In this document: positions 1-64,000 of the stretch, piece by piece
How positions within the stretch are numbered: position 1 is the stretch's first letter
How the letters are laid out: each line of letters begins with the position of its first letter
Origin: Candidatus Poribacteria bacterium
Lineage (GTDB): Bacteria > Poribacteria > WGA-4E > WGA-3G
Direction: 5' to 3'
Length of the DNA stretch: 64,000 nt
NCBI GenBank assembly: GCA_022825825.1
Contig: JAJDWA010000034.1
Span: 1-64,000 of the forward strand
The notes under the pieces: generated by a model
Told to the model about the DNA's origin: nothing
Database searches by the model: none
What the model saw: the letters and a program-made list of their open reading frames with translations, nothing else
Position numbers and translations under genes: made by a program

Positions 1-268
1 AAAACATTTCATCAGATCCAACTTGAACTTTGTGGACAAAGACAGATGCTGTTTGACCTGAGCGAGCATTTTCATGAACATATACAAGAAAAACACTGAT
101 AAACACTGATTTCAGAAGAATTTTGAGAAATATCAGTTTAACTTGTATTCTATTGAGACGTGTTTAAATCCAATTAGTTTACATGGGTATGAATTTTTTA
201 CATTTTTATATTAGTTCTGAACCGTAGCAGTTGTTTGCTTTACAAACTGCATACAATCTTTCCGCAAA

Positions 269-2092
269 TTATTCAAAAATCTGCTGCTGGCACAACTTAT
301 GGTAAAGTCCGCCTTTTTCCAATAACTTTGTATGGCTACCGCTTTCTACTATCTCACCATCGTTAATAACTAAAATATTGTCCGCACGCATTACCGTGGA
401 GAGTCTATGGGCGATAATAAAACTGGTTCTGCCTTCCATCAGATTTGTTAACGACTTTTGGATAATTGTCTCGGATTGTGTATCAAGTGCTGAAGTTGCT
501 TCATCAAGTATAAGAATTGGTGCATCTTTCAGAATCGCGCGGGCGATAGAAATACGTTGCTGTTCTCCGCCTGAGAGGTTGCCCCCTGCTTCTCCTATTG
601 GCGTGTCGTAGCTGTTAGACATTTCCGAAATAAAACCGTGAGCGTTTGCCTTTTCTGCTGCCGCCATGACTGATTCTCTTGTCGCTCCCGGGGCACCGTA
701 TCCGATATTTTCTAAAACAGTACCGTCAAAAAGAAATGTATCTTGTGGAACAAGGGCAATATTTTGCCTTAATGATGTCAACGTGACTTCATCCACAGAA
801 AAATTGTCAATTAGAATTGCGCCGCTGTCAACTGTATAGAACCGTAACAGTAGGTTGAGTAATGTTGTCTTTCCGCTGCCGCTTGGACCGACAAGCGCAA
901 TAATCTCCCCCGGTTCCGCTGTAAAGCTAACATTTTTAATCACAGGGCGTTGTTGATACGCGAAAGAGACGTTTTGAAATTGGACAGTTCCCTGTACGCT
1001 GGGGAGTACACGTTTTCCATCTGATTTACCACCAGACTCTCTTTCTAAATCAAGCAGCGGGAAAATGCGTTCTGCGGAAGCCATGCTTTGTTGTAAAACA
1101 TTATTGACACTACCTATGGTCTTAATCGGTTTGAACATCAGTCCGACCATAACAAGATAACTTGCAAACCAGCCAATAGTTAACTTGCCTTCTATGACGT
1201 TCCAACACCCAAGTCCCAAAACGGTTGCGGTTCCGATAGCCCCCATCCATTCAATAAGAGGTGGGAGGAGTGAGGCAAATCGCGCACGACGGATAGCTGA
1301 GTTGTATTGGCCAGATGTGATTGATTGAAATCTTCCCATTTCAATTTTTTCAGTGGTAAAACTTTTTATTATATTGATTCCCGAAAGCGTTTCCTTGAGT
1401 TGTGAATAGATGTCCGAACTGCGTTCTTGAATCTCCGTGCTTGCCTTACGGACGCGTGTTCCTATGCGGCTTATAAAATAAGCTACAATCGGAAGCACTA
1501 ACATAGAAAAGATCGTCATTTGGAGGTTTTTATAGAGCAACACTGCACCAAAAACGGTGACCTGAATAATTGCACGCATTATTAATGCTGTCGCGGCGAC
1601 TGCCTGCTGCAACATTCGCACATCGTCAGTGGCCCGTGACATTACATCACCACTGCGGTGTTCTGAGAGGGTACCCAGTGGAGCTGAAACAATTTTTTCA
1701 TATAGGTCATTTCGCACGCGAAAACTTAATTTATTGCCTACACGTTCCATCAAAAAATCGCTGCCATAAACAAAAAATCCTCTTACAAAAACCAAACTGA
1801 GAAATCCTATTAAAAGCAAAAAGAAAAAGCGAAGCGCGTCCCCTACATCTGCTAATGTAATTTCAAAACCTTGAAAAATATTCTCTATAAAAAAAATACG
1901 GATAGAAACAGGTTGAGTAAATTGACTGAAATCCTCTAATTTTTTTAGCGAATCAAGTGTATCTGCTAAAATCTGAATTGGGCCCAGATAACAAATATTG
2001 GCAACTAAAGCACACCCCATCGCCACTATAATAGAGCCTTTGTAAGGAGAGAGGTAGCGTAAAAACCGAAAAAGGAGTTTTTTTTCTTTCAA
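269..2092 (-). CDS. ABC transporter, ATP-binding/permease protein (MsbA-like exporter)
   Basis: 607 aa; N-terminal TM domain; Walker A GPSGSGKTT, signature LSGGEQQRISIARA, Walker B ILILDEATSALD. Confidence 0.95.
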   Translation of the reverse strand: MKEKKLLFRFLRYLSPYKGSIIVAMGCALVANICYLGPIQILADTLDSLKKLEDFSQFTQPVSIRIFFIENIFQGFEITLADVGDALRFFFLLLIGFLSLVFVRGFFVYGSDFLMERVGNKLSFRVRNDLYEKIVSAPLGTLSEHRSGDVMSRATDDVRMLQQAVAATALIMRAIIQVTVFGAVLLYKNLQMTIFSMLVLPIVAYFISRIGTRVRKASTEIQERSSDIYSQLKETLSGINIIKSFTTEKIEMGRFQSITSGQYNSAIRRARFASLLPPLIEWMGAIGTATVLGLGCWNVIEGKLTIGWFASYLVMVGLMFKPIKTIGSVNNVLQQSMASAERIFPLLDLERESGGKSDGKRVLPSVQGTVQFQNVSFAYQQRPVIKNVSFTAEPGEIIALVGPSGSGKTTLLNLLLRFYTVDSGAILIDNFSVDEVTLTSLRQNIALVPQDTFLFDGTVLENIGYGAPGATRESVMAAAEKANAHGFISEMSNSYDTPIGEAGGNLSGGEQQRISIARAILKDAPILILDEATSALDTQSETIIQKSLTNLMEGRTSFIIAHRLSTVMRADNILVINDGEIVESGSHTKLLEKGGLYHKLCQQQIFE

Positions 2093-2151
2093 GGAGTCAT
2101 CACCTTAACCTTCATATTTTATTCTGTTCTGAGGCAATTATAGAGGTTGTA

Positions 2152-3306
2152 TTACTGTTTATCGGTAAACTTGTAGTCTCCAAACTGAAGCACCTTAATT
2201 TTTTCAGCAATTCCGGGTTCGCAGCGAATATTAAGAGCTCGATTTTGGAAGTCCACCTTTTCAATAATGCCGATAGCTAAGGTATTACCTTCCTCGTTTA
2301 CCATTCCTACAAGACGTTGTTCAATGTAAGCGGGAGTTTCAGCTACAACAAATGATAAACTCAGGTAATTTTTCAGATTTTTAGTTGCAGATTGCGGCAG
2401 GTTTCTTCGCGCAATTAGGCTTACAGAGCGATGTCCCCATTCAGCATATATTATCTCTTCTTCTGCAAGTCGGGTAAGAATTTCAATTTCCTTCTGATTT
2501 GCGATTCTGCCGTTGAAAAAAGAGGTGCGCGCACCTCTAATTTGTTCAAACGAAACTGTTTGTAGTTCACTCTCTGCAAAATATGCCTCAAACTTCACTT
2601 TGCGATTACGTTTACGCGCTTCACCGCTTTTAGTGCGCACCAACTTATGTGGGAGTAGGTAGTGAATTGTTAGAAAATTTAAGTCGCTGTAGCAGCCAAC
2701 AATCCTTTCCAAATCCCTGGATCGCCCAATGCAGACCAAATGATGTGGTCGAATGAGATCAATTTTTTGCTGTTTTAACGCTACAGCAGCGCCATCATGA
2801 ACATATCCCGTTGTATCAATAACAGTAAATTCTGCCCCAGCATTTAGTCCAGCATCTACCATCAATCGGGTTCCAGTTAAAATTGGAAGTAGATTCCGTT
2901 GTGGTGATAGGACCCCGATAAAGTAGAGCGCATCTGCTTTGTGATATAATTCATCACTTCGGTTTTTCTTTGTATCCTCAATTTGTCCGAATTCTGTCCC
3001 AGAATTTACTTGGTTAGTAGTACCATTTTCGTGGCCGCCGAAAGGTAAATGCGGCTTAGCACCGTCAGGTGCTGGGGCAAAAAGTTTCATGCCGATAGTG
3101 GTAGGAGGACCGATTTGAGATTGTCCGACATCAGCGTCAACAAACGCAACTTTCAACGATGCTGCGCAAGCGTAATCAATCAGATAACGACAGAATGTTG
3201 ATTTGCCTGCATCCGAAGGACCAAGGACGAGTACGCGTTGGTTCGGCATCACGATGCGTTCTGCAAGTCGTTTCCAATCAGGATTAATTCGATATTTGTA
3301 ATTCAT
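2152..3306 (-). CDS. Clp1/Grc3-type polynucleotide 5'-kinase-like P-loop protein
   Basis: Walker A GPSDAGKST followed by VDADVGQSQIGPPTT, the hallmark of the Clp1/Nol9/Grc3 P-loop family. Confidence 0.8.
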   Translation of the reverse strand: MNYKYRINPDWKRLAERIVMPNQRVLVLGPSDAGKSTFCRYLIDYACAASLKVAFVDADVGQSQIGPPTTIGMKLFAPAPDGAKPHLPFGGHENGTTNQVNSGTEFGQIEDTKKNRSDELYHKADALYFIGVLSPQRNLLPILTGTRLMVDAGLNAGAEFTVIDTTGYVHDGAAVALKQQKIDLIRPHHLVCIGRSRDLERIVGCYSDLNFLTIHYLLPHKLVRTKSGEARKRNRKVKFEAYFAESELQTVSFEQIRGARTSFFNGRIANQKEIEILTRLAEEEIIYAEWGHRSVSLIARRNLPQSATKNLKNYLSLSFVVAETPAYIEQRLVGMVNEEGNTLAIGIIEKVDFQNRALNIRCEPGIAEKIKVLQFGDYKFTDKQ

Positions 3307-3318
3307 GACAGATAGCCT

Positions 3319-4188
3319 CTATTTTCCAAGGCTAAGTTCATATCGAAATGTAACACCGGGGAAGCTGAGAATCTCGTCAAATTGAGGACTATGTTTTATA
3401 CCGATGAGTTGTTCAAGTAGGGATGACTTTCTTTGTTTTCGGACGATTTTAGGAGTACCTTCAATATTACCAAGCTCCCCAGCAATTTTGATAGCATCTT
3501 GCAGGTTACCTAATTTATCAACTAATTTATGGGTCTGAGCCTGTCTTCCAGAAAAGATACGGCCATCAGCGAGATTAACGATTTCATCTCGAGTTAGGTG
3601 TTTTTCACGAGATTCAAAGATCGCATCTACAAATTGATTGTAAACATCGTCAACAGTTCCTTGAAGAACACCTTTTTCCTCTTCGGTGAGATCGCGGAAA
3701 ATTGAGCCAGCATCCTTGAATTGACCGCTTTTTATGACTTGTCGCTCTAACCCGATTTTTTCGTATAAACCCTTCATCTTAGTGAACTGCATGATTACAC
3801 CGATGCTGCCGGTCAAAGTTCCTGGATTAGCCACAATAGTGTCCGCTGCAGATGCAATATAATAACCGCCAGAGGCAGCTGTACCGCCCATTGATGCAAC
3901 TATAGGTTTTTTCAACTTTGTTAATTCACGATGAATCTCTTGAACAGGTGCCACGCTCCCACCCGGCGTATTTATGCGGAGGACAAGCGCTTTCACACTT
4001 GGATCATCTCGATAGGCGTGGATCAGCTTTATGGGAGCATCTGATTTGGATATGATGCCTGTAATATCAAGCACAGCGACTTTATCGCCAATAGATGACG
4101 CCCCGACCATCATAATACGGACAATGACAGATAAGAAAAAGAGAATAACAATAGCAGATATGATTATCAAGACACGTTTCTGTTTCAT
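3319..4188 (-). CDS. sppA: Signal peptide peptidase SppA (36K type)
   Basis: N-terminal TM; INTPGGSVAPVQEI, MGGTAASGGYYIASAADTIVANPGTLTGSIGV. Confidence 0.93.
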   Translation of the reverse strand: MKQKRVLIIISAIVILFFLSVIVRIMMVGASSIGDKVAVLDITGIISKSDAPIKLIHAYRDDPSVKALVLRINTPGGSVAPVQEIHRELTKLKKPIVASMGGTAASGGYYIASAADTIVANPGTLTGSIGVIMQFTKMKGLYEKIGLERQVIKSGQFKDAGSIFRDLTEEEKGVLQGTVDDVYNQFVDAIFESREKHLTRDEIVNLADGRIFSGRQAQTHKLVDKLGNLQDAIKIAGELGNIEGTPKIVRKQRKSSLLEQLIGIKHSPQFDEILSFPGVTFRYELSLGK

Positions 4189-4230
4189 TTGTGTAGTTAG
4201 ACGGTTGCGATATACGCGGTAAAAGTAGAC

Positions 4231-4971
4231 CTAAATGTTGGGTAGGTTCCTCGATTCTCCGATATGCTTCTTTCCCTTAGGCGGAAAAATAACTACCCAA
4301 AAGGTTTTGATCAACCATTTTATATCGGAAATACAGCACTGCGTTGCTACATAATGGAGGTCAAGTTCTAACTTTTTCGGCATTAGTTCTGTAATGTAAT
4401 AATGTTCTGGATCGGTCTGTGCAGCCAATTTTTCTTCTTCGTTTCGGTTAGCAATTTGTGAAGGCCCAGTTATGCCCGGTTTGACAAGGAGCACTTGCTT
4501 TTGTGTTTCTGTATAGTGTTTGACGTAATTCGGTGCTTCAGGGCGAGGACCGATGAGACTCATCTCCCCCTTGATGACATTGATTAGGTTCGGCAGTTCG
4601 TCTAATTTCGTTATCCGTAAAAAACGGCCAATCAGTGTTACCCGCGAATCCCTATGCGTTGTAAGACCGATTCCAATTTTATCAGCATTGATAACCATTG
4701 TTCTGAACTTATACATTTCAAAAATCTTTCCACCTCTACCTACACGTTTCGCTTTGTAAAACACAGGACCAGTAGATTGGACTTTGGCGAGTAGACTTGC
4801 AAATAAGAATAAGGGAGAGGAAAGCAATAAAACTGTTACTGCAAAGAGAATGTCAAAACAACGTTTCGTCCAATTTGAACGGATACGTAGACCTTCTCGG
4901 ACAGATGAACTATCCAAGGTCAGCGCTGTGTTTATGTTCTGAGAAGGTTTATTAGTTGACTGATTTTGCAT
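4231..4971 (-). CDS. Undecaprenyl-phosphate sugar phosphotransferase (bacterial sugar transferase)
   Basis: KRCFDILFAV..., YKFRTMVINAD, RITKLDELPNLINVIKGEMSLIGPRPEAP motifs. Confidence 0.93.
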   Translation of the reverse strand: MQNQSTNKPSQNINTALTLDSSSVREGLRIRSNWTKRCFDILFAVTVLLLSSPLFLFASLLAKVQSTGPVFYKAKRVGRGGKIFEMYKFRTMVINADKIGIGLTTHRDSRVTLIGRFLRITKLDELPNLINVIKGEMSLIGPRPEAPNYVKHYTETQKQVLLVKPGITGPSQIANRNEEEKLAAQTDPEHYYITELMPKKLELDLHYVATQCCISDIKWLIKTFWVVIFPPKGKKHIGESRNLPNI

Positions 4972-5032
4972 TTTTACAGTAGATTTCTATAGTTTGCGAC
5001 TTTGCCTATTTAACATGAGTTTATTCTCTATT

Positions 5033-5289
5033 TGTCAGAATCGCGGAAAACGCGGAAGAGGTTTCTGGATCATTATATGACTTTGATGAAGTTAGCGTTT
5101 ATGCGTATCTGATGTTACACAAGTTGTTTCTGTTTTCAAAACATGCAGATAAAGGCAAAACTTTCCGTGTTCTCCGGGGAATGCCTAAAGACGAATGCGC
5201 GTGGTAGAATACGCGTGTGATATTCTACCTGATTCGCCATGATTCATACCGTTGATTTGGCGTTCTCTGCGCCTTCCGCGATTCTGACA
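5033..5289. mobile_element. MITE-like element with 16-bp perfect TIRs
   Basis: TGTCAGAATCGCGGAA (5033-5048) and TTCCGCGATTCTGACA (5274-5289); no ORF inside. Confidence 0.7.
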
Positions 5290-5376
5290 GAAAAAATCTG
5301 AATTACCGAATTAACAAATTAATCTTCATTTAGTTCGTGCCCTTATGACATAAACTGGAAGTTTGTCCTACTATGC

Positions 5377-5407
5377 GGCAACTTGGGTTATTATAACCTA
5401 AGTTGCC
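5377..5407. repeat. Palindrome with a partial second copy at 5537-5555
   Basis: GGCAACTTGGGTTA-TTA-TAACCTAAGTTGCC; GGCAACTTGGGTTATTATA recurs at 5537-5555. Confidence 0.85.
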
Positions 5408-5551
5408 ACTTATGTAGCATAATCTGTTAGATTGTGCATATTCGTCCGCAAACTAACAGTTTGCTCTACAATATTTCACCTATAATGAACTATTCTCTAT
5501 TAAAAATGACGTTTGTGTCTCTGAAATCTTATAGGTGGCAACTTGGGTTAT

Positions 5552-5645
5552 TATAGTAAAATCTAAAATTACTTGGACACAGGGCGAGGTTAGGAAACCT
5601 CGCCTACCGCAGGAGGAAGTGTCTTTTATTTTCGATTTTACCATA
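5552..5645. mobile_element. Miniature element, TATAGTAAAATC-end family
   Basis: Imperfect TIRs TATAGTAAAATCTAAAATTACTTGGACAC/GTGTCTTTTATTTTCGATTTTACCATA around the hairpin GGCGAGGTT-AGGA-AACCTCGCC. Confidence 0.75.
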
Positions 5646-5649
5646 TAGA

Positions 5650-7626
5650 TTATACACTCCTATCCGTTGTTGGCGGTTCAGTTGTTTCGGCATCTTTGGG
5701 AGAATTGATAAGATGGCTTCTGATATCGGATTGATTATCTCTATCCCTATTTGTGATAAATGCGCGATTCGGTTCGTAAGTAGGCACTAATTCTTGGAAT
5801 TTCGCTATAATCCCGTCTGTATCAAGCGCGTCAGCCAATTCGGAGAGTTCCTCAATTTGTGAGAGTAGCTGTTCTTCCTCAATCTTTTCCATTTGCGCAA
5901 CGAAGATACGTTGATGTTTCGTTGCTGTGACACCTTCCTGGGGTGTAAGAAGCTCTTCATAGAGTTTTTCACCCGGTTCCAAGCCAGTAAAGTCTATCTT
6001 AATATCCTTATCAACTTCCAAGCCGGAAAGTCTAATCAGGTCACGGGCAAGGTCAAGTATTTTGATAGGTTCTCCCATATCCAACATCAGAATTTCACCA
6101 CCATTTCCCATAGCCCCTGCTTGAATTAAGAGTTGGACTGCTTCGGGAATCGTCATGAAATAGCGAGTTGCTTCACGATGTGTAACAGTGACGGGACCAC
6201 CTTTGGCAATTTGTCGTTTAAAATTTGGTAAAACGCTTGCACGACTACCGATGACATTGCCGAATCGGACTGCAATAAACTTTGTGCCGTTTCGATTCGC
6301 TTTACATTGGATAAGTTTTTCTGTCATTCGCTTAGAGGCACCGTAGACACTCGTTGGATTGACGGATTTGTCCGAAGACACGAGGATAAACGTTTCAACT
6401 TTATGCTGAATCGCAGCATCAATAAGATTTTGCGTGCCAAGTATGTTATTCTTTACTGCCTCATCCGGATGAATCTCCATGAATTTGACATGTTTATGCG
6501 CAGCGGCATGGAAAATAATATGCGGACGGTACCGTTTCGTAATTTGAAAAACTTTGGAATTATCTCTAATATCACCGATAATTAATTCACGATTAAGTTG
6601 CGGATCAGATTCACGCAATTCCATATCAATATGATATAAACTATTTTCACCTCGTCCGAAGAGAATTAACAATTCAGGATCAAGTTTTGCGACTTGGCGA
6701 CAGAGTTCAGAACCGATAGACCCTCCCGCTCCTGTTACCATCACCCGCTTTCCAGAAAGATTTTTTGAGATTTCTGCTAAGTCAACTGGCGTAGTGGAAC
6801 GGTTAAGCAGGTCTTCTAATTTTACTTCACGAATGTGGTTGATACTAACCCGTCCTTCAAGTATAGCGTGTATATTTGGGACGATCTTGAATTGACATTT
6901 TCGGTATTCACACTGTCGGATAATATCCCGAATTTTTCCGCCTGGTGCCGATGGCATGGCGATGATGACTTCATCAATTTCACGTTTACGGGCAATATAG
7001 GTGAGGTCACGCGTGGTGCCTAATACTTCAAGCCCAGCAATACTTTTACCAACTTTTTGCAAATTATCATCAATGAATCCGAGAGGTAGGTACCCTTTTT
7101 CAGGGTGGCTTCTTAATTCCCTTAAGACCCCGATTCCAGCAGCACCAGCACCAACGATTAGCACTTTAGTTCGTGGTGATGCGACGTCTTTTTGCCTACC
7201 TTCTTGGAAAATGCGGTAGGAAAATTTTGCAAAACCGATTAACGACGCGTTGAAAAATCCATCAATTAAAAAGAAAATCCAAGTATCAAATCGTTTCAGA
7301 AGGACTGATAAACAGATAAGTGCTAAACTTGATATCCCAATAGCAGCTATTAAGGTGCGAAATTCTTTTACACTCGCATATTGCCAAATAGGCTTATAAA
7401 TTCGAAAGCATAAAAAAGTGATGAGACGGACTGATGTTACAACAGCAGCAATACAAAACAGTAGTTGCAAAGACGAAATATCAGAAAGAATTGATATCTG
7501 CTTGAACTCTGTTAATATATCAAATTTGAGTTGTCTGCAAATAAAATAAGTTAATAAGAATGCAAAATTAACAAGTAATATGTCAATAACAACTGAAGAA
7601 CTCCATTTTATTTTGGATTTTTCCAT
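5650..7626 (-). CDS. CapD-like polysaccharide biosynthesis protein (nucleoside-diphosphate-sugar epimerase/dehydratase)
   Basis: Four N-terminal TM helices, two Rossmann motifs (VGAGAAGIG, VTGAGGSIGSELCRQ), SSDKSVNPTSVYGASKR. Confidence 0.93.
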   Translation of the reverse strand: MEKSKIKWSSSVVIDILLVNFAFLLTYFICRQLKFDILTEFKQISILSDISSLQLLFCIAAVVTSVRLITFLCFRIYKPIWQYASVKEFRTLIAAIGISSLALICLSVLLKRFDTWIFFLIDGFFNASLIGFAKFSYRIFQEGRQKDVASPRTKVLIVGAGAAGIGVLRELRSHPEKGYLPLGFIDDNLQKVGKSIAGLEVLGTTRDLTYIARKREIDEVIIAMPSAPGGKIRDIIRQCEYRKCQFKIVPNIHAILEGRVSINHIREVKLEDLLNRSTTPVDLAEISKNLSGKRVMVTGAGGSIGSELCRQVAKLDPELLILFGRGENSLYHIDMELRESDPQLNRELIIGDIRDNSKVFQITKRYRPHIIFHAAAHKHVKFMEIHPDEAVKNNILGTQNLIDAAIQHKVETFILVSSDKSVNPTSVYGASKRMTEKLIQCKANRNGTKFIAVRFGNVIGSRASVLPNFKRQIAKGGPVTVTHREATRYFMTIPEAVQLLIQAGAMGNGGEILMLDMGEPIKILDLARDLIRLSGLEVDKDIKIDFTGLEPGEKLYEELLTPQEGVTATKHQRIFVAQMEKIEEEQLLSQIEELSELADALDTDGIIAKFQELVPTYEPNRAFITNRDRDNQSDIRSHLINSPKDAETTEPPTTDRSV

Positions 7627-7653
7627 ATTACCTCCTCTAATTGGATGATTTTA

Positions 7654-7763
7654 ATTATGGTGGATCTTAGAATTAATGAGACACTTTGCACCAGCACGGT
7701 TAGGAAACCGTGCCTACCGCGGGAAGGCGAAAGTGTGCATTTATTACTAAGCTTTACTATAAT
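7654..7763. mobile_element. Miniature element, same end family
   Basis: 35-nt imperfect TIRs (about 24/35): ATTATGGTGGATCTTAGAATTAATGAGACACTTTG and reverse complement of GAAAGTGTGCATTTATTACTAAGCTTTACTATAAT; central GCACGGTT-AGGA-AACCGTGC. Confidence 0.75.
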
Positions 7764-7916
7764 CAACGTTATAAAATTATATGTATAATGCCCTTTGTTT
7801 AACCTGTGAATCAAAACCACGATTAACGATAAGGATTTCATTGATATGTTCCATTGCGTATAGTAAATCACATTTGCGTTTAGTTGTCAATAAAAATGTG
7901 GTATTTGTTTCCGCTT

Positions 7917-9551
7917 CTACAACAACGCCCTTTCTCCAAAAGGCAACTTCGGCAAAACGCCGTTGAAATAATCCTGAATTTCGTAAATCTGCAGCACAGG
8001 TGCTTTCATCTCATAACTCGGATGCCGATATGTGCCTGCGCGACTCGCCTCTGTCCGCATCCCGTTTGACGGCGGCGAGGTAACCACAAAAACACCTAAA
8101 TCAGCTTCATCGTTCTGCATTGCGGTGCGGAAGTCACGAATATGCCCAAGCGTATAGCTTCCACCTTTCACCTGCGCAACGGCCCGACCGTAAGCCTGCT
8201 TCCCTTTTACCCGACCGAGTGGAAATCTGAACGTGCCATCTATCCCACCGTCAGCCACCTTCTTAGCATTAGATTTGAAATGCAGCACGTGCGTAACGCA
8301 CCACTCCTCGAACCCTTGTGGGTTGGTGCGTGCAAGTGCTAATGCCTGCTCTACATTTTCCGGTGTGCCAGCAATCGTAACGCTGTCCCGATGTTGCGGG
8401 AACAACCGCTCAAATTGCTGCTGCACCGCACCGATGGCGAGATAGGTTAAATCTATCCCGATCCAGTGCCTGCCTTCTGCTTCCGCTGCCATGAGCGTTG
8501 TGCCGCACCCGCAGAACGGGTCAAGGATAAGGTCTCCCTCGTTTGATGAGGCGGCGATGATGCGTTTGTAGAGTTCTATCGGTTTTTGTGTGGGATAGCC
8601 GGTGCGTTCTTTTGCTTGCCCCGAAAGCGGATTTATATCTGTGATAACATCGTGGACTCTTCGTCCCTTTGACGTTGATAAATACCTTTTGAATCGCGGG
8701 ACTTTCCCCTTCGGCGGCCAGTAAATCAATCCCTTCGCGTCCAATGCGTCTAATCTTTCGTGAACAGAGAGGGACTCATAGTTTTCAGGGGGTTGGACTC
8801 CTTCAGGCCACGCTTCTTTTTCGGGGACTGCCCAGTGTCTGCCCACAGCAGTTGGATCCACACTGCGCCAAGGTTTCCCTGATTCACCTTGACTTACGCT
8901 AGCTCCTGTTAGGGTGACAACTTGGTAGCGACCTTTTTCGTCCTCATAGCGATAAAACTTTTCTAAATATTCGGGATCGTGTTCTGTATAAACTGGGTTC
9001 CATACTGCCTTATTGCTCTTGCTATAGAACAGAATTACGTCGTGAACTCTACCGAACTGATTGCCGTCACCATGGGCATAGGTGCGTTGCCACACAATTT
9101 CATTCCTAAAGTTATTTGTCCCAAACACCGCATCTAAAACAATTTTGAGATAGTGACTTGCAGAGGGATCGCAGTGGAGGTATAGACTACCAGTCCCCTT
9201 GAGTATTCTGTGCATCTCCACAATCCGAATGCCCATCATCACAAGGTATGCCATCATCGGTGTTTCGTTGAGGAATTTTCGTAAACCCTGTATCGTATCA
9301 CCTACCTGCCCGCCGACATCTACCAGTAGCTCGTTATATGCATCTTCTGCTGCTTCGCCCCATGTCCACGTATCAGTGAACGCTCTCACAAGGGTATCGG
9401 GTTCGCGTCCGTGTTCGTCGCGGAACGGTACAAAATAGTCGCGTTTAGAGTTGAAAGGCGGGTCCGTAGCAATTAGGTCAATGCATGCGTCAGGGAAGTT
9501 TCGCATCTCGTTGAGGTTATCGCCGCGGATAAGGGTTCGGTTTTCGTGCAT
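7917..9551 (-). CDS. Beta-class DNA methyltransferase with C-terminal Mrr-like restriction endonuclease domain
   Basis: DLIATDPPFNSKRDY (motif IV) precedes DPFCGCGTTLMAAEAEGRHWIGIDL (motif I); C-terminus GGIDGTFRF...GRAVAQVKGG resembles the D-(D/Q)xK core of the Mrr_cat fold. Confidence 0.88.
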   Translation of the reverse strand: MHENRTLIRGDNLNEMRNFPDACIDLIATDPPFNSKRDYFVPFRDEHGREPDTLVRAFTDTWTWGEAAEDAYNELLVDVGGQVGDTIQGLRKFLNETPMMAYLVMMGIRIVEMHRILKGTGSLYLHCDPSASHYLKIVLDAVFGTNNFRNEIVWQRTYAHGDGNQFGRVHDVILFYSKSNKAVWNPVYTEHDPEYLEKFYRYEDEKGRYQVVTLTGASVSQGESGKPWRSVDPTAVGRHWAVPEKEAWPEGVQPPENYESLSVHERLDALDAKGLIYWPPKGKVPRFKRYLSTSKGRRVHDVITDINPLSGQAKERTGYPTQKPIELYKRIIAASSNEGDLILDPFCGCGTTLMAAEAEGRHWIGIDLTYLAIGAVQQQFERLFPQHRDSVTIAGTPENVEQALALARTNPQGFEEWCVTHVLHFKSNAKKVADGGIDGTFRFPLGRVKGKQAYGRAVAQVKGGSYTLGHIRDFRTAMQNDEADLGVFVVTSPPSNGMRTEASRAGTYRHPSYEMKAPVLQIYEIQDYFNGVLPKLPFGERALL

Positions 9552-9589
9552 GGGGTTATCTATCTTTTTATTTTTTCATCAACGTTGAT

Positions 9590-9708
9590 AGGACTTACGC
9601 AATTTTCAAGGTTTTCCAATAATTATGGCTCAAACGCTGTAATTTTTAGCTGAATTCTGAGTTTTCAGCGCGTTTACAAAACGCGCCTACCGTTTGTGCG
9701 TAAGTCCT
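9590..9708. mobile_element. Miniature element with 12-bp TIRs AGGACTTACGCA
   Basis: AGGACTTACGCA at 9590-9601 and TGCGTAAGTCCT at 9697-9708; internal hairpin GCGCGTTT-ACA-AAACGCGC. Confidence 0.75.
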
Positions 9709-9715
9709 GGTTGAA

Positions 9716-10939
9716 TTAGATTTCGGCGTAAACTTGCTCCAGACGTTCAACGAGTACAGGCCAATCATAACTTGCTTCAACCCGCTTCCTACCAGCATCA
9801 GCCATGTTTTGCCGAATATCAGGGTTTTCAATGAGATGAATGACACGTTCAGCAAAAATTTCAGGAGTATCGGCAATAAGAAGTTCTTTACCAATTTCCA
9901 CTTCCATCCCCATAGCACCAATTGAAGTTGTAACAATGGGAGTCCGCATTGCCATTGCCTCTAAGTTCTTTGTTTGAATACCCGACCCTGCACGTAACGG
10001 GGCAACAAAAATGGATGTCTTGTTGAAATAGGGGCGAACATCTGGAACATAACCTGTAACAACGACCCCTTTCTGTGTAGCAAGTTTACGCACCTGTTCA
10101 GTCGGATGATTACCGACAATAAAAAAAGTAGTATCTGGATGCTGTTTCTGTATCAATGGAAATATACTATCACAGAAGTAGATGACTGCATCAGAGTTCG
10201 GAAAATAGTTCATAGTTCCAGTGAAAAGCAAGTTTTTTGCCGGATCCCCTGAGACAGTAGGTTTCAATTGGTCTATCTCAACACTGTCTTTCCCGTTAAC
10301 TTGATGTGGGTGGAAATATTTGAGATCAACGCCCATAGGAACGACCGATAAATTGAGCGTGTTATCCTGATTCAGCAAGTAATCACGATCAAAGTTTGCA
10401 ACAACAGTGCCACGGTCAAACGCTTTCATAATATCAACTTCATAACGACGGACCCGTTTTTCCTCCAATTTTACCAAAAAACGTTTTGGGGTGCAATCCA
10501 ATTTTGCGCGGCGGCTCAAGTTTAAAGCCAACGAATCACATAAATCTAAAACTTTTGCTGTCCCTTTAGTCCGTGTTACATATTGTCCCATCCGAAAGAG
10601 TTGTGCATGGATGAGTTCAAAGTTCTCCTCTGCAAGAAGTTGGTCAATTTTACGTTGCATTTGTGGTGAATACCAATAGTGTACTTGCAAAGGTAACCGT
10701 GAAAGGCAATGGACTGCTGTATTAAGGCGTGCAAGCGCGGGGCGAAATCTAACCCATTCCACGCGCTCACAGAAAGTGTTTAGGTGTTCAATCCCTTCAA
10801 TGTCAGCGTCTGACTCGGCAAAGAAGACGAGGGTAACATCATGCCGTTTTGAAAGTTGTTTGATAAAATGGTATGATCGAATGCGGTCACCTCGTTGTGG
10901 TGGGTAAGGGGACCGCAAACTCAAAAATAGGATTCGCAT
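9716..10939 (-). CDS. Glycosyltransferase group 1 (TIGR03087-like, exopolysaccharide associated)
   Basis: MRILFLSLRSPYPPQRGDRIRSYHFIKQLSKRHDVTLVFF; FVAPLRAGSGIQTKNLEAMAMRTPIVTTSIGAMGM. Confidence 0.9.
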   Translation of the reverse strand: MRILFLSLRSPYPPQRGDRIRSYHFIKQLSKRHDVTLVFFAESDADIEGIEHLNTFCERVEWVRFRPALARLNTAVHCLSRLPLQVHYWYSPQMQRKIDQLLAEENFELIHAQLFRMGQYVTRTKGTAKVLDLCDSLALNLSRRAKLDCTPKRFLVKLEEKRVRRYEVDIMKAFDRGTVVANFDRDYLLNQDNTLNLSVVPMGVDLKYFHPHQVNGKDSVEIDQLKPTVSGDPAKNLLFTGTMNYFPNSDAVIYFCDSIFPLIQKQHPDTTFFIVGNHPTEQVRKLATQKGVVVTGYVPDVRPYFNKTSIFVAPLRAGSGIQTKNLEAMAMRTPIVTTSIGAMGMEVEIGKELLIADTPEIFAERVIHLIENPDIRQNMADAGRKRVEASYDWPVLVERLEQVYAEI

Positions 10940-10978
10940 TTCGTATAACGACTCATATCAAGCGTCTATTTGCCAATT

Positions 10979-11173
10979 TTATGTGGAAGGCAATTCTGCT
11001 TCATCAATTAACATGACAGGAATTCCATCGCGAATTGGATAGCGACGTCGACATTCACCTTGACATACCAATTTTTGATCTGCTTCAATGTGTTCAATTT
11101 TGCCTTTACATGCAGGACACGCCAGAATATCAAGTAAGGTTTGCGATAGCGTATAGGGTTTTTCAGCATTCAA
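10979..11173 (-). CDS. Trm112 family zinc-binding protein
   Basis: 64 aa; LLDILACPACKGKIEH...CRRRYPIRDGIPVMLIDEA. Confidence 0.9.
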   Translation of the reverse strand: MNAEKPYTLSQTLLDILACPACKGKIEHIEADQKLVCQGECRRRYPIRDGIPVMLIDEAELPST

Positions 11174-11236
11174 AACAGTTCTCCTAAATGTTAACGGATT
11201 GAGTAGAGTTCATGTAAATTAATATCTTTAGCGACC

Positions 11237-13930
11237 TTACTGACCATGGCATTTCTTATATTTTTTTCCACTGCCGCATGGGCAGGGGGCGTTTCGTCCG
11301 ACTTTTTGTGTTTTTCCCATTGCCTGCTGTGAGGCAAATTCTGCTGAGGTTTGAGCATCATAATTGGCAGCTCTACGCGGCGGTGTTCGGCGTGAACTTC
11401 CTGATCTTCTGTTAGGAACACGGCGAGGTGCTTCAGTATTAACACGCGATTTAAAGATAAATTCACTTACCTCTTTCTCAACGTTTTGATACATGGATTC
11501 AAATACACCGAGTGCCTCACTTTTGAAAACAACAATTGGGTCTTTTTGAGCATAACCTGAACCAAACCTGATACCCTCTTCAATAAAATCAATGTTATAA
11601 AGATGATCTTTCCAGTGGCTGTCAATTCTATCTAATACAAGGAGGCGTTCAAGGAGACGCATAGTCTCCGAGCCCATTTCAGTTTCACGTTGTTGATATG
11701 CAGTTTTGAGTTCTGCGATGATTTGTTCGTGAAGATCGTCAGCGGATATTTCGGTGAGTGGAGTCTGCCAAGTGGGGTTAATGGGGAAAGTGGTAGTTAG
11801 CCATTTTGTGAACTGTTCAAGCTCCTCGGTTTCACGTGGGCCTTTTTCAGGGATGACCATATCAATTTCATCATCGACGACGTTCTCAATCATTTCCCAC
11901 ACAGTTTCTTTAGGGTCTTCATCTGATAGGATAGTATCTCTCAGTGTATAAATGGTGTCGCGTTGCGCTTCCATAACGTCATCGAATTTGAGTATATTTT
12001 TGCGAATATCAAAGTTTATCTGTTCAACACGTTTCTGCGCTTTTTCGATAGATTTTGTGACCCACGGATGTTCAAGTGGAATATCTTCGTCCAGGCCGGT
12101 TCGACTCATAAGCCCTTGCAGACGTTCGGAACCAAACTTTTTCATGAGGTCATCTTCCAGTGAGAGGTAGAATCTCGATGAACCTGGGTCTCCTTGTCTA
12201 CCGGAACGTCCGCGCAATTGGTTATCAATCCGTCTGGAATCGTGCCTTTCTGTGCCAACGATATGTAATCCACCAGCCTTCAGGATATGCTCCCGATTCT
12301 TTTCGCATATTTCTTCTGCTTCAGCGAGTGCCGTTTCCCATTCCTCAGATTCCGGAGGTAACGAATTTAAGTCAACTTTTTTCTTTCGGAGTGCGTCCTT
12401 TGCCAAGCCTTCAGGATTACCGCCAAGCAAGATATCAACACCTCTACCCGCCATGTTGGTGGCAATTGTTACGGAACCTGGCATTCCCGCTTGGGCGATA
12501 ATGTCTGCCTCACGAGCATGCTCTTTAGCGTTCAATACTTGGTGCTTGATATTCCGATGTCTGGCTCTCAGTAGCTTACTTAATTTCTCAGAGTTCTCAA
12601 TTGAAATTGTCCCTACAAGAACAGGACGCCCTTTTTCGTGCTGCTCTGCAATATCGTTTAGGACAGCGTTATATTTTGCTTCCTCAGTTGTGTAGATTTG
12701 GTCGGGATTATCAATCCGAATCATCGGTTCATTTGTAGGCACAACAACGACATCCAGACCATAAATATGTGCAAACTCATTTGCCTCTGTAGCAGCTGTA
12801 CCGGTCATTCCAGCGAGTTTCTCATACATTCGGAAATAGTTTTGGTATGTAATCTTAGCAAAAGTTTCATTTTCCTGAGCGATTCTTACACGTTCTTTTG
12901 CTTCAATGGCTTGGTGGAGACCCTCACTGAGTCTACGCCCTATCTGTTTTCTGCCAGTGAATTCGTCAATAAGTAACACTTCTCCATTTTCTACTAAATA
13001 GTGTATGTCGCGTTTGTAGAGGTGATGCGCGGTTAAAGATTGATTTACATGATGAACCAGCATGATGTTGTCATGATCATACAAATTTTCTAAACCGAGA
13101 CGCTGTTGTACTTCATCAACTCCCTCGTCAGTAAGCGTAACACTTCCGCGGGATTTGCCTTTCTGGTCGATTACATAGTGCTCCTCGTTACGAAGCTGGG
13201 TGACAACGCTGTTAATTTTTCTATACAGTTCAGCAGGTTTGTTGGATGGATCAGAAATAATGAGGGGTGTGCGTGCTTCATCAATAAGGATACTATCAAC
13301 TTCATCAAGGATGGCATACCGGTGGCCACGTTGGACTTTCGTATCAATGGTTAGTGCTCGATTATCATTTAGGTAATCAAACCCAAATTCACTGTGGACT
13401 CCGTAGGTAATATCAGCCTTATATGCGAGTTTTTTCTGTTCGTGTGGCATCAAGCTCAGTGTCAATCCGACAGACAGTCCAAGAAAATTGTATATTTTTC
13501 CCATCCATTCAGCATCTCTGCGTGCCAGATAATCATTGACTGTTGCGAGGTGGACACCGTTTCCGGTGAGTGCGTTCAGATAGACAGCGAGGGTAGAGGT
13601 TAACGTTTTACCTTCACCTGTTCTCATTTCAGCGATTGCACCTTGATGAAGTGCCACGCCACCGATAATTTGAACATCGTAGTGCCGCTGTTTCAATGTC
13701 CGTACCGCTGTTTCTCGCACAACGGCAAAAGCCTCCGGTAATAGTTCGTCAAGGGATGCGCCAGCATCTAATTGCCTTCGGAACCACGGGGTTTTTGCTT
13801 GAAGTTGGTTATCAGTCAGTCTTTTAATTTCGGGTTCACGCTGGTTGACAGCTTCAACGATGTCGCGAAATCGTTTTACATCACGGTCTTCCTTTGTACC
13901 GAAAACTTTGTTTATTGCTTTTTCAAACAT
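11237..13930 (-). CDS. secA: Preprotein translocase subunit SecA
   Basis: [83 protein letters not shown]-terminal SEC-C motif [17 protein letters not shown]. Confidence 0.98.
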
Positions 13931-14038
13931 AATTTTCTTTGAACTCCATCAAGTGTTCTCATTTCTAACAGCACCTTGTTTTAGATTATTCTACGTCAAT
14001 TGGATGTCTACCGTCCCAGCAAGGCTACCGCTGTTAGA

Positions 14039-15169
14039 TCATTTTTCTCCTATGGGCAATGATGTCCCGTCCACTTGTCCAACTGTTCCGATTGTCTCTA
14101 ATAGATTTTGTCCATCAACGTTTTTTCGAAGTATCGTGTAAATTAGTGTTGTGCCAACAGATGCTAATGAGAAGAGATAGGCAAGGACACCACCTGCAAT
14201 GCATATTAACGTAACTGTTATCAAAATGGCACAGATCGTAGTTAAGAAAGTTGCGGTCGGAAGTTGGGGGGTGTCAATGCCAAAGATAATAGTGTTGTCT
14301 TGAAAAAACAGGCTTGTAAATTTCTGAAGTGCCTCTCCCAACCATTTATTCGCAATTGCCATAGATTCTTGTATAAATGTTGTATGTAGATAGGACATCG
14401 GTAACAAGATTATTACAAGCCCAGCGAGACAGAAGATAGCCCAAATCGGCACGAAGATTAGTTTTAGAAATAATAAAAAAATACCATAGCCTACGATTCG
14501 CCAAGGCTGATTCCATACTATCGCAAAAAGTTGATATATAGTTTCAAACGCATCAGCATTGGTCGTAGCAGCAATAGCAGGCACAAAAAACAGGCTTGCA
14601 ATCAAAACAGTAATAATAAATGCAATGAGCAGTCCAATAAAAAAAGCGATGGGAGTAAATAGTGAAGCCAATACGAGAATGGGTTTGCCAAGAAATGGGA
14701 TTTTTCCGAGCAGCGCCACGCTACCGGGTACCAAGAATAGCAAAAGGACGATAGAAATCAATCCAAAAAATGATCCATAGACCGTTTTCCAATTCTGTTT
14801 TAAGAAATTTAAAGAATTCCCGACAGAATAAAAAACATCACCACGTAATTGTTCAATAGTAATCTTGGAAGCCATTGTACTGACAAGGAAAAAGATAGCT
14901 GCGAAAGCAAATAAGCCTATCCACATTGCCCCAGTTGTAAAAGGGCTTAATTCAGTTGTGGTGAACGGCAGAACGGGTAAAAGTCCGGAGGTTTTCCAAA
15001 AATTTCGTGCTTCTGTCCCATCCGTAATAAAGAGGGTAAGATAGAACAAAATTTCATAAATGAGGTAGCCGAGAAGTATTCCAGCAAGATGGATCCCTAT
15101 CCTGCGAACACTGAATCCGTAACGGTTAATTCTGGAGATATCCTTGTAATTGAAGTGGAACTGTGCCAT
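14039..15169 (-). CDS. Multi-pass membrane protein of unknown function
   Basis: 376 aa with several predicted hydrophobic helices; follows secA on the same strand. Confidence 0.7.
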   Translation of the reverse strand: MAQFHFNYKDISRINRYGFSVRRIGIHLAGILLGYLIYEILFYLTLFITDGTEARNFWKTSGLLPVLPFTTTELSPFTTGAMWIGLFAFAAIFFLVSTMASKITIEQLRGDVFYSVGNSLNFLKQNWKTVYGSFFGLISIVLLLFLVPGSVALLGKIPFLGKPILVLASLFTPIAFFIGLLIAFIITVLIASLFFVPAIAATTNADAFETIYQLFAIVWNQPWRIVGYGIFLLFLKLIFVPIWAIFCLAGLVIILLPMSYLHTTFIQESMAIANKWLGEALQKFTSLFFQDNTIIFGIDTPQLPTATFLTTICAILITVTLICIAGGVLAYLFSLASVGTTLIYTILRKNVDGQNLLETIGTVGQVDGTSLPIGEK

Positions 15170-15382
15170 GTTTTCGCCAGATTAGCTGATGTGTGTTGCT
15201 GCATTAGAATTATTGTGCTGTGACAACGCCCTTTCGCTTTATTATAATACTATAATTTACCCAATTGTGTCAAGTATTTATTTCGGAGTAAAGTATGTAA
15301 AAATATTGTCAAGCAGAGTCAAATAAACGCTGCATCGGTGTTTAGCATTCGGTTGGAATCCTGCCCTACAGTGGGTGTGAAT

Positions 15383-15895
15383 TCATATTCCCATGCGGAG
15401 AGCGACAGCTGCAAGCAGAATTAACAATGAAACCACACCCATGAGGCTGGACACAATAGACATCCGCTTGCGAAGTGGTTTGACTTGAGGGGGAAGTTCT
15501 GCTGTTTCTGGGTCTAATCCTTCAATTGCCGCCGATAACCTTGGGCCGAAGACAAAACTGTGAAGCGCGGTCAGAATAAGCAAAGCGATAAATAGTATCA
15601 GTTTGATAAGGAGTGTTCGCATGAAGGTGTTGATACCCTCAGAACCAGAAGGCGAACCTAAGTCTATTGCATCAAAGATGTTGGCAATGCCTGTAAAAAA
15701 GAGTATCCCGACACAACCCCACACAATCGGTTCAAACCGTTTGCCTATTTGTGTCAAGAGTTGGATGCGTTTGATAGGAGGTAGGTTCTGCCTGAAATAG
15801 GGCACAATTACCATTGCTAAAATAAGATTACCGCCAATCCAAACAACGGCGGCCATAACATGTATCCATCGAATTAATAACCAAAGTATTTCCAT
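15383..15895 (-). CDS. CopD-like/DUF4149-like integral membrane protein
   Basis: 170 aa; four hydrophobic helices; WIHVMAAVVWIGGNLILAMVIVPYFR typical of CopD-like proteins. Confidence 0.7.
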   Translation of the reverse strand: MEILWLLIRWIHVMAAVVWIGGNLILAMVIVPYFRQNLPPIKRIQLLTQIGKRFEPIVWGCVGILFFTGIANIFDAIDLGSPSGSEGINTFMRTLLIKLILFIALLILTALHSFVFGPRLSAAIEGLDPETAELPPQVKPLRKRMSIVSSLMGVVSLLILLAAVALRMGI

Positions 15896-16120
15896 TTATG
15901 AGATTCCTTATTTATGTGAAAGAGTAGTGTTCTTAAAAAGCACCAAGTCACCGTTGGGTATGCTGATGATTCTCTGACCTATTGGATAGTCCAGTCTAAA
16001 TTTGTGGATATAAGCAATAGGCGGGAATCGGAGTTCCCGCCTACCCTGGACAAGATTTTTGTCCGAGCGATCTCCGAATCGCGACCTATAATATAAAGAT
16101 GGACACTCCACTATGCAAGT

Positions 16121-17824
16121 TTAAGTTTCTTCAATCTGCTGAATAACATTTTCAGATCGAGAGATTAATGTTTTCCGTTCATCTGCAGAAAGCGGTACCG
16201 GGGCAAACCGATGATAGTCGCACTTTGTGAGGATATCTATCAATTCCTTAAAAATAGTATCTGAGACTCCCATTTGTGTGCAAATTTCTTGGATTTCTGC
16301 TGTATTCAATTGTCTATATGGAATACCTTGTCGTTCGCATAGATATTGATGCAGGTTTCGAGTTAATGCTTCACCGAAGGCGGTTGATTCGGTGTCCGTC
16401 ACGTCAGAATTGATTGCATTGAGCGTTGAAAGTGCTTTTTCTGCGGGAGTTATAGGCGTATCCGGTGTTGATCCTCTATCAGATTTTGATTTTGCACGGG
16501 ACAATAGATATCCACCGACACCGATGCCAGCAAAGATTGGTATCAGTAGAAGTAACCACAATATCCACGATGAGAAATCAGATTCACTGCCTATCACATC
16601 GTTTGGGTCAGGCAGTACGGTAATAGGAATTGAAGTCGTTTTGGTTGTTTGATATGTGTGTTTGCTCGGATTGAAAAAGGCATACTCAATTATAGGTATC
16701 TGTAAAATTCCCGCTTTTAATGGTGTAAGTACGTAAGTATAGACGCGTGCATTATCGTTAGTTGTATTTGCGAGATTTTGATGGTCAATTCTAAATCCGC
16801 TATTAGCGGGAATTTGCGGCGGGGTTACCGTTTTGATATTACCACTTCCTGTGATTTGCAATGATAGCGTAAGAGCTTTTCTCACTTGGAGTTTCTTGCG
16901 GTCAACTTGTGCGGTGATATTATATTGACCGATAGCACCTGTGAAGTTTGTGGGTTTTCGGTCTTCAGGAAGTGGTTGGACACTGAGCGGGACAGATTTT
17001 GTTTTTAACGTCTTTGGATTACCTTTTATAGGCAGTTTTAACTGAGCCGGTCGAATGAGAATTTGTCCAGTTTTTTGTGGATATAAGCGCCGGACATATT
17101 CTTGAACTTTAAATGTTTTCCCCTGCACACGCACAGTAACACCTTTCTCATTAGGGAGTTCTTCTACTAAAAAGTCAGAGAATTCAGGAAGTGAAGGAGT
17201 TAAGGGATCCAAAGTTGGCAACACAGTTGTATAAAGGTAGTGAAATCTATATTCAATTGCTTCATTGAGATAAGGTTTTTTCTTACTGATTTTAACTTGT
17301 ACTTTATGGATGCCGCCTGTAGAATCATTTACGTAAGTGTCAACTGCAGCGACAACAATTTTGCCGGGGTTTGCCAAATAAGGAACACCTTGATAAGAGA
17401 ATTGGACGTCCGAGAGTGCGATCTCACCGATCTTCTGTGGTATAAGTTCATAAGCCCACGCCATAGTAACAGCAATTTTGTCATCTACTAACCGAGGCGT
17501 TGTTTTGGAATGTAGTGGAACAGCGAGGAAATTGGGCAAAAAATTGAAAGTCGGAGAACCGATGTGTTGCATTTGCGTATTTCCCGAAATCGTAAGTTTC
17601 AAAGTTGCCTTCTCGTTTAATTGGATATGGCGCGGTGTAACCACTGCCGCGACCTTAACATCTTGGCTTTGCGCGGCTGTTGTGAAAAGCATTAGTAAGA
17701 TACTGAGGGTTATAACACTTAAATGTGATTGCATTAGGGAGATATGAAAATTACCAATCTTTGTCACGGCGATATCCGCTATTAAGTTGTTGTTTGAGTA
17801 AATTTTGCCTGCGTTTAGTTTCAT
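16121..17824 (-). CDS. BatD-like oxygen tolerance protein
   Basis: Secreted N-terminus, repeated Ig-like BatD segments, late TM helix (WILWLLLLIPIFAGIGVGGYLL). The first 30 codons overlap the upstream TPR gene; M31 (about 17734) just before a signal peptide is the likelier start. Confidence 0.75.
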   Translation of the reverse strand: MKLNAGKIYSNNNLIADIAVTKIGNFHISLMQSHLSVITLSILLMLFTTAAQSQDVKVAAVVTPRHIQLNEKATLKLTISGNTQMQHIGSPTFNFLPNFLAVPLHSKTTPRLVDDKIAVTMAWAYELIPQKIGEIALSDVQFSYQGVPYLANPGKIVVAAVDTYVNDSTGGIHKVQVKISKKKPYLNEAIEYRFHYLYTTVLPTLDPLTPSLPEFSDFLVEELPNEKGVTVRVQGKTFKVQEYVRRLYPQKTGQILIRPAQLKLPIKGNPKTLKTKSVPLSVQPLPEDRKPTNFTGAIGQYNITAQVDRKKLQVRKALTLSLQITGSGNIKTVTPPQIPANSGFRIDHQNLANTTNDNARVYTYVLTPLKAGILQIPIIEYAFFNPSKHTYQTTKTTSIPITVLPDPNDVIGSESDFSSWILWLLLLIPIFAGIGVGGYLLSRAKSKSDRGSTPDTPITPAEKALSTLNAINSDVTDTESTAFGEALTRNLHQYLCERQGIPYRQLNTAEIQEICTQMGVSDTIFKELIDILTKCDYHRFAPVPLSADERKTLISRSENVIQQIEET

Positions 17825-18377
17825 TCTTGCTCAGACGTTCAAGAAGTTGAAGCGTCTCTGCTTTTGAAATGTTGCTTGGCTCATTTTTCGCAGAATTCTG
17901 CTTCGGATTACTATTTAATTTTTGATGTGTTGCAATGTCTTGTTGTTCCTGCAGCAATTGCAGTGCTAATGCAAGATTATGTTTTGCATCGGCATCTTGT
18001 GGGTCTAAACGGAGAGAGGATTTGTAAGATTCAATTGCAGCAGTAAGGTCATGCAATTGAAATTGGGCATTACCTAAGTTATAATAGACAGCAGCTTCGT
18101 TCGAAACATTACCTGTCAAAAGTGATCTTTGGAAAGCTGCTGCTGCATCTTTATATCTGCCTTTTTTGTAGAGCGCTGTACCGAGGTTGTGAAGTGCAAT
18201 CGGATTATCAGGTTTGTCGAACGTTGCTTGTTGAAAAGCTTCCACGGCAACATCATAGTCCTGATTCCAATATGCCTCGGTACCAGTTTTCATAGAGCGA
18301 GTCCAGTTTCCCAACCACCCGACAAGAAAAAAGATAGGACAGATAACAAATGAGCAATAAAAAATCTTATTCCACAT
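17751..18377 (-). CDS. TPR repeat protein (BatC/BatE-like partner of BatD)
   Basis: TPR units such as PIALHNLGTALYKKGRYKDAAAAFQRSL and AVYYNLGNAQFQLHDLTAAIESYKSSLRLDPQDADAKHNLALAL; adjacent to the BatD-like gene. Confidence 0.8.
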   Translation of the reverse strand: MWNKIFYCSFVICPIFFLVGWLGNWTRSMKTGTEAYWNQDYDVAVEAFQQATFDKPDNPIALHNLGTALYKKGRYKDAAAAFQRSLLTGNVSNEAAVYYNLGNAQFQLHDLTAAIESYKSSLRLDPQDADAKHNLALALQLLQEQQDIATHQKLNSNPKQNSAKNEPSNISKAETLQLLERLSKNETKRRQNLLKQQLNSGYRRDKDW

Positions 18378-18605
18378 ATTTTTATTATAATGGATAAAGT
18401 GGTGATTTGCAAGGAATTGTAAGACATACCCAGGAAAATTTAGTTTTCGATTTTTGGAATACGGTATCCGGTAAGTCGCGCTTACAATAATCTGCTACAA
18501 AATGGAAGAATATGAGAAAAAAATATGGCGAATAGGCATGATTTATTGGTCCCATTCGCCAATGAATAAATGTATCAAAACGATATTCTGTAGATGAATT
18601 CCGTT

Positions 18606-19436
18606 TTATTTCCGTTTTATATCTGCCCAGATAGTAGTTAACTTCCCTATAGGTTCAACGGGCAAAACCCCGTCGACTTCTTTGAAAAAGTCTGCTTTAC
18701 TGTTAGCTTTATCTGGATAGATTTTAACAGCATCGTGTGTTGCGTCATCAAAATGGAGGTTCATATATGCACTACCGCCACCTTCGGTCACTCTATAAAG
18801 AAGAACATTTGCACCTTTTTTAAAGGATACCTCAACGTTAAAGTGAACCTTTTGTGCACCGCCTGTCCAAGTGGGATGGTTGTACCATTTTTCACCGTTA
18901 ATCCATATCTGTGCATAGTTATCGTGTGCGGGAGACATAACAGATTTCATTGCTTTGGGCGCGTCAATTACAATGAGACCGTAGGTATCGATACTGTCTG
19001 CAGGTCCCCCTCTGTTCATATTGTTTCCATCTGCTGGATTTAGCTCGAAGACTGTCCATTCTCGGGTGCCACCGTGTGCATCATCCCATTCGATTTCTGT
19101 TATTTTGTTTTTCGTCTTCAGCAAACCTTCAATTGTAGAGAGTTCCTCTTGCGTCAGTTCATCACCGGTTCCAAGCTTAATCAGTTCATTGCTATGATTC
19201 GCTTCGTTACCGTTGTTTGTATAGTTGCCATCTGGACCGTACCATTTGCGTATCCAGGTGTCATATCCTGAATGGTCTTCGTTTACTGCATTAGGCTGAG
19301 TAGCGAAGAGTTCATTATCCTTCAAAGGACCTTTCTTTTGATTTGGCTCACCTATTGCGAGTGCAAGATTAGTTATACTGAAAACGAAACCTAAACTTAT
19401 CGCGATTGTGAGAACAAAAAGGTAAAATCGTTTCAT
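18606..19436 (-). CDS. Secreted protein of unknown function
   Basis: 276 aa, clear N-terminal signal peptide; segment AQIWINGEKWYNHP...FKKGANVLLYRV resembles carbohydrate-binding-type beta-sandwiches (inference). Confidence 0.65.
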   Translation of the reverse strand: MKRFYLFVLTIAISLGFVFSITNLALAIGEPNQKKGPLKDNELFATQPNAVNEDHSGYDTWIRKWYGPDGNYTNNGNEANHSNELIKLGTGDELTQEELSTIEGLLKTKNKITEIEWDDAHGGTREWTVFELNPADGNNMNRGGPADSIDTYGLIVIDAPKAMKSVMSPAHDNYAQIWINGEKWYNHPTWTGGAQKVHFNVEVSFKKGANVLLYRVTEGGGSAYMNLHFDDATHDAVKIYPDKANSKADFFKEVDGVLPVEPIGKLTTIWADIKRK

Positions 19437-19494
19437 CTTATTTCTCCTTTTAAAATCATTATGATTACGTTATGATCTTTGATTATGTCAATAC

Positions 19495-19713
19495 CAGGGT
19501 TATTTAGTTTTAAGATTTTCCGTTATTGAGATTTACTCAAAGGTAATACCCCAGGCCGGTAGGTGCGGTTTCCTAACCGCACCGCATCAGACAGGGAAAG
19601 TCAATAGAAGGTTTTGATCCAAAATCGGTGCGATTAGGAAATCGCACCTACCGGCCTGGGTATAGAGCAGGTGCTAAAAATTTGTCCGAAAAACCGAAAA
19701 CTAAATAACTCTG
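19495..19713. mobile_element. 219-bp MITE-like element with 17-bp TIRs and 9-bp target duplication
   Basis: Left end CAGGGTTATTTAGTTTT and right end AAAACTAAATAACTCTG (16/17 as inverted repeat); flanked by direct repeat TGTCAATAC at 19486-19494 and 19714-19722. Confidence 0.85.
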
Positions 19714-19883
19714 TGTCAATACTATATCATATCCTGATTTTTCAGTAAAGAGAATTATTTATTTTGCACAGTTTATATTGTCCGTTGAGTTTCGCGTCAT
19801 CTGTGTCCTCTGTGAAATCCGCATAATCTGTGATTCAGACAATTTCTCTTGACCGCCACGCCGAAACCTGCTAAAATACCCCT

Positions 19884-22800
19884 ATGTTGAACCTCAACCT
19901 AAAACCGACCCACAAAGCAATACGCGATTACTACACCACGTTACAACAATATCAAGAAGAAAACATCACGCATGAAGGCGCAGTCAGCACACCTTTTGAA
20001 ACGCTCCTCAATATCTGTGCCAAACAGATTGATGCAATCTTCATCCCGCAATACGGCATGAACACCGAAATAGGCAAACGTATCATCGTTGACGGTGCCA
20101 TAAAAAATAACGGACTATTCTTTGCCTATTGGGAAGCGAAAGATATAGACGATGACCTTGACATAGCCGTGCAACAGAAACGGCAAGCGGGCTACCCATT
20201 TGATAATATCCTGTTTCAAACACCAGAACGCGGTATCCTGGTCCAGAACGGACAGACCGCGCTTGACTTAGACATCTCCGACCCAGAAAACCTCATCACG
20301 GTGCTAAAACATCTGTTTGCATGGACCACACCAACACATGAGGATTGGCACAAAGCCGTTGCCGACTTCAGAGCGCACGTCCCTGACCTCGCAAACAATC
20401 TGATGGAACTCATTGAACAAAGATATGACACGGATGCGGAGTTCAAAAAAGCATTCACTGACTTCTACGAAGTCTGCCGCACCGCTATCAATCCCAACCT
20501 CTCACGCGCCGCTGTTGAGGAGATGCTTATCCAGCACATCATCACAGAACGTATCTTCCGCACTGTGTTTGAACGTTCAGATTTTACCAGACGCAATATC
20601 ATCGCACGTGAGATAGAAAATGTCAGTGATGCCCTGATGCGCCACGCTGTCAGCAGAGATGCGTTCCTGCAACCGCTCGACAGGTTCTATAACGCTATTG
20701 AACGGGCAGCCACGCTCTGTAGAGATTTCTCACAAAAACAGCACTTCCTCAACACCTTCTATGAGAAGTTTTTTCAAGGATTCTCCGAAGATGTTGCAGA
20801 TACACACGGCATCGTTTATACACCACAACCGATTGTGGATTTTATGGTGAATAGCGTTGAACATATCCTCAAAACCGAGTTCGGACGTTCACTTTCGGAC
20901 ACGGGCGTGCATATCATTGACCCGTTTGTCGGCACAGGCAACTTTATTGTCCGACTGATGCAGGACATCCAAGGCACCGCATTAGAGGAGAAATATCGGC
21001 ATGAACTCCACTGCAACGAGGTGATGCTCCTGCCATACTACATCGCGAGTCTGAACATTGAGCAGGAATTCTATCAGCGCACACAGACCTATCTGCCGTT
21101 TGAGGGCATCACGCTTGCGGACACCTTTGAGCTACTTGAAGATCAGCAGATGACACTTTTTACGCAGGAAAACACTGAACGGGTGGAACGGCAGAAAAAA
21201 GCGGATATGTTTGTCGTTATCGGCAATCCACCCTATAATGCACAGCAAGTGAATGAAAACGATAATAACAAAAATCGTAAATATGAAACGATGGATGATC
21301 GGATTGCTGACACTTATGTAACAGATTCCTCAGCAACACTTAGAAATAAACTTTACGATCCGTACGTGAAAGCGATTCGGTGGGCTTCTGATAGGATTGG
21401 TGAGGAAGGTGTTGTGGCATTCATAACAAATAACAGTTTTCTTGACGGTATTGCGTTTGATGGTATGCGGAAACATCTGGCACAAGATTTTGATGCGATT
21501 TATATTCTGGATTTAGGTGGAAATGCGCGGAAGGGATTGAAGGTTTCTAATGCAAATGTGTTCGGAATTCGGGTAGGGGTGAGTGTCAACCTATTTGTTA
21601 AGACAAAGCAGAACCCATCAGAAACAGCACGTATCTTTTACTACCGAACCGATGAGTTGTGGAACAAAAATAAAAAATTCGATTTTCTAAATGAAAGTCA
21701 ACACGTAGAAGGAATTGAGTGGCAACCTATTCAACCGAACAAACTACATACTTGGTTGACTGAAGGCATGTATGAGGAATATGATAACTTTATTCCAATG
21801 GGGACTAAGGAGACAAAAGCACAGAAAGGCACTGCAAAAGGCGTGATTTTCAAAACATACAGTCTCGGCGTTGCCACGAACCGTGATGCTTGGGTGCGTA
21901 ATTTTAATTTAAACACACTCACAAATAATATTCAATTGATACTTGACACTTACAATGCTGAAACAGATAGGTGGAATCGAAGGATGGACAGGAAAGAAAA
22001 CGTTGACAATTTTGTATTATATGATGATAAGAAAATCAAGTGGAGTTCTACCTTAAAACGGCACCTAACAAGTGGACATATTGCAGAGTTCACTGAATCA
22101 AAAAACCGACGTTCATATTTTCGCCCATTCACAATAACAGAATATTTTTTTGATAAAATTCTAACGGATCGGACTGGACTTTTTCCTTTAATCTTTCCTA
22201 TCCCAGAGACCGAAACCGAAAATCAGGTCATTTGTGTTGCTGGTATTGGTAACAGAAAAGGCTTTGGTTGTCTGGCTACAAATAGGATTTCCACACTTGA
22301 TTTGGCATTTGAAAATACTCAATGCTTCCCCTTCTACACCTACAATGAAGACGGCACAAACCGCCAAGAGAACATCACCGATTGGGCATTGGCAGAATTC
22401 CGTAAACATCACGGAGATAACTCTATAAGCAAGTGGGACATCTTCCACTATAACTACGGTATCCTGCACCATCCAGAGTATCGCGAGAAGTATCAGGCGA
22501 ACCTCAAGCGCGATTTACCCCATATCCCGTTTGCAAAAGATTTCTGGGGTTTTGCCAACGCTGGCGCACAGTTAGCAGACATACATGTCAACTATGAATC
22601 ACAACCGAAATATGATGGTTTGCAATACATTGAAACGCCAGACATGCCGATAGATTGGCGTGTTGAGAAAATGAAATTGTCTAAAGACAAAACGCAGTTG
22701 GTCTACAACGATTTTTTGACAATAGACGGTATCCCAGCGGAGGTGTTTGACTATCGGCTCGGCACGCGTTCTGCGTTGGAGTGGGTGATTGATCAGTATC

Positions 22801-22949
22801 GCGTCAAGGTGGATAAACGCAGCGGCATTGTCAACGACCCAAACCGTGCGGATGAACCACGGTATATTGTGGATTTGATTGGGCGGGTTATCAGTGTGAG
22901 TTTGCGGACGGTCGAGATTGTAGCAGGCTTGCCAGAATTAGATGTCTGA
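19884..22949 (+). CDS. Nuclease-DNA methyltransferase (Type ISP-like restriction-modification protein, no helicase)
   Basis: N-terminal FAYWEAKD (E-x-K nuclease-like core), IIDPFVGTGNFIVRLMQDI (motif I), VVIGNPPYNAQQVNENDNNKNRKYETMDDRI (motif IV), specificity-type C-terminus. Confidence 0.9.
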   Translation: MLNLNLKPTHKAIRDYYTTLQQYQEENITHEGAVSTPFETLLNICAKQIDAIFIPQYGMNTEIGKRIIVDGAIKNNGLFFAYWEAKDIDDDLDIAVQQKRQAGYPFDNILFQTPERGILVQNGQTALDLDISDPENLITVLKHLFAWTTPTHEDWHKAVADFRAHVPDLANNLMELIEQRYDTDAEFKKAFTDFYEVCRTAINPNLSRAAVEEMLIQHIITERIFRTVFERSDFTRRNIIAREIENVSDALMRHAVSRDAFLQPLDRFYNAIERAATLCRDFSQKQHFLNTFYEKFFQGFSEDVADTHGIVYTPQPIVDFMVNSVEHILKTEFGRSLSDTGVHIIDPFVGTGNFIVRLMQDIQGTALEEKYRHELHCNEVMLLPYYIASLNIEQEFYQRTQTYLPFEGITLADTFELLEDQQMTLFTQENTERVERQKKADMFVVIGNPPYNAQQVNENDNNKNRKYETMDDRIADTYVTDSSATLRNKLYDPYVKAIRWASDRIGEEGVVAFITNNSFLDGIAFDGMRKHLAQDFDAIYILDLGGNARKGLKVSNANVFGIRVGVSVNLFVKTKQNPSETARIFYYRTDELWNKNKKFDFLNESQHVEGIEWQPIQPNKLHTWLTEGMYEEYDNFIPMGTKETKAQKGTAKGVIFKTYSLGVATNRDAWVRNFNLNTLTNNIQLILDTYNAETDRWNRRMDRKENVDNFVLYDDKKIKWSSTLKRHLTSGHIAEFTESKNRRSYFRPFTITEYFFDKILTDRTGLFPLIFPIPETETENQVICVAGIGNRKGFGCLATNRISTLDLAFENTQCFPFYTYNEDGTNRQENITDWALAEFRKHHGDNSISKWDIFHYNYGILHHPEYREKYQANLKRDLPHIPFAKDFWGFANAGAQLADIHVNYESQPKYDGLQYIETPDMPIDWRVEKMKLSKDKTQLVYNDFLTIDGIPAEVFDYRLGTRSALEWVIDQYRVKVDKRSGIVNDPNRADEPRYIVDLIGRVISVSLRTVEIVAGLPELDV

Positions 22950-23042
22950 ATCGCGGATTAGGCGGATTACACGGATTTTTGTTACGTTAAGTTTGCCAAA
23001 TCCATAACTGTTAACATAGGGCATTTTGATTTTGAATCCATC

Positions 23043-23117
23043 TCTTTAGTCTTGTAGGGACGATATGTTTATAGAATACAGTTGGACACGAGTTCTTTAG
23101 TCTTGTAGGGACGATAT
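23043..23117 (+). repeat. 24-bp direct repeat
   Basis: TCTTTAGTCTTGTAGGGACGATAT at 23043-23066 and 23094-23117. Confidence 0.9.
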
Positions 23118-23236
23118 CATGGCAAGGGCCATACGCGTCCTTGCCCAGCAGCGCATCGGCAGCAGATATATCGTTCCTACGGAACTCAATATTAGTCTAT
23201 CTAATAAACAGAATTGCAAATTGAGAGGAGAACACG

Positions 23237-24268
23237 ATGAATAATATACATTTAGAGATGCATGATATTTATGGTCATATTACGCAACTTGCTGAAGAAT
23301 TAAAATCTGACTATGAACAAATTCGCAAGCGTGCGTCTGAGGATGGAGGCACTGCTGGTGATAGAGCAGAAGAATCTTGGGCAAGGATATTACGTAAATT
23401 ACTACCTAAGCAATATGACGTTCATACGAAAGGTAGAATAATTGATGTTAATGATAATCCTAGTCCACAAATTGATATTTTGGTCACGAAACCTGAATAT
23501 CCTCAGGATTTTGTTGATAAAAAACTATTTTTGGAATCAGGCATAGCTGCAGCTTTTGAATGTAAACTCACACTACGCCCGGAACACTTAGAAAAAGAGT
23601 TGAGTAGATGTGCCGCAGTGAAAAAATTATCTGCCCCCCGTTATGGTACTCCGTATAGGGAATTGTATTCTCCTATTATTTATGGAGTATTGGCACATTC
23701 ATATTCTTGGAAGAATAAGAATAGTACTCCATATGATACTATAAAAAATAAACTTCGTCTCTATAAGTCTGGAAATAGTAATGAATGGCATCCTCGCGAA
23801 TGCCTGGATTTGGTGACTATTGCGGACTTGAATACATGGTCTATAAACAAGTGTATGGGGATAACTTTACCTAATGGTGAAGATGTGATTTATGTTTACT
23901 ATAACGACTTCAGTTCAATCGGCACCAAACCAGCTTCCGAATCTCCTGATGGTAGGATGATTCGCGAACGTATTTTTGATAGTCGGCCAGTTGCTGGAAT
24001 AATAGGTCTTTTTGCTGCGTTGACTCGCAAACTAGCGTTTATTAATCCCTCGCTGCGTAGTATGTCAGAATACTACAATTCTGCTTTGCAAGTTAATAAT
24101 TTTTATATGGGATGGCCCGAAGGTTTAAATATATCATTTGACAAAACTGCATTAAGCCCTCACGTATGGAACGCCTTAAAATCTACAAATGTACGATCAG
24201 AAACTGTAATCAATGCTCAAGGCGAAAAAAATACGGCTCCATTTAGTGAGTGGGCATTTCCTATTTAA
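23237..24268 (+). CDS. DUF6602 domain-containing protein
   Basis: GDRAEESWARILRKLLPKQYDVHTKGRIIDVNDNPSPQIDILVTKPEYP typical of DUF6602, often found in defence contexts. Confidence 0.75.
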   Translation: MNNIHLEMHDIYGHITQLAEELKSDYEQIRKRASEDGGTAGDRAEESWARILRKLLPKQYDVHTKGRIIDVNDNPSPQIDILVTKPEYPQDFVDKKLFLESGIAAAFECKLTLRPEHLEKELSRCAAVKKLSAPRYGTPYRELYSPIIYGVLAHSYSWKNKNSTPYDTIKNKLRLYKSGNSNEWHPRECLDLVTIADLNTWSINKCMGITLPNGEDVIYVYYNDFSSIGTKPASESPDGRMIRERIFDSRPVAGIIGLFAALTRKLAFINPSLRSMSEYYNSALQVNNFYMGWPEGLNISFDKTALSPHVWNALKSTNVRSETVINAQGEKNTAPFSEWAFPI

Positions 24269-24418
24269 TACCCAAACTTGAATAATAATTGGCGCTTTTA
24301 GCAAAGTGCGTGGATCGGATTTCAATTTGCTCCATCCACAGATGTCAATTTAAGACTGTAGATTACTGTTCCCACCACGGCATGTGCGGTTTCTAATACA
24401 CCTTAATATACATAATTC

Positions 24419-24488
24419 GTGAAAATCCGAGATTCAGATAAAAACTCCAATAATCTGCGCAATCTGTGAAAATCCGAGATTCAGATAA
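24419..24488 (+). repeat. 23-bp direct repeat
   Basis: GTGAAAATCCGAGATTCAGATAA at 24419-24441 and 24466-24488. Confidence 0.9.
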
Positions 24489-24576
24489 GCTCACGCACCT
24501 CATCGAATCCTGAAATCTTGGTTCAGACAAAAGGAAGCGAGTAATATCGGGGTTACAAATCCCTCTTACAAGAAAA

Positions 24577-24675
24577 CTCTCGCAAGCAGCGATTGAAGAG
24601 ATACTTATCCAGCACATCATCACAGAACGTATCTTCCGCACCGTGTTTGAACGTTCAGATTTTACCAGACGCAAC
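24577..24675 (+). pseudogene. Fragment of a nuclease-methyltransferase (Type ISP-like) gene
   Basis: 99 bp encoding LSQAAIEEILIQHIITERIFRTVFERSDFTRRN, nearly identical to LSRAAVEEMLIQHIITERIFRTVFERSDFTRRN encoded at 20499-20597. Confidence 0.85.
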
Positions 24676-24841
24676 AATATGCAGCGGAAAAAGTTATAAC
24701 TATTTTTTTGACAGGACTTAGTAACGCTCATCAGTCGAAAATTCTTAAAACTAAATAACCCTGCTCCGCATCTTGATTTGCTTGACAACAGCACTGTTGT
24801 AAGGTATAATAAACCTTAACTTTAACAGAGGGAGTCATCTC

Positions 24842-25144
24842 ATGGAACAAATTGAGACCTTCAAAATTCATGATTCGGAATACGAAACAACCTATACGGC
24901 CCACATCCAAAAAAACGGGGATGGCTGGATCGGATGGATACATGAATATCCGAAAGTGAAGTGCGAAGATATCACTAAAGAAGCACTTCTGAAAACGCTT
25001 GAACACACGCTTTATGAAACTTTAGAGGCTGATTGGGAAGCATGGGATAAGCAGTTAGAAGAAGACATCAAAGCAGGCAAGCTTGATAAATTAGGCGAAA
25101 AGGCACTTGAGGATTTGCGCGCAGGAAGGTGTACCGATCTATAG
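24842..25144 (+). CDS. HicB-like antitoxin/type II TA antitoxin
   Basis: 100 aa; YTAHIQKNGDGWIGWIHEYPKVKCEDITKEALLKTLEHTLYETLEA is HicB-like, with an acidic C-terminal tail; followed by a RelE-type toxin remnant. Confidence 0.7.
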   Translation: MEQIETFKIHDSEYETTYTAHIQKNGDGWIGWIHEYPKVKCEDITKEALLKTLEHTLYETLEADWEAWDKQLEEDIKAGKLDKLGEKALEDLRAGRCTDL

Positions 25145-25394
25145 AACAAATCACACTTTTTGGGAATGTTATCGGAATCTTTCACGACAACTTCAATAAC
25201 GTACAGACAAGAGTTTTGCATTGTTGAAGCAAAACCCAAAACATTCTTCTTTGGATTTCAAAAAGGTTGGAAAAGATCTTTGGTCTGCGCGAATAACCCG
25301 AGACTATCGCGCTTTAGCCCGTGAAGAAAATGGAACCTTGGCTTGGTTTTGGATTGGAAAGCATGATGAATACATGCGGAGAATTCGACACTAA
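25143..25394 (+). pseudogene. Disrupted RelE/ParE-like toxin gene
   Basis: Continuous reading frame RTNHTFWECYRNLSRQLQ*RTDKSFALLKQNPKHSSLDFKKVGKDLWSARITRDYRALAREENGTLAWFWIGKHDEYMRRIRH* with an in-frame TAA at 25197-25199 and no start codon at the expected junction. Confidence 0.8.
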
Positions 25395-25426
25395 AACATC
25401 TAAAAAATTATTCCTCAAAATACTCT

Positions 25427-26452
25427 ATGCTAACAATTGGCAACCTCAACATCTCAAATTTTCCCCTTCTGCTGGCCCCGATGGAAGACGTCAGCGATCC
25501 GCCTTTTCGCGCTGTGTGCAAAGAGAACGGCGCGGACATCATGTATACTGAATTCATATCTTCCGAAGCGCTCATCCGCGATGCTGCGCAGAGTGTTGCC
25601 AAGTTAGACATATTTGAAAATGAAAAACCGATCGGTATTCAGATTTTTGGGCATGATATTGAGGTAATGCGGGAATCTATTGAAATTACTGAACGTGTCC
25701 AACCCGACATTATTGACATAAATTACGGGTGTCCTGTCAAAAAAGTCACGCGTAAAGGCGCAGGTGCAGGAATCTTGCAGGACATTCCGAAGATGGTTAA
25801 AATGACCGCAGAAATGGTGAAAGCGACTACGTTGCCTGTCACCGTCAAAACACGGTTGGGGTGGGATGATAACACAAAGTACATTGTTGAGGTAGCAGAA
25901 CGTCTGCAAGATGTCGGCATTCGTGCTATTGCGATTCACGGCAGGACACGGCGTCAGATGTATAAAGGGGAGGCAGACTGGACGCTCATTGGGAAAATAA
26001 AGGATAACCCGCGAATGGCTATCCCCGTTTTCGGCAATGGTGATGTGGATAGTCCCCAGAAAGCCGCACAGATGCGGCAACAATATGGTGTAGATGGCAT
26101 CATGATTGGTCGCGCTGCGATTGGCTACCCGTGGATTTTCAATGAAATAAAGCACTATTTCGCAACAGGCGAATTACTTCCGCCACCCTCAATAGACGAA
26201 CGTATCGCTGTTTTTAGAAAGCACTTGGATTTTTCTATCAAGTGGAAAGGTTTAAAACTCGGATTATTAGAGATGCGTCGACATTATACAAACTATTTTA
26301 AAGGCATTCCCCACGTTAAACCTTTTCGGACCCGTTTGGTCACCTGCGATAGTTACGATGGTGTTTTAGAAATCGTAGAAGAACTCCGCAGGCATGCTTA
26401 CCGATACACAGAACGGTCAGACCAATTTGTGCATAGTCCCTCACTCAATTGA
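25427..26452 (+). CDS. dusB: tRNA-dihydrouridine synthase (DusB type)
   Basis: LLAPMEDVSDPPFRAVCKENGADIMYTEFISSEAL; DINYGCPVKKVTRKGAGAGIL; HGRTRRQMYKGEADW. Confidence 0.95.
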   Translation: MLTIGNLNISNFPLLLAPMEDVSDPPFRAVCKENGADIMYTEFISSEALIRDAAQSVAKLDIFENEKPIGIQIFGHDIEVMRESIEITERVQPDIIDINYGCPVKKVTRKGAGAGILQDIPKMVKMTAEMVKATTLPVTVKTRLGWDDNTKYIVEVAERLQDVGIRAIAIHGRTRRQMYKGEADWTLIGKIKDNPRMAIPVFGNGDVDSPQKAAQMRQQYGVDGIMIGRAAIGYPWIFNEIKHYFATGELLPPPSIDERIAVFRKHLDFSIKWKGLKLGLLEMRRHYTNYFKGIPHVKPFRTRLVTCDSYDGVLEIVEELRRHAYRYTERSDQFVHSPSLN

Positions 26453-26504
26453 AAACTTGACGTAAAAGCAGAATAATTTTATCATATAAAAAACAAATCA
26501 AGGA

Positions 26505-27344
26505 TTGGATATGAACAAAATACCCTTTATGAAACTCAGTGGTGCAGGAAACGACTTCGTCATCATCAACAATCTAAACCGAGTCGTTGATAGTACAGAT
26601 TCTGAATTCATGAATTTCGTTACAAAGGTATGCCAACGTAGAATGTCGGTTGGTGCTGATGGGGTGTTGCTTGTTGAACCGATAGAGGATGTTGATTTTC
26701 GGATGCGTTACTTCAATGCCGATGGTGGTGAGGTTGAAACCTGCGGAAACGGTGCACGCTGTATCTCCAAATTCGCTTACCTGAACGGTATTGTGTCGGA
26801 ACAGATGCGATTTCTGACGAATGCTGGCATTTATGAAGCCGAAGTAGTCGGTGATAATGTCAAAGTACGCATGAGTGACCCAACAGATATTCGGATTAAT
26901 GTCCCGCTTCGCCTGGAAGACGGTGTCCATAACGTAGGTTTTGCGAATAGTGGTGTACCGCATGTCGTATTCTTTGTAGACGATTTGGAAGCGACTGATG
27001 TTTTTGATCTCGGAGAACAAACCCGTTATCATAACGATTTTAAGCCCGCAGGTACCAATGCGAATTTTATCCATATCCACTCACAGGAACTGATTGAAAT
27101 TCGGACCTACGAACGGGGTGTTGAAAATGAGACACTCGCTTGTGGGACAGGTTCCATCGCTTCTGCTATTGTATCAGCAACCTTAGGCAAGGTCAAATCA
27201 CCTGTTTCTGTCAAAACAGCAAGCGGTGTTGTTTTAAAAATTCATTTTGATTTGGAAAATGATGCGGCAAAAAATGTCTATCTTGAAGGCGATGCGCGCG
27301 TTATATTTGCAGGCGAACTTACATCGGAAGCATGGGACTATTAG
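26505..27344 (+). CDS. dapF: Diaminopimelate epimerase
   Basis: MKLSGAGNDFVIINN; ADGGEVETCGNGARC; ERGVENETLACGTGSIAS. Confidence 0.97.
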   Translation: MDMNKIPFMKLSGAGNDFVIINNLNRVVDSTDSEFMNFVTKVCQRRMSVGADGVLLVEPIEDVDFRMRYFNADGGEVETCGNGARCISKFAYLNGIVSEQMRFLTNAGIYEAEVVGDNVKVRMSDPTDIRINVPLRLEDGVHNVGFANSGVPHVVFFVDDLEATDVFDLGEQTRYHNDFKPAGTNANFIHIHSQELIEIRTYERGVENETLACGTGSIASAIVSATLGKVKSPVSVKTASGVVLKIHFDLENDAAKNVYLEGDARVIFAGELTSEAWDY

Positions 27345-27392
27345 AAATAATGGTACACGCTAATGTGTCATAGTTATCAAGGAGGGATTTAA

Positions 27393-28268
27393 ATGTTTGA
27401 GGGCTCTTATGTTGCACTCGTCACACCATTTAAGGACGATGAATCGTTAGATGAAGCAAAACTCAAAGAACTGATTCAGTTTCAGATTGAAGGCGGCACA
27501 CACGGCATCGTCCCGTGTGGGACAACAGGTGAATCCCCCGCACTCTCTGAGACTGAACACGATAGAGTCATAGAAATCACCGTTGAAACGGTGGGCGGTC
27601 GGTTACCTGTTATCGCCGGGACTGGCTCTAACTCAACGACACGTACACTGCGTGCTACAGAACACGCTAAAGCCGCGGGGGCAGATGCCGCACTTATTGT
27701 CACCCCTTACTACAATAAACCGACACAAGAAGGTTTATACGCGCACTATATGAAAGTAGCCGATACGGTTGACATCCCGATTGTTGTATACAACGTTCCC
27801 GGACGATGCGGCACAGACATCCTCTCACCCACGATTGCACGTCTTGCTGATCATCCGAACATCGTCGCGCTCAAAGAAGCGACTGGTGAACTCAAACGCG
27901 CAAGTGAAGTTGTCAATCTATGTCCCGAAGATTTCGTTGTGCTATCAGGTGATGATGTTAACACACTTCCAATTATGGCAGTAGGTGGAAAAGGAGTTAT
28001 CTCGGTTGTCGCAAACATTGCCCCTTCTGATGTAGCAGAAATGTGCAACGCATTCCATGCTGGAAATCTTGAACTTGCTCGGAAACTCCACTATAAAACC
28101 TTGCCGTTAGCGGTTAATCTGTTTATTGAAACGAATCCTATTCCGGCGAAAACAGCATTAATGCTGATGGGCAAACTCAACGGAAAAGTCCGACTCCCAC
28201 TTGCACCGATGGTATCTGCGAATCTCGAATCTCTTCGTAAGACGCTGTCGGAAACAGGATTGATTTAA
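27393..28268 (+). CDS. dapA: 4-hydroxy-tetrahydrodipicolinate synthase
   Basis: GGTHGIVPCGTTGESPALSETEHDRVIE; VTPYYNKPTQEGLYAHY; VYNVPGRCGTDI; ALKEATG. Confidence 0.97.
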   Translation: MFEGSYVALVTPFKDDESLDEAKLKELIQFQIEGGTHGIVPCGTTGESPALSETEHDRVIEITVETVGGRLPVIAGTGSNSTTRTLRATEHAKAAGADAALIVTPYYNKPTQEGLYAHYMKVADTVDIPIVVYNVPGRCGTDILSPTIARLADHPNIVALKEATGELKRASEVVNLCPEDFVVLSGDDVNTLPIMAVGGKGVISVVANIAPSDVAEMCNAFHAGNLELARKLHYKTLPLAVNLFIETNPIPAKTALMLMGKLNGKVRLPLAPMVSANLESLRKTLSETGLI

Positions 28269-28275
28269 TCGTGCT

Positions 28276-28635
28276 ATGGAAAATAAAAGTAGATTGTTTG
28301 ATACCGGTACAAATAAGACTCGAGGATATTTTTCCCAGTCTTCCATAAAGTGGTTTTCACTGTTTTTTATCGGTCTCTCAACATTCATTTGGTCTATAGC
28401 CCTTGATTGGAATCTGGTGGAATCGTGGATTCCATTATCCATATTTATTGTGGTGTTAGTTGCGAATGTGATTCCTATAACGTTTTTTGTGTCTTTCAGC
28501 GGAAGACACAAAACTACCAATAGATTTTCTCGAACCTATCCTTATTTCAACGCATTATTATATGTTGGATTTACTATTATTGCTGCACTAACCGGTTGGT
28601 TTGGTGGGACATTGATCAGTAAGTTCATAGATTAG
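28276..28635 (+). CDS. Small membrane protein of unknown function
   Basis: 119 aa with about three hydrophobic helices; follows dapA by 8 bp. Confidence 0.6.
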   Translation: MENKSRLFDTGTNKTRGYFSQSSIKWFSLFFIGLSTFIWSIALDWNLVESWIPLSIFIVVLVANVIPITFFVSFSGRHKTTNRFSRTYPYFNALLYVGFTIIAALTGWFGGTLISKFID

Positions 28636-28744
28636 TAGCTATAGAAAATTTTATATGGTAATGCCGCTCCTATATCTGAATTTTTGAATTGGAATAAGGG
28701 TATATTTTTTAAAGCACCTTTACGCATCAATTTAGCGGGCCACA

Positions 28745-28831
28745 CCCCTGGTAGACGCGTTTTCTAAACGCGCCGTTAGGCAATCTCCAGTACAGATTTA
28801 GGCGCGTTTCCAAAACGCGTCTACCAGGGGG
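28745..28831. repeat. Inverted pair of intergenic hairpin units
   Basis: CCCCTGGTAGACGCGTTTTCTAAACGCGCC (28745-28774) and its near reverse complement GGCGCGTTTCCAAAACGCGTCTACCAGGGGG (28801-28831). Confidence 0.85.
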
Positions 28832-28910
28832 TCCTAAATCGGGCTGAGAAGCCTACGGGATTTATCAAACTCACATTAAAATAGATTCATAAATATCTTG
28901 GAGGTAATAT

Positions 28911-30299
28911 ATGAGTTGGAACATTGTTGTTGTTGTTTCAGATACGCTTCGGACAGCATATTTAAGTCCGTATGGTAACGATTGGGTTCGGACGCCGAAT
29001 TTGCAGCGTTTCGCTGAAGAGGGTGTCCGATTTACGAATGCACACCCGGAATGCTTACCAACAATTCCGACACGCCGCACACTACATACAGGTAGACGTG
29101 TCTATCCATTCAGTTCTTATAATCCTGTCCCATGGGACAACGTTTATACCCCTGGTTGGCAACCGATGTCTTCGGATGAACCGGCAATTGCAGAGTCGCT
29201 TGTCCGAAATGGCTATCACACAGGTTTTTTCGCGGATGTGCCACACTATTTTGTGCCGGGGATGAACTTTACACGAGGATTCCGTCAGTGGCAGTTTGTC
29301 CGAGGGCAGGCAGAAGACAGATACCGTGGCGGTGCACATGTTGATCCAAAACAGGTAAAACGATATCGTGGGAATGAAGGTAGAATACGTTCTCATATTA
29401 TGAACGTACAACCGGAACGTGAAGAAGAAAACTGGCCCACTGCGCGATTGTTCCGTGCTGCAATTGAATTTGTTGAACATAACCATGAAAACACACCTTT
29501 CTATCTATATGTAGACGGATTCACGCCACACGAAACATGGGAAGCACCTGTCCATTACTACGACCTCTACGGTAGCAGAGAAGATCGAGAACCGATCTGT
29601 CTCAACCTGCCCTACGGTTCGCTTAAAGATGAAGAACTTGAAGAGCGTTTGCCAAGTGTCAAAGCAAACTATGCAGGCTTGGTAACTCTTGTGGATACGT
29701 GGTTTGGAAGGTTAGTGGATACGATTGATCGGCTTGGACTACGCGATAACACCTTGATTATCTTCTTGAGCGACCACGGCACTAACTTCGCTGAAAATCC
29801 TGATAAAGCTACTGGAAAACCTGCGAACTTCATGTATCCCGGTACAATGGATATTCCGCTTTTAGTTCGGCATCCTTCTGGTGTTAACGCTGGTACAACG
29901 TGTGATGAATTTGTGTATACACTTGATGTGCCTGCTACCGTCATGGCAGCAAGCGAAGTTGAACCTGCAGGTGAGATTCAGGGACAAAGTCTACTTCCCC
30001 TCGTTGAAGGAAAAAGCGGATTTACGTCACGTGAATACCTCACTTGTCGCTATGTCAACTCCGTTTGGTATAAAGACGCGAAGAGTTGGTATTTCTCAAG
30101 CGTTGATCTCAATAGTGGCACACGTCTCTTTGACCTTGAAGCAGATCCTACATGTCAAGATGACATTACGGATCAAGGTGCAGAACGGATTTCACTTGCA
30201 CATGAACGTATTTTAGCCGATGCAGGTGGACACTTACCACACTATAAACGTCAGGGCAGAACGGATGCCCTTGGCAGGCCGCAGTTTGCTGAAGAGTAG
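28911..30299 (+). CDS. Sulfatase family protein
   Basis: NIVVVVSDTLRTAYLSPYGNDWVRTPNLQRFAEEGVRFTNAHPECLPTIPTRRTL; NTLIIFLSDHGTNF. Confidence 0.92.
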   Translation: MSWNIVVVVSDTLRTAYLSPYGNDWVRTPNLQRFAEEGVRFTNAHPECLPTIPTRRTLHTGRRVYPFSSYNPVPWDNVYTPGWQPMSSDEPAIAESLVRNGYHTGFFADVPHYFVPGMNFTRGFRQWQFVRGQAEDRYRGGAHVDPKQVKRYRGNEGRIRSHIMNVQPEREEENWPTARLFRAAIEFVEHNHENTPFYLYVDGFTPHETWEAPVHYYDLYGSREDREPICLNLPYGSLKDEELEERLPSVKANYAGLVTLVDTWFGRLVDTIDRLGLRDNTLIIFLSDHGTNFAENPDKATGKPANFMYPGTMDIPLLVRHPSGVNAGTTCDEFVYTLDVPATVMAASEVEPAGEIQGQSLLPLVEGKSGFTSREYLTCRYVNSVWYKDAKSWYFSSVDLNSGTRLFDLEADPTCQDDITDQGAERISLAHERILADAGGHLPHYKRQGRTDALGRPQFAEE

Positions 30300-30330
30300 T
30301 TTTATATAGGGCAGTTGCACAGGAGGAAAC

Positions 30331-30729
30331 ATGAACATCATTTCAAAAGAGATTCAGTTCCATTGGAGTGCTGTGCAACCGCTCTTTTCAATTCGTAATG
30401 AGAATGAATACGATAAAGCCGTAGCAACGTTAAACGGGTTGATTGACGAAGTGGGAACAGATGAAAAACACCCACTCTATGAACTTCTTGATACGCTTGG
30501 CACAGTGATACATGCCTATGAAGATAAACACCACCTAATTCCCGAATGTAGTGGTGTTGAAATATTAAAATTCTTAATGGAGGAACATCAACTTAAACCA
30601 TCAGATTTGCCTGAACTTGGCACCCCAAGTGCCGTTCTCGCAATCCTTGATGGTGAAAGTGATTTAACGGTCAAACATGTGCATGCTTTAGCAGCAAGGT
30701 TTCATGTAGCCCCCGCGGTTTTTGTATAA
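30331..30729 (+). CDS. HigA-like antitoxin/HTH-domain protein (no toxin adjacent)
   Basis: EYDKAVATLNGLIDEVGTDEKHPLYELLDTLGTVIHAYEDKHH plus C-terminal HTH EILKFLMEEHQLKPSDLPELGTPSAVLAILDGES. Confidence 0.85.
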   Translation: MNIISKEIQFHWSAVQPLFSIRNENEYDKAVATLNGLIDEVGTDEKHPLYELLDTLGTVIHAYEDKHHLIPECSGVEILKFLMEEHQLKPSDLPELGTPSAVLAILDGESDLTVKHVHALAARFHVAPAVFV

Positions 30730-30795
30730 TCATAAAAAATCCGTTTAAGAAATGGACAAATGTTAGGTTAAACTTGCCTAAAAGGAGATTAAGTT

Positions 30796-32013
30796 ATGAC
30801 ACGTTTACATTTCAAAGAATTCCTTATTTTAATGTTTGTTGTTATGATAGTGCTTACATTTGCTATCTCTTGGCATGCCACTGCACAGGAAACTATGTCA
30901 AGTATTTCCGGTAAAGTAATAGATGAAAACGGGAAACCGGTTGTAGGTCTTAAACTTGCTATAAAACCTGTTAAGGTTGATTTTCGGGGTGACATGCCAG
31001 CGCGCAAACCCTTTTTATCTTGGTTACGCTCGGTGACTGATACTGAAGGACGTTTCTCTTTTCTAAATATAGACCCAGTTTCATCACAATTTGCGATGTT
31101 CCCCGAACATGGGTCTGATTATGAGATTATTTCTCTGTCAATCGGTGACTTAACCTTTCAGTCTACGGCATTTCGTGGCGGTCTGGGAACGAATTTTGGG
31201 AAATTGACCTTTGCAGTTGATCCTGGCAATCACCTTGAAAATGCAATTGTGAACGTAAAAACGCCTCGGACGAGGATCCGTGGACGCGTTCTTTTACAAG
31301 ATGGCACACCACTTGCAAATGAGGAGTTAGGGCTTTTAGTTAGTCATTATCAACGGTCTCCAGGGGGTAGAGGCGGTGGAGGCGGAAGTTCAGGAAGAAA
31401 TGTAAAGACTGATAACCAAGGTTATTTTGTAACATACAATGCAGAAGCACCTGCCGAAAACACCGTAAAGATGACTTATAAAGGGATGGTCGCACAGTCG
31501 GAAAAGATCATCTTAAACGAGGGTGAACGTTACGATGACCTCGTGTTTGTACTCAAAAACATTGATAGAACGAAAGCACGACAGGGAATTTGGTTAGTGA
31601 ATCCTGAAAATGGGCACGGATACAAAAAGATTGCGTGTGATAGTTGGGAAGATGCCAAAGCAAAAGCCGCTGCTGCGAACGCACATCTCGTTGCCATTAA
31701 CGACGAAGCGGAACAGAAATGGTTGGAAGGGCTATTTCCTGAGAAAGCGTTTTTTTGGATCGGGTTGCGCGTGCCTGAAGACGAAACTTCATGGCAGTGG
31801 GATAATGGACAACCGCTCACCTACACGAATTGGAGAAACTCACCGAAACCTGATTTTACTGCTGTGAATGAAAGTAAAGACCCCTTCGCTATGGGATTCT
31901 ATTCGAAAAAATGGATGGTAATCGGATCTAATAGTCCATTTTTGTCTTCAGTGAAACAAGCAATCCTTGAAAAAGAGGGGTTAAACGTGCCTAAACCACA
32001 GGCAGAGAAGTAA
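30796..32013 (+). CDS. Secreted carboxypeptidase-regulatory-like/C-type-lectin-fold protein (type A copy 1)
   Basis: Signal peptide; SISGKVIDENGKPVVGLKLAI repeat; GGRGGGGGSSG linker; C-type lectin pattern EAEQKWLEGLFPEKAFFWIGLRVPEDETSWQWDNGQPLTYTNWR. Confidence 0.85.
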   Translation: MTRLHFKEFLILMFVVMIVLTFAISWHATAQETMSSISGKVIDENGKPVVGLKLAIKPVKVDFRGDMPARKPFLSWLRSVTDTEGRFSFLNIDPVSSQFAMFPEHGSDYEIISLSIGDLTFQSTAFRGGLGTNFGKLTFAVDPGNHLENAIVNVKTPRTRIRGRVLLQDGTPLANEELGLLVSHYQRSPGGRGGGGGSSGRNVKTDNQGYFVTYNAEAPAENTVKMTYKGMVAQSEKIILNEGERYDDLVFVLKNIDRTKARQGIWLVNPENGHGYKKIACDSWEDAKAKAAAANAHLVAINDEAEQKWLEGLFPEKAFFWIGLRVPEDETSWQWDNGQPLTYTNWRNSPKPDFTAVNESKDPFAMGFYSKKWMVIGSNSPFLSSVKQAILEKEGLNVPKPQAEK

Positions 32014-32057
32014 TGCTGGCGGTTTATGTTGCTTTTATTGCTTAACAATACTTATTA

Positions 32058-33506
32058 GTGAACCTTAAGGAGGAATTTATCATGACTCTCTTACGCATCA
32101 GCAAAAATCCAATTTCAGTATTAACATTAATTAGTGTATTTTTTCTTGCAGTTGCCAACATTAGTCTTGCTGAGGAAAATCCTTCAACGTTATCAGGCCG
32201 TGTAATTTCCGCAGATGGTGAACCCGTTGCCGAAACACCTATTGCACTCTTTCACGTCAAAATTAGAGAAGATGCAGAATTGGATACATTATACGACAAG
32301 ACGCTGTATCCTTTTCTCCGGCAGCGACCATCCTCGCCCAATATGCCAGCCCATGTCCGCCAACGTATGATGGGAAAAGTTCCTAATGAACAAGAAATGC
32401 AAACACATCCACCTTTTCTAAAAACCGTTACCGATTCAGAAGGACGTTTTACTTTTACAGAGATAGCCTCTGGATTAGCTCAAATTATGGTCTTGCATGC
32501 CAATCCTCCGAAAAAAGAGCCGCAACCGCCAGGCCGTGAACACCTCAGTTATACGCCTCCACCTGCGATAAAATTCATTAAGTTCGGCAAGGTTGCGTTC
32601 TATCCGCATGATTTCTCTTACTCACCTGAAACGGGGGGCGTTACGTTTGCTATCAAACCTGGAGCAAAAATAGAAAACGTAGAGGTAATAATGGGAACTA
32701 ATGTGAGAAATGCACTTTTAATCCAGGGCAAAATCGTATTCAAGGATGGCACACCACTTGCCAACGCATCCCTTAAAGTCAATATAGGAATGTTAGATGT
32801 AGGGGACACAGAAGGAGATGCCTTCAGTCGCCCGATTCAGACTGATGCAAATGGAGATTTCCGACTCTCCGTGTTCACATCCGGAATTTATTCTTTGTCA
32901 ATTGAATACCTCGGACTCTCTGCAATCGCAGATATGTTTATCCTAAAAGAAGGTGAACCATATCAAGGCGTGGTTATGACACTGAACGGTAATACTAACG
33001 AACTTGCTGAGCGACCTCCAGAAAACGATGACACAGAGGAGAATCGTTATCGCTACGAACCCGATATTCCCAAGGTATGGATCGTTAATCCTGAAAACGG
33101 GCATGCATACAAGGCCGTTAGGTGTGGGAATCGAGAGGAAGCACAAACGAAAGCGGATGCTGAAGATGCACATCTCGTCACAATTACAAGTGAAGCAGAG
33201 CAGCTATGGCTTGAGGTCGCTTTTGGAAATCAACCGTATTGGCTTGGATTGACTTATGCCGCCTTCGGGAGCAAATGGCAGTGGGATACAGGTGAACCTC
33301 TCACGTTTACAAATTGGACATTAGAGGATTTATCTGATCCCTTCGCTTCATCCCGTTTTAGGGGCGGTGAAGAGAGAAATTTCGCCATTATGTCGAGCGA
33401 TGGACAGTGGAAGGCAGTTGGAGCGGAGGGCGGATTCAGAGATAGGGTACGGATGGCAGTCATTGAAAAAGATGGTATGCGCGCAAAGAAACTGGATGTG
33501 GAATAA
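32058..33506 (+). CDS. Secreted carboxypeptidase-regulatory-like/C-type-lectin-fold protein (type B copy 1)
   Basis: SGRVISADGEPVAETPIAL; EAEQLWLEVAFGNQPYWLGLTYAAFGSKWQWDTGEPLTFTNW. Confidence 0.85.
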   Translation: MNLKEEFIMTLLRISKNPISVLTLISVFFLAVANISLAEENPSTLSGRVISADGEPVAETPIALFHVKIREDAELDTLYDKTLYPFLRQRPSSPNMPAHVRQRMMGKVPNEQEMQTHPPFLKTVTDSEGRFTFTEIASGLAQIMVLHANPPKKEPQPPGREHLSYTPPPAIKFIKFGKVAFYPHDFSYSPETGGVTFAIKPGAKIENVEVIMGTNVRNALLIQGKIVFKDGTPLANASLKVNIGMLDVGDTEGDAFSRPIQTDANGDFRLSVFTSGIYSLSIEYLGLSAIADMFILKEGEPYQGVVMTLNGNTNELAERPPENDDTEENRYRYEPDIPKVWIVNPENGHAYKAVRCGNREEAQTKADAEDAHLVTITSEAEQLWLEVAFGNQPYWLGLTYAAFGSKWQWDTGEPLTFTNWTLEDLSDPFASSRFRGGEERNFAIMSSDGQWKAVGAEGGFRDRVRMAVIEKDGMRAKKLDVE

Positions 33507-33562
33507 TAACCTACTCATATCCACATGAGTGGTAATTCTTACACTGTAAAGGAGATATTGTT

Positions 33563-34774
33563 ATGGCACGTTCAAATTTCAGGATATCCCACCTCACGAT
33601 TATTGCAATAACTTTTTTACTTACCTTTACCATCTCTTGGAACGTTGCTGCCCAGAAAACCTTGTCAAGTCTTTCCGGTCGCGTTATAGACGCGGACGGA
33701 AAACCCGTTGCGGGTCTAAAACTTGCTATCAAACCGGTTAAATTTAGTATCGGCATAAATCGTGATCTAAAACAATGCACACCTTTCCCATCGTGGTTAC
33801 GGGTTGTTACTGACTCGGAGGGGCGTTTCTCTTTCCACAATATAGACCCAGTTTCCTCACAATTCACGATGTTTCCTGAACACGGTTCAGATTATGAAAT
33901 TATATCTGTCGGAATCGGTGATTTAACAATATATTCCACAGCATATCGTCAAAATTTTCCAATTTGGTTCGGGAAACTAACATTTTCCGTTGAACCGGGG
34001 GAGCATCTTGAGAATGTGATAGTCAACGTAAAAGCTCCCAGAATGCGTATTCGTGGACGCGTGCTATCAGAAGATGGAATACCAATTGCAAATGAGCAGT
34101 TTTGGCTCACTGTTGTTTCTTTTCGTCCTTCTCCATCAGGAAGAGGTGGGGGCGGCGGAAGTTCAGGTAAAAATGTAAAGACTGATAACCAAGGTTACTT
34201 CGTAACATATTATCCCCGTGGACATAGAGAATATACTTTGAAGGTAGCCTATCAGGGAATGTTCGCGCAGTCAGAAAAAATTACCCTTGAAGCAGGAGAA
34301 CGGCACGACGATCTCGTTTTCATCCTAAAAAATATAGCAAGAAAAAAAGCACGTGAGGCAGTGTGGATAGTGAATCCAGCCAACGGTAATGCCTATAAGA
34401 AAATCCAGTGCAATAGTCGGGATGACGCGAAGGCAAAAGCCGAAGCAGAAAACGCTTATCTTGTTGCAATTAATGATGAAGCGGAACAGGAATGGTTGGA
34501 AGAACTCTTTTCTTATAAAACGTTTTTTTGGATTGGATTGAACCTGTCCGAAGATGAAACATCATGGCAGTGGGATAATGGACAACCACTCATCTATACG
34601 AATTGGAGAACCGGACTTAAACCTGCTGATGAAGAAACGGTTGCAGTTGCTTTGGAATTTTCTGCAAAACGGTGGGTGGTAATCGGTCCCAAAAGTCCAT
34701 TCCTGCCTGCAGTGAAGCATGCAATCCTTGAAAAAGATAAGATAGATATGCCTACACCGAAAGGGATAAAGTAA
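33563..34774 (+). CDS. Secreted carboxypeptidase-regulatory-like/C-type-lectin-fold protein (type A copy 2)
   Basis: Close paralogue of 30796..32013: LSSLSGRVIDADGKPVAGLKLAIKPVKF, GRGGGGGSSGKNVKTDNQGYFVTYYP, FFWIGLNLSEDETSWQWDNGQPLIYTNWR. Confidence 0.85.
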   Translation: MARSNFRISHLTIIAITFLLTFTISWNVAAQKTLSSLSGRVIDADGKPVAGLKLAIKPVKFSIGINRDLKQCTPFPSWLRVVTDSEGRFSFHNIDPVSSQFTMFPEHGSDYEIISVGIGDLTIYSTAYRQNFPIWFGKLTFSVEPGEHLENVIVNVKAPRMRIRGRVLSEDGIPIANEQFWLTVVSFRPSPSGRGGGGGSSGKNVKTDNQGYFVTYYPRGHREYTLKVAYQGMFAQSEKITLEAGERHDDLVFILKNIARKKAREAVWIVNPANGNAYKKIQCNSRDDAKAKAEAENAYLVAINDEAEQEWLEELFSYKTFFWIGLNLSEDETSWQWDNGQPLIYTNWRTGLKPADEETVAVALEFSAKRWVVIGPKSPFLPAVKHAILEKDKIDMPTPKGIK

Positions 34775-34794
34775 ATTCTTAGGAGTAAACCATC

Positions 34795-36225
34795 ATGACT
34801 CGTTTAAAGCCAAGAAAACAAACCTTTATCTTCCTAATCCTATTTGCGATGCTGACGTTTGCAGTAGCATATTATAGCATTGCTGAGGAGTCACTATCAA
34901 CGTTATCAGGACGTGTTATCAAAGCAAATGGTGAACCAATTACAGACTCAACAGTGGTTCTTATCTACGTAAGGTTTGGTCAGTTCGGGAGTATATATAC
35001 GTTGTACAACGCCAATTTATATTATCCATTTCTCCGTAAGGACCGACCGGAAATGGCAGTTAGTACCGTAGGGAAACCTACTGACAAACAGGAATTACGT
35101 GATCCGCCGCCTTTCCTAAAATCGCAGCCAGATTCAGAAGGTAACTTCACTATTACGGGGATCGTATCGGGCCCAGTCCAATTATTAGTCGTTCCTAAAG
35201 AGGTTTCATCCGCCCAAAAATCTAAACGATGGAATAATACACGACTCCCCGAGATTAAAGCGATTAAGTTCGGAAAATCGTTATTCTATCCAATTCCACC
35301 GCTTTCCTCTCCTGTGACAGGAGGGGTTACATTTGCTATTAAACCTGGGGCAACCATTCAAAACGTAGAAATCATCATGAAATCTGAACATGATAAACAA
35401 CAGAAAATTCAAGGACGAATTGTTTTTAAGGATGGGTCACCACTTGTAAATACTTCCGTTCTAATTAGCAGGTCTCGGTTAGATTTGGATGGGACAGATG
35501 GCGATTCTTCCAATCTATTGCTGGAGACCGATCCAGATGGTAACTTTGTGTTTACCGAGGGCGAGACCGGCATATACGCTTTGTCAGTCCGTCATTTGGG
35601 GCTTTCAGCATTTTCAGAGTTATTTGTTCTTAAAGAAAAAGAACACTGTCAGGGACTGGTTTTAAGATTCAATGGCAATCCCTCTGACCTTACCGCGCCA
35701 CCGCCTGAAAACACCAATAAAGAAGATGATCACACATATCCGGGAATCTATTTTTCTTATGGATATGGACTCTATTATCCAAAAGTTTGGGTTATAAATC
35801 CGGAAAATGGTCACGCTTACAAAGCAATTCGGTGTGATTGGAAGCGGGAAGACGCAGTAGCTAAAGCCGAATCTGAAGATGCCCATCTCGTCACGATTAC
35901 CAGTGAGGAGGAACAGATATGGCTTGATGAAGTTTTTGGAAAAGCGAAGTATTGGATTGGGTTGACTTATGTTGCCTTAGGCAGCAAATGGCAGTGGGAC
36001 ACAGGAGAACCCATGGAATATACCAATTGGACGTTGGAAAACTTGACTGAACCGAACTTTCCTGCAAGTGTTCCACGACCGCCTGGCTTCGGAGGTCCTC
36101 AGAAGGAATATGCTATCATGTCAGATAAAGGGCAATGGGAATCAATCTCACGTCAAAGAGGGACACAAATGGCAATCATTGAAAAAGATGGTTTGCGTGC
36201 CAAGAAAACTGACCCTGTAGAGTAA
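34795..36225 (+). CDS. Secreted carboxypeptidase-regulatory-like/C-type-lectin-fold protein (type B copy 2)
   Basis: Close paralogue of 32058..33506: STLSGRVIKANGEPITDS, YWIGLTYVALGSKWQWDTGEPMEYTNWTLENL. Confidence 0.85.
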   Translation: MTRLKPRKQTFIFLILFAMLTFAVAYYSIAEESLSTLSGRVIKANGEPITDSTVVLIYVRFGQFGSIYTLYNANLYYPFLRKDRPEMAVSTVGKPTDKQELRDPPPFLKSQPDSEGNFTITGIVSGPVQLLVVPKEVSSAQKSKRWNNTRLPEIKAIKFGKSLFYPIPPLSSPVTGGVTFAIKPGATIQNVEIIMKSEHDKQQKIQGRIVFKDGSPLVNTSVLISRSRLDLDGTDGDSSNLLLETDPDGNFVFTEGETGIYALSVRHLGLSAFSELFVLKEKEHCQGLVLRFNGNPSDLTAPPPENTNKEDDHTYPGIYFSYGYGLYYPKVWVINPENGHAYKAIRCDWKREDAVAKAESEDAHLVTITSEEEQIWLDEVFGKAKYWIGLTYVALGSKWQWDTGEPMEYTNWTLENLTEPNFPASVPRPPGFGGPQKEYAIMSDKGQWESISRQRGTQMAIIEKDGLRAKKTDPVE

Positions 36226-36309
36226 ATTATTTGTGCTAAACTAATTGCCTCACCGAACTATTCTATCCTTATTGTCGGTCTCTCACAGATAATACATCAA
36301 GGATTTTTT

Positions 36310-38193
36310 ATGGAAACTCACTATTCCCAACTTAGCGATCATCTATATGTGCATCACGGATATGTCAATATCGGCATACTTCGTGATGGAAACTGTGCCC
36401 TTCTCATTGATCCAAGTGGAGCATCTTTGCAAACAACACTGTCTGAATTAGGAATCACCCAAGTAGAGCAGATTCTCTATACGCACCATCATCGTGACAG
36501 CGCGGCAGGATTCTCAATCCCAGAGAATGCCCGTGTTGGCGTTCCAGCGGCTGAGGTTCAGTGGTTTTCTGAGGTAGAAACCTTTTGGGACGATCCAAAA
36601 TACAGGTGGCATCTCTACAACTGCCATCCGCATAATCTTATGCTTGCCAATTCTATCCATGTGACAGATACTTACGCTGAAGGCACACAGTTTAGGTGGG
36701 GCCCTGCATCTATAAAAGTGCTTGATACACCCGGACATACTGATGGCAGTGTCACCTATCTTGTTGATATTGATGGACAACGTTTCGCTTTTTCGGGCGA
36801 CCTGATTTACGACAAAGGCAAAATATGGGAACTTTATAGCTTGCAAAAGGGACAACAGACCACCGACTATCACGGGTTTTTGGGTGCGCGAGATGAACTG
36901 AAGGAAAGTCTTGAAAAGGTTCGCAAGTCATCGCCAACAGCACTTATCCCTACACACGGTGTTGTCATGAGAAATCCCGATGCTGCGATTGACAAACTTT
37001 TTGATAATTTGGATCATTGTTATGATAAATATGTGTCAATTTCTGCCCTCCGCCACTATTTTCCGAAACTTTTTACTGAATTCGAGGGACGGGATGACCA
37101 CATGCCTATTCGGGAAGGGAAACCTCCGCCCGATTTCTTACGTCACTTTGGCACTACATGGTTGATTATCTCTGAAAATCGTGAGGCGTTTGTGATGGAT
37201 TGCGGCTCACCGAATATCATCAAACAGATTCAGCAACTGCAAGCAGACGGTGAAATTTCAAAGGTGACGCAGTTTTGGGTAACACACTATCACGATGATC
37301 ATGTGAATGCTACCCTCGAATTTCAAGAAACCTTCCCGTGTGAAACAATAGCCGATGCAATCGTGGCTAAAGTCATTACAAATCCGAAAGCTTTTCGACT
37401 ACCATGTATTTCACCTACTGTCACACGAGTAGATCGCGCTACTTGTGATGGCGACTCGTGGCAATGGAATGAATTCACGATGACCGCTTATCACTTTCCA
37501 GGACAGACCTATTATCACGGAGGTCTACTCGTTGAGGGACACGGTGTTCGGATGTTCTTTGCTGGTGATTCGTTTACGATGGCAGGAATTGACGACTACT
37601 GCTCCGGCAATCGGAATCTGCTCGGCAAAGATGTCGGCTATGAAAAATGTCTGCGTCTAATTCAAGAGCTCAAACCGACACACATTTTTAATTGCCATGT
37701 TGATCCCGCGTTTGATTTCACCGATGAAGAGATCGCCTTTATGTTGGACACACTCGCTAAACGTGAAAAATGCTATACGGATCTCTTTCCTTGGGATCAC
37801 GCTAACTACGGTATGGATGACCAATGGGTGCGCTGCTATCCTTATGAACAAGAAGTTGCCCCCTGTGGAACAGCACAGTTACGCGTAGAGGTAACAAACC
37901 ATTCCTCTGAACCACGAACTGTAACAGCACAACCGATTCTTCCCGAAACGTGGAGTATTGAGGTTGATCCAGCGGAAACAACTATTCCACCGAAAGCGGA
38001 GGGGTCCATTCAGTTTTCTATTGCGATCCCTAAAAATGGCTTGGTGAGTTTTGAGCAAGGGGAGGCACAGGGACCTCGCCCCACAGCAGAAGAGGAAGGT
38101 AGGAAGCGGACCATCATACCCGTTGAAATCACCTACAACGACACACCATTAGGACAATTTCGTGAAGCGATCTTTGTTCTCACGGGAGGTTAA
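36310..38193 (+). CDS. Protein with two metallo-beta-lactamase-fold domains
   Basis: Two metal-binding motifs (THHHRDSAAG and THYHDDHVNA), each followed by an FSGDL/FAGDSF-type motif; C-terminal Ig-like domain. Confidence 0.87.
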   Translation: METHYSQLSDHLYVHHGYVNIGILRDGNCALLIDPSGASLQTTLSELGITQVEQILYTHHHRDSAAGFSIPENARVGVPAAEVQWFSEVETFWDDPKYRWHLYNCHPHNLMLANSIHVTDTYAEGTQFRWGPASIKVLDTPGHTDGSVTYLVDIDGQRFAFSGDLIYDKGKIWELYSLQKGQQTTDYHGFLGARDELKESLEKVRKSSPTALIPTHGVVMRNPDAAIDKLFDNLDHCYDKYVSISALRHYFPKLFTEFEGRDDHMPIREGKPPPDFLRHFGTTWLIISENREAFVMDCGSPNIIKQIQQLQADGEISKVTQFWVTHYHDDHVNATLEFQETFPCETIADAIVAKVITNPKAFRLPCISPTVTRVDRATCDGDSWQWNEFTMTAYHFPGQTYYHGGLLVEGHGVRMFFAGDSFTMAGIDDYCSGNRNLLGKDVGYEKCLRLIQELKPTHIFNCHVDPAFDFTDEEIAFMLDTLAKREKCYTDLFPWDHANYGMDDQWVRCYPYEQEVAPCGTAQLRVEVTNHSSEPRTVTAQPILPETWSIEVDPAETTIPPKAEGSIQFSIAIPKNGLVSFEQGEAQGPRPTAEEEGRKRTIIPVEITYNDTPLGQFREAIFVLTGG

Positions 38194-38197
38194 AACA

Positions 38198-38617
38198 TTG
38201 CTAAACTTATCACATCCAACAGTTGACATCGCTATCACATGTAGCAATTTCGAAGAGTCATTAGACTTTTACCATAATAAATTGGGTTTTGAAATTGTGT
38301 TAGATATCGAGATTCCGGACGTTCTTTCACAAGATGTAGGGCTTGCACCGACAGGATTTCGTCAAGTCCGCCTTAAAGCAGGGGATACACTTATCAAGCT
38401 GATGGATATTAAATCGCCACCACCTGCACCAACAGATGAATTCGCTGCCGGTGTCCGTTGGCTTACCTTTTTTGTTGTGGATATTCATAAAGCTGTCGAA
38501 GACTTGAAACAGAACGGTGTTAAATTTCTGTCTGAGCCGATAAGCGCACCTGACGCAGTAGGCGTTGTGTGCGCTAAAGACCCTGATGGGATTTTAATTG
38601 AACTCGTGCAGATATGA
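38198..38617 (+). CDS. VOC (glyoxalase/bleomycin-resistance) family protein
   Basis: HPTVDIAITCSNFEESLDFYHNKLGFEIVLD...GVVCAKDPDGILIELVQI. ORF track starts at 38162 (GTG), but TTG at 38198 has an upstream GGGAGG and avoids overlap. Confidence 0.82.
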   Translation: MLNLSHPTVDIAITCSNFEESLDFYHNKLGFEIVLDIEIPDVLSQDVGLAPTGFRQVRLKAGDTLIKLMDIKSPPPAPTDEFAAGVRWLTFFVVDIHKAVEDLKQNGVKFLSEPISAPDAVGVVCAKDPDGILIELVQI

Positions 38618-38625
38618 GAGGGACT

Positions 38626-39498
38626 ATGAAAGTATTAACTGATTCTCAAATTCGTGACTTTAACAAAAACGGCTATCTTCTGGTTGAAGACGCGCTCGCT
38701 TCTGAAGATTTAAACCCGCTTATCACGGAATTTGAAGAAATTGTCCACACGGGTGCTTCACAACTCTATGCAGAAGGTGAGATAGACTCTGAATTCAAAA
38801 CGGAAGGTTTTGACACGCGCTTAGCAAAAATAACAGAACAATCTCCGGCAGTTTTCCAAAAAGTTTTTAGTGGCGCACATACCGGACCGGCACTCTTTGA
38901 TCTTCTCATCAATCCAAAACTATTGGATATTGCAGAATCACTTGTCGGACCGGAAATCATGTGTCACCCTGCATACCGTGTGCGTCCGAAATTGCCAGAA
39001 CATGACCGAACCTTAGTACCATGGCATCAAGATGCAGGTTATATGGAGCCAAAATGCGATTCAGTTTTACAACTCACAATCTGGATTCCGTTGGTAGATG
39101 CCACCGTTGAAAACGGCTGTCTTGAAGTTATTCCGCATGCACATCGTGATGGTGTTTTTCGGCATCGTCACTCTGAACGTTTTTATCTTGAAATTCCAGA
39201 CGATGCATTACCCGAAGTAGAACCTATAGTCGTTCCTGTTAAGTTTGGTAGTGTTCTATTGCTTACTAACCTGACACCGCACCGCTCTATTCCGAATGTC
39301 AGCAATCAGGTACGATGGAGTGTTGATTCGCGCTATCAGGACGCTGCGAAACCAACCGGCTATCAACCGGAGGCGGGTTTCCTTGCAAGAAGCAGACTGC
39401 ACCCCGACCATGTTGTTACCACACCAGAGGAATTCAAGCGGATTCGTGATGAACATCAGCCCGGTCCAGGTCCAAATCGGTGGGGGAAAAAGGAGTAA
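38626..39498 (+). CDS. Phytanoyl-CoA dioxygenase (PhyH) family protein
   Basis: FNKNGYLLVEDALASEDL; LVPWHQDAGYMEPK; LEVIPHAHRDGVFRH; start at ATG 38626 after GAGAGG. Confidence 0.9.
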   Translation: MKVLTDSQIRDFNKNGYLLVEDALASEDLNPLITEFEEIVHTGASQLYAEGEIDSEFKTEGFDTRLAKITEQSPAVFQKVFSGAHTGPALFDLLINPKLLDIAESLVGPEIMCHPAYRVRPKLPEHDRTLVPWHQDAGYMEPKCDSVLQLTIWIPLVDATVENGCLEVIPHAHRDGVFRHRHSERFYLEIPDDALPEVEPIVVPVKFGSVLLLTNLTPHRSIPNVSNQVRWSVDSRYQDAAKPTGYQPEAGFLARSRLHPDHVVTTPEEFKRIRDEHQPGPGPNRWGKKE

Positions 39499-39757
39499 AA
39501 TGATGCATAATTTCAATTGGTTATCTCAATTTTCTATAGTTCTTGTCTTAAACGTTGATTCCTTAATTCTTTCTCCTTAATACATTTTCAGACTCCCAAA
39601 AAGTTATGTTATAATTATTCTGAGAGATGCCCATCTCGCTAAGTGTGAGGTTAGGAAACCACACCTACCGAGGAGTGTGCATATTTTCAGATTTCACTAT
39701 AATAGGGAGCAGCAATACAGATAAACCTTCCTTTTTGTTGTTATGCTTAAAAAAGTA

Positions 39758-40198
39758 TTAATAACGTTGCATGTCCTGATCAACCTCTTTTGCCCACCTG
39801 TCGATCCCACCAGCAACGCTGAGTACCGATTTGAATCCGAGTTGTCGTAGAAGATGTGCAGCATCAAGACTTCGCATTCCGTGATGACAGTAAACAACAA
39901 TTTCATCCACTGGTAAAAGTTCACGACACCGTCTTGGCAGTTCACCAAGCGGGATAGACACTGCCCCGTCTATATGAACAAGTTGATATTCCCATGCTTC
40001 CCTGACATCAAGCAAAACAAAATCTCTACCAGCATCCATCATCTGTTTAAGTTCATTTGGTAGGATAGCGTAATCTTCGGGATCATAAGGTAGGATCGCC
40101 TCTTCTACACTTGGTGCAACCCGTGGTAGAAAGTTGTCTCGTGAGGTTCTGGCGGAATCCCAGATTTTGTATAAGAAGTTTCTGATACGTTTAAACAT
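39758..40198 (-). CDS. Rhodanese-like domain protein
   Basis: DFVLLDVREAWEYQLVHIDGAVSIPLGEL; VYCHHGMRSLDAAHLLRQLGFKSVLSVAGGIDRWA. Confidence 0.92.
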   Translation of the reverse strand: MFKRIRNFLYKIWDSARTSRDNFLPRVAPSVEEAILPYDPEDYAILPNELKQMMDAGRDFVLLDVREAWEYQLVHIDGAVSIPLGELPRRCRELLPVDEIVVYCHHGMRSLDAAHLLRQLGFKSVLSVAGGIDRWAKEVDQDMQRY

Positions 40199-40232
40199 TC
40201 TTGATCTTCATCCAAAAGTAAAATACACCTAA

Positions 40233-42266
40233 CTAAAATGTAATCGTCATGCCTAACGTGGGAATAATAGGTAACTGAGGTTCTTCCTCAATAGCGCATC
40301 CGGTAATAACAGATGTTTCTTCATCTCGTACTTCACTGAATGCGTACTGGTCAACATTCGTATGATTATATAGGTTTAAAATCTGAAAATACCATGTGAG
40401 ATTCCAACGTTTGTAAGGGTTTCGTTTTGTAATTCGAAAATCGAGACTATGGTACGCTGGCAATCGCTCCGAATGTGTTTCACCAAACTGTCGGTCACAA
40501 CCGATACCCCCATTTGGCAACTGAACCTCTTCGTGAGTCAAAGGGGTTCGTGGGTCACCAGTGTGGAAACGCCAACTGAGATAGAGGTGCCATGTTGAAG
40601 AAATCTGATGGCTACTGCTCAGAAAGAGAGAATGCCGCCGGTCATATTGCCGAAAGATTGTAATGTTACCCGATGTTTCTTTTGCGATGCCGTAAGCGTA
40701 ACCGAGTCCCCATGTTAACCGAGGTGATATAGCTTGTGTCGCAAAAAGATCAAATCCCCTTGCATTTGCAGATTCTGGAGAAGTAAAAATCTGTTGCTGT
40801 CGTCCAAATTCTCTTATCCTACCTACCAAATTATCAAATTTTTTGTAGTACCCTTCAAGACGAATCAGAAAATTGTTGCCGCGGCTATATTCACATCCCA
40901 GAATATAGTGCGTTGCCTGTTCGGCACGTCCGACAGTCTTTATATTGTCTTCAACAGGTACTGACATCAAATCGACAGGTTGATGATAGAGCCCCCATGC
41001 GCCTCGGAATACTAAGTTTTTCTTGGGACTCACCGCGAACGCCACACGTGGACCAATTTCATAGTTTTGAACATCTGGGTTTCGATAGTTCTGGACCACA
41101 TAGCGGCCACCGACGTTGATCGCGAGTTTTGGATGAATTTGCCAATCATCTTGTAGAAATATTTTGATGTCATTTCCGCTATTATCAATATTCGCTTGAA
41201 TTGGCTTATATTTGTTTATTCCTGCTTGTCGTTCTTGGACATCGTATTCATATTGGGCAGCCGACCAACGCCACTCAACACCAGTACGAAACGTATGTTT
41301 TTTTAATGCGTTTACTGTGAGTTCTGTTTTTGCTCCCAAAAATCGGAAGTCACGATTGTCAAAATCCGATTTTCCAGTTGCTCTCTCTTGGCTTGATGAA
41401 CCGCCAAAAATAAAAACATCTGTCCAATATGAAGTGCCAAAAGTATGTCGCCATTTTAGCCAAGCGGTCGAATTATCGTATAGGGAATCCAACTTGTTAT
41501 CTATATCATCTACACGTATCAGATTCTTATCCCAACCGTACAACCCGTTAAGGGTAATTGTGTCTGCATCTGTTACTTGATACATGAGTTTACCATAGAC
41601 ATCGGCATATTGTGGTTTGTATTCTTCGTCAAGATCTATGAGCGCGAGGATTAGGTCAACGTACCCGCGGCGCGCTGACAGCATCCATCCGCTCTTTTCA
41701 GTCAAAGGCCCCTCCACCATAACGGTTGCGTTGATGAGGTCTATCCCGAAATTTGCTGAGATCTTTTCTGTATTCGGTGTTTTGGTTGTAATGTCAAACA
41801 CACCTGACATTTTTTGTCCGTATTCTGCTGGAAATCCGCCCATCAACAGATCAGCACGTTGGATTAAACCGAGTCCGACCAACGAAACAGCCCCGCCAAA
41901 ATCTTGTAAATGATATGGATTGTAAAGTTCCATACCGTCTAATCTCACTGAGACACCATCCTTCTCTCCGCCTCGGACGCTGAAGCGCGCGCTATAATCG
42001 CTTGCAATAACGCCAGGTAAAATATGTCCTGAACGCATTATATCGTTGTCAATTAATGGGAACCTTTCTATCTCCTGCTTTGAGAGTGAGAGTTGTGGGG
42101 TCGCTCCATCATAAATCATAAATCTCCCAGGTGTTACAACAATTTTTTCAAGTTCTATCGGTTTTTGATTTTCTTGTGCATGAACCGTAGGAAAATGAGC
42201 GAAAGAAAAAATGAGAATGTGGAGAAGGAGAAATCCAATGGTGCACATTTTGATGTAGGACATCAT
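40233..42266 (-). CDS. TonB-dependent outer-membrane receptor
   Basis: Signal peptide; plug-domain pattern IVVTPGRF...ARFSVRGGEKDGVSVRLDGMELYNPYHLQDFGGAVSLVGLGLIQRADLLMGGFPAEYGQKMSGVFDITTK; C-terminal barrel ending MTITF. Confidence 0.92.
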   Translation of the reverse strand: MMSYIKMCTIGFLLLHILIFSFAHFPTVHAQENQKPIELEKIVVTPGRFMIYDGATPQLSLSKQEIERFPLIDNDIMRSGHILPGVIASDYSARFSVRGGEKDGVSVRLDGMELYNPYHLQDFGGAVSLVGLGLIQRADLLMGGFPAEYGQKMSGVFDITTKTPNTEKISANFGIDLINATVMVEGPLTEKSGWMLSARRGYVDLILALIDLDEEYKPQYADVYGKLMYQVTDADTITLNGLYGWDKNLIRVDDIDNKLDSLYDNSTAWLKWRHTFGTSYWTDVFIFGGSSSQERATGKSDFDNRDFRFLGAKTELTVNALKKHTFRTGVEWRWSAAQYEYDVQERQAGINKYKPIQANIDNSGNDIKIFLQDDWQIHPKLAINVGGRYVVQNYRNPDVQNYEIGPRVAFAVSPKKNLVFRGAWGLYHQPVDLMSVPVEDNIKTVGRAEQATHYILGCEYSRGNNFLIRLEGYYKKFDNLVGRIREFGRQQQIFTSPESANARGFDLFATQAISPRLTWGLGYAYGIAKETSGNITIFRQYDRRHSLFLSSSHQISSTWHLYLSWRFHTGDPRTPLTHEEVQLPNGGIGCDRQFGETHSERLPAYHSLDFRITKRNPYKRWNLTWYFQILNLYNHTNVDQYAFSEVRDEETSVITGCAIEEEPQLPIIPTLGMTITF

Positions 42267-42419
42267 GCGGCCTCACTGTTTTGATTTGTAGGGTTATACG
42301 GAATTATAACATTTTTCGTCAAAAGTGTCAAAATATTTTTATAGTGAATGATCAGAGGCATTCAATTGTCGAAGTGAGTAAGTAGGGAGTTGTCAAGACT
42401 AATCTCCAAACAACAAAAT

Positions 42420-44087
42420 TCAATACAACACATGCACCCGATTCTTACCGCGTAGCGTCTCATCAGGCATCACAATCGGCATCTCGACAATAGCGATGAG
42501 CGAACCATCGGCACTAATAGCAAGTGTATCATAAGGTAGTTGTCCCTCCGTGCGGTAGGTATAGAGATATTTTGCCAATCCGCTACCTTTAGCCGTCAGA
42601 TCAAACACCGAAACCCCGTGAAGGCTCTCGTTTAGGTTTTGGCTCCGTTTAGAAACAGCTAACGCAACATAACGTCCTTTGCCATCAATTCGTAAACCTT
42701 GCGGCATATTTTCAAGTTTCCACTGCCAAACCTTTTCGCCCCCCCATGAATAAGCAAAAACCGTCATTCCGTTAGGGTGCATAGCAGATGGACGTTGCGC
42801 TCCCTTTTGAAGATGATAAGGAATATACGTATCACCTGTAACAAAAAGTGCAGCAGCGTTCGTTGCCCCAATCGTTCCAGTTGTAGCAATAATCGGCACA
42901 CCACTCATCTCCATAGGTGTTGCCAAATTCTGTTCCCATATCGGTTCAGGAGTGTTCACATCAAAAATAAAAGCACGGCCATCATCCGTAGTAACGTTGA
43001 CGAACTTCCCATCAGGCGACATACTGATACCACGCCAAAAGGTAACCCCCTTAAAATAGGGGGCAAGCGGTTCAAAATCTGTGTGCCACTTTTCTGTGCC
43101 TGAATCTGTCTCAAGCACAGATAACGTTCCGTTGCCCTTACCACTTTCATCCGTTACAAGTGCAAGCACTTTACCATCAGCACTTACGTCAAACCACCGG
43201 AATATCTTCTGCATAGCATCTTCACGGGGCCATTTCCATTTTACATCCCCAGTTTTAGCATCAAACCGATAGAGCATAGATCGCTTTTGCGGTATATCTT
43301 TCTGTGTCCAAGAATGCACACCTGCAACTAATAGATCGCCGTTCGGTAGCGTCCGAATGCACGACTGACCGGGATAACTTACCCACGCATACACACTCTC
43401 TGGATTACTCGGTGTTGAAGTTTGGATATCATCTGCCGTTCGGTATTTCCAACGAAGTTTCGGCTGTGCCCCTGTCAATTCATAGCAGTAGACAAATCCG
43501 TCTGCTGCTTGCTCTCCGATGTAGAGCAGTGTATTATCAGGACTAAAAGCGATGTGCCTAACATAACCTTCAGAAATACGGGTTTTCCATACAGTTTTAC
43601 CTGTTATGGGGTGGACAATAGCGAGATGGCCTCTATCGGTTGCAACTGCAAGTTTGTCTGCATGAGTTCCATGTCCAAATGCTATTGCTGTCGGTTTGGC
43701 AGGTTGACGCAGATTTTCCATCAACGACAGGAGTCCATCTAATTCAATTGTTCGGATGCGGTAAGGAACAGGTTTCAGAGGCGAAGTTGCTGGTGTTATG
43801 CTTTTCCCCAAACGAAACCGATAACTTTTATTCGGATGCCACGCGAATTGTAATAAAACGCGTTTTTCACCGAGTTTTAGAGAAGGTACAGTTTCAAAAC
43901 CAGCGCCTTGTTGTCCAACTGAAACTTCAACTTTCGAACCAAGTTCGCCTTTCGTTTCAGTCTCAAGCACTACGCCCGTACGAACCCAAACGACATTTGA
44001 TTCAGCCATCACTGCACTAATCGGCAGCGCGATAAATAATACCAGACAGAAAAATCGGATATGTTTCATTGATATATCTCCTCGCAA
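42420..44087 (-). CDS. PQQ/WD40-like beta-propeller protein, secreted
   Basis: Signal peptide; repeated blades (ITGKTVWKTRISEGYVRHIAFSPDNTLLYIGE, DAKTGDVKWKWPRED, ETDSGTEKWHTDF). Confidence 0.82.
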   Translation of the reverse strand: MRGDISMKHIRFFCLVLFIALPISAVMAESNVVWVRTGVVLETETKGELGSKVEVSVGQQGAGFETVPSLKLGEKRVLLQFAWHPNKSYRFRLGKSITPATSPLKPVPYRIRTIELDGLLSLMENLRQPAKPTAIAFGHGTHADKLAVATDRGHLAIVHPITGKTVWKTRISEGYVRHIAFSPDNTLLYIGEQAADGFVYCYELTGAQPKLRWKYRTADDIQTSTPSNPESVYAWVSYPGQSCIRTLPNGDLLVAGVHSWTQKDIPQKRSMLYRFDAKTGDVKWKWPREDAMQKIFRWFDVSADGKVLALVTDESGKGNGTLSVLETDSGTEKWHTDFEPLAPYFKGVTFWRGISMSPDGKFVNVTTDDGRAFIFDVNTPEPIWEQNLATPMEMSGVPIIATTGTIGATNAAALFVTGDTYIPYHLQKGAQRPSAMHPNGMTVFAYSWGGEKVWQWKLENMPQGLRIDGKGRYVALAVSKRSQNLNESLHGVSVFDLTAKGSGLAKYLYTYRTEGQLPYDTLAISADGSLIAIVEMPIVMPDETLRGKNRVHVLY

Positions 44088-44129
44088 TAAATGTAAATGT
44101 GTGTTATTATTCCGAAATATCTAACATAA

Positions 44130-46049
44130 CTAATCCGCTACTTTCCACAACCCTTGACCCAATTTCGCTCCAAGAAGTACACCGATAAACGTATACGCGA
44201 ACCCTTCAACAAAAATTCGGAGCAAAATATACCAATCTGCGAAAAAGAGGCGGTAAAATAGAATAGAGAGTTGAAAATCGACATAAACAGCAATTGCATC
44301 GCAAATACCGAGAACAAGTGCCCAGGCAAGCAAACCGCGTCTCCGAACAAGAAGTAAACCTGTTTCCAACAGGAGAACACTTGTGCCTGTATAGATAATC
44401 GTCATCGGTGTGAAAAGGCCGAACGTGACCGCGCCGAGAAGTAAACGCACTGCAGAAACAAGTAGGATAACACCGCCTTTACGATATGTTTGTGACACAT
44501 CGGAAACTTGTGGAGCATTATCACCAGGTGCACCGGAAATGTAAATTAGCAATGCAGTAAGCAGCGCATAATAAAGTGTCTCATTAACCAAACCTGTCAG
44601 AAGTACAGAAAAGGGACCGAAGATCGCACGGATGAGATTCAAAAACAGGGTCGACGGTACAACAATTGCCACAAATATTGTTGTACCGAATAGTGCGATA
44701 ACAATGAGTTGCTTGGTAGAGAAACGAACAAAGAATTGTCTATGAAACTGTAGCAACACAATAAGTCCAATGCAGCTGGCAATAACTGCTAATCCACTCA
44801 CAAATAGCGCATGTCGATTCGGAACTACGATGTGAAGCGGGCTTTTGACACTGAGGACTGTTGTACCACTTCCCCATATCTTTACCGCAATCTCACGTTC
44901 GTATTCACCACCTGCGGCAGATTGTGAATGAAAATAGATGGGCAAAGCGATAGAGGTCAGTTCTCCTCCCGGCAAACTGGCAAAACTGATACTCCGATCT
45001 GTGCCAGCGTTGACTGCATCTGGCGGTGCAAGAAAAGCCACTGCATCACCACTTCTCACATCACGATTGATTGATGAAACAACCACGTGGATAGTTTCTT
45101 CACCATGATTCTGTATACGGACTGTCTGATAGGTTACAGGAGTATATATGTCTGTCTGCTCTGTTTCCAACCAGCTGAATAAAGGCCGCGGATGATAAAT
45201 CGTATTCTCTCGCTGTCTTGAATCTGTTATGCCATTTGCATCCGTAGGCATATCAACAGTTTTAATGGAAAGATGTTCAACAATCTCAAAAAAATTTGCT
45301 ATTCGCACCTGCACCGTTGCGGTCTGTTCCCACTGTTCTCCATCTACTGACGAAAAGCGAACAACACCTGAAATTTCTTGAGTCTCCGATTGCCCCGGTG
45401 TTTCTATTGAAATTTCGGGTGTTCTCAAAACTAATTCACGATGCCAAGTTTCCGATGCAACGTTAAACACACCTGTTGTTGAAAGGTAAGTCTTCATATC
45501 CCTTGCTTCTGTCTTCCAATCGCTGGGTAAGTGCGTAACATTCAAACTTAAAGGTACGCATAACTCCAAATCAAAAGTAGCGGGAGTCTTGCCGTTTGTG
45601 ACCATGACTGTGGCACTCATCTCGCTCCCTTGCAAGATGAGTGCTTTTTGATTACTACTCAACGGATTTTGTGCGTCCGACTGCATTGCAGCACCGTACG
45701 GGATAGCAATCTCCAAGCTGCCGCTTGTATACGTACGCGGTGCAGCCACCGTTTGCACGCTAACATGCTCTGTAGACGAGGTTGCCTCAAATCTATACGT
45801 TTCCCCTTCCTGCCACTCGAAATAAAGCGACTCTATCTGTCGTGGTGGCACAGGGAAATTAAGTTGTGAGACCATTGTTCCATCGGGATTATAAGCAGTA
45901 ACTTGCTTAATCGGCGCTTCGTTCGCAAACTGCACTTTAGCACCAAGCGGAAAGAAGGTAATCTGCCATGATAATGTATCCTCTTCTGCTTCAGGTGTAC
46001 AACCGATGAAAAGTATGGGTAAAAAAAACAAAAATCCCCATTTTCCCAT
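44130..46049 (-). CDS. Lipoprotein-type N-terminus with large extracytoplasmic region and C-terminal multi-pass membrane domain
   Basis: Lipobox-like FLPILFIGC at N-terminus; about 400-residue soluble region; roughly six hydrophobic helices C-terminal (FSTKQLIVIALFGTTIFVAIVV...LIRAIFGPFSVLLTGLVNETLYYALL). Confidence 0.75.
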   Translation of the reverse strand: MGKWGFLFFLPILFIGCTPEAEEDTLSWQITFFPLGAKVQFANEAPIKQVTAYNPDGTMVSQLNFPVPPRQIESLYFEWQEGETYRFEATSSTEHVSVQTVAAPRTYTSGSLEIAIPYGAAMQSDAQNPLSSNQKALILQGSEMSATVMVTNGKTPATFDLELCVPLSLNVTHLPSDWKTEARDMKTYLSTTGVFNVASETWHRELVLRTPEISIETPGQSETQEISGVVRFSSVDGEQWEQTATVQVRIANFFEIVEHLSIKTVDMPTDANGITDSRQRENTIYHPRPLFSWLETEQTDIYTPVTYQTVRIQNHGEETIHVVVSSINRDVRSGDAVAFLAPPDAVNAGTDRSISFASLPGGELTSIALPIYFHSQSAAGGEYEREIAVKIWGSGTTVLSVKSPLHIVVPNRHALFVSGLAVIASCIGLIVLLQFHRQFFVRFSTKQLIVIALFGTTIFVAIVVPSTLFLNLIRAIFGPFSVLLTGLVNETLYYALLTALLIYISGAPGDNAPQVSDVSQTYRKGGVILLVSAVRLLLGAVTFGLFTPMTIIYTGTSVLLLETGLLLVRRRGLLAWALVLGICDAIAVYVDFQLSILFYRLFFADWYILLRIFVEGFAYTFIGVLLGAKLGQGLWKVAD

Positions 46050-46170
46050 AACAAAAACCTTCTCATGTCGGATTTGATAGATCTTTGTAGGCGCGCTTGT
46101 ATGAAGATTAATTTATTAATTCGGTCCTTTTCTGTCAGCACAAGGCAGGTATACCCGCTGCTGGCGAGGC

Positions 46171-46302
46171 GGGGAATGCCTAAAGCAGCATGCGCCAAAT
46201 CAAGAAATCAACGGTATGAACGCCTGTTGGCGTTCCCCGGGTATGAATGCCTGTTGGCATTCCCCGTCCGGCATGTTCCATGATTCATACCGTTGATTTC
46301 TT
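46171..46302. repeat. Composite palindromic element
   Basis: 19-bp perfect inverted repeat AAGAAATCAACGGTATGAA (46202-46220)/TTCATACCGTTGATTTCTT (46284-46302) enclosing hairpins GAACGCC-TGTT-GGCGTTC and GAATGCC-TGTT-GGCATTC. Confidence 0.85.
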
Positions 46303-46389
46303 CCTACCCTCGCCAAAAGACCGATTTATTTTCTTAAACTTCATATAAGCGCGCCCTCTTTCTGTAGGAGCAACCCGTACTCCTCATCC

Positions 46390-47688
46390 TTAGAAGTACT
46401 GAGCAACACTTATCAAGTCAAGGATGTTAACCAGACCATCCCCGTTAACATCGCCAATTATTCCGGGTCCACTTTGACCGAAATTCTGACTGACAATCAC
46501 AAGATCTGTTATGTCAACAAATCCATCGTCGTTAACATCTTCATTACGCGACACGATTCGTGCCAGTGCTACCTTATCGGTGCCGTGCCCAAGTTGGTAT
46601 GTTTTTATGAGTGTTTCGTCTGGCCCCATGACAAGCATAGTAGAGAATCCATCGCCTGCCCAATTAGGTTTGGTGATATACAGATTTCCATCCGGCCCGA
46701 AAACCATTCCAGAACCACCACCGAACTCGGCGAGTCTGTCACTTTTGTCTCGAATCCATTTTTGCGTTGGCAAATCGTAGATCAATAGACCACGGTTTGC
46801 CCAGCCTCCTTGAATAAACAACTGTTTCTGTGAATTGATTGCAAAAGACCCAGGTGTCATCTTAAGGTCAACCGTTTTGATGATTTTATCGGTAGTCGCA
46901 TCAATTAGAACCAATTTTCCAGAAATCAGTCCGTAATCACCCGTTGTCTTTACAATAACAGTGGAGTCACCATCGTTGAGAATTCCCCCCGCATTGATAG
47001 GCATAGGTATAGAACTCAGCACCGAGTCTGTCTGCGTATCTATAACAGTGACACTGCTTTGGTGGTAGATAGATTTACCTGCTGCCGCATCCCACTCCCA
47101 AGCGGGATTGGTCACATAAGCTTTTCCGTTGAGAACCGTGATGCCGGTCGTTTTGTTGAGAGAGGCATCCGTAATAATTTTGGTCACACTGCGACTGCCA
47201 ATGTCAACAACATGCACCTGATGGACATTATCACAGGTAACATACATTTTATTCGAGTTGATAAGTGCAAGACTTTGTGGATAAGCGCCGGATTGAATCG
47301 GAATAACATCAACAATTTCCTGCCGTTCCAAATTGATCATTAAGATACTGTCGGAAAACATACCTGAAAGCCAATCGAAACGCGATACGTATGCGATATG
47401 TCCATGAATCAGAATATCACTTGGAACATCGCCAATAGTAATGACTTCTGCGTCAACGGCCCGTTTCAGATTTGGTTCATCAAGATCGATAATTGAAAGG
47501 GAAGAGATAACATTTAAGTCGGCATTATCCAACGCATTCACAACAACAGCAAGATTTTGGACATCTGTTTGTGCAAAAGTGAAACTAATAAGGAAAGTGA
47601 AAAGCATCGCACTGATAAGCAGGAGCGAATGCAGTTTGTAATTTGAGTGGAACGAAAAAAGTCGCCTAAAGAAAAAAACTTTGTTCAT
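46390..47688 (-). CDS. Secreted YncE-like beta-propeller protein with C-terminal dockerin-like repeats
   Basis: Repeated propeller blades; C-terminal DVNDDGFVDITDLVIVSQNF and DVNGDGLVNILDLISVAQYF. ORF track extends to 47751, but ATG at 47688 is preceded by ACGGAGG and gives a signal peptide MNKVFFFRRLFSFH... Confidence 0.87.
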   Translation of the reverse strand: MNKVFFFRRLFSFHSNYKLHSLLLISAMLFTFLISFTFAQTDVQNLAVVVNALDNADLNVISSLSIIDLDEPNLKRAVDAEVITIGDVPSDILIHGHIAYVSRFDWLSGMFSDSILMINLERQEIVDVIPIQSGAYPQSLALINSNKMYVTCDNVHQVHVVDIGSRSVTKIITDASLNKTTGITVLNGKAYVTNPAWEWDAAAGKSIYHQSSVTVIDTQTDSVLSSIPMPINAGGILNDGDSTVIVKTTGDYGLISGKLVLIDATTDKIIKTVDLKMTPGSFAINSQKQLFIQGGWANRGLLIYDLPTQKWIRDKSDRLAEFGGGSGMVFGPDGNLYITKPNWAGDGFSTMLVMGPDETLIKTYQLGHGTDKVALARIVSRNEDVNDDGFVDITDLVIVSQNFGQSGPGIIGDVNGDGLVNILDLISVAQYF

Positions 47689-47699
47689 TAATACCTCCG

Positions 47700-47740
47700 T
47701 AATGAAACAAGAAACCCCTACTTTCATTGGAAAGAAGGGG
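47700..47740 (-). terminator. Intrinsic terminator-like hairpin between riboswitch and coding region
   Basis: On the minus strand CCCCTTCTTTC-CAAT-GAAAGTAGGGG followed by TTTCTTGTTT; one T-T mismatch in an 11-bp stem. Confidence 0.75.
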
Positions 47741-47879
47741 AAAGGCGACACTTCGTAAAATCTGATCCTGTGGTTCTGTGTAAGATTGAATACTTATTAG
47801 GACTATGTGTATTCTATATGTGACAGGATACTGCTGCGCTCTGTTCCACCGCTTTCCCGCGAAAGCAGATGCGTGAAAC

Positions 47880-48097
47880 ACGACTCAGGCAGGTCTCCTG
47901 ACTTCCGATTTCTTTGTATAGTTTGCAGGGCAAAACCTGCTTCTACCAAAGTCCGCTGCACCTTCCCATCAACCTTTGACAGTGGTCTCCCAGCGGAAAC
48001 TCCTCAACTGAGGAATTAATCATTCACAGTGGCGGGGCCGTGGCGGATTCTCACCGCGCTTCCCTATTCTCCGTACTTCGGCACCTGAACCGTTCAT
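47880..48097 (-). ncRNA. Cobalamin (B12) riboswitch
   Basis: Minus strand reads GGTGCC...GAATAGGGAAGCGCGGTGAGAATCCGCCACGGCCCCGCCACTGTGA...GACCACTG...GATGGGAAGGTGC...GGAAGTCAGGAGACCTGCCTGAGTCG, matching conserved core elements including the B12 box. Confidence 0.96.
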
Positions 48098-48222
48098 TTA
48101 TTCAATTATATTCATATTATATCATATTGCTCTATTTTTTGCAAATTTATTTTCATTCATTTAACTCTTGACATCAGGACAAATAACTGATATTATGTAA
48201 CAAAAACGGAATAAGGCTAAGC

Positions 48223-50259
48223 ATGAAAAAAAATACCACCATATCTTTTCAATTTTTCGTCCGACTTTTTCTCACAATTACACTCCTTTTTCAAAGCGCA
48301 ATTTTACATCCTGTTTTCGCAGTGGACTTTATCAAATTAGAACATGAATTTTCAGGTAAAGGTTCGTCTCAAGGGGCATTTAGCAAAGATATTCACCTTG
48401 CATTTAAACAGAATATCTATGTCAGTGATACAGAAAACCGTCTAATTCAGAAACTTTCACCGACAGGAGAATTTCTCGGACAAATCCCTGCAAACCCAGA
48501 GTTTCCGGAAAATATCTTACGGAAACCGGGCCACCTCGCGGTAGATGAAATTGGCAATATTTATGTTGCCGATGTAACTGCACACCATATCGCTGAAACT
48601 GCCGACCCGAAAATATACATTTTTGCACCATGCGTCCATAAATTCAGCCCTACAGGTGAGTTATTAGACACCTATTTTGTGGACCCTGTAGACGAACGTC
48701 CCGGTGTAGTTTTACCTGCAAAACTTATCATAGATGAGAATGGTAAATCGGCATTCGGAATCCAACCCACCGGACACGATCGCGCACTTCGCATCGCTGT
48801 CAACGCGCAAAACCAACTCTATGTCTTGGACGCAAAACGCGGACGTATTCATAAGTTTACTGCCGATGGCGAAAAACTTCTTACTTTCGGTAGGTACGGG
48901 GCAGGCGATGGAGAATTTGATAGGGATGCTGCTGATATTGCAGTTGATGCTCGCGGAAACATTTTTGTTGCAGATACAGGTAATCATCGCGTTGTTAAAT
49001 TTGATGGTAATGGAAATTTTATCCGTAGTTTCGGCAGAAAAGGTCGAGACAACGGTGAGTTTGTTCGACCGATGGCACTTGTCACACTGCCGACAGGTGA
49101 GATTTTAGTCAAGGATGCAAGTCGATTCCGTAGGAAAGTCGGCGGACTGCCGGAAGTTATCGCCCTTTCACCGACATTAACGCAGCTCACTGAAAGCACA
49201 CCCGGTCAAGCGGACCTTGCGAATACGATTAAGAATGCAACGCGTCCACAATACGGTCCGTTTGCACAAAACCCTATAACAGCAGTTGACACAGCGTCTC
49301 TGAACCGTCGTTTGCGGTTGCTTGAAGAAGCGGAATATCGCCGATATTATGACGATGACTATGGTGATGATGAAAATGACAAAGAACTTGCTGAAGAGCT
49401 TAAAAGGACAGACATACGTCTGACACTGTTTCATAACGTCATTTCACGCATCCAGAAATTTGACAACAACGGCAGATATGTTGGGCGGATTATTTATGAA
49501 ACAGATCAGTTGAGTGAGGAGAAGCACGACTTGACTTTTCTTGATTTTGACCCGTCAGGCTATCTCTACCTGCGAGACACCAGTGATTTTACCATTGCTC
49601 AGTATTCTGTAACAGGGTTTACCGTGAAACCTGCCCACATGAACGGCTTTTATAGTGCACGCGTCGCCAATCTTAGCAACAACTATTTGGAAGATTATGA
49701 GGATATTGACGTCTCAACCGACGTTGAAGATAAACTCAATCAGTTGGAACTCAAAAATCTATTCGGATGGACATATAGCCTCTCTGAACGGTGGCATTTA
49801 ACGTTCCTTGATGAATTGACATATAGCGAACAGGATGAACGATATACTACCCCTGCCAAAATAGAGGATAGTTTTGATTTTGAGACACAGGCGTTAGAGA
49901 ATGCACTCGCTGTAAATCTAAAGTATATCACCAACCCGAATCCGTATCGGTATAAAGAGTTGAATTTATCCGTTGGACGTATTGATGGCACCTCTGATCT
50001 GACGCAGGACGCGCTTTTTCCTGATCTAAATAAACAACACAGGATTGATACGGGTGATGCAAACGCAACGGTTATTGAGCTTAATTGGGATATTTGGTCA
50101 CGTACAAATCTATGGCTGCGCTACGCTGATCTCAATCCCGCAGAGACAAGTCGCAATTTTATCCGTAGGTTCTACGATGTTTCGGGTGATCTGTATGAAG
50201 TTTTCGGAAGTCGTAATCAGGCACGGCAGTTCCTCGGTGAGTTCACAATAAAGTTTTAA
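48223..50259 (+). CDS. NHL-repeat propeller protein with C-terminal beta-barrel-like region
   Basis: Signal peptide; NHL blades (RYGAGDGEFDRDAADIAVDARGNIFVADTGNHRVVKFDGNGNFIRSFGRKGRDNGEF); C-terminal alternating strands ending FLGEFTIKF. Confidence 0.82.
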   Translation: MKKNTTISFQFFVRLFLTITLLFQSAILHPVFAVDFIKLEHEFSGKGSSQGAFSKDIHLAFKQNIYVSDTENRLIQKLSPTGEFLGQIPANPEFPENILRKPGHLAVDEIGNIYVADVTAHHIAETADPKIYIFAPCVHKFSPTGELLDTYFVDPVDERPGVVLPAKLIIDENGKSAFGIQPTGHDRALRIAVNAQNQLYVLDAKRGRIHKFTADGEKLLTFGRYGAGDGEFDRDAADIAVDARGNIFVADTGNHRVVKFDGNGNFIRSFGRKGRDNGEFVRPMALVTLPTGEILVKDASRFRRKVGGLPEVIALSPTLTQLTESTPGQADLANTIKNATRPQYGPFAQNPITAVDTASLNRRLRLLEEAEYRRYYDDDYGDDENDKELAEELKRTDIRLTLFHNVISRIQKFDNNGRYVGRIIYETDQLSEEKHDLTFLDFDPSGYLYLRDTSDFTIAQYSVTGFTVKPAHMNGFYSARVANLSNNYLEDYEDIDVSTDVEDKLNQLELKNLFGWTYSLSERWHLTFLDELTYSEQDERYTTPAKIEDSFDFETQALENALAVNLKYITNPNPYRYKELNLSVGRIDGTSDLTQDALFPDLNKQHRIDTGDANATVIELNWDIWSRTNLWLRYADLNPAETSRNFIRRFYDVSGDLYEVFGSRNQARQFLGEFTIKF

Positions 50260-50260
50260 G

Positions 50261-50364
50261 TTATGGTGAAATATACAGATAAGTTAATACTTTCTCCCTC
50301 GGTAGGCGAGGTTTCCTAACCTCGCCGATCAACAGTGTATCAATAATTTTAAAATCTACTATAA
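50261..50364. mobile_element. Miniature element, same end family, abutting the GNAT start codon
   Basis: TTATGGTGAAAT... and ...AAAATCTACTATAA ends; central GGCGAGGTT-TCCT-AACCTCGCC. Confidence 0.65.
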
Positions 50365-51342
50365 ATGGAATTCCGATCACTTTATCCTGAAGAATTAGAG
50401 GTATGGCTTGACCATGTCACACACGTCTTTTCGGCAAGTCGTCAATACTTTTCTAACCATTGGCACAACGATCCGTGGAAAGATGTGGAGGGTATTCGCG
50501 TCGCTGTTGATGACGGCACAATTGTTAGCACTGTGCGTGTTTTTATCCGTAAGATGTACTTTCACGGTGAACCTATTTCTGTTGGCGGCATCGGTGAAGT
50601 TAGCACCCGTCCGGAATACCGCAAGCGTGGACTTGCAACGCAACTCCTTAAAGATTCAATTCAGTTTATGGAAGACCGTCAAATCGCTATCTCTATGCTC
50701 CACGGAAGCCAACGTATCTATTCGGTAGAGGGATGGGAAAGTGTGCCACGTTACTATGCCAAGAAAATCCTTATCGGTAGAAAACAGCAGGCATGGCATA
50801 TCCGCCCAGTCAATTTTCAAGATAGCAACGAAGTTGCGCAGCTTGCCTCTCTCTACGATACCTATTCCCGTAAATTCAATGGCACTTTCGTCAGAGATGA
50901 TATGGCATACTGGACAGATTGGGTGAAGACCGAATCGCCGCATGCGTGGGTAGCTGAACGTGATGGTGTTGTTGAAGGTTATGTTTCTGTTAGAAGACGT
51001 GATGGAGAATTGGGTGTTAAAGAGTTCGTTGCGTCAGAGGAATTATTTGCAGAGAATGGTGCAACATCCTTTTTTGAGGTTGTGTTATCTGATATAATCA
51101 CGCAGATGGATAAAGAGAGTCTTGAGGTGGAGTATCCTGCGCCGATTGCCGATGGATTCAATGCCCCGAAGGTTCATTCACATGGAAGTACGATGTATCG
51201 TGTTATTCAACCCGCAGCGTTTCCCTCCAAAATAAGGCGAGAACTTTCTGATGCGCTCCCGGCCCTCCTCCATAGTCAATCGGAAGCGTTAACACAAGAT
51301 ATCCAGTCACATCACATCTTTTGGCCGACTGATGGGTTTTAG
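50365..51342 (+). CDS. GNAT family N-acetyltransferase
   Basis: VGGIGEVSTRPEYRKRGLATQLLKDSIQFMEDRQIAISMLHGSQRIYSVEGWE. Confidence 0.87.
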   Translation: MEFRSLYPEELEVWLDHVTHVFSASRQYFSNHWHNDPWKDVEGIRVAVDDGTIVSTVRVFIRKMYFHGEPISVGGIGEVSTRPEYRKRGLATQLLKDSIQFMEDRQIAISMLHGSQRIYSVEGWESVPRYYAKKILIGRKQQAWHIRPVNFQDSNEVAQLASLYDTYSRKFNGTFVRDDMAYWTDWVKTESPHAWVAERDGVVEGYVSVRRRDGELGVKEFVASEELFAENGATSFFEVVLSDIITQMDKESLEVEYPAPIADGFNAPKVHSHGSTMYRVIQPAAFPSKIRRELSDALPALLHSQSEALTQDIQSHHIFWPTDGF

Positions 51343-51450
51343 TTCAGGACTTACGCAATTTGGGCTATACACGGTAGGAGCTGTTTAAATCCGGGACGGT
51401 TAGGAAACCGCACCTAAGGGGTTGTTTATATTTTTTAATCACGGAGAATT

Positions 51451-51849
51451 TTGATGTCAAAAAACTTAACACTTGAGCGAATCTATCCATTTTTCATTGT
51501 TGATAACCTCGCTGAGTCAATAGACTTCTACAATCAAAAACTGGGTTTTCAGACAGATTTACTTGTCCCTGAAGACGATCCGTTTTTTGGCATCGTGTGT
51601 CGTGATAATGTGCGGATACTTCTCAAACAGATTACTGAATATATCCATCCAGTGCCAAACCACACCCGGCATGCGTGGGCACGCTGGGATGCTTTTATTC
51701 TTACTTCTGATCCGGACGCGCTCTTTGCGGAGTATCAATCTCGTGGATTAGCATTTCATGAACCGCTTTCGGATACTGATGACGGTTTACGTGCTTTTGA
51801 ACTGAAGGATCATGACGGTTATGTTTTGTGTTTTGCACAGCCGCTATGA
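51451..51849 (+). CDS. VOC (glyoxalase/bleomycin-resistance) family protein
   Basis: ERIYPFFIVDNLAESIDFYNQKLGFQTDL...LRAFELKDHDGYVLCFAQP; ATG at 51454 also possible. Confidence 0.87.
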   Translation: MMSKNLTLERIYPFFIVDNLAESIDFYNQKLGFQTDLLVPEDDPFFGIVCRDNVRILLKQITEYIHPVPNHTRHAWARWDAFILTSDPDALFAEYQSRGLAFHEPLSDTDDGLRAFELKDHDGYVLCFAQPL

Positions 51850-51888
51850 AGTTTCAATGTTGTGTTTAAATTATTTTTCACACTATTG

Positions 51889-52644
51889 CTATTCTATATA
51901 ATTGAGTTCTTGAAGCCTTTTCTCTATAGTAATGCTAAGTTCCTCTTTTCCTTGTTCTCTTGTCAGTTGCAATGCTTTTTGAAAATCCACCTTTGCACCT
52001 GTAAAGTCATTTAAATCAGACTTCGCTTCGCCTCGACTTGCGTGAATACTTGCATAATGAGGGTTTATACGAATTGCCAAGTTGTATGCAGAAATAGCTT
52101 TTTTTAACTCGCCGCCCTTCCAAAGCAGACAACCGATCGAAAAGAAAACGATGACGAAATCTGTATCAATTTGTCCTGATATTGTAGTAGTCGCATCACT
52201 GTTTTCACCTGTAGCCTCAACAGTGACATCTTCTGTGAGTTCTGGAAAAAGGGTATCTAACTTTGGAAAGTGTTGATCCTCATACATCTTAATAAGTATA
52301 CCAACTAAGGTCATTGTGGCAGACAAGGGGTGATTTTCGTCCTCACCAACACTATAGATTAAATCGTTTAGGACACCTAAAAGTTGTTGGTACTCGGTTT
52401 CCGTTATTACAGCACGACTCAGGTCTTCGTTCCGATTCACGATACCAGCGAATAGGTCTAATAAACTTATGAGCCATTGTATAGCACTTTCCGGATGAGG
52501 CGTAACATCAATAAGTTCCTTAGTGAGAGGTTGCTTAGACGCGAGGAACGCCTGATTTGGAGAGGCGTGTACGCTTAAGACCGGTGGTCCAAAAGGTGTA
52601 AATGTTGACAATATATCTTTCGGAATTGGCATTCCAGTTAACAT
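51889..52644 (-). CDS. HigA N-terminal-like segment fused to TPR repeats (candidate antitoxin)
   Basis: TETEYQQLLGVLNDLIYSVGEDENHPLSATMTLVGILIKMYEDQHF matches the HigA-like segment at 30331..30729; C-terminal TPR (ELKKAISAYNLAIRINPHYASIHASRGEAKSDLNDFTGAKVDFQKALQL). Confidence 0.75.
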   Translation of the reverse strand: MLTGMPIPKDILSTFTPFGPPVLSVHASPNQAFLASKQPLTKELIDVTPHPESAIQWLISLLDLFAGIVNRNEDLSRAVITETEYQQLLGVLNDLIYSVGEDENHPLSATMTLVGILIKMYEDQHFPKLDTLFPELTEDVTVEATGENSDATTTISGQIDTDFVIVFFSIGCLLWKGGELKKAISAYNLAIRINPHYASIHASRGEAKSDLNDFTGAKVDFQKALQLTREQGKEELSITIEKRLQELNYIE

Positions 52645-52650
52645 CGTTTG

Positions 52651-52998
52651 TTACCTCTTCTTGTTCCATGCATCGTACTCAGCGTGTGTCAGGACTTCAT
52701 GAATGACAACTTGCTGATGTTTATATCGCATAATTGTAATAAGTCGCGCTTTGTTCCCACCAATGTTGAAGACTGTAAACGTTGTTGTTTGATTGCTGTA
52801 AGGAACTTGCTGCCTTAGTTGCACAGGCGTTTCTTTTTTCACTAAGTCGGCATGAGGAAATGTTTCTCGCAATTCTGTTACTGAATTAAAACTCTGTTGT
52901 CGCATCAACTCAAGCCAACGGAGAAGTCCTGGTCTGGAGGTTGAGTGTCTTTCTGAAAATTCAGTGAGTTTATGTTCAGAAATAATCTGCATTGTCAA
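52651..52998 (-). CDS. HigB-like RelE-superfamily toxin
   Basis: IISEHKLTEFSERHSTSRPGLLRWLELMRQQSFNSVTELRETFPHADLV...FNIGGNKARLITIMRYKHQQVVIHEVLTHAEYDAW. Confidence 0.88.
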   Translation of the reverse strand: MTMQIISEHKLTEFSERHSTSRPGLLRWLELMRQQSFNSVTELRETFPHADLVKKETPVQLRQQVPYSNQTTTFTVFNIGGNKARLITIMRYKHQQVVIHEVLTHAEYDAWNKKR

Positions 52999-53159
52999 CT
53001 TATCTTATTTAAGTGCTGCGAAAATTATACATCAATTTGTGAAAGATTTCAAGGAAAAGATCCAGACGTACTTTTGCTCAGCCCTTATGAAGGAACTTTT
53101 AGCGCGAAAGTCTTATTGATCGTTTCACCGCGCATATATAGTTTTCTCAACAACGCTCT

Positions 53160-54308
53160 TTACTCCACATCAACTTTAGGCTTCCCCTCCTGTTCTTGTG
53201 CAAGTTCCAATGCCTTCTGCATATCCTTTTCAGCTTCGCCCATTTGACCCAATCCACGCTTCGCTGAACCGCGATTGATATATGCCTCAACAAAATCGGG
53301 GCTTAATTGTATCGCTTTATTATGGTCAGCAATCGCCTCTTGCGATTTACCGAGTGCATTCTTTGATACACCGCGATGTGTATAGGCAGAAGCAGAATTT
53401 GGATTGAGACGGATCGCTTCATTAAAGTCGGTAATTGCTTCCTCATGTTTATCAAGGGCGCGCTTTGCTTTCCCACGATTGATATAAGCCTCAGTAAAAT
53501 CGGGTTTGAGACGGATCGATTCGTCATGGTCAGCAATAGCATCCTCAGCGTTTCCAAGCTTACTCTTCACAACACCACGGCTGGTATATGCATCAGCGAA
53601 ATTTGGCATCAGTTCAATTGCTTGGTCGTAAGCAGAGAGTGCCTGATCATTTTCATTTTGTTCTGAATGAAGGAATCCGATTGAGAAGAATGCACGTGCG
53701 ACAAGGTCGTTATTGACACCTTTGGCAGTGTTAGCAATAGATCTCCATTTTTCGATCGCCTCTGGAATTTCGCCAGCGTTCTGCAACCGATAAACCTCAA
53801 TGACAGCCTTATCTTCAAGAGATAGGTCTGGATTTTGCTGGATATCTGCAAGGGTGGTCTTTAAAATTTCGACCTTGTTCGGATTGTTAAAGTCTTTACT
53901 TGTCAACTTGGATAGGATTTCTTTGAGTTTGGTCTGATGATTCTCGATTTCCTTGAGAGATAACGCTGCTGCTTTGGCATGTTTTTCTGCCTCGGTAGCC
54001 TGTTTACCCGCTTCATTTACATGTATTAGCATTTGAGATTGTATGCTCGTAAACTTTCCATATACGAGATAAGCGGCTATACCCGTTACAATCGGAATCA
54101 TAATCGTAAAAATGACAAGTACTATACAGATAAGTGCTAACAACCGATTAATTGAATTAGAGCGGTCATTCAGATACTCACGCTTTAATTCGTTGAATTG
54201 TTGGTGAATTGAGGGGTCAACTTCTGGTTTTTCATCTGAACCTTCTGCGGTCTCATCTATAGGAGGTTCTGGTGTCTGATCGAGCTTTTCTTTTCGTTTC
54301 TCTTTCAT
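53160..54308 (-). CDS. Membrane-anchored TPR repeat protein
   Basis: One TM helix (LLALICIVLVIFTIMIPIVTGIAAYLVYG); at least four TPR units (AYTSRGVVKSKLGNAEDAIADHDESIRLKPDFTEAYINRGKAKRALDKHEEAITDFNEAIRLNPN). Confidence 0.88.
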   Translation of the reverse strand: MKEKRKEKLDQTPEPPIDETAEGSDEKPEVDPSIHQQFNELKREYLNDRSNSINRLLALICIVLVIFTIMIPIVTGIAAYLVYGKFTSIQSQMLIHVNEAGKQATEAEKHAKAAALSLKEIENHQTKLKEILSKLTSKDFNNPNKVEILKTTLADIQQNPDLSLEDKAVIEVYRLQNAGEIPEAIEKWRSIANTAKGVNNDLVARAFFSIGFLHSEQNENDQALSAYDQAIELMPNFADAYTSRGVVKSKLGNAEDAIADHDESIRLKPDFTEAYINRGKAKRALDKHEEAITDFNEAIRLNPNSASAYTHRGVSKNALGKSQEAIADHNKAIQLSPDFVEAYINRGSAKRGLGQMGEAEKDMQKALELAQEQEGKPKVDVE

Positions 54309-54676
54309 ATTTCACCGCCTTCACAGGGTGCTGTAGAAATATCTTGATTTAATAGATGTGCTACTTACTACCCACTCCCCTTAATACGTAAGGGATTTTA
54401 TCACATACATTAATTCAAGTCAAACCGAAAATCGGTTGATTTTGGCAAACAGATGCAGTAAGCCGTGGGATAATCAAGATCCTTCCGAGAACGGAGAAAT
54501 ATAATTGGTATTTATCAATATTGGGAACGTGATATGGAAGACAGAAGATTAGACATTATAACGTTAACGTGAGTTTAGACCTGGAAACACCGTCTTTAAT
54601 GAAAAATGCTGATAATTAGCCAATATTTTGTAGTGTCCCATTAATTATAGGTTTTACTATAAGCAGGACGCCTTTA

Positions 54677-55165
54677 TCATTCTTCACTGTGATGTGTGTC
54701 TGTCTCCACTTTTTCCTCTAAAATAAGCGGGGGACGTTTGAAATTCTCACGAATCTTATTAGCAGCTGCAAAAACAGCGCGCGTCCGAATAATACGCCGT
54801 GCTAACCGTTTTTTGCCAGGAAAATCGCTGATAACCAACCCTGCTAAAATTGTTAATAGACCTTGTCCCGGTAGTACAGTCATAAGTGCGCCTGCAACAA
54901 TAAGCACCCCACCCACTAAATTCTTTAGCAGGGAGACAAAAACACGTAAAATTGGGTTTTTGATGTGTTGTCCCTGTTTCGTTTCAGTAAAATAGTCCGA
55001 TGGTAAGAACGCTATCAACGCAGCACAGCCAACGATGCTCAATACAAAACTTGTTACTGAGAAAATTATGACAAGTATCCCAGACGTTCCTATTAACTCC
55101 TTGAGAATTACTAACCACCCGCTAACTGTTTGCCAACAAATTTTTAAAGCATCAATCAACCACAA
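54677..55165 (-). CDS. PGPGW-type small transmembrane protein
   Basis: LVGGVLIVAGALMTVLPGQGLLTILAGLVISDFPGKKRLARRI. Confidence 0.75.
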   Translation of the reverse strand: MWLIDALKICWQTVSGWLVILKELIGTSGILVIIFSVTSFVLSIVGCAALIAFLPSDYFTETKQGQHIKNPILRVFVSLLKNLVGGVLIVAGALMTVLPGQGLLTILAGLVISDFPGKKRLARRIIRTRAVFAAANKIRENFKRPPLILEEKVETDTHHSEE

Positions 55166-55185
55166 GAGGTTCTTCTCCTAACACT

Positions 55186-55956
55186 TTATCGGCGCGATAC
55201 AGCACCGCCATCAATCGTCATTATATCGCCGCTAATATAGGCGGCATCATCAGAAGCAAGAAACAACACTGCTCCAATATAGTCCCATACCGTTGCACCA
55301 CGTTCAAGCGGGGCATCCGGTGAAGCAGGCAATAATTCAGGAAGGCTATCATCGGTAGGAAGATTTTGTGGCGCGTTCATACCTGTCGGCGCACCACCGC
55401 CAGGGGCAATAGCATTTACAGTGATGCCGTGTGGACGGAGTTCCAAAGCAAGACTACGTGTTAATCTGTTGACTGCTGCTTTGCTCACACAATAACTTAA
55501 TACGCCTGCATGCGACTCCTCAGCAAAGATAGACGAGTTATTTATGATACGTCCCCGTATCTTTTGCGCTACCATCACCTTGGCAACCGCCTGTGCACAC
55601 AGCAGACACCCTTTGACATTAACCGCCATTACTTTGTCAAACCCTTCTGGCGTCAATTCAAAAAGTGTTTGGCGATTGATAATTCCTGCGTTGTTAAAGA
55701 GAATATCAATTCGTTTGAATGTTTCAACAGCGGTATTTACAGCAGCCTGAACTTGTGCAGGATCAGTAACATCTAACGGCACGGCAATTGCTTTTCCATC
55801 TTCAGCGCGGATTTCTGCGGCGACAGCATCCGCATTTCTGCCACCTGCGACAACTACAGATGCTCCTTCCCGCGCAAACGCTAAACATGCAGCGCGTCCA
55901 ATACCTAAAGGTCCGCCACCACCTGTTACAAATGCTACCCGATTTTCAAAACGCAT
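55186..55956 (-). CDS. SDR family oxidoreductase
   Basis: VAFVTGGGGPLGIGRA; LFNNAGIINR; SYCVSKAAVNRLTRSLALELRPHGITVNAIAPGG. Confidence 0.95.
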   Translation of the reverse strand: MRFENRVAFVTGGGGPLGIGRAACLAFAREGASVVVAGGRNADAVAAEIRAEDGKAIAVPLDVTDPAQVQAAVNTAVETFKRIDILFNNAGIINRQTLFELTPEGFDKVMAVNVKGCLLCAQAVAKVMVAQKIRGRIINNSSIFAEESHAGVLSYCVSKAAVNRLTRSLALELRPHGITVNAIAPGGGAPTGMNAPQNLPTDDSLPELLPASPDAPLERGATVWDYIGAVLFLASDDAAYISGDIMTIDGGAVSRR

Positions 55957-56239
55957 TTAGTTCTTCTTCCAAAGTTGTATTCTATAATTCATTATAGCAT
56001 AATATACGATAGATGTAAAATGAAATTGGGAGGACATAATTAAATGTCTAATAGCTGCGTAGGTTGGATAGAGTGCAGCGAAACCTAACATTAACAGGAC
56101 TTACGCAGAAATTGGATTTCTCAGCAAAATTGAACGGATATCAACAAAGAACGCACAATGAATTGTCCTTGGTGAATGCGCGTGTGGCATTCACATTAAA
56201 CACTGTAACGTCTGAAATGGGCAAATTACGAAATTTAAA

Positions 56240-56292
56240 ATAAATAAAACAATCAGGGCAGTTGCATTATGCAACTGCCCTGATTGTTTTTA
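56240..56292 (-). terminator. Intrinsic terminator downstream of the SDH-type proteinase gene
   Basis: Near-perfect stem AAAACAATCAGGGCAGTTGCA/TGCAACTGCCCTGATTGTTTT with T-rich minus-strand tail TTTTATTTATTTT. Confidence 0.85.
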
Positions 56293-56351
56293 GATGGGTT
56301 ACGCATCTTGATTGTGTTCTGAAATATATTAAATTGCCTTAGTGATGAAAC

Positions 56352-57374
56352 TTAATTCTGATCAGGATTAGGCTGAATACCTATATTAATATTCTGTTGA
56401 CCTCCTAATTTAATATAAGCTATGCCCTTATGGTTTTCAATAATTTTGAATGCAGCCGTGGACGAAAAAGTGTGCATACAAGCATTGTGGATTGATAGGA
56501 CTATATCTTGCAATTGAGTATTGTCCTCTAATTTTTTTATTATTAATCCAATCTTATCACTGCAATCTTTCGGGGATAAATGCCTATCATGAGACTTAAG
56601 AAAATCATAATCTCCAAGTGTTCCCACTATTTGAGAGGCTTTTTTTGCAGCATCCTGTTCATCAATATCTTGGAACATAACCGAAATAAGTGAATGAGTA
56701 ACCATCTCTTTGGTCATATCAATAGCTTTCTCACACCTATTAATTAATCCTGGACTATATTTATTCAAGATAGGTTGCCATACAAGGATTTTATCTGGGT
56801 ATTCCTGTATTTGATTATATGCTTCTTCAAATTCCTGTATTATAGCATGCGCCGGAATTCTGCCCATATTCGGTATATTTATTTGAGGGTCAATAGGACC
56901 GAGACTTGAATGCTCTCCCATATATATTTCCTTACAAGCACAAGCAATTACTGTACCTCCAGACATTGCAAGTTGAGGGACAAATGCCCTTATATCCCCT
57001 TTAAAAATTGACCTTAAATAATATACAAGAGATTCTGTGGCAGCAATCTCCCCTCCTGGTGTATGTAGTATTAGATCTAACCCTTCATCATGGTTAAGAT
57101 TATCTAATACACTCATAAATCCGATTTTATCTTCATCGTTTATTTCTACTCCACGTATATCAGGTTTTTGCAGCCACCCAGAATAGTAGATTAATACATT
57201 TCGACCAGTAAGATCGAACATGTTTTTTAGATACCGCCTTCTGATACCATCAAAATCATAGTTAATCGGCGTCCCAACAATTTGTTGACCCCGCTGTCCA
57301 CGATTCCCACGCCGCTGGTGAGCCTGAATTTCTTCCATAAGCTGATTCCAAGTTGCCATTTTCAGTCCCTCCAA
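56352..57374 (-). CDS. SDH-family Clp-fold serine proteinase
   Basis: LDLILHTPGGEIAATESLVYYLRSIFKGDIRAFVPQLAMSGGTVIACACKEIYMGEHSSLGPIDPQI. Confidence 0.87.
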   Translation of the reverse strand: MEGLKMATWNQLMEEIQAHQRRGNRGQRGQQIVGTPINYDFDGIRRRYLKNMFDLTGRNVLIYYSGWLQKPDIRGVEINDEDKIGFMSVLDNLNHDEGLDLILHTPGGEIAATESLVYYLRSIFKGDIRAFVPQLAMSGGTVIACACKEIYMGEHSSLGPIDPQINIPNMGRIPAHAIIQEFEEAYNQIQEYPDKILVWQPILNKYSPGLINRCEKAIDMTKEMVTHSLISVMFQDIDEQDAAKKASQIVGTLGDYDFLKSHDRHLSPKDCSDKIGLIIKKLEDNTQLQDIVLSIHNACMHTFSSTAAFKIIENHKGIAYIKLGGQQNINIGIQPNPDQN

Positions 57375-57540
57375 AATTTAGATTAGAACTATCACTTGTT
57401 TTAGTATAAAGTCTTTGATGTGGAGGATCTAATGGCAAAGTACGTAAAGCTTGGAAATATTTAGCATACGCAATAGTTGCCTTATCTAATTCGCAGAAAA
57501 ATTCTTCTACTCCCTGTTTTGATACACTTAAACTTGTCAT
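57262..57540 (-). CDS. Small ORF overlapping the 5' end of the SDH proteinase gene
   Basis: MTSLSVSKQGVEEFFCELDKATIAYAKYFQALRTLPLDPPHQRLYTK...; immediately upstream and overlapping in a different frame; start M7 of the ORF-track entry. Confidence 0.45.
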   Translation of the reverse strand: MTSLSVSKQGVEEFFCELDKATIAYAKYFQALRTLPLDPPHQRLYTKTSDSSNLNFGGTENGNLESAYGRNSGSPAAWESWTAGSTNCWDAD

Positions 57541-57963
57541 TTTACACCTCGCATTCAAGACTTAATTCTTAGATTGTATATCAATACTATTATACTATTA
57601 TACAATTTTATAAGTATTAAGTCAATTAAAATGTTCATAAGATAAATCATGTATGTGAATTTGAAGTTGCTTCATAGTATTACTAACCCCTTCAAACTTG
57701 AACCTTCATTTTCTGATACAACCAAAAGAATATTTCCTTCATAAAACGCAAAAGCATTGAAATTTAATGTAACCTGATTGATTGGAAACACGTTTATATT
57801 TGGGGCAAATTGCCATCATAAGAAGTATTATACCACAGATCAATTTCATTAACAACTTTTTTCGGCACTTTTTTATGTGTTTTTCATGTGTTTTTCATGT
57901 GTTTTTCTTGAAAGAAACGAAATTCTGTCTTATCACGTTTCAGTATTATCAATCTGTAACTTC

Positions 57964-58037
57964 GAGGTCATAGATTGTTAATCGTCTTGCGATCAGCCTT
58001 GAGGTCATAGATTGTTAATCGTCTTGCGATCAGCCTT
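57964..58037. repeat. Perfect 37-bp tandem duplication
   Basis: GAGGTCATAGATTGTTAATCGTCTTGCGATCAGCCTT repeated twice head to tail. Confidence 0.95.
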
Positions 58038-58097
58038 GTAGTGGACGGGTCATCGGTGCTGATTGCGTTTTAGAAAATTCTCACAAGTCATAAACTA

Positions 58098-58133
58098 CTA
58101 ATCGTTTTAAATAATCTAATCGTTTTAAATAAT
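58098..58133. repeat. 18-bp tandem duplication
   Basis: CTAATCGTTTTAAATAAT twice head to tail. Confidence 0.9.
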
Positions 58134-58257
58134 GTGTTGTTTTTATTAACGATATGATAATTTTAATATTTTCGTCAAAAAGTACTCATTGCAGCTCTTA
58201 TTGTAGGGAGCAGACTCTGTGATCGCCCGTTGGTTCCACATCTGAAAATGGGTCGTT

Positions 58258-58309
58258 ATAAAAGATTAGAACCGAGTTTTTACCTAAAAACTCGGTTCTA
58301 ATCTTTTAT
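58258..58309. terminator. Perfect 25-bp-stem hairpin, probable terminator for the VOC gene
   Basis: ATAAAAGATTAGAACCGAGTTTTTA-CC-TAAAAACTCGGTTCTAATCTTTTAT, downstream of the minus-strand gene ending at 58326. Confidence 0.7.
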
Positions 58310-58325
58310 CCGATAACGGACTAGG

Positions 58326-58748
58326 CTATGCTTGTGTATGGCATGCCATAATGTCCCAAGTGATACCGAATTTGTCAGTACATTTGCCGTAGTAGGAACC
58401 CCAGAACACATCGCCCATCGGCATTATCACTTTGCCGCCATTAGATATTTTCGCAAAGATTTCGTCTGCATGCGATCTTTCACCCGTCTCAAAGCAGAGC
58501 GAGAAGTTGTTACCTGGAACGCGTGGCGGCCCGAACGATGAACAGGTGTCGCTGCCCATCAGAACATTGGAACCAATTGGAAGGGAAACGTGCATGATAC
58601 GATCAAGGTCTTCCTCAGCAACGCCAAGGTCTTCTGGTGCTTCACGGAATGTTGAAATGTTCATGAACTCGCCACCGAAAACAGAGCGATAGAATTCAAA
58701 CGCTTCGCGGCATTCATTGTTGAAGGTTAAGTAGGGGTTGAGTATCAT
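58326..58748 (-). CDS. VOC family protein, PhnB-like
   Basis: MILNPYLTFNNECREAFEFYRSVFGGEF...MPMGDVFWGSYYGKCTDKFGITWDIM. Confidence 0.92.
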   Translation of the reverse strand: MILNPYLTFNNECREAFEFYRSVFGGEFMNISTFREAPEDLGVAEEDLDRIMHVSLPIGSNVLMGSDTCSSFGPPRVPGNNFSLCFETGERSHADEIFAKISNGGKVIMPMGDVFWGSYYGKCTDKFGITWDIMACHTQA

Positions 58749-58889
58749 TATCTTCTCCTAAAAAGTGATTGTAATTAATTATTGCAGGTTGTTAAACCTA
58801 TCCATATATAACACGTTTTGGAAGTTATTTTAGTTTCAATTTTGAACCATCTGTAGGGCGGGCAAATTAATATTTGTGAAAATATCACT

Positions 58890-58965
58890 GTAGGGCGGGG
58901 TCCCTGTGCCCCGCCATCGCATAGGATGTGCCAAGCAATGGGCGGGCACAGGGACCCGCCCCTAC
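58890..58965. repeat. Inverted repeat
   Basis: GTAGGGCGGGGTCCCTGTGCCCCGCC (58890-58915) and GGGCGGGCACAGGGACCCGCCCCTAC (about 58940-58964). Confidence 0.85.
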
Positions 58966-59088
58966 AATAAAAGTTGGACAGTTTTTGCCAAAAACTTTAC
59001 ACACTCGATTGAGCATTTCCTCTTGCAATCACACACCAATTCACATATAATTGGCATTACAAAAAACACCCGAAAACATAAAGGGAAC

Positions 59089-62000
59089 ATGATGCCCGAT
59101 CTTAATATCAAACCCACGCACAAACCGATCAAAACATACTACGCGGAACTCGCAAAATACGCACAACTCGGTGCAGAAAACGAGGGCAGCGTCCGCGCTG
59201 CATTCCAAAGCCTACTCCAACACTATTGCGGACAATCCAACTTCACACTCCTTTGCGAAAAGACACTCCACACCGCAGACAACAGACGTATCACCCCCGA
59301 TGGTGAAGTCGTCGACGCTTACGGGTTACCGCACGGCTATTGGGAAGCAAAAGATTCACAGGACGACCTACACATTGAGGCAAACAAAAAATTCGCGGCA
59401 GGTTACCCCTCCAAAAACATTGTGCTGCAATCACCGACACATGCACTCCTCTATCAAAACGGGCAGCTACAGCTTGACTTAGACATCACCGATTCGCAAA
59501 ACCTTGTGCATGTACTCCATACCTTCTTTGCGTATCGTGAAGAGAACATCTCGGCATGGCATGCAGCCGTTGTAGAATTCAGAGAGATTGTCCCCGAACT
59601 CGGTGAGAAACTGGCGGCGTTAATAGAAACTGAACGCCAAAACAATCCACATTTTCATGACGCGTTCTCCAAATTCCATCAACAGTGCCAAACCTCTATC
59701 AACCCGAACCTATCCATCGCAGCAGTGGAAGAGATGCTTATCCAACATCTGCTAACTGAACGGATTTTCGCAACGATATTTGATAACCGCGACTTTACAC
59801 GTCGAAATATCATCGCACGTGAAATTGAAACCGTCATTGACGTTCTGACCGAACGCACCCTCAACCGCTCTGAATTTCTTCGCCCCTTGAACCCGTTTTA
59901 CGTGGCAATAGAGAAAACCGCCCTCACTATTACCGATTTCTCACAGAAACAGGGATTTCTGAATACCGTTTATGAACAGTTTTTTCAAGGGTTCTCCGTG
60001 AAGGTAGCAGACACACACGGCATCGTCTACACACCGCAACCGATTGTGGATTTTATGGTGAAAAGCGTTGAACATATCTTGCAGACAGAGTTTAACCGTT
60101 CTATGTCCGATAGTGGTGTGCATATCATTGACCCGTTTGTTGGTACAGGCAACTTTATTGTCCGCATTATGCAGGAACTTGACCCGATTGCGTTAGAACG
60201 GAAATACACTGCCGACCCGCCAGAACTCCAGTGCAATGAGGTGATGCTACTGCCATACTATATTGCTAGTCTGAACATAGAACATCAGTTTTTCACTGCC
60301 ACGAACCGATACGCCTCTTTTGAGGGTATCTGTCTTGTGGATACTTTTGAGGTGGCAGAGGAACGCCAGATGTCCCTATTCGCGCCTGAAAATACCGCGC
60401 GCGTTGAAAAGCAGAAGCAGACACCGATGTTCGTGGTTATCGGCAATCCACCTTACAATATGGGACAGGTGAATGAGAACGACAACAACAAAAATCGCAA
60501 ATATGAGACGATGGACAAACGGGTTGCAGAAACTTATGTAAAGGATTCCGCAGCAACGAACAGAAATAAACTCTACGATCCATACATAAAAGCGATTCGG
60601 TGGGGATTAGACAGAATTGGTGAGGAGGGGATTGTCGCCTATATTACAAACAACAGTTTTCTTGATGGTGTAGCATTTGACGGTATGCGGAAACACCTTG
60701 CAGATGATTGCGATGCAATTTACGTGCTTGATTTAGGTGGGAATGCAAGGAAAGGTTTGAAGGTGTCCGATGCCAATGTGTTTGGGATTCGCGTTGGTGT
60801 AAGTATCAACCTGTTTGTTAAGAAAAAGAATGACTCATCAGAAACCCCGCGTCTCTTTTACTATCGCTCCGATGACTTGTGGAACAAAAAACAAAAATTT
60901 GACTTTCTCAATGAACGTCAACATGCAGGCGGTATAGAGTGGCAACCGATTCAACCGGATGCACGACATACGTGGCTTACTGAAGGACTCCACGCCGAGT
61001 TTGACACTTTCATTCCGATGGGGACTAAGGAAGCAAAGACAGTGAAGGAAGCGGGGGTAAATGTAATTTTCAAAATCTATAGTTATGGGGTTTGCACGGG
61101 TCGCGATGCATGGGTGTGCAACTTTAACCGAGATGCACTCACTGAAAATATAAGCATGATGATTGAAAATTATAACGCAGAAGTTTCACGTTGGGCACAA
61201 AGGACGGACCGGGAAATCAAACTCGATGATTTCGTGGTGTCTGATAACAGAAAAATTAAGTGGACTTCAAGCTTAAAACAGCATCTAAAAAGTGGACAAA
61301 CCGCAGAATTTGCAGATACTAAAATTCGACAGTCGTTTTACCGTCCTTTCACAAAATTAAATCTTTTTTTCGATCGTGTTATGAATCAGAGAGTTCATGT
61401 TTTTCCATCCTTCTTTCCTAACACGAAAACAGAAACCGAAAATCGCATGGTATGGCTCAAAGTTGGGAAAGATTGGCCAATGTTTGCACTGATGACAAAC
61501 AAACTTTCTGATGCCTTGCCTCAAGGTGGTTCTCAATGCTTCCCCTTCTACACCTACGACGAAGACGGCACAAACCGAAAAGAGAACATCACCGATTGGG
61601 CATTAGCACAGTTCCGCACACACTACAAAGACGATTCCATCAGCAAGTGGGACATCTTCCACTATAACTACGGCATCCTGCATCATCCTGAGTATCGTGA
61701 AAAGTATCAGGCGAACCTCAAACGCGATCTACCGCATATCCCTTTTGCCTCATCTATCGAAGCTTTTTGGGGTTTTGCCAACGCAGGCGCGCGGTTAGCA
61801 GACATCCACGTCAACTACGAATCCCAATCCGAATACGATAAACTAAAGTTAATCCAAAACCCAGACGTTCCGCTCAATTGGCGTGTTGAGAAGATGAAGC
61901 TTGCCAAAGACAAAACCTCTCTCGTCTATAACGATTTTCTCACACTTGACGGTATCCCCGCAAAAGCGTTTGAGTATCGGCTTGGTACCCGTTCTGCGTT

Positions 62001-62169
62001 GGAATGGGTTATCAATCAGTCCTGCGTAAAGACTGATAAACGCAGCGGCATCGTCAACGATCCTAATCGTGCGAATGATCCACAGTATATTGTGCGGTTG
62101 CTTGGGCAGGTGATTACTGTGAGCTTAGAGACGGTGGATATTGTTGGGGGTTTGCCTGGGTTGGAATAG
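59089..62169 (+). CDS. Nuclease-DNA methyltransferase (Type ISP-like restriction-modification protein, second paralogue)
   Basis: GYWEAKDSQDDL, IIDPFVGTGNFIVRIMQEL, VVIGNPPYNMGQVNENDNNKNRKYETMDKRV; ORF track starts at 58906, but ATG 59089 follows AAAGGGA and aligns with the paralogue start. Confidence 0.9.
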   Translation: MMPDLNIKPTHKPIKTYYAELAKYAQLGAENEGSVRAAFQSLLQHYCGQSNFTLLCEKTLHTADNRRITPDGEVVDAYGLPHGYWEAKDSQDDLHIEANKKFAAGYPSKNIVLQSPTHALLYQNGQLQLDLDITDSQNLVHVLHTFFAYREENISAWHAAVVEFREIVPELGEKLAALIETERQNNPHFHDAFSKFHQQCQTSINPNLSIAAVEEMLIQHLLTERIFATIFDNRDFTRRNIIAREIETVIDVLTERTLNRSEFLRPLNPFYVAIEKTALTITDFSQKQGFLNTVYEQFFQGFSVKVADTHGIVYTPQPIVDFMVKSVEHILQTEFNRSMSDSGVHIIDPFVGTGNFIVRIMQELDPIALERKYTADPPELQCNEVMLLPYYIASLNIEHQFFTATNRYASFEGICLVDTFEVAEERQMSLFAPENTARVEKQKQTPMFVVIGNPPYNMGQVNENDNNKNRKYETMDKRVAETYVKDSAATNRNKLYDPYIKAIRWGLDRIGEEGIVAYITNNSFLDGVAFDGMRKHLADDCDAIYVLDLGGNARKGLKVSDANVFGIRVGVSINLFVKKKNDSSETPRLFYYRSDDLWNKKQKFDFLNERQHAGGIEWQPIQPDARHTWLTEGLHAEFDTFIPMGTKEAKTVKEAGVNVIFKIYSYGVCTGRDAWVCNFNRDALTENISMMIENYNAEVSRWAQRTDREIKLDDFVVSDNRKIKWTSSLKQHLKSGQTAEFADTKIRQSFYRPFTKLNLFFDRVMNQRVHVFPSFFPNTKTETENRMVWLKVGKDWPMFALMTNKLSDALPQGGSQCFPFYTYDEDGTNRKENITDWALAQFRTHYKDDSISKWDIFHYNYGILHHPEYREKYQANLKRDLPHIPFASSIEAFWGFANAGARLADIHVNYESQSEYDKLKLIQNPDVPLNWRVEKMKLAKDKTSLVYNDFLTLDGIPAKAFEYRLGTRSALEWVINQSCVKTDKRSGIVNDPNRANDPQYIVRLLGQVITVSLETVDIVGGLPGLE

Positions 62170-62323
62170 TCCGCACGTGCCGTGTGCTGTAATCTGTATT
62201 TCTTGATTCTCTCTGTGGAATATGGTATTATTTTGTAAACGGTTGATTCTGATGGCGCAAGTTGGAAGAATTTCCGTAAAAGATAATGGTACATAGGTAA
62301 TTGCGGAGATTAGCAAATCCAAC

Positions 62324-62728
62324 ATGTCAAACGTAAAAATCAAGTGGCTTATATACACGGTTCTCGTAGGACTAATTCCTGTTCTTTCACGAGCATTGAT
62401 ATGGTTCATATCCCAAAATCGAACTATGGACTTTTTCAACGCTGCCGATTTTGTGGTGTTTGGATTGATTCTGCATATATCTAATATCAACGAGATAGAA
62501 CATTTTGATGATCCAGAAAGGTCATGGAAAACAACGCATAATGGAATTTCGATTGCCTTTATATCATTTTATAGTGTTTTATTCGCTTGTTCCTTATTAG
62601 GGCAATCGAACCCAGGGTTAATTGATATGGGAGCAATGAAATATGCTGCTATAGCTTTAAGTCTCACATCATTTGGCATCAGTTACTCTGTATATCGCAG
62701 AATCGCAAAACTAAGACAAGACACATAG
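62324..62728 (+). CDS. Small membrane protein of unknown function
   Basis: 134 aa, about four hydrophobic helices. Confidence 0.6.
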   Translation: MSNVKIKWLIYTVLVGLIPVLSRALIWFISQNRTMDFFNAADFVVFGLILHISNINEIEHFDDPERSWKTTHNGISIAFISFYSVLFACSLLGQSNPGLIDMGAMKYAAIALSLTSFGISYSVYRRIAKLRQDT

Positions 62729-62804
62729 AAATTTTAAAAAATTTAATCTGTTTCTTTTTGTTATTCAATCATTGATAAGGTAAATTCTAATTGAGGAAAA
62801 TCAA

Positions 62805-62939
62805 ATGAACACAATAATTGTCGTTACATCTTCACTTTTGGCTGCAGTAGGCATCAGTTTTTCTATCTGGACTCTCATAGATACAAGAAAACGGTATAAT
62901 GAAAAACGGACTAAGGGAAAACACCGCGCAGAAGATTAA
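62805..62939 (+). CDS. 44-aa single-pass membrane protein
   Basis: MNTIIVVTSSLLAAVGISFSIWTLIDTRKRYNEKRTKGKHRAED; ATG preceded by TTGAGGAAAATCAA; below the ORF-track length cutoff. Confidence 0.55.
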   Translation: MNTIIVVTSSLLAAVGISFSIWTLIDTRKRYNEKRTKGKHRAED

Positions 62940-63039
62940 GAGTCCTATCTATCTGGCAACCCTATAAATCCTGCCGAATGCAGCATGTGCATTCGGCATT
63001 GATTTAGTGCTTTATAGGTTTTATGGTAAGGTGGTATTT

Positions 63040-63804
63040 ATGGGAATCATAGGCTGGTTAAACGCAAACAGTGGCGCGGTCATAGGGATTGCTATTGGCG
63101 TGTTCGTGATTTTCGCAAGTTACTATGTCTATCTGATGTGGCGGCTACTAAAAGCGAACAACGCGCCGGAAATAGTTGTCTCCTTACGTCTTCACGAAGT
63201 GCACGTTAACCTTGTCCTACTCTGCATAGAAAACATAGGGACAGGCGCAGCTCGTGACCTACAGTTCACAATAAATCCCCCTTCTATACCTAATCTTGAT
63301 ATACCATTTGAGAAGATCGGTTTTCTCCAAAATGGGATTGCCTACTTTGAACAGGGACGAAAGATAGAACAGTTTATCGTAAGCGTAACAAACAAGTTAG
63401 ATGAATTAAAACAGACACCTTTTGAGGTTGCTATTACGTATAGAGATTCAGTTAATCATAAACATGAGCGTGCTTTTCATCTTGATTTTGGTGTGAACGA
63501 AGGCATGGCACAGATTGGCAAACCGCCGCTTTTTGAGATAGCCGAAGCTGTCAAGGACATTAAGAAGGACCTACACAATGTAACCACTGGCATCCGTAAA
63601 CCCGTTATTCTTACGGAATCAGCGTCTGAGCATCGCATACGGAATCATACTGACTTTTTGGAGAGTCGGATAAGCGAATTCCCTCCTAATATTCAAGAGA
63701 GAATTTTACAGAAATTAGAATTTTTTATTGATGATCAAGATCGGGAAATGCGTGAAAAATCGCGGAATGATGAGGACACAACTTCAGACGAGAATTCGTC
63801 ATAA
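63040..63804 (+). CDS. Membrane-anchored protein of unknown function
   Basis: ORF 63007..63804; MGIIGWLNANSGAVIGIAIGVFVIFASYYVYLMWRLLK single TM helix then soluble domain; ATG 63040 likely start. Confidence 0.65.
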   Translation: MGIIGWLNANSGAVIGIAIGVFVIFASYYVYLMWRLLKANNAPEIVVSLRLHEVHVNLVLLCIENIGTGAARDLQFTINPPSIPNLDIPFEKIGFLQNGIAYFEQGRKIEQFIVSVTNKLDELKQTPFEVAITYRDSVNHKHERAFHLDFGVNEGMAQIGKPPLFEIAEAVKDIKKDLHNVTTGIRKPVILTESASEHRIRNHTDFLESRISEFPPNIQERILQKLEFFIDDQDREMREKSRNDEDTTSDENSS

Positions 63805-63820
63805 ATAGGAGATGAAATAG

Positions 63821-64000
63821 ATGACAGTTACAGTTCATATCTTCCCCGATGAACAGTTATTATTGGAAGTTCCTGACGAGACAAATGCAGTACTAACACA
63901 CAACAATTCGCAATTATCAGTTGATGAACGTATGGCTCTATTGGAACAGATTGCAGACAAATTTATGGAATTTGTCGGTCCTGATTTCCAACCGTTATCT
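63821..64000 (+). CDS. Partial CDS running off the window
   Basis: MTVTVHIFPDEQLLLEVPDETNAVLTHNNSQLSVDERMALLEQIADKFMEFVGPDFQPLS...; open to window end, upstream AGGAGATG. Confidence 0.65.
   Translation, partial: MTVTVHIFPDEQLLLEVPDETNAVLTHNNSQLSVDERMALLEQIADKFMEFVGPDFQPLS

Follow-up and report, generated by a model that had tools for sequence, protein, structure and literature searches.

The window analysed here is a stretch of 64,000 nucleotides (positions 1–64,000 of contig JAJDWA010000034.1) from Candidatus Poribacteria bacterium GCA_022825825.1, an assembly that is 84% complete. It carries a cobalamin riboswitch followed on the same strand by genes for a BtuG-like propeller, a lipoprotein with a polytopic membrane domain and a second propeller (Table 1).

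Table 1. Positions of the features of the locus within the window, with the basis of each assignment.
Feature	Position	Strand	Basis
Promoter-like site, TTTGCA-18-TATAAT with TG before the -10, just upstream of the riboswitch	48116–48145	minus	consensus match only
Cobalamin riboswitch aptamer, RF00174	47871–48103	minus	93.3 bits, E 7.1e-22, full length 1–189
Terminator-like hairpin and T-rich tail, probable expression platform	47705–47740	minus	sequence; stem kept in same-family leaders examined
Ribosome-binding site ACGGAGGT	47693–47700	minus	sequence; identical in same-family leaders examined
Secreted BtuG-like seven-bladed propeller, 432 aa	46390–47688	minus	fold matches, profiles, riboswitch adjacency
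Dockerin type I tail (propeller residues 383–431)	46396–46542	minus	PF00404, E 8.7e-7
Lipoprotein of 639 aa with a large extracytoplasmic region and a polytopic domain at the C-terminus	44130–46049	minus	synteny, lipobox
ECF S-component-like membrane domain of the lipoprotein, residues 405–639	44133–44837	minus	fold match 5edl; PF09819 in one member
Second, periplasm-type propeller (PQQ_2/BamB-like)	42420–44087	minus	PQQ_2/WD40-like profiles; conserved lipoprotein partner

The covariance model RF00174 covered the whole aptamer at a score far above its gathering score of 31.5 bits, and the limits that the first-pass annotation had given for a canonical minus-strand cobalamin riboswitch (47880–48097) proved to be about right. 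The riboswitch is present as a single copy in the source genome. The intrinsic terminator-like hairpin reported in the leader is likewise present, reading CCCCT-t-CTTTC-caat-GAAAG-t-AGGGG at 47740–47715 and followed by TTTCTTGTTT. The further same-family leaders examined retain its stem, often with substitutions that match between the arms, and a near-identical T-rich tail and then ACGGAGGT come after it; the hairpin is therefore not simply a product of chance. It was absent from the output of a generic terminator scan, probably because the tail is interrupted and the stem contains an internal mismatch. The ribosome-binding site and the ATG at 47688 that had been noted ahead of the first gene were both found in the sequence. 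The conserved terminator-like hairpin suggests that the downstream gene is under B12-dependent control: at low cytoplasmic B12, the riboswitch would let transcription pass the hairpin and the three proteins would be made.

The first gene had been proposed to encode a BtuG-like corrinoid capture protein, and structure comparison bore this likeness out. The predicted structure (pLDDT 88) matched BtuG1, BtuG2 and BtuG3 at ranks 1–16 among PDB folds, with E-values down to 2.7e-18 as against 8.4e-11 for E. coli YncE, and the same three proteins were matched in the profile search. Furthermore, 48 of the 49 riboswitch-bearing genomes of the order have the propeller gene immediately after the riboswitch; in the exception, G049, no riboswitch precedes the propeller within the 0.65 kb available, and the sole riboswitch is located on another contig, ahead of IscB-like and Cas-like genes. 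This adjacency and the fold ranking rule out a generic YncE propeller placed beside the riboswitch by chance, while fold, profiles and adjacency support corrinoid uptake as the function. In sister lineages (L089, L090, L091 and L096), the riboswitch precedes a BtuB-like receptor, for which TonB-B12 is the best NCBIfam model, and a propeller-family lipoprotein comes next, with CobT and CobS genes following the latter in L089. The BtuG proteins of Bacteroides (PMC6143338, PMC10404256) resemble the window propeller in their seven-bladed fold, riboswitch-controlled operon and profile similarity, and resemble the sister-class homologues in being lipoproteins that adjoin a BtuB-like gene. Conversely, the window propeller shares 17–22% identity with BtuG in fold alignments, bears a dockerin tail and has neither a lipobox nor a BtuB gene alongside; as it lacks a lipobox, it is called BtuG-like here and is not filed as BtuG.

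The dockerin-like tail, also recognised earlier, corresponds to a Dockerin_1 domain scoring 29.5 bits (gathering score 22.9), and the N-terminus carries a Sec-type signal with no lipobox cysteine. Sister-class homologues possess the lipobox and no dockerin; replacement of a lipid anchor by the dockerin would be consistent with the sequence, although neither feature occurs in two of the order's families. The secreted propeller would bind corrinoids beyond the inner membrane, the cell surface being the probable site. It is possible, if doubtful, that it serves instead as a periplasmic carrier in place of BtuF, a role compatible with uptake and in keeping with the Sec-type signal and with the propellers of families f2 and f3, which have neither dockerin nor lipobox nor sorting tail. 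However, the Bacteroides BtuG proteins are surface lids, and the homologues of G038 and G049 carry, in addition to the dockerin, a further C-terminal tail that resembles a surface-sorting domain when read by eye.

Across families f1–f4 of the order, the succession of riboswitch, propeller, lipoprotein and second propeller is conserved; in family f3, the genes are separated by a few bp or overlap at their ends. The operon of G038 is split in two with a riboswitch before each half, such that the lipoprotein gene is riboswitch-linked on its own. Comparison of these loci supports the lipoprotein and second propeller as members of the same unit as the riboswitch and first propeller. The first-pass annotation had cautioned that a 340-bp repeat-rich gap (46050–46389) left single-operon control unproven. 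The repeat element is real, having 41-nt terminal inverted repeats that are 80% complementary (46090–46130 and 46315–46355); its presence as an insertion rules out the gap as an operon boundary, and the corresponding distance is much shorter in several relatives (e.g. 4–61 bp). The TonB-dependent receptor at 40233–42266, identified by profile match and previously counted as part of the uptake locus, has to be removed from it. No such receptor was detected at this position in any other order-level locus examined, the orthologues in seven relatives lie elsewhere (five of the seven next to a rhodanese gene), and profile comparison found the window receptor not to be BtuB-like. Additionally, no BtuB was identified in the 84% complete source genome, and an outer-membrane gate for corrinoids is presumed.

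The descriptions of the next two genes as encoding a lipoprotein with a multi-pass membrane domain and another propeller hold, the latter probably starting at the ATG at 44069. The lipobox of the lipoprotein reads FIGC, its Cys17 is invariant in 21 homologues, and the gene is present in 47 of 50 order genomes; in G047, riboswitch and propeller are present and the lipoprotein was not detected. Its membrane domain looks like a YkoE-like S-component of an ECF transporter and would supply the inner-membrane step, which had been overlooked. The only confident fold match was 5edl (YkoE-type), at a probability of 1.00 but with an E-value of 0.057 and TM scores of 0.47/0.54 (next best ≤0.38). A sequence search of the PDB with the domain found nothing, and PF09819 matched one of 21 family members (E 0.0023), the window protein being without a match. 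The YkoE-type S-component (5edl, PF09819) shares 15% identity with the domain, contains no lipoprotein region and has a different presumed substrate, namely a thiamin precursor.

These weak sequence and fold statistics favour a reading in which corrinoids are taken up but the membrane domain is an unrelated anchor or chaperone, import being performed by another permease. Consistent with that reading, the single ECF module of the source genome (ATPase fusion and T-component, at G000:C66 6926–9357), which contains its one ECF-T gene, is unlinked to the operon, as are the ECF genes in Poribacteria, and a FecCD gene occurs in 19 of the 50 order genomes, where a second B12 route may exist. Nevertheless, we consider it rather improbable, since multiple unrelated phyla have lipoprotein homologues next to ECF ATPase genes: double-ATPase ECF-type genes follow them in L200, L201, L202 and L204, and in L200 these are joined by the ECF-T gene and, after it, a homologue of the second propeller (5e-25). 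Partner ATPase and T genes are thus linked in L200 and unlinked in the source genome, and an ECF-T gene was found in 48 of the 50 order genomes. Furthermore, 31 of the 50, including the source genome, gave no credible match to FecCD and Peripla_BP_2. In the source genome (84% complete), Peripla_BP_2 had no match and all FecCD matches were at E 1.8e-5 or worse (one, with frame neighbours, marginally over the cut-off), such that BtuCDF, defined as a FecCD permease together with a Peripla_BP_2 binding protein, was not found there. G044, a single contig of 98% completeness, has no credible FecCD and no Peripla_BP_2, yet keeps the lipoprotein gene, while ten sister-class genomes present the reverse, with Peripla_BP_2 in all and the lipoprotein gene in none. 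On the favoured reading, the S-component-like domain would move corrinoid through the inner membrane, powered by the ECF module encoded elsewhere and assisted by the second periplasmic propeller, a probable accessory of the ECF system.

CbiC and CobS were each found in none of the 50 order genomes, and MetH was present; B12 synthesis appears to be missing from these bacteria, apparent auxotrophs that carry MetH. Import of cobalt for making B12 de novo is unlikely and would make little sense, as CbiC was not found in the order. We also regard uptake of a different tetrapyrrole (haem, for instance) or of a cobalt species, with the riboswitch only coupling it to B12 status, as very improbable. 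Haem ECF transporters do exist (PMC7299338), Pfam labels YkoE relatives as cobalt permeases, and the L201 homologue adjoins CobN and chelatase genes. Moreover, no cobalamin riboswitch lies within the examined flanks of the non-Poribacteria homologues, so their substrate may differ. Against this stand the missing corrin-ring synthesis gene CbiC and the BtuG-like propeller, whose relatives sit behind BtuB-like genes in the sister lineages.

Among known systems, E. coli BtuB-BtuCDF shares the overall task, but BtuC/BtuF-type families were not credibly found in the source genome. We know of no propeller or lipoprotein region in BtuM. This predicted B12 transporter is, by description, also an S-component-like membrane protein (PMC6072759). 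ECF-CbrT of Lactobacillus delbrueckii (PMC5997447) is alike in its B12 S-component, shared ECF module and occurrence in an auxotroph without BtuCDF; conversely, it stems from a Gram-positive bacterium, and the available part of that report describes neither a fused lipoprotein region nor a propeller partner.

We consider it likely that this locus is the main corrinoid uptake operon of a B12-auxotrophic Candidatus Poribacteria bacterium, combining BtuG-like capture with ECF-driven import. More tentatively, import may run across two membranes, with the BtuG-like protein held at the surface not by lipid but by its dockerin, joined in certain lineages by a sorting tail, and handing corrinoid over to a lipoprotein-fused S-component with a propeller partner, an ECF form shared with a few distant phyla. 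The literature searched contained no description of such a form, nothing in which ECF transporter, S-component, lipoprotein and propeller occur together, and nothing combining Poribacteria with a dockerin or with a B12 riboswitch. BtuG homologues had not been found outside Bacteroidetes among 313 human gut strains under the BlastP settings of that study (PMC6143338); the present findings extend BtuG-like riboswitch-controlled propellers beyond these reported confines, and point to a proposed family of ECF S-components in two-membrane bacteria that are fused to a lipoprotein and partnered by a propeller. Sponge-associated Poribacteria appear to take up B12 by an uncommon B12-sensing operon and not by the textbook BtuCDF, which explains how apparent auxotrophs with a MetH gene might do without the latter and provides a testable uptake route for an uncultured candidate phylum. 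As B12 exchange is thought to be important in sponge symbiosis, the capture protein offers a concrete handle on it.

The first-pass annotation placed a canonical cobalamin riboswitch ahead of the gene of a secreted, dockerin-tailed propeller, and the RF00174 search confirmed it as the sole cobalamin riboswitch detected in the genome (Candidatus Poribacteria, 5.1 Mb, 84% complete). The proposed terminator-like hairpin and strong ribosome-binding site were likewise present and are conserved: across the same-family leaders examined the stem is preserved with matching changes in both arms, and the T-rich tail and ribosome-binding site are near-identical, which would fit a transcription-attenuation riboswitch. 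The riboswitch was found in 57 of 60 relatives, mostly MAGs, in which gene absences can reflect assembly gaps. The expected riboswitch-propeller order was upheld: of the 49 genomes in the order that carry the riboswitch (the window genome among them), 48 have the propeller gene immediately 3' of it, with propeller identities among these homologues ranging from 87% down to 37%. The sole exception is genome G049, where the riboswitch lies on a different contig (L098, 1263-5313) and is followed by IscB-like (RRXRR/HNH), Cas4/Cas1-like and Cas2-like genes; this contig is possibly contamination. Upstream of the window riboswitch, a divergent gene has as its product an NHL-repeat propeller weakly similar to ScyF; judged by conservation, this gene is not an operon member.

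Features of the operon and its surroundings in the window
Feature	Position	Strand	Remark
Cobalamin riboswitch	48103-47871	minus	RF00174, 93.3 bits
Hairpin and T-rich tail	47740-47705	minus	downstream of riboswitch
ACGGAGGT (ribosome-binding site)	ahead of ATG at 47688	minus	read from sequence
BtuG-like propeller with dockerin	46390-47688	minus	
Inserted element, MITE-like	46090-46355		between operon genes; 41-nt terminal inverted repeats, inner palindromic repeats (GGTATGAACGCCTGTTGGCGTTCCCCG)
Lipoprotein	44130-46049	minus	
Second propeller	42420-44087	minus	
TonB receptor	40233-42266		
Rhodanese	39758-40198		
Divergent NHL-repeat propeller	48223-50259		

The lipoprotein and second propeller come after the first propeller in loci of four families of the order (f1 to f4), the operon genes in f3 overlap or lie a few bp apart, and in G038 the operon is split into two halves on two contigs with one riboswitch before each. 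Together these observations answer, as far as sequence alone can, the earlier caveat about single control across the gap, which is larger in the window because of the inserted element. Our strict claim is of a conserved, putatively B12-riboswitch-controlled operon that encodes two propellers, the first of them BtuG-like, and a lipoprotein resembling an S-component. In G047 (C52 55000-62000, L227), whose genome has FecCD and Peripla_BP_2 genes, riboswitch and propeller are present and no lipoprotein or second propeller was detected behind them.

BtuG1-3 are B12-capture proteins of Bacteroides (PMC6143338, PMC10404256), and the suggested likeness to them holds for the predicted structure: when the AlphaFold2 model (pLDDT 88) was compared with 350,542 PDB chains, matches 1-16 were all BtuG chains (best E 2.7e-18; target TM-score up to 0.83), followed by an archaeal YVTN propeller (6.7e-16), with E. 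coli YncE far lower (8.4e-11). A profile built without sister-class lipoproteins matched BtuG1 at 1e-13 to 3e-13 and BtuG2/3 at about 1e-8, the repetitive archaeal propeller outscoring all three. In class-level relatives outside the order, the same riboswitch family stands ahead of familiar B12-related genes, by reading CobQ-, CbiB-, CobN- and NrdD-like. At four sister-lineage loci (L089, L090, L091, L096) it precedes a TonB receptor (best NCBIfam model TonB-B12, below the family cut-off) and then a propeller-family lipoprotein with a lipobox, an order matching the BtuB-BtuG arrangement; on this basis, a BtuG-like lipoprotein is the most likely ancestor of the window propeller. At L089, CobT and CobS genes come next (by reading; CobS by profile too). 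At another sister-lineage locus (L083, 210-5672), a cobalamin riboswitch precedes the gene of an anaerobic, class III-like ribonucleotide reductase that seems to contain an intein, then an activase and the propeller lipoprotein. Members of f1 and f4 have the dockerin, those of f2 and f3 lack it, and in G038 and G049 it is joined by another C-terminal tail; its replacement of a lipid anchor, with protein locations taken from signals, is thus plausible but not general.

The TonB receptor, which had been proposed as part of the locus, does not belong to it in relatives: its orthologues, present in most of 21 genomes searched, sit away from the B12 operon, and in five of seven contexts examined a rhodanese gene comes next, as in the window. 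In several Poribacteria the receptor and rhodanese genes are kept together as a pair, which lies beside the B12 operon only in the window. The window receptor may nevertheless be the B12 gate; no BtuB was identified in this 84% complete genome.

The membrane domain of the lipoprotein (residues 405-639) is strongly conserved (mean column identity 67%). Its model (pLDDT 81) had a single confident PDB match, the ECF S-component 5edl (probability 1.00, E 0.057), every other listed match reaching at most 0.38, and one lipoprotein member touched PF09819 (E 0.0023). Taken alone, these matches are weak evidence for an S-component; gene context argues for it more strongly. Beyond Poribacteria, homologues turned up in MAGs labelled Phascolarctobacterium, Deltaproteobacteria, Planctomycetota and others (labels that may be wrong); at L200, L201, L202 and L204 they are followed directly by an ECF-type double-ATPase gene, read from sequence and at L200 confirmed by profile; there, ECF-T and then a second-propeller homologue (E 5e-25) follow. 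The L200 cluster (477-11563; MAG labelled Phascolarctobacterium) unites the S-component homologue, ECF ATPase fusion, ECF-T and second-propeller homologue with two TonB receptors and a corrinoid/haem-type ATPase. At L201 (3-8836, Deltaproteobacteria MAG), CobN and chelatase-subunit genes lie directly upstream of the lipoprotein S-component homologue and ECF ATPase.

Profile searches found neither CbiC nor CobS in any of 50 order genomes; MetH is present in the window genome and most f1 genomes. FecCD was credible in just 19 of the 50 and Peripla_BP_2 occurred in 18. The window genome had no Peripla_BP_2 and no credible FecCD: its FecCD matches were no better than E 1.8e-5, and just one of these edged over the cut-off once frame neighbours were added; neither family was matched in G044 (one contig, 98% complete). 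Sister-class genomes presented the reverse pattern, with Peripla_BP_2 in 10/10 and the lipoprotein in 0/10. ECF-T, by the same profile approach, is single-copy in 48 of the 50 order genomes, following a 506-aa double ATPase in the window genome (G000:C66 6926-9357). This pattern of gene presence and absence corresponds to the reasoning that identified CbrT as a B12 S-component (PMC5997447). ECF-driven corrinoid import is the best-supported mechanism for the operon, and quite probably the one by which it would act.
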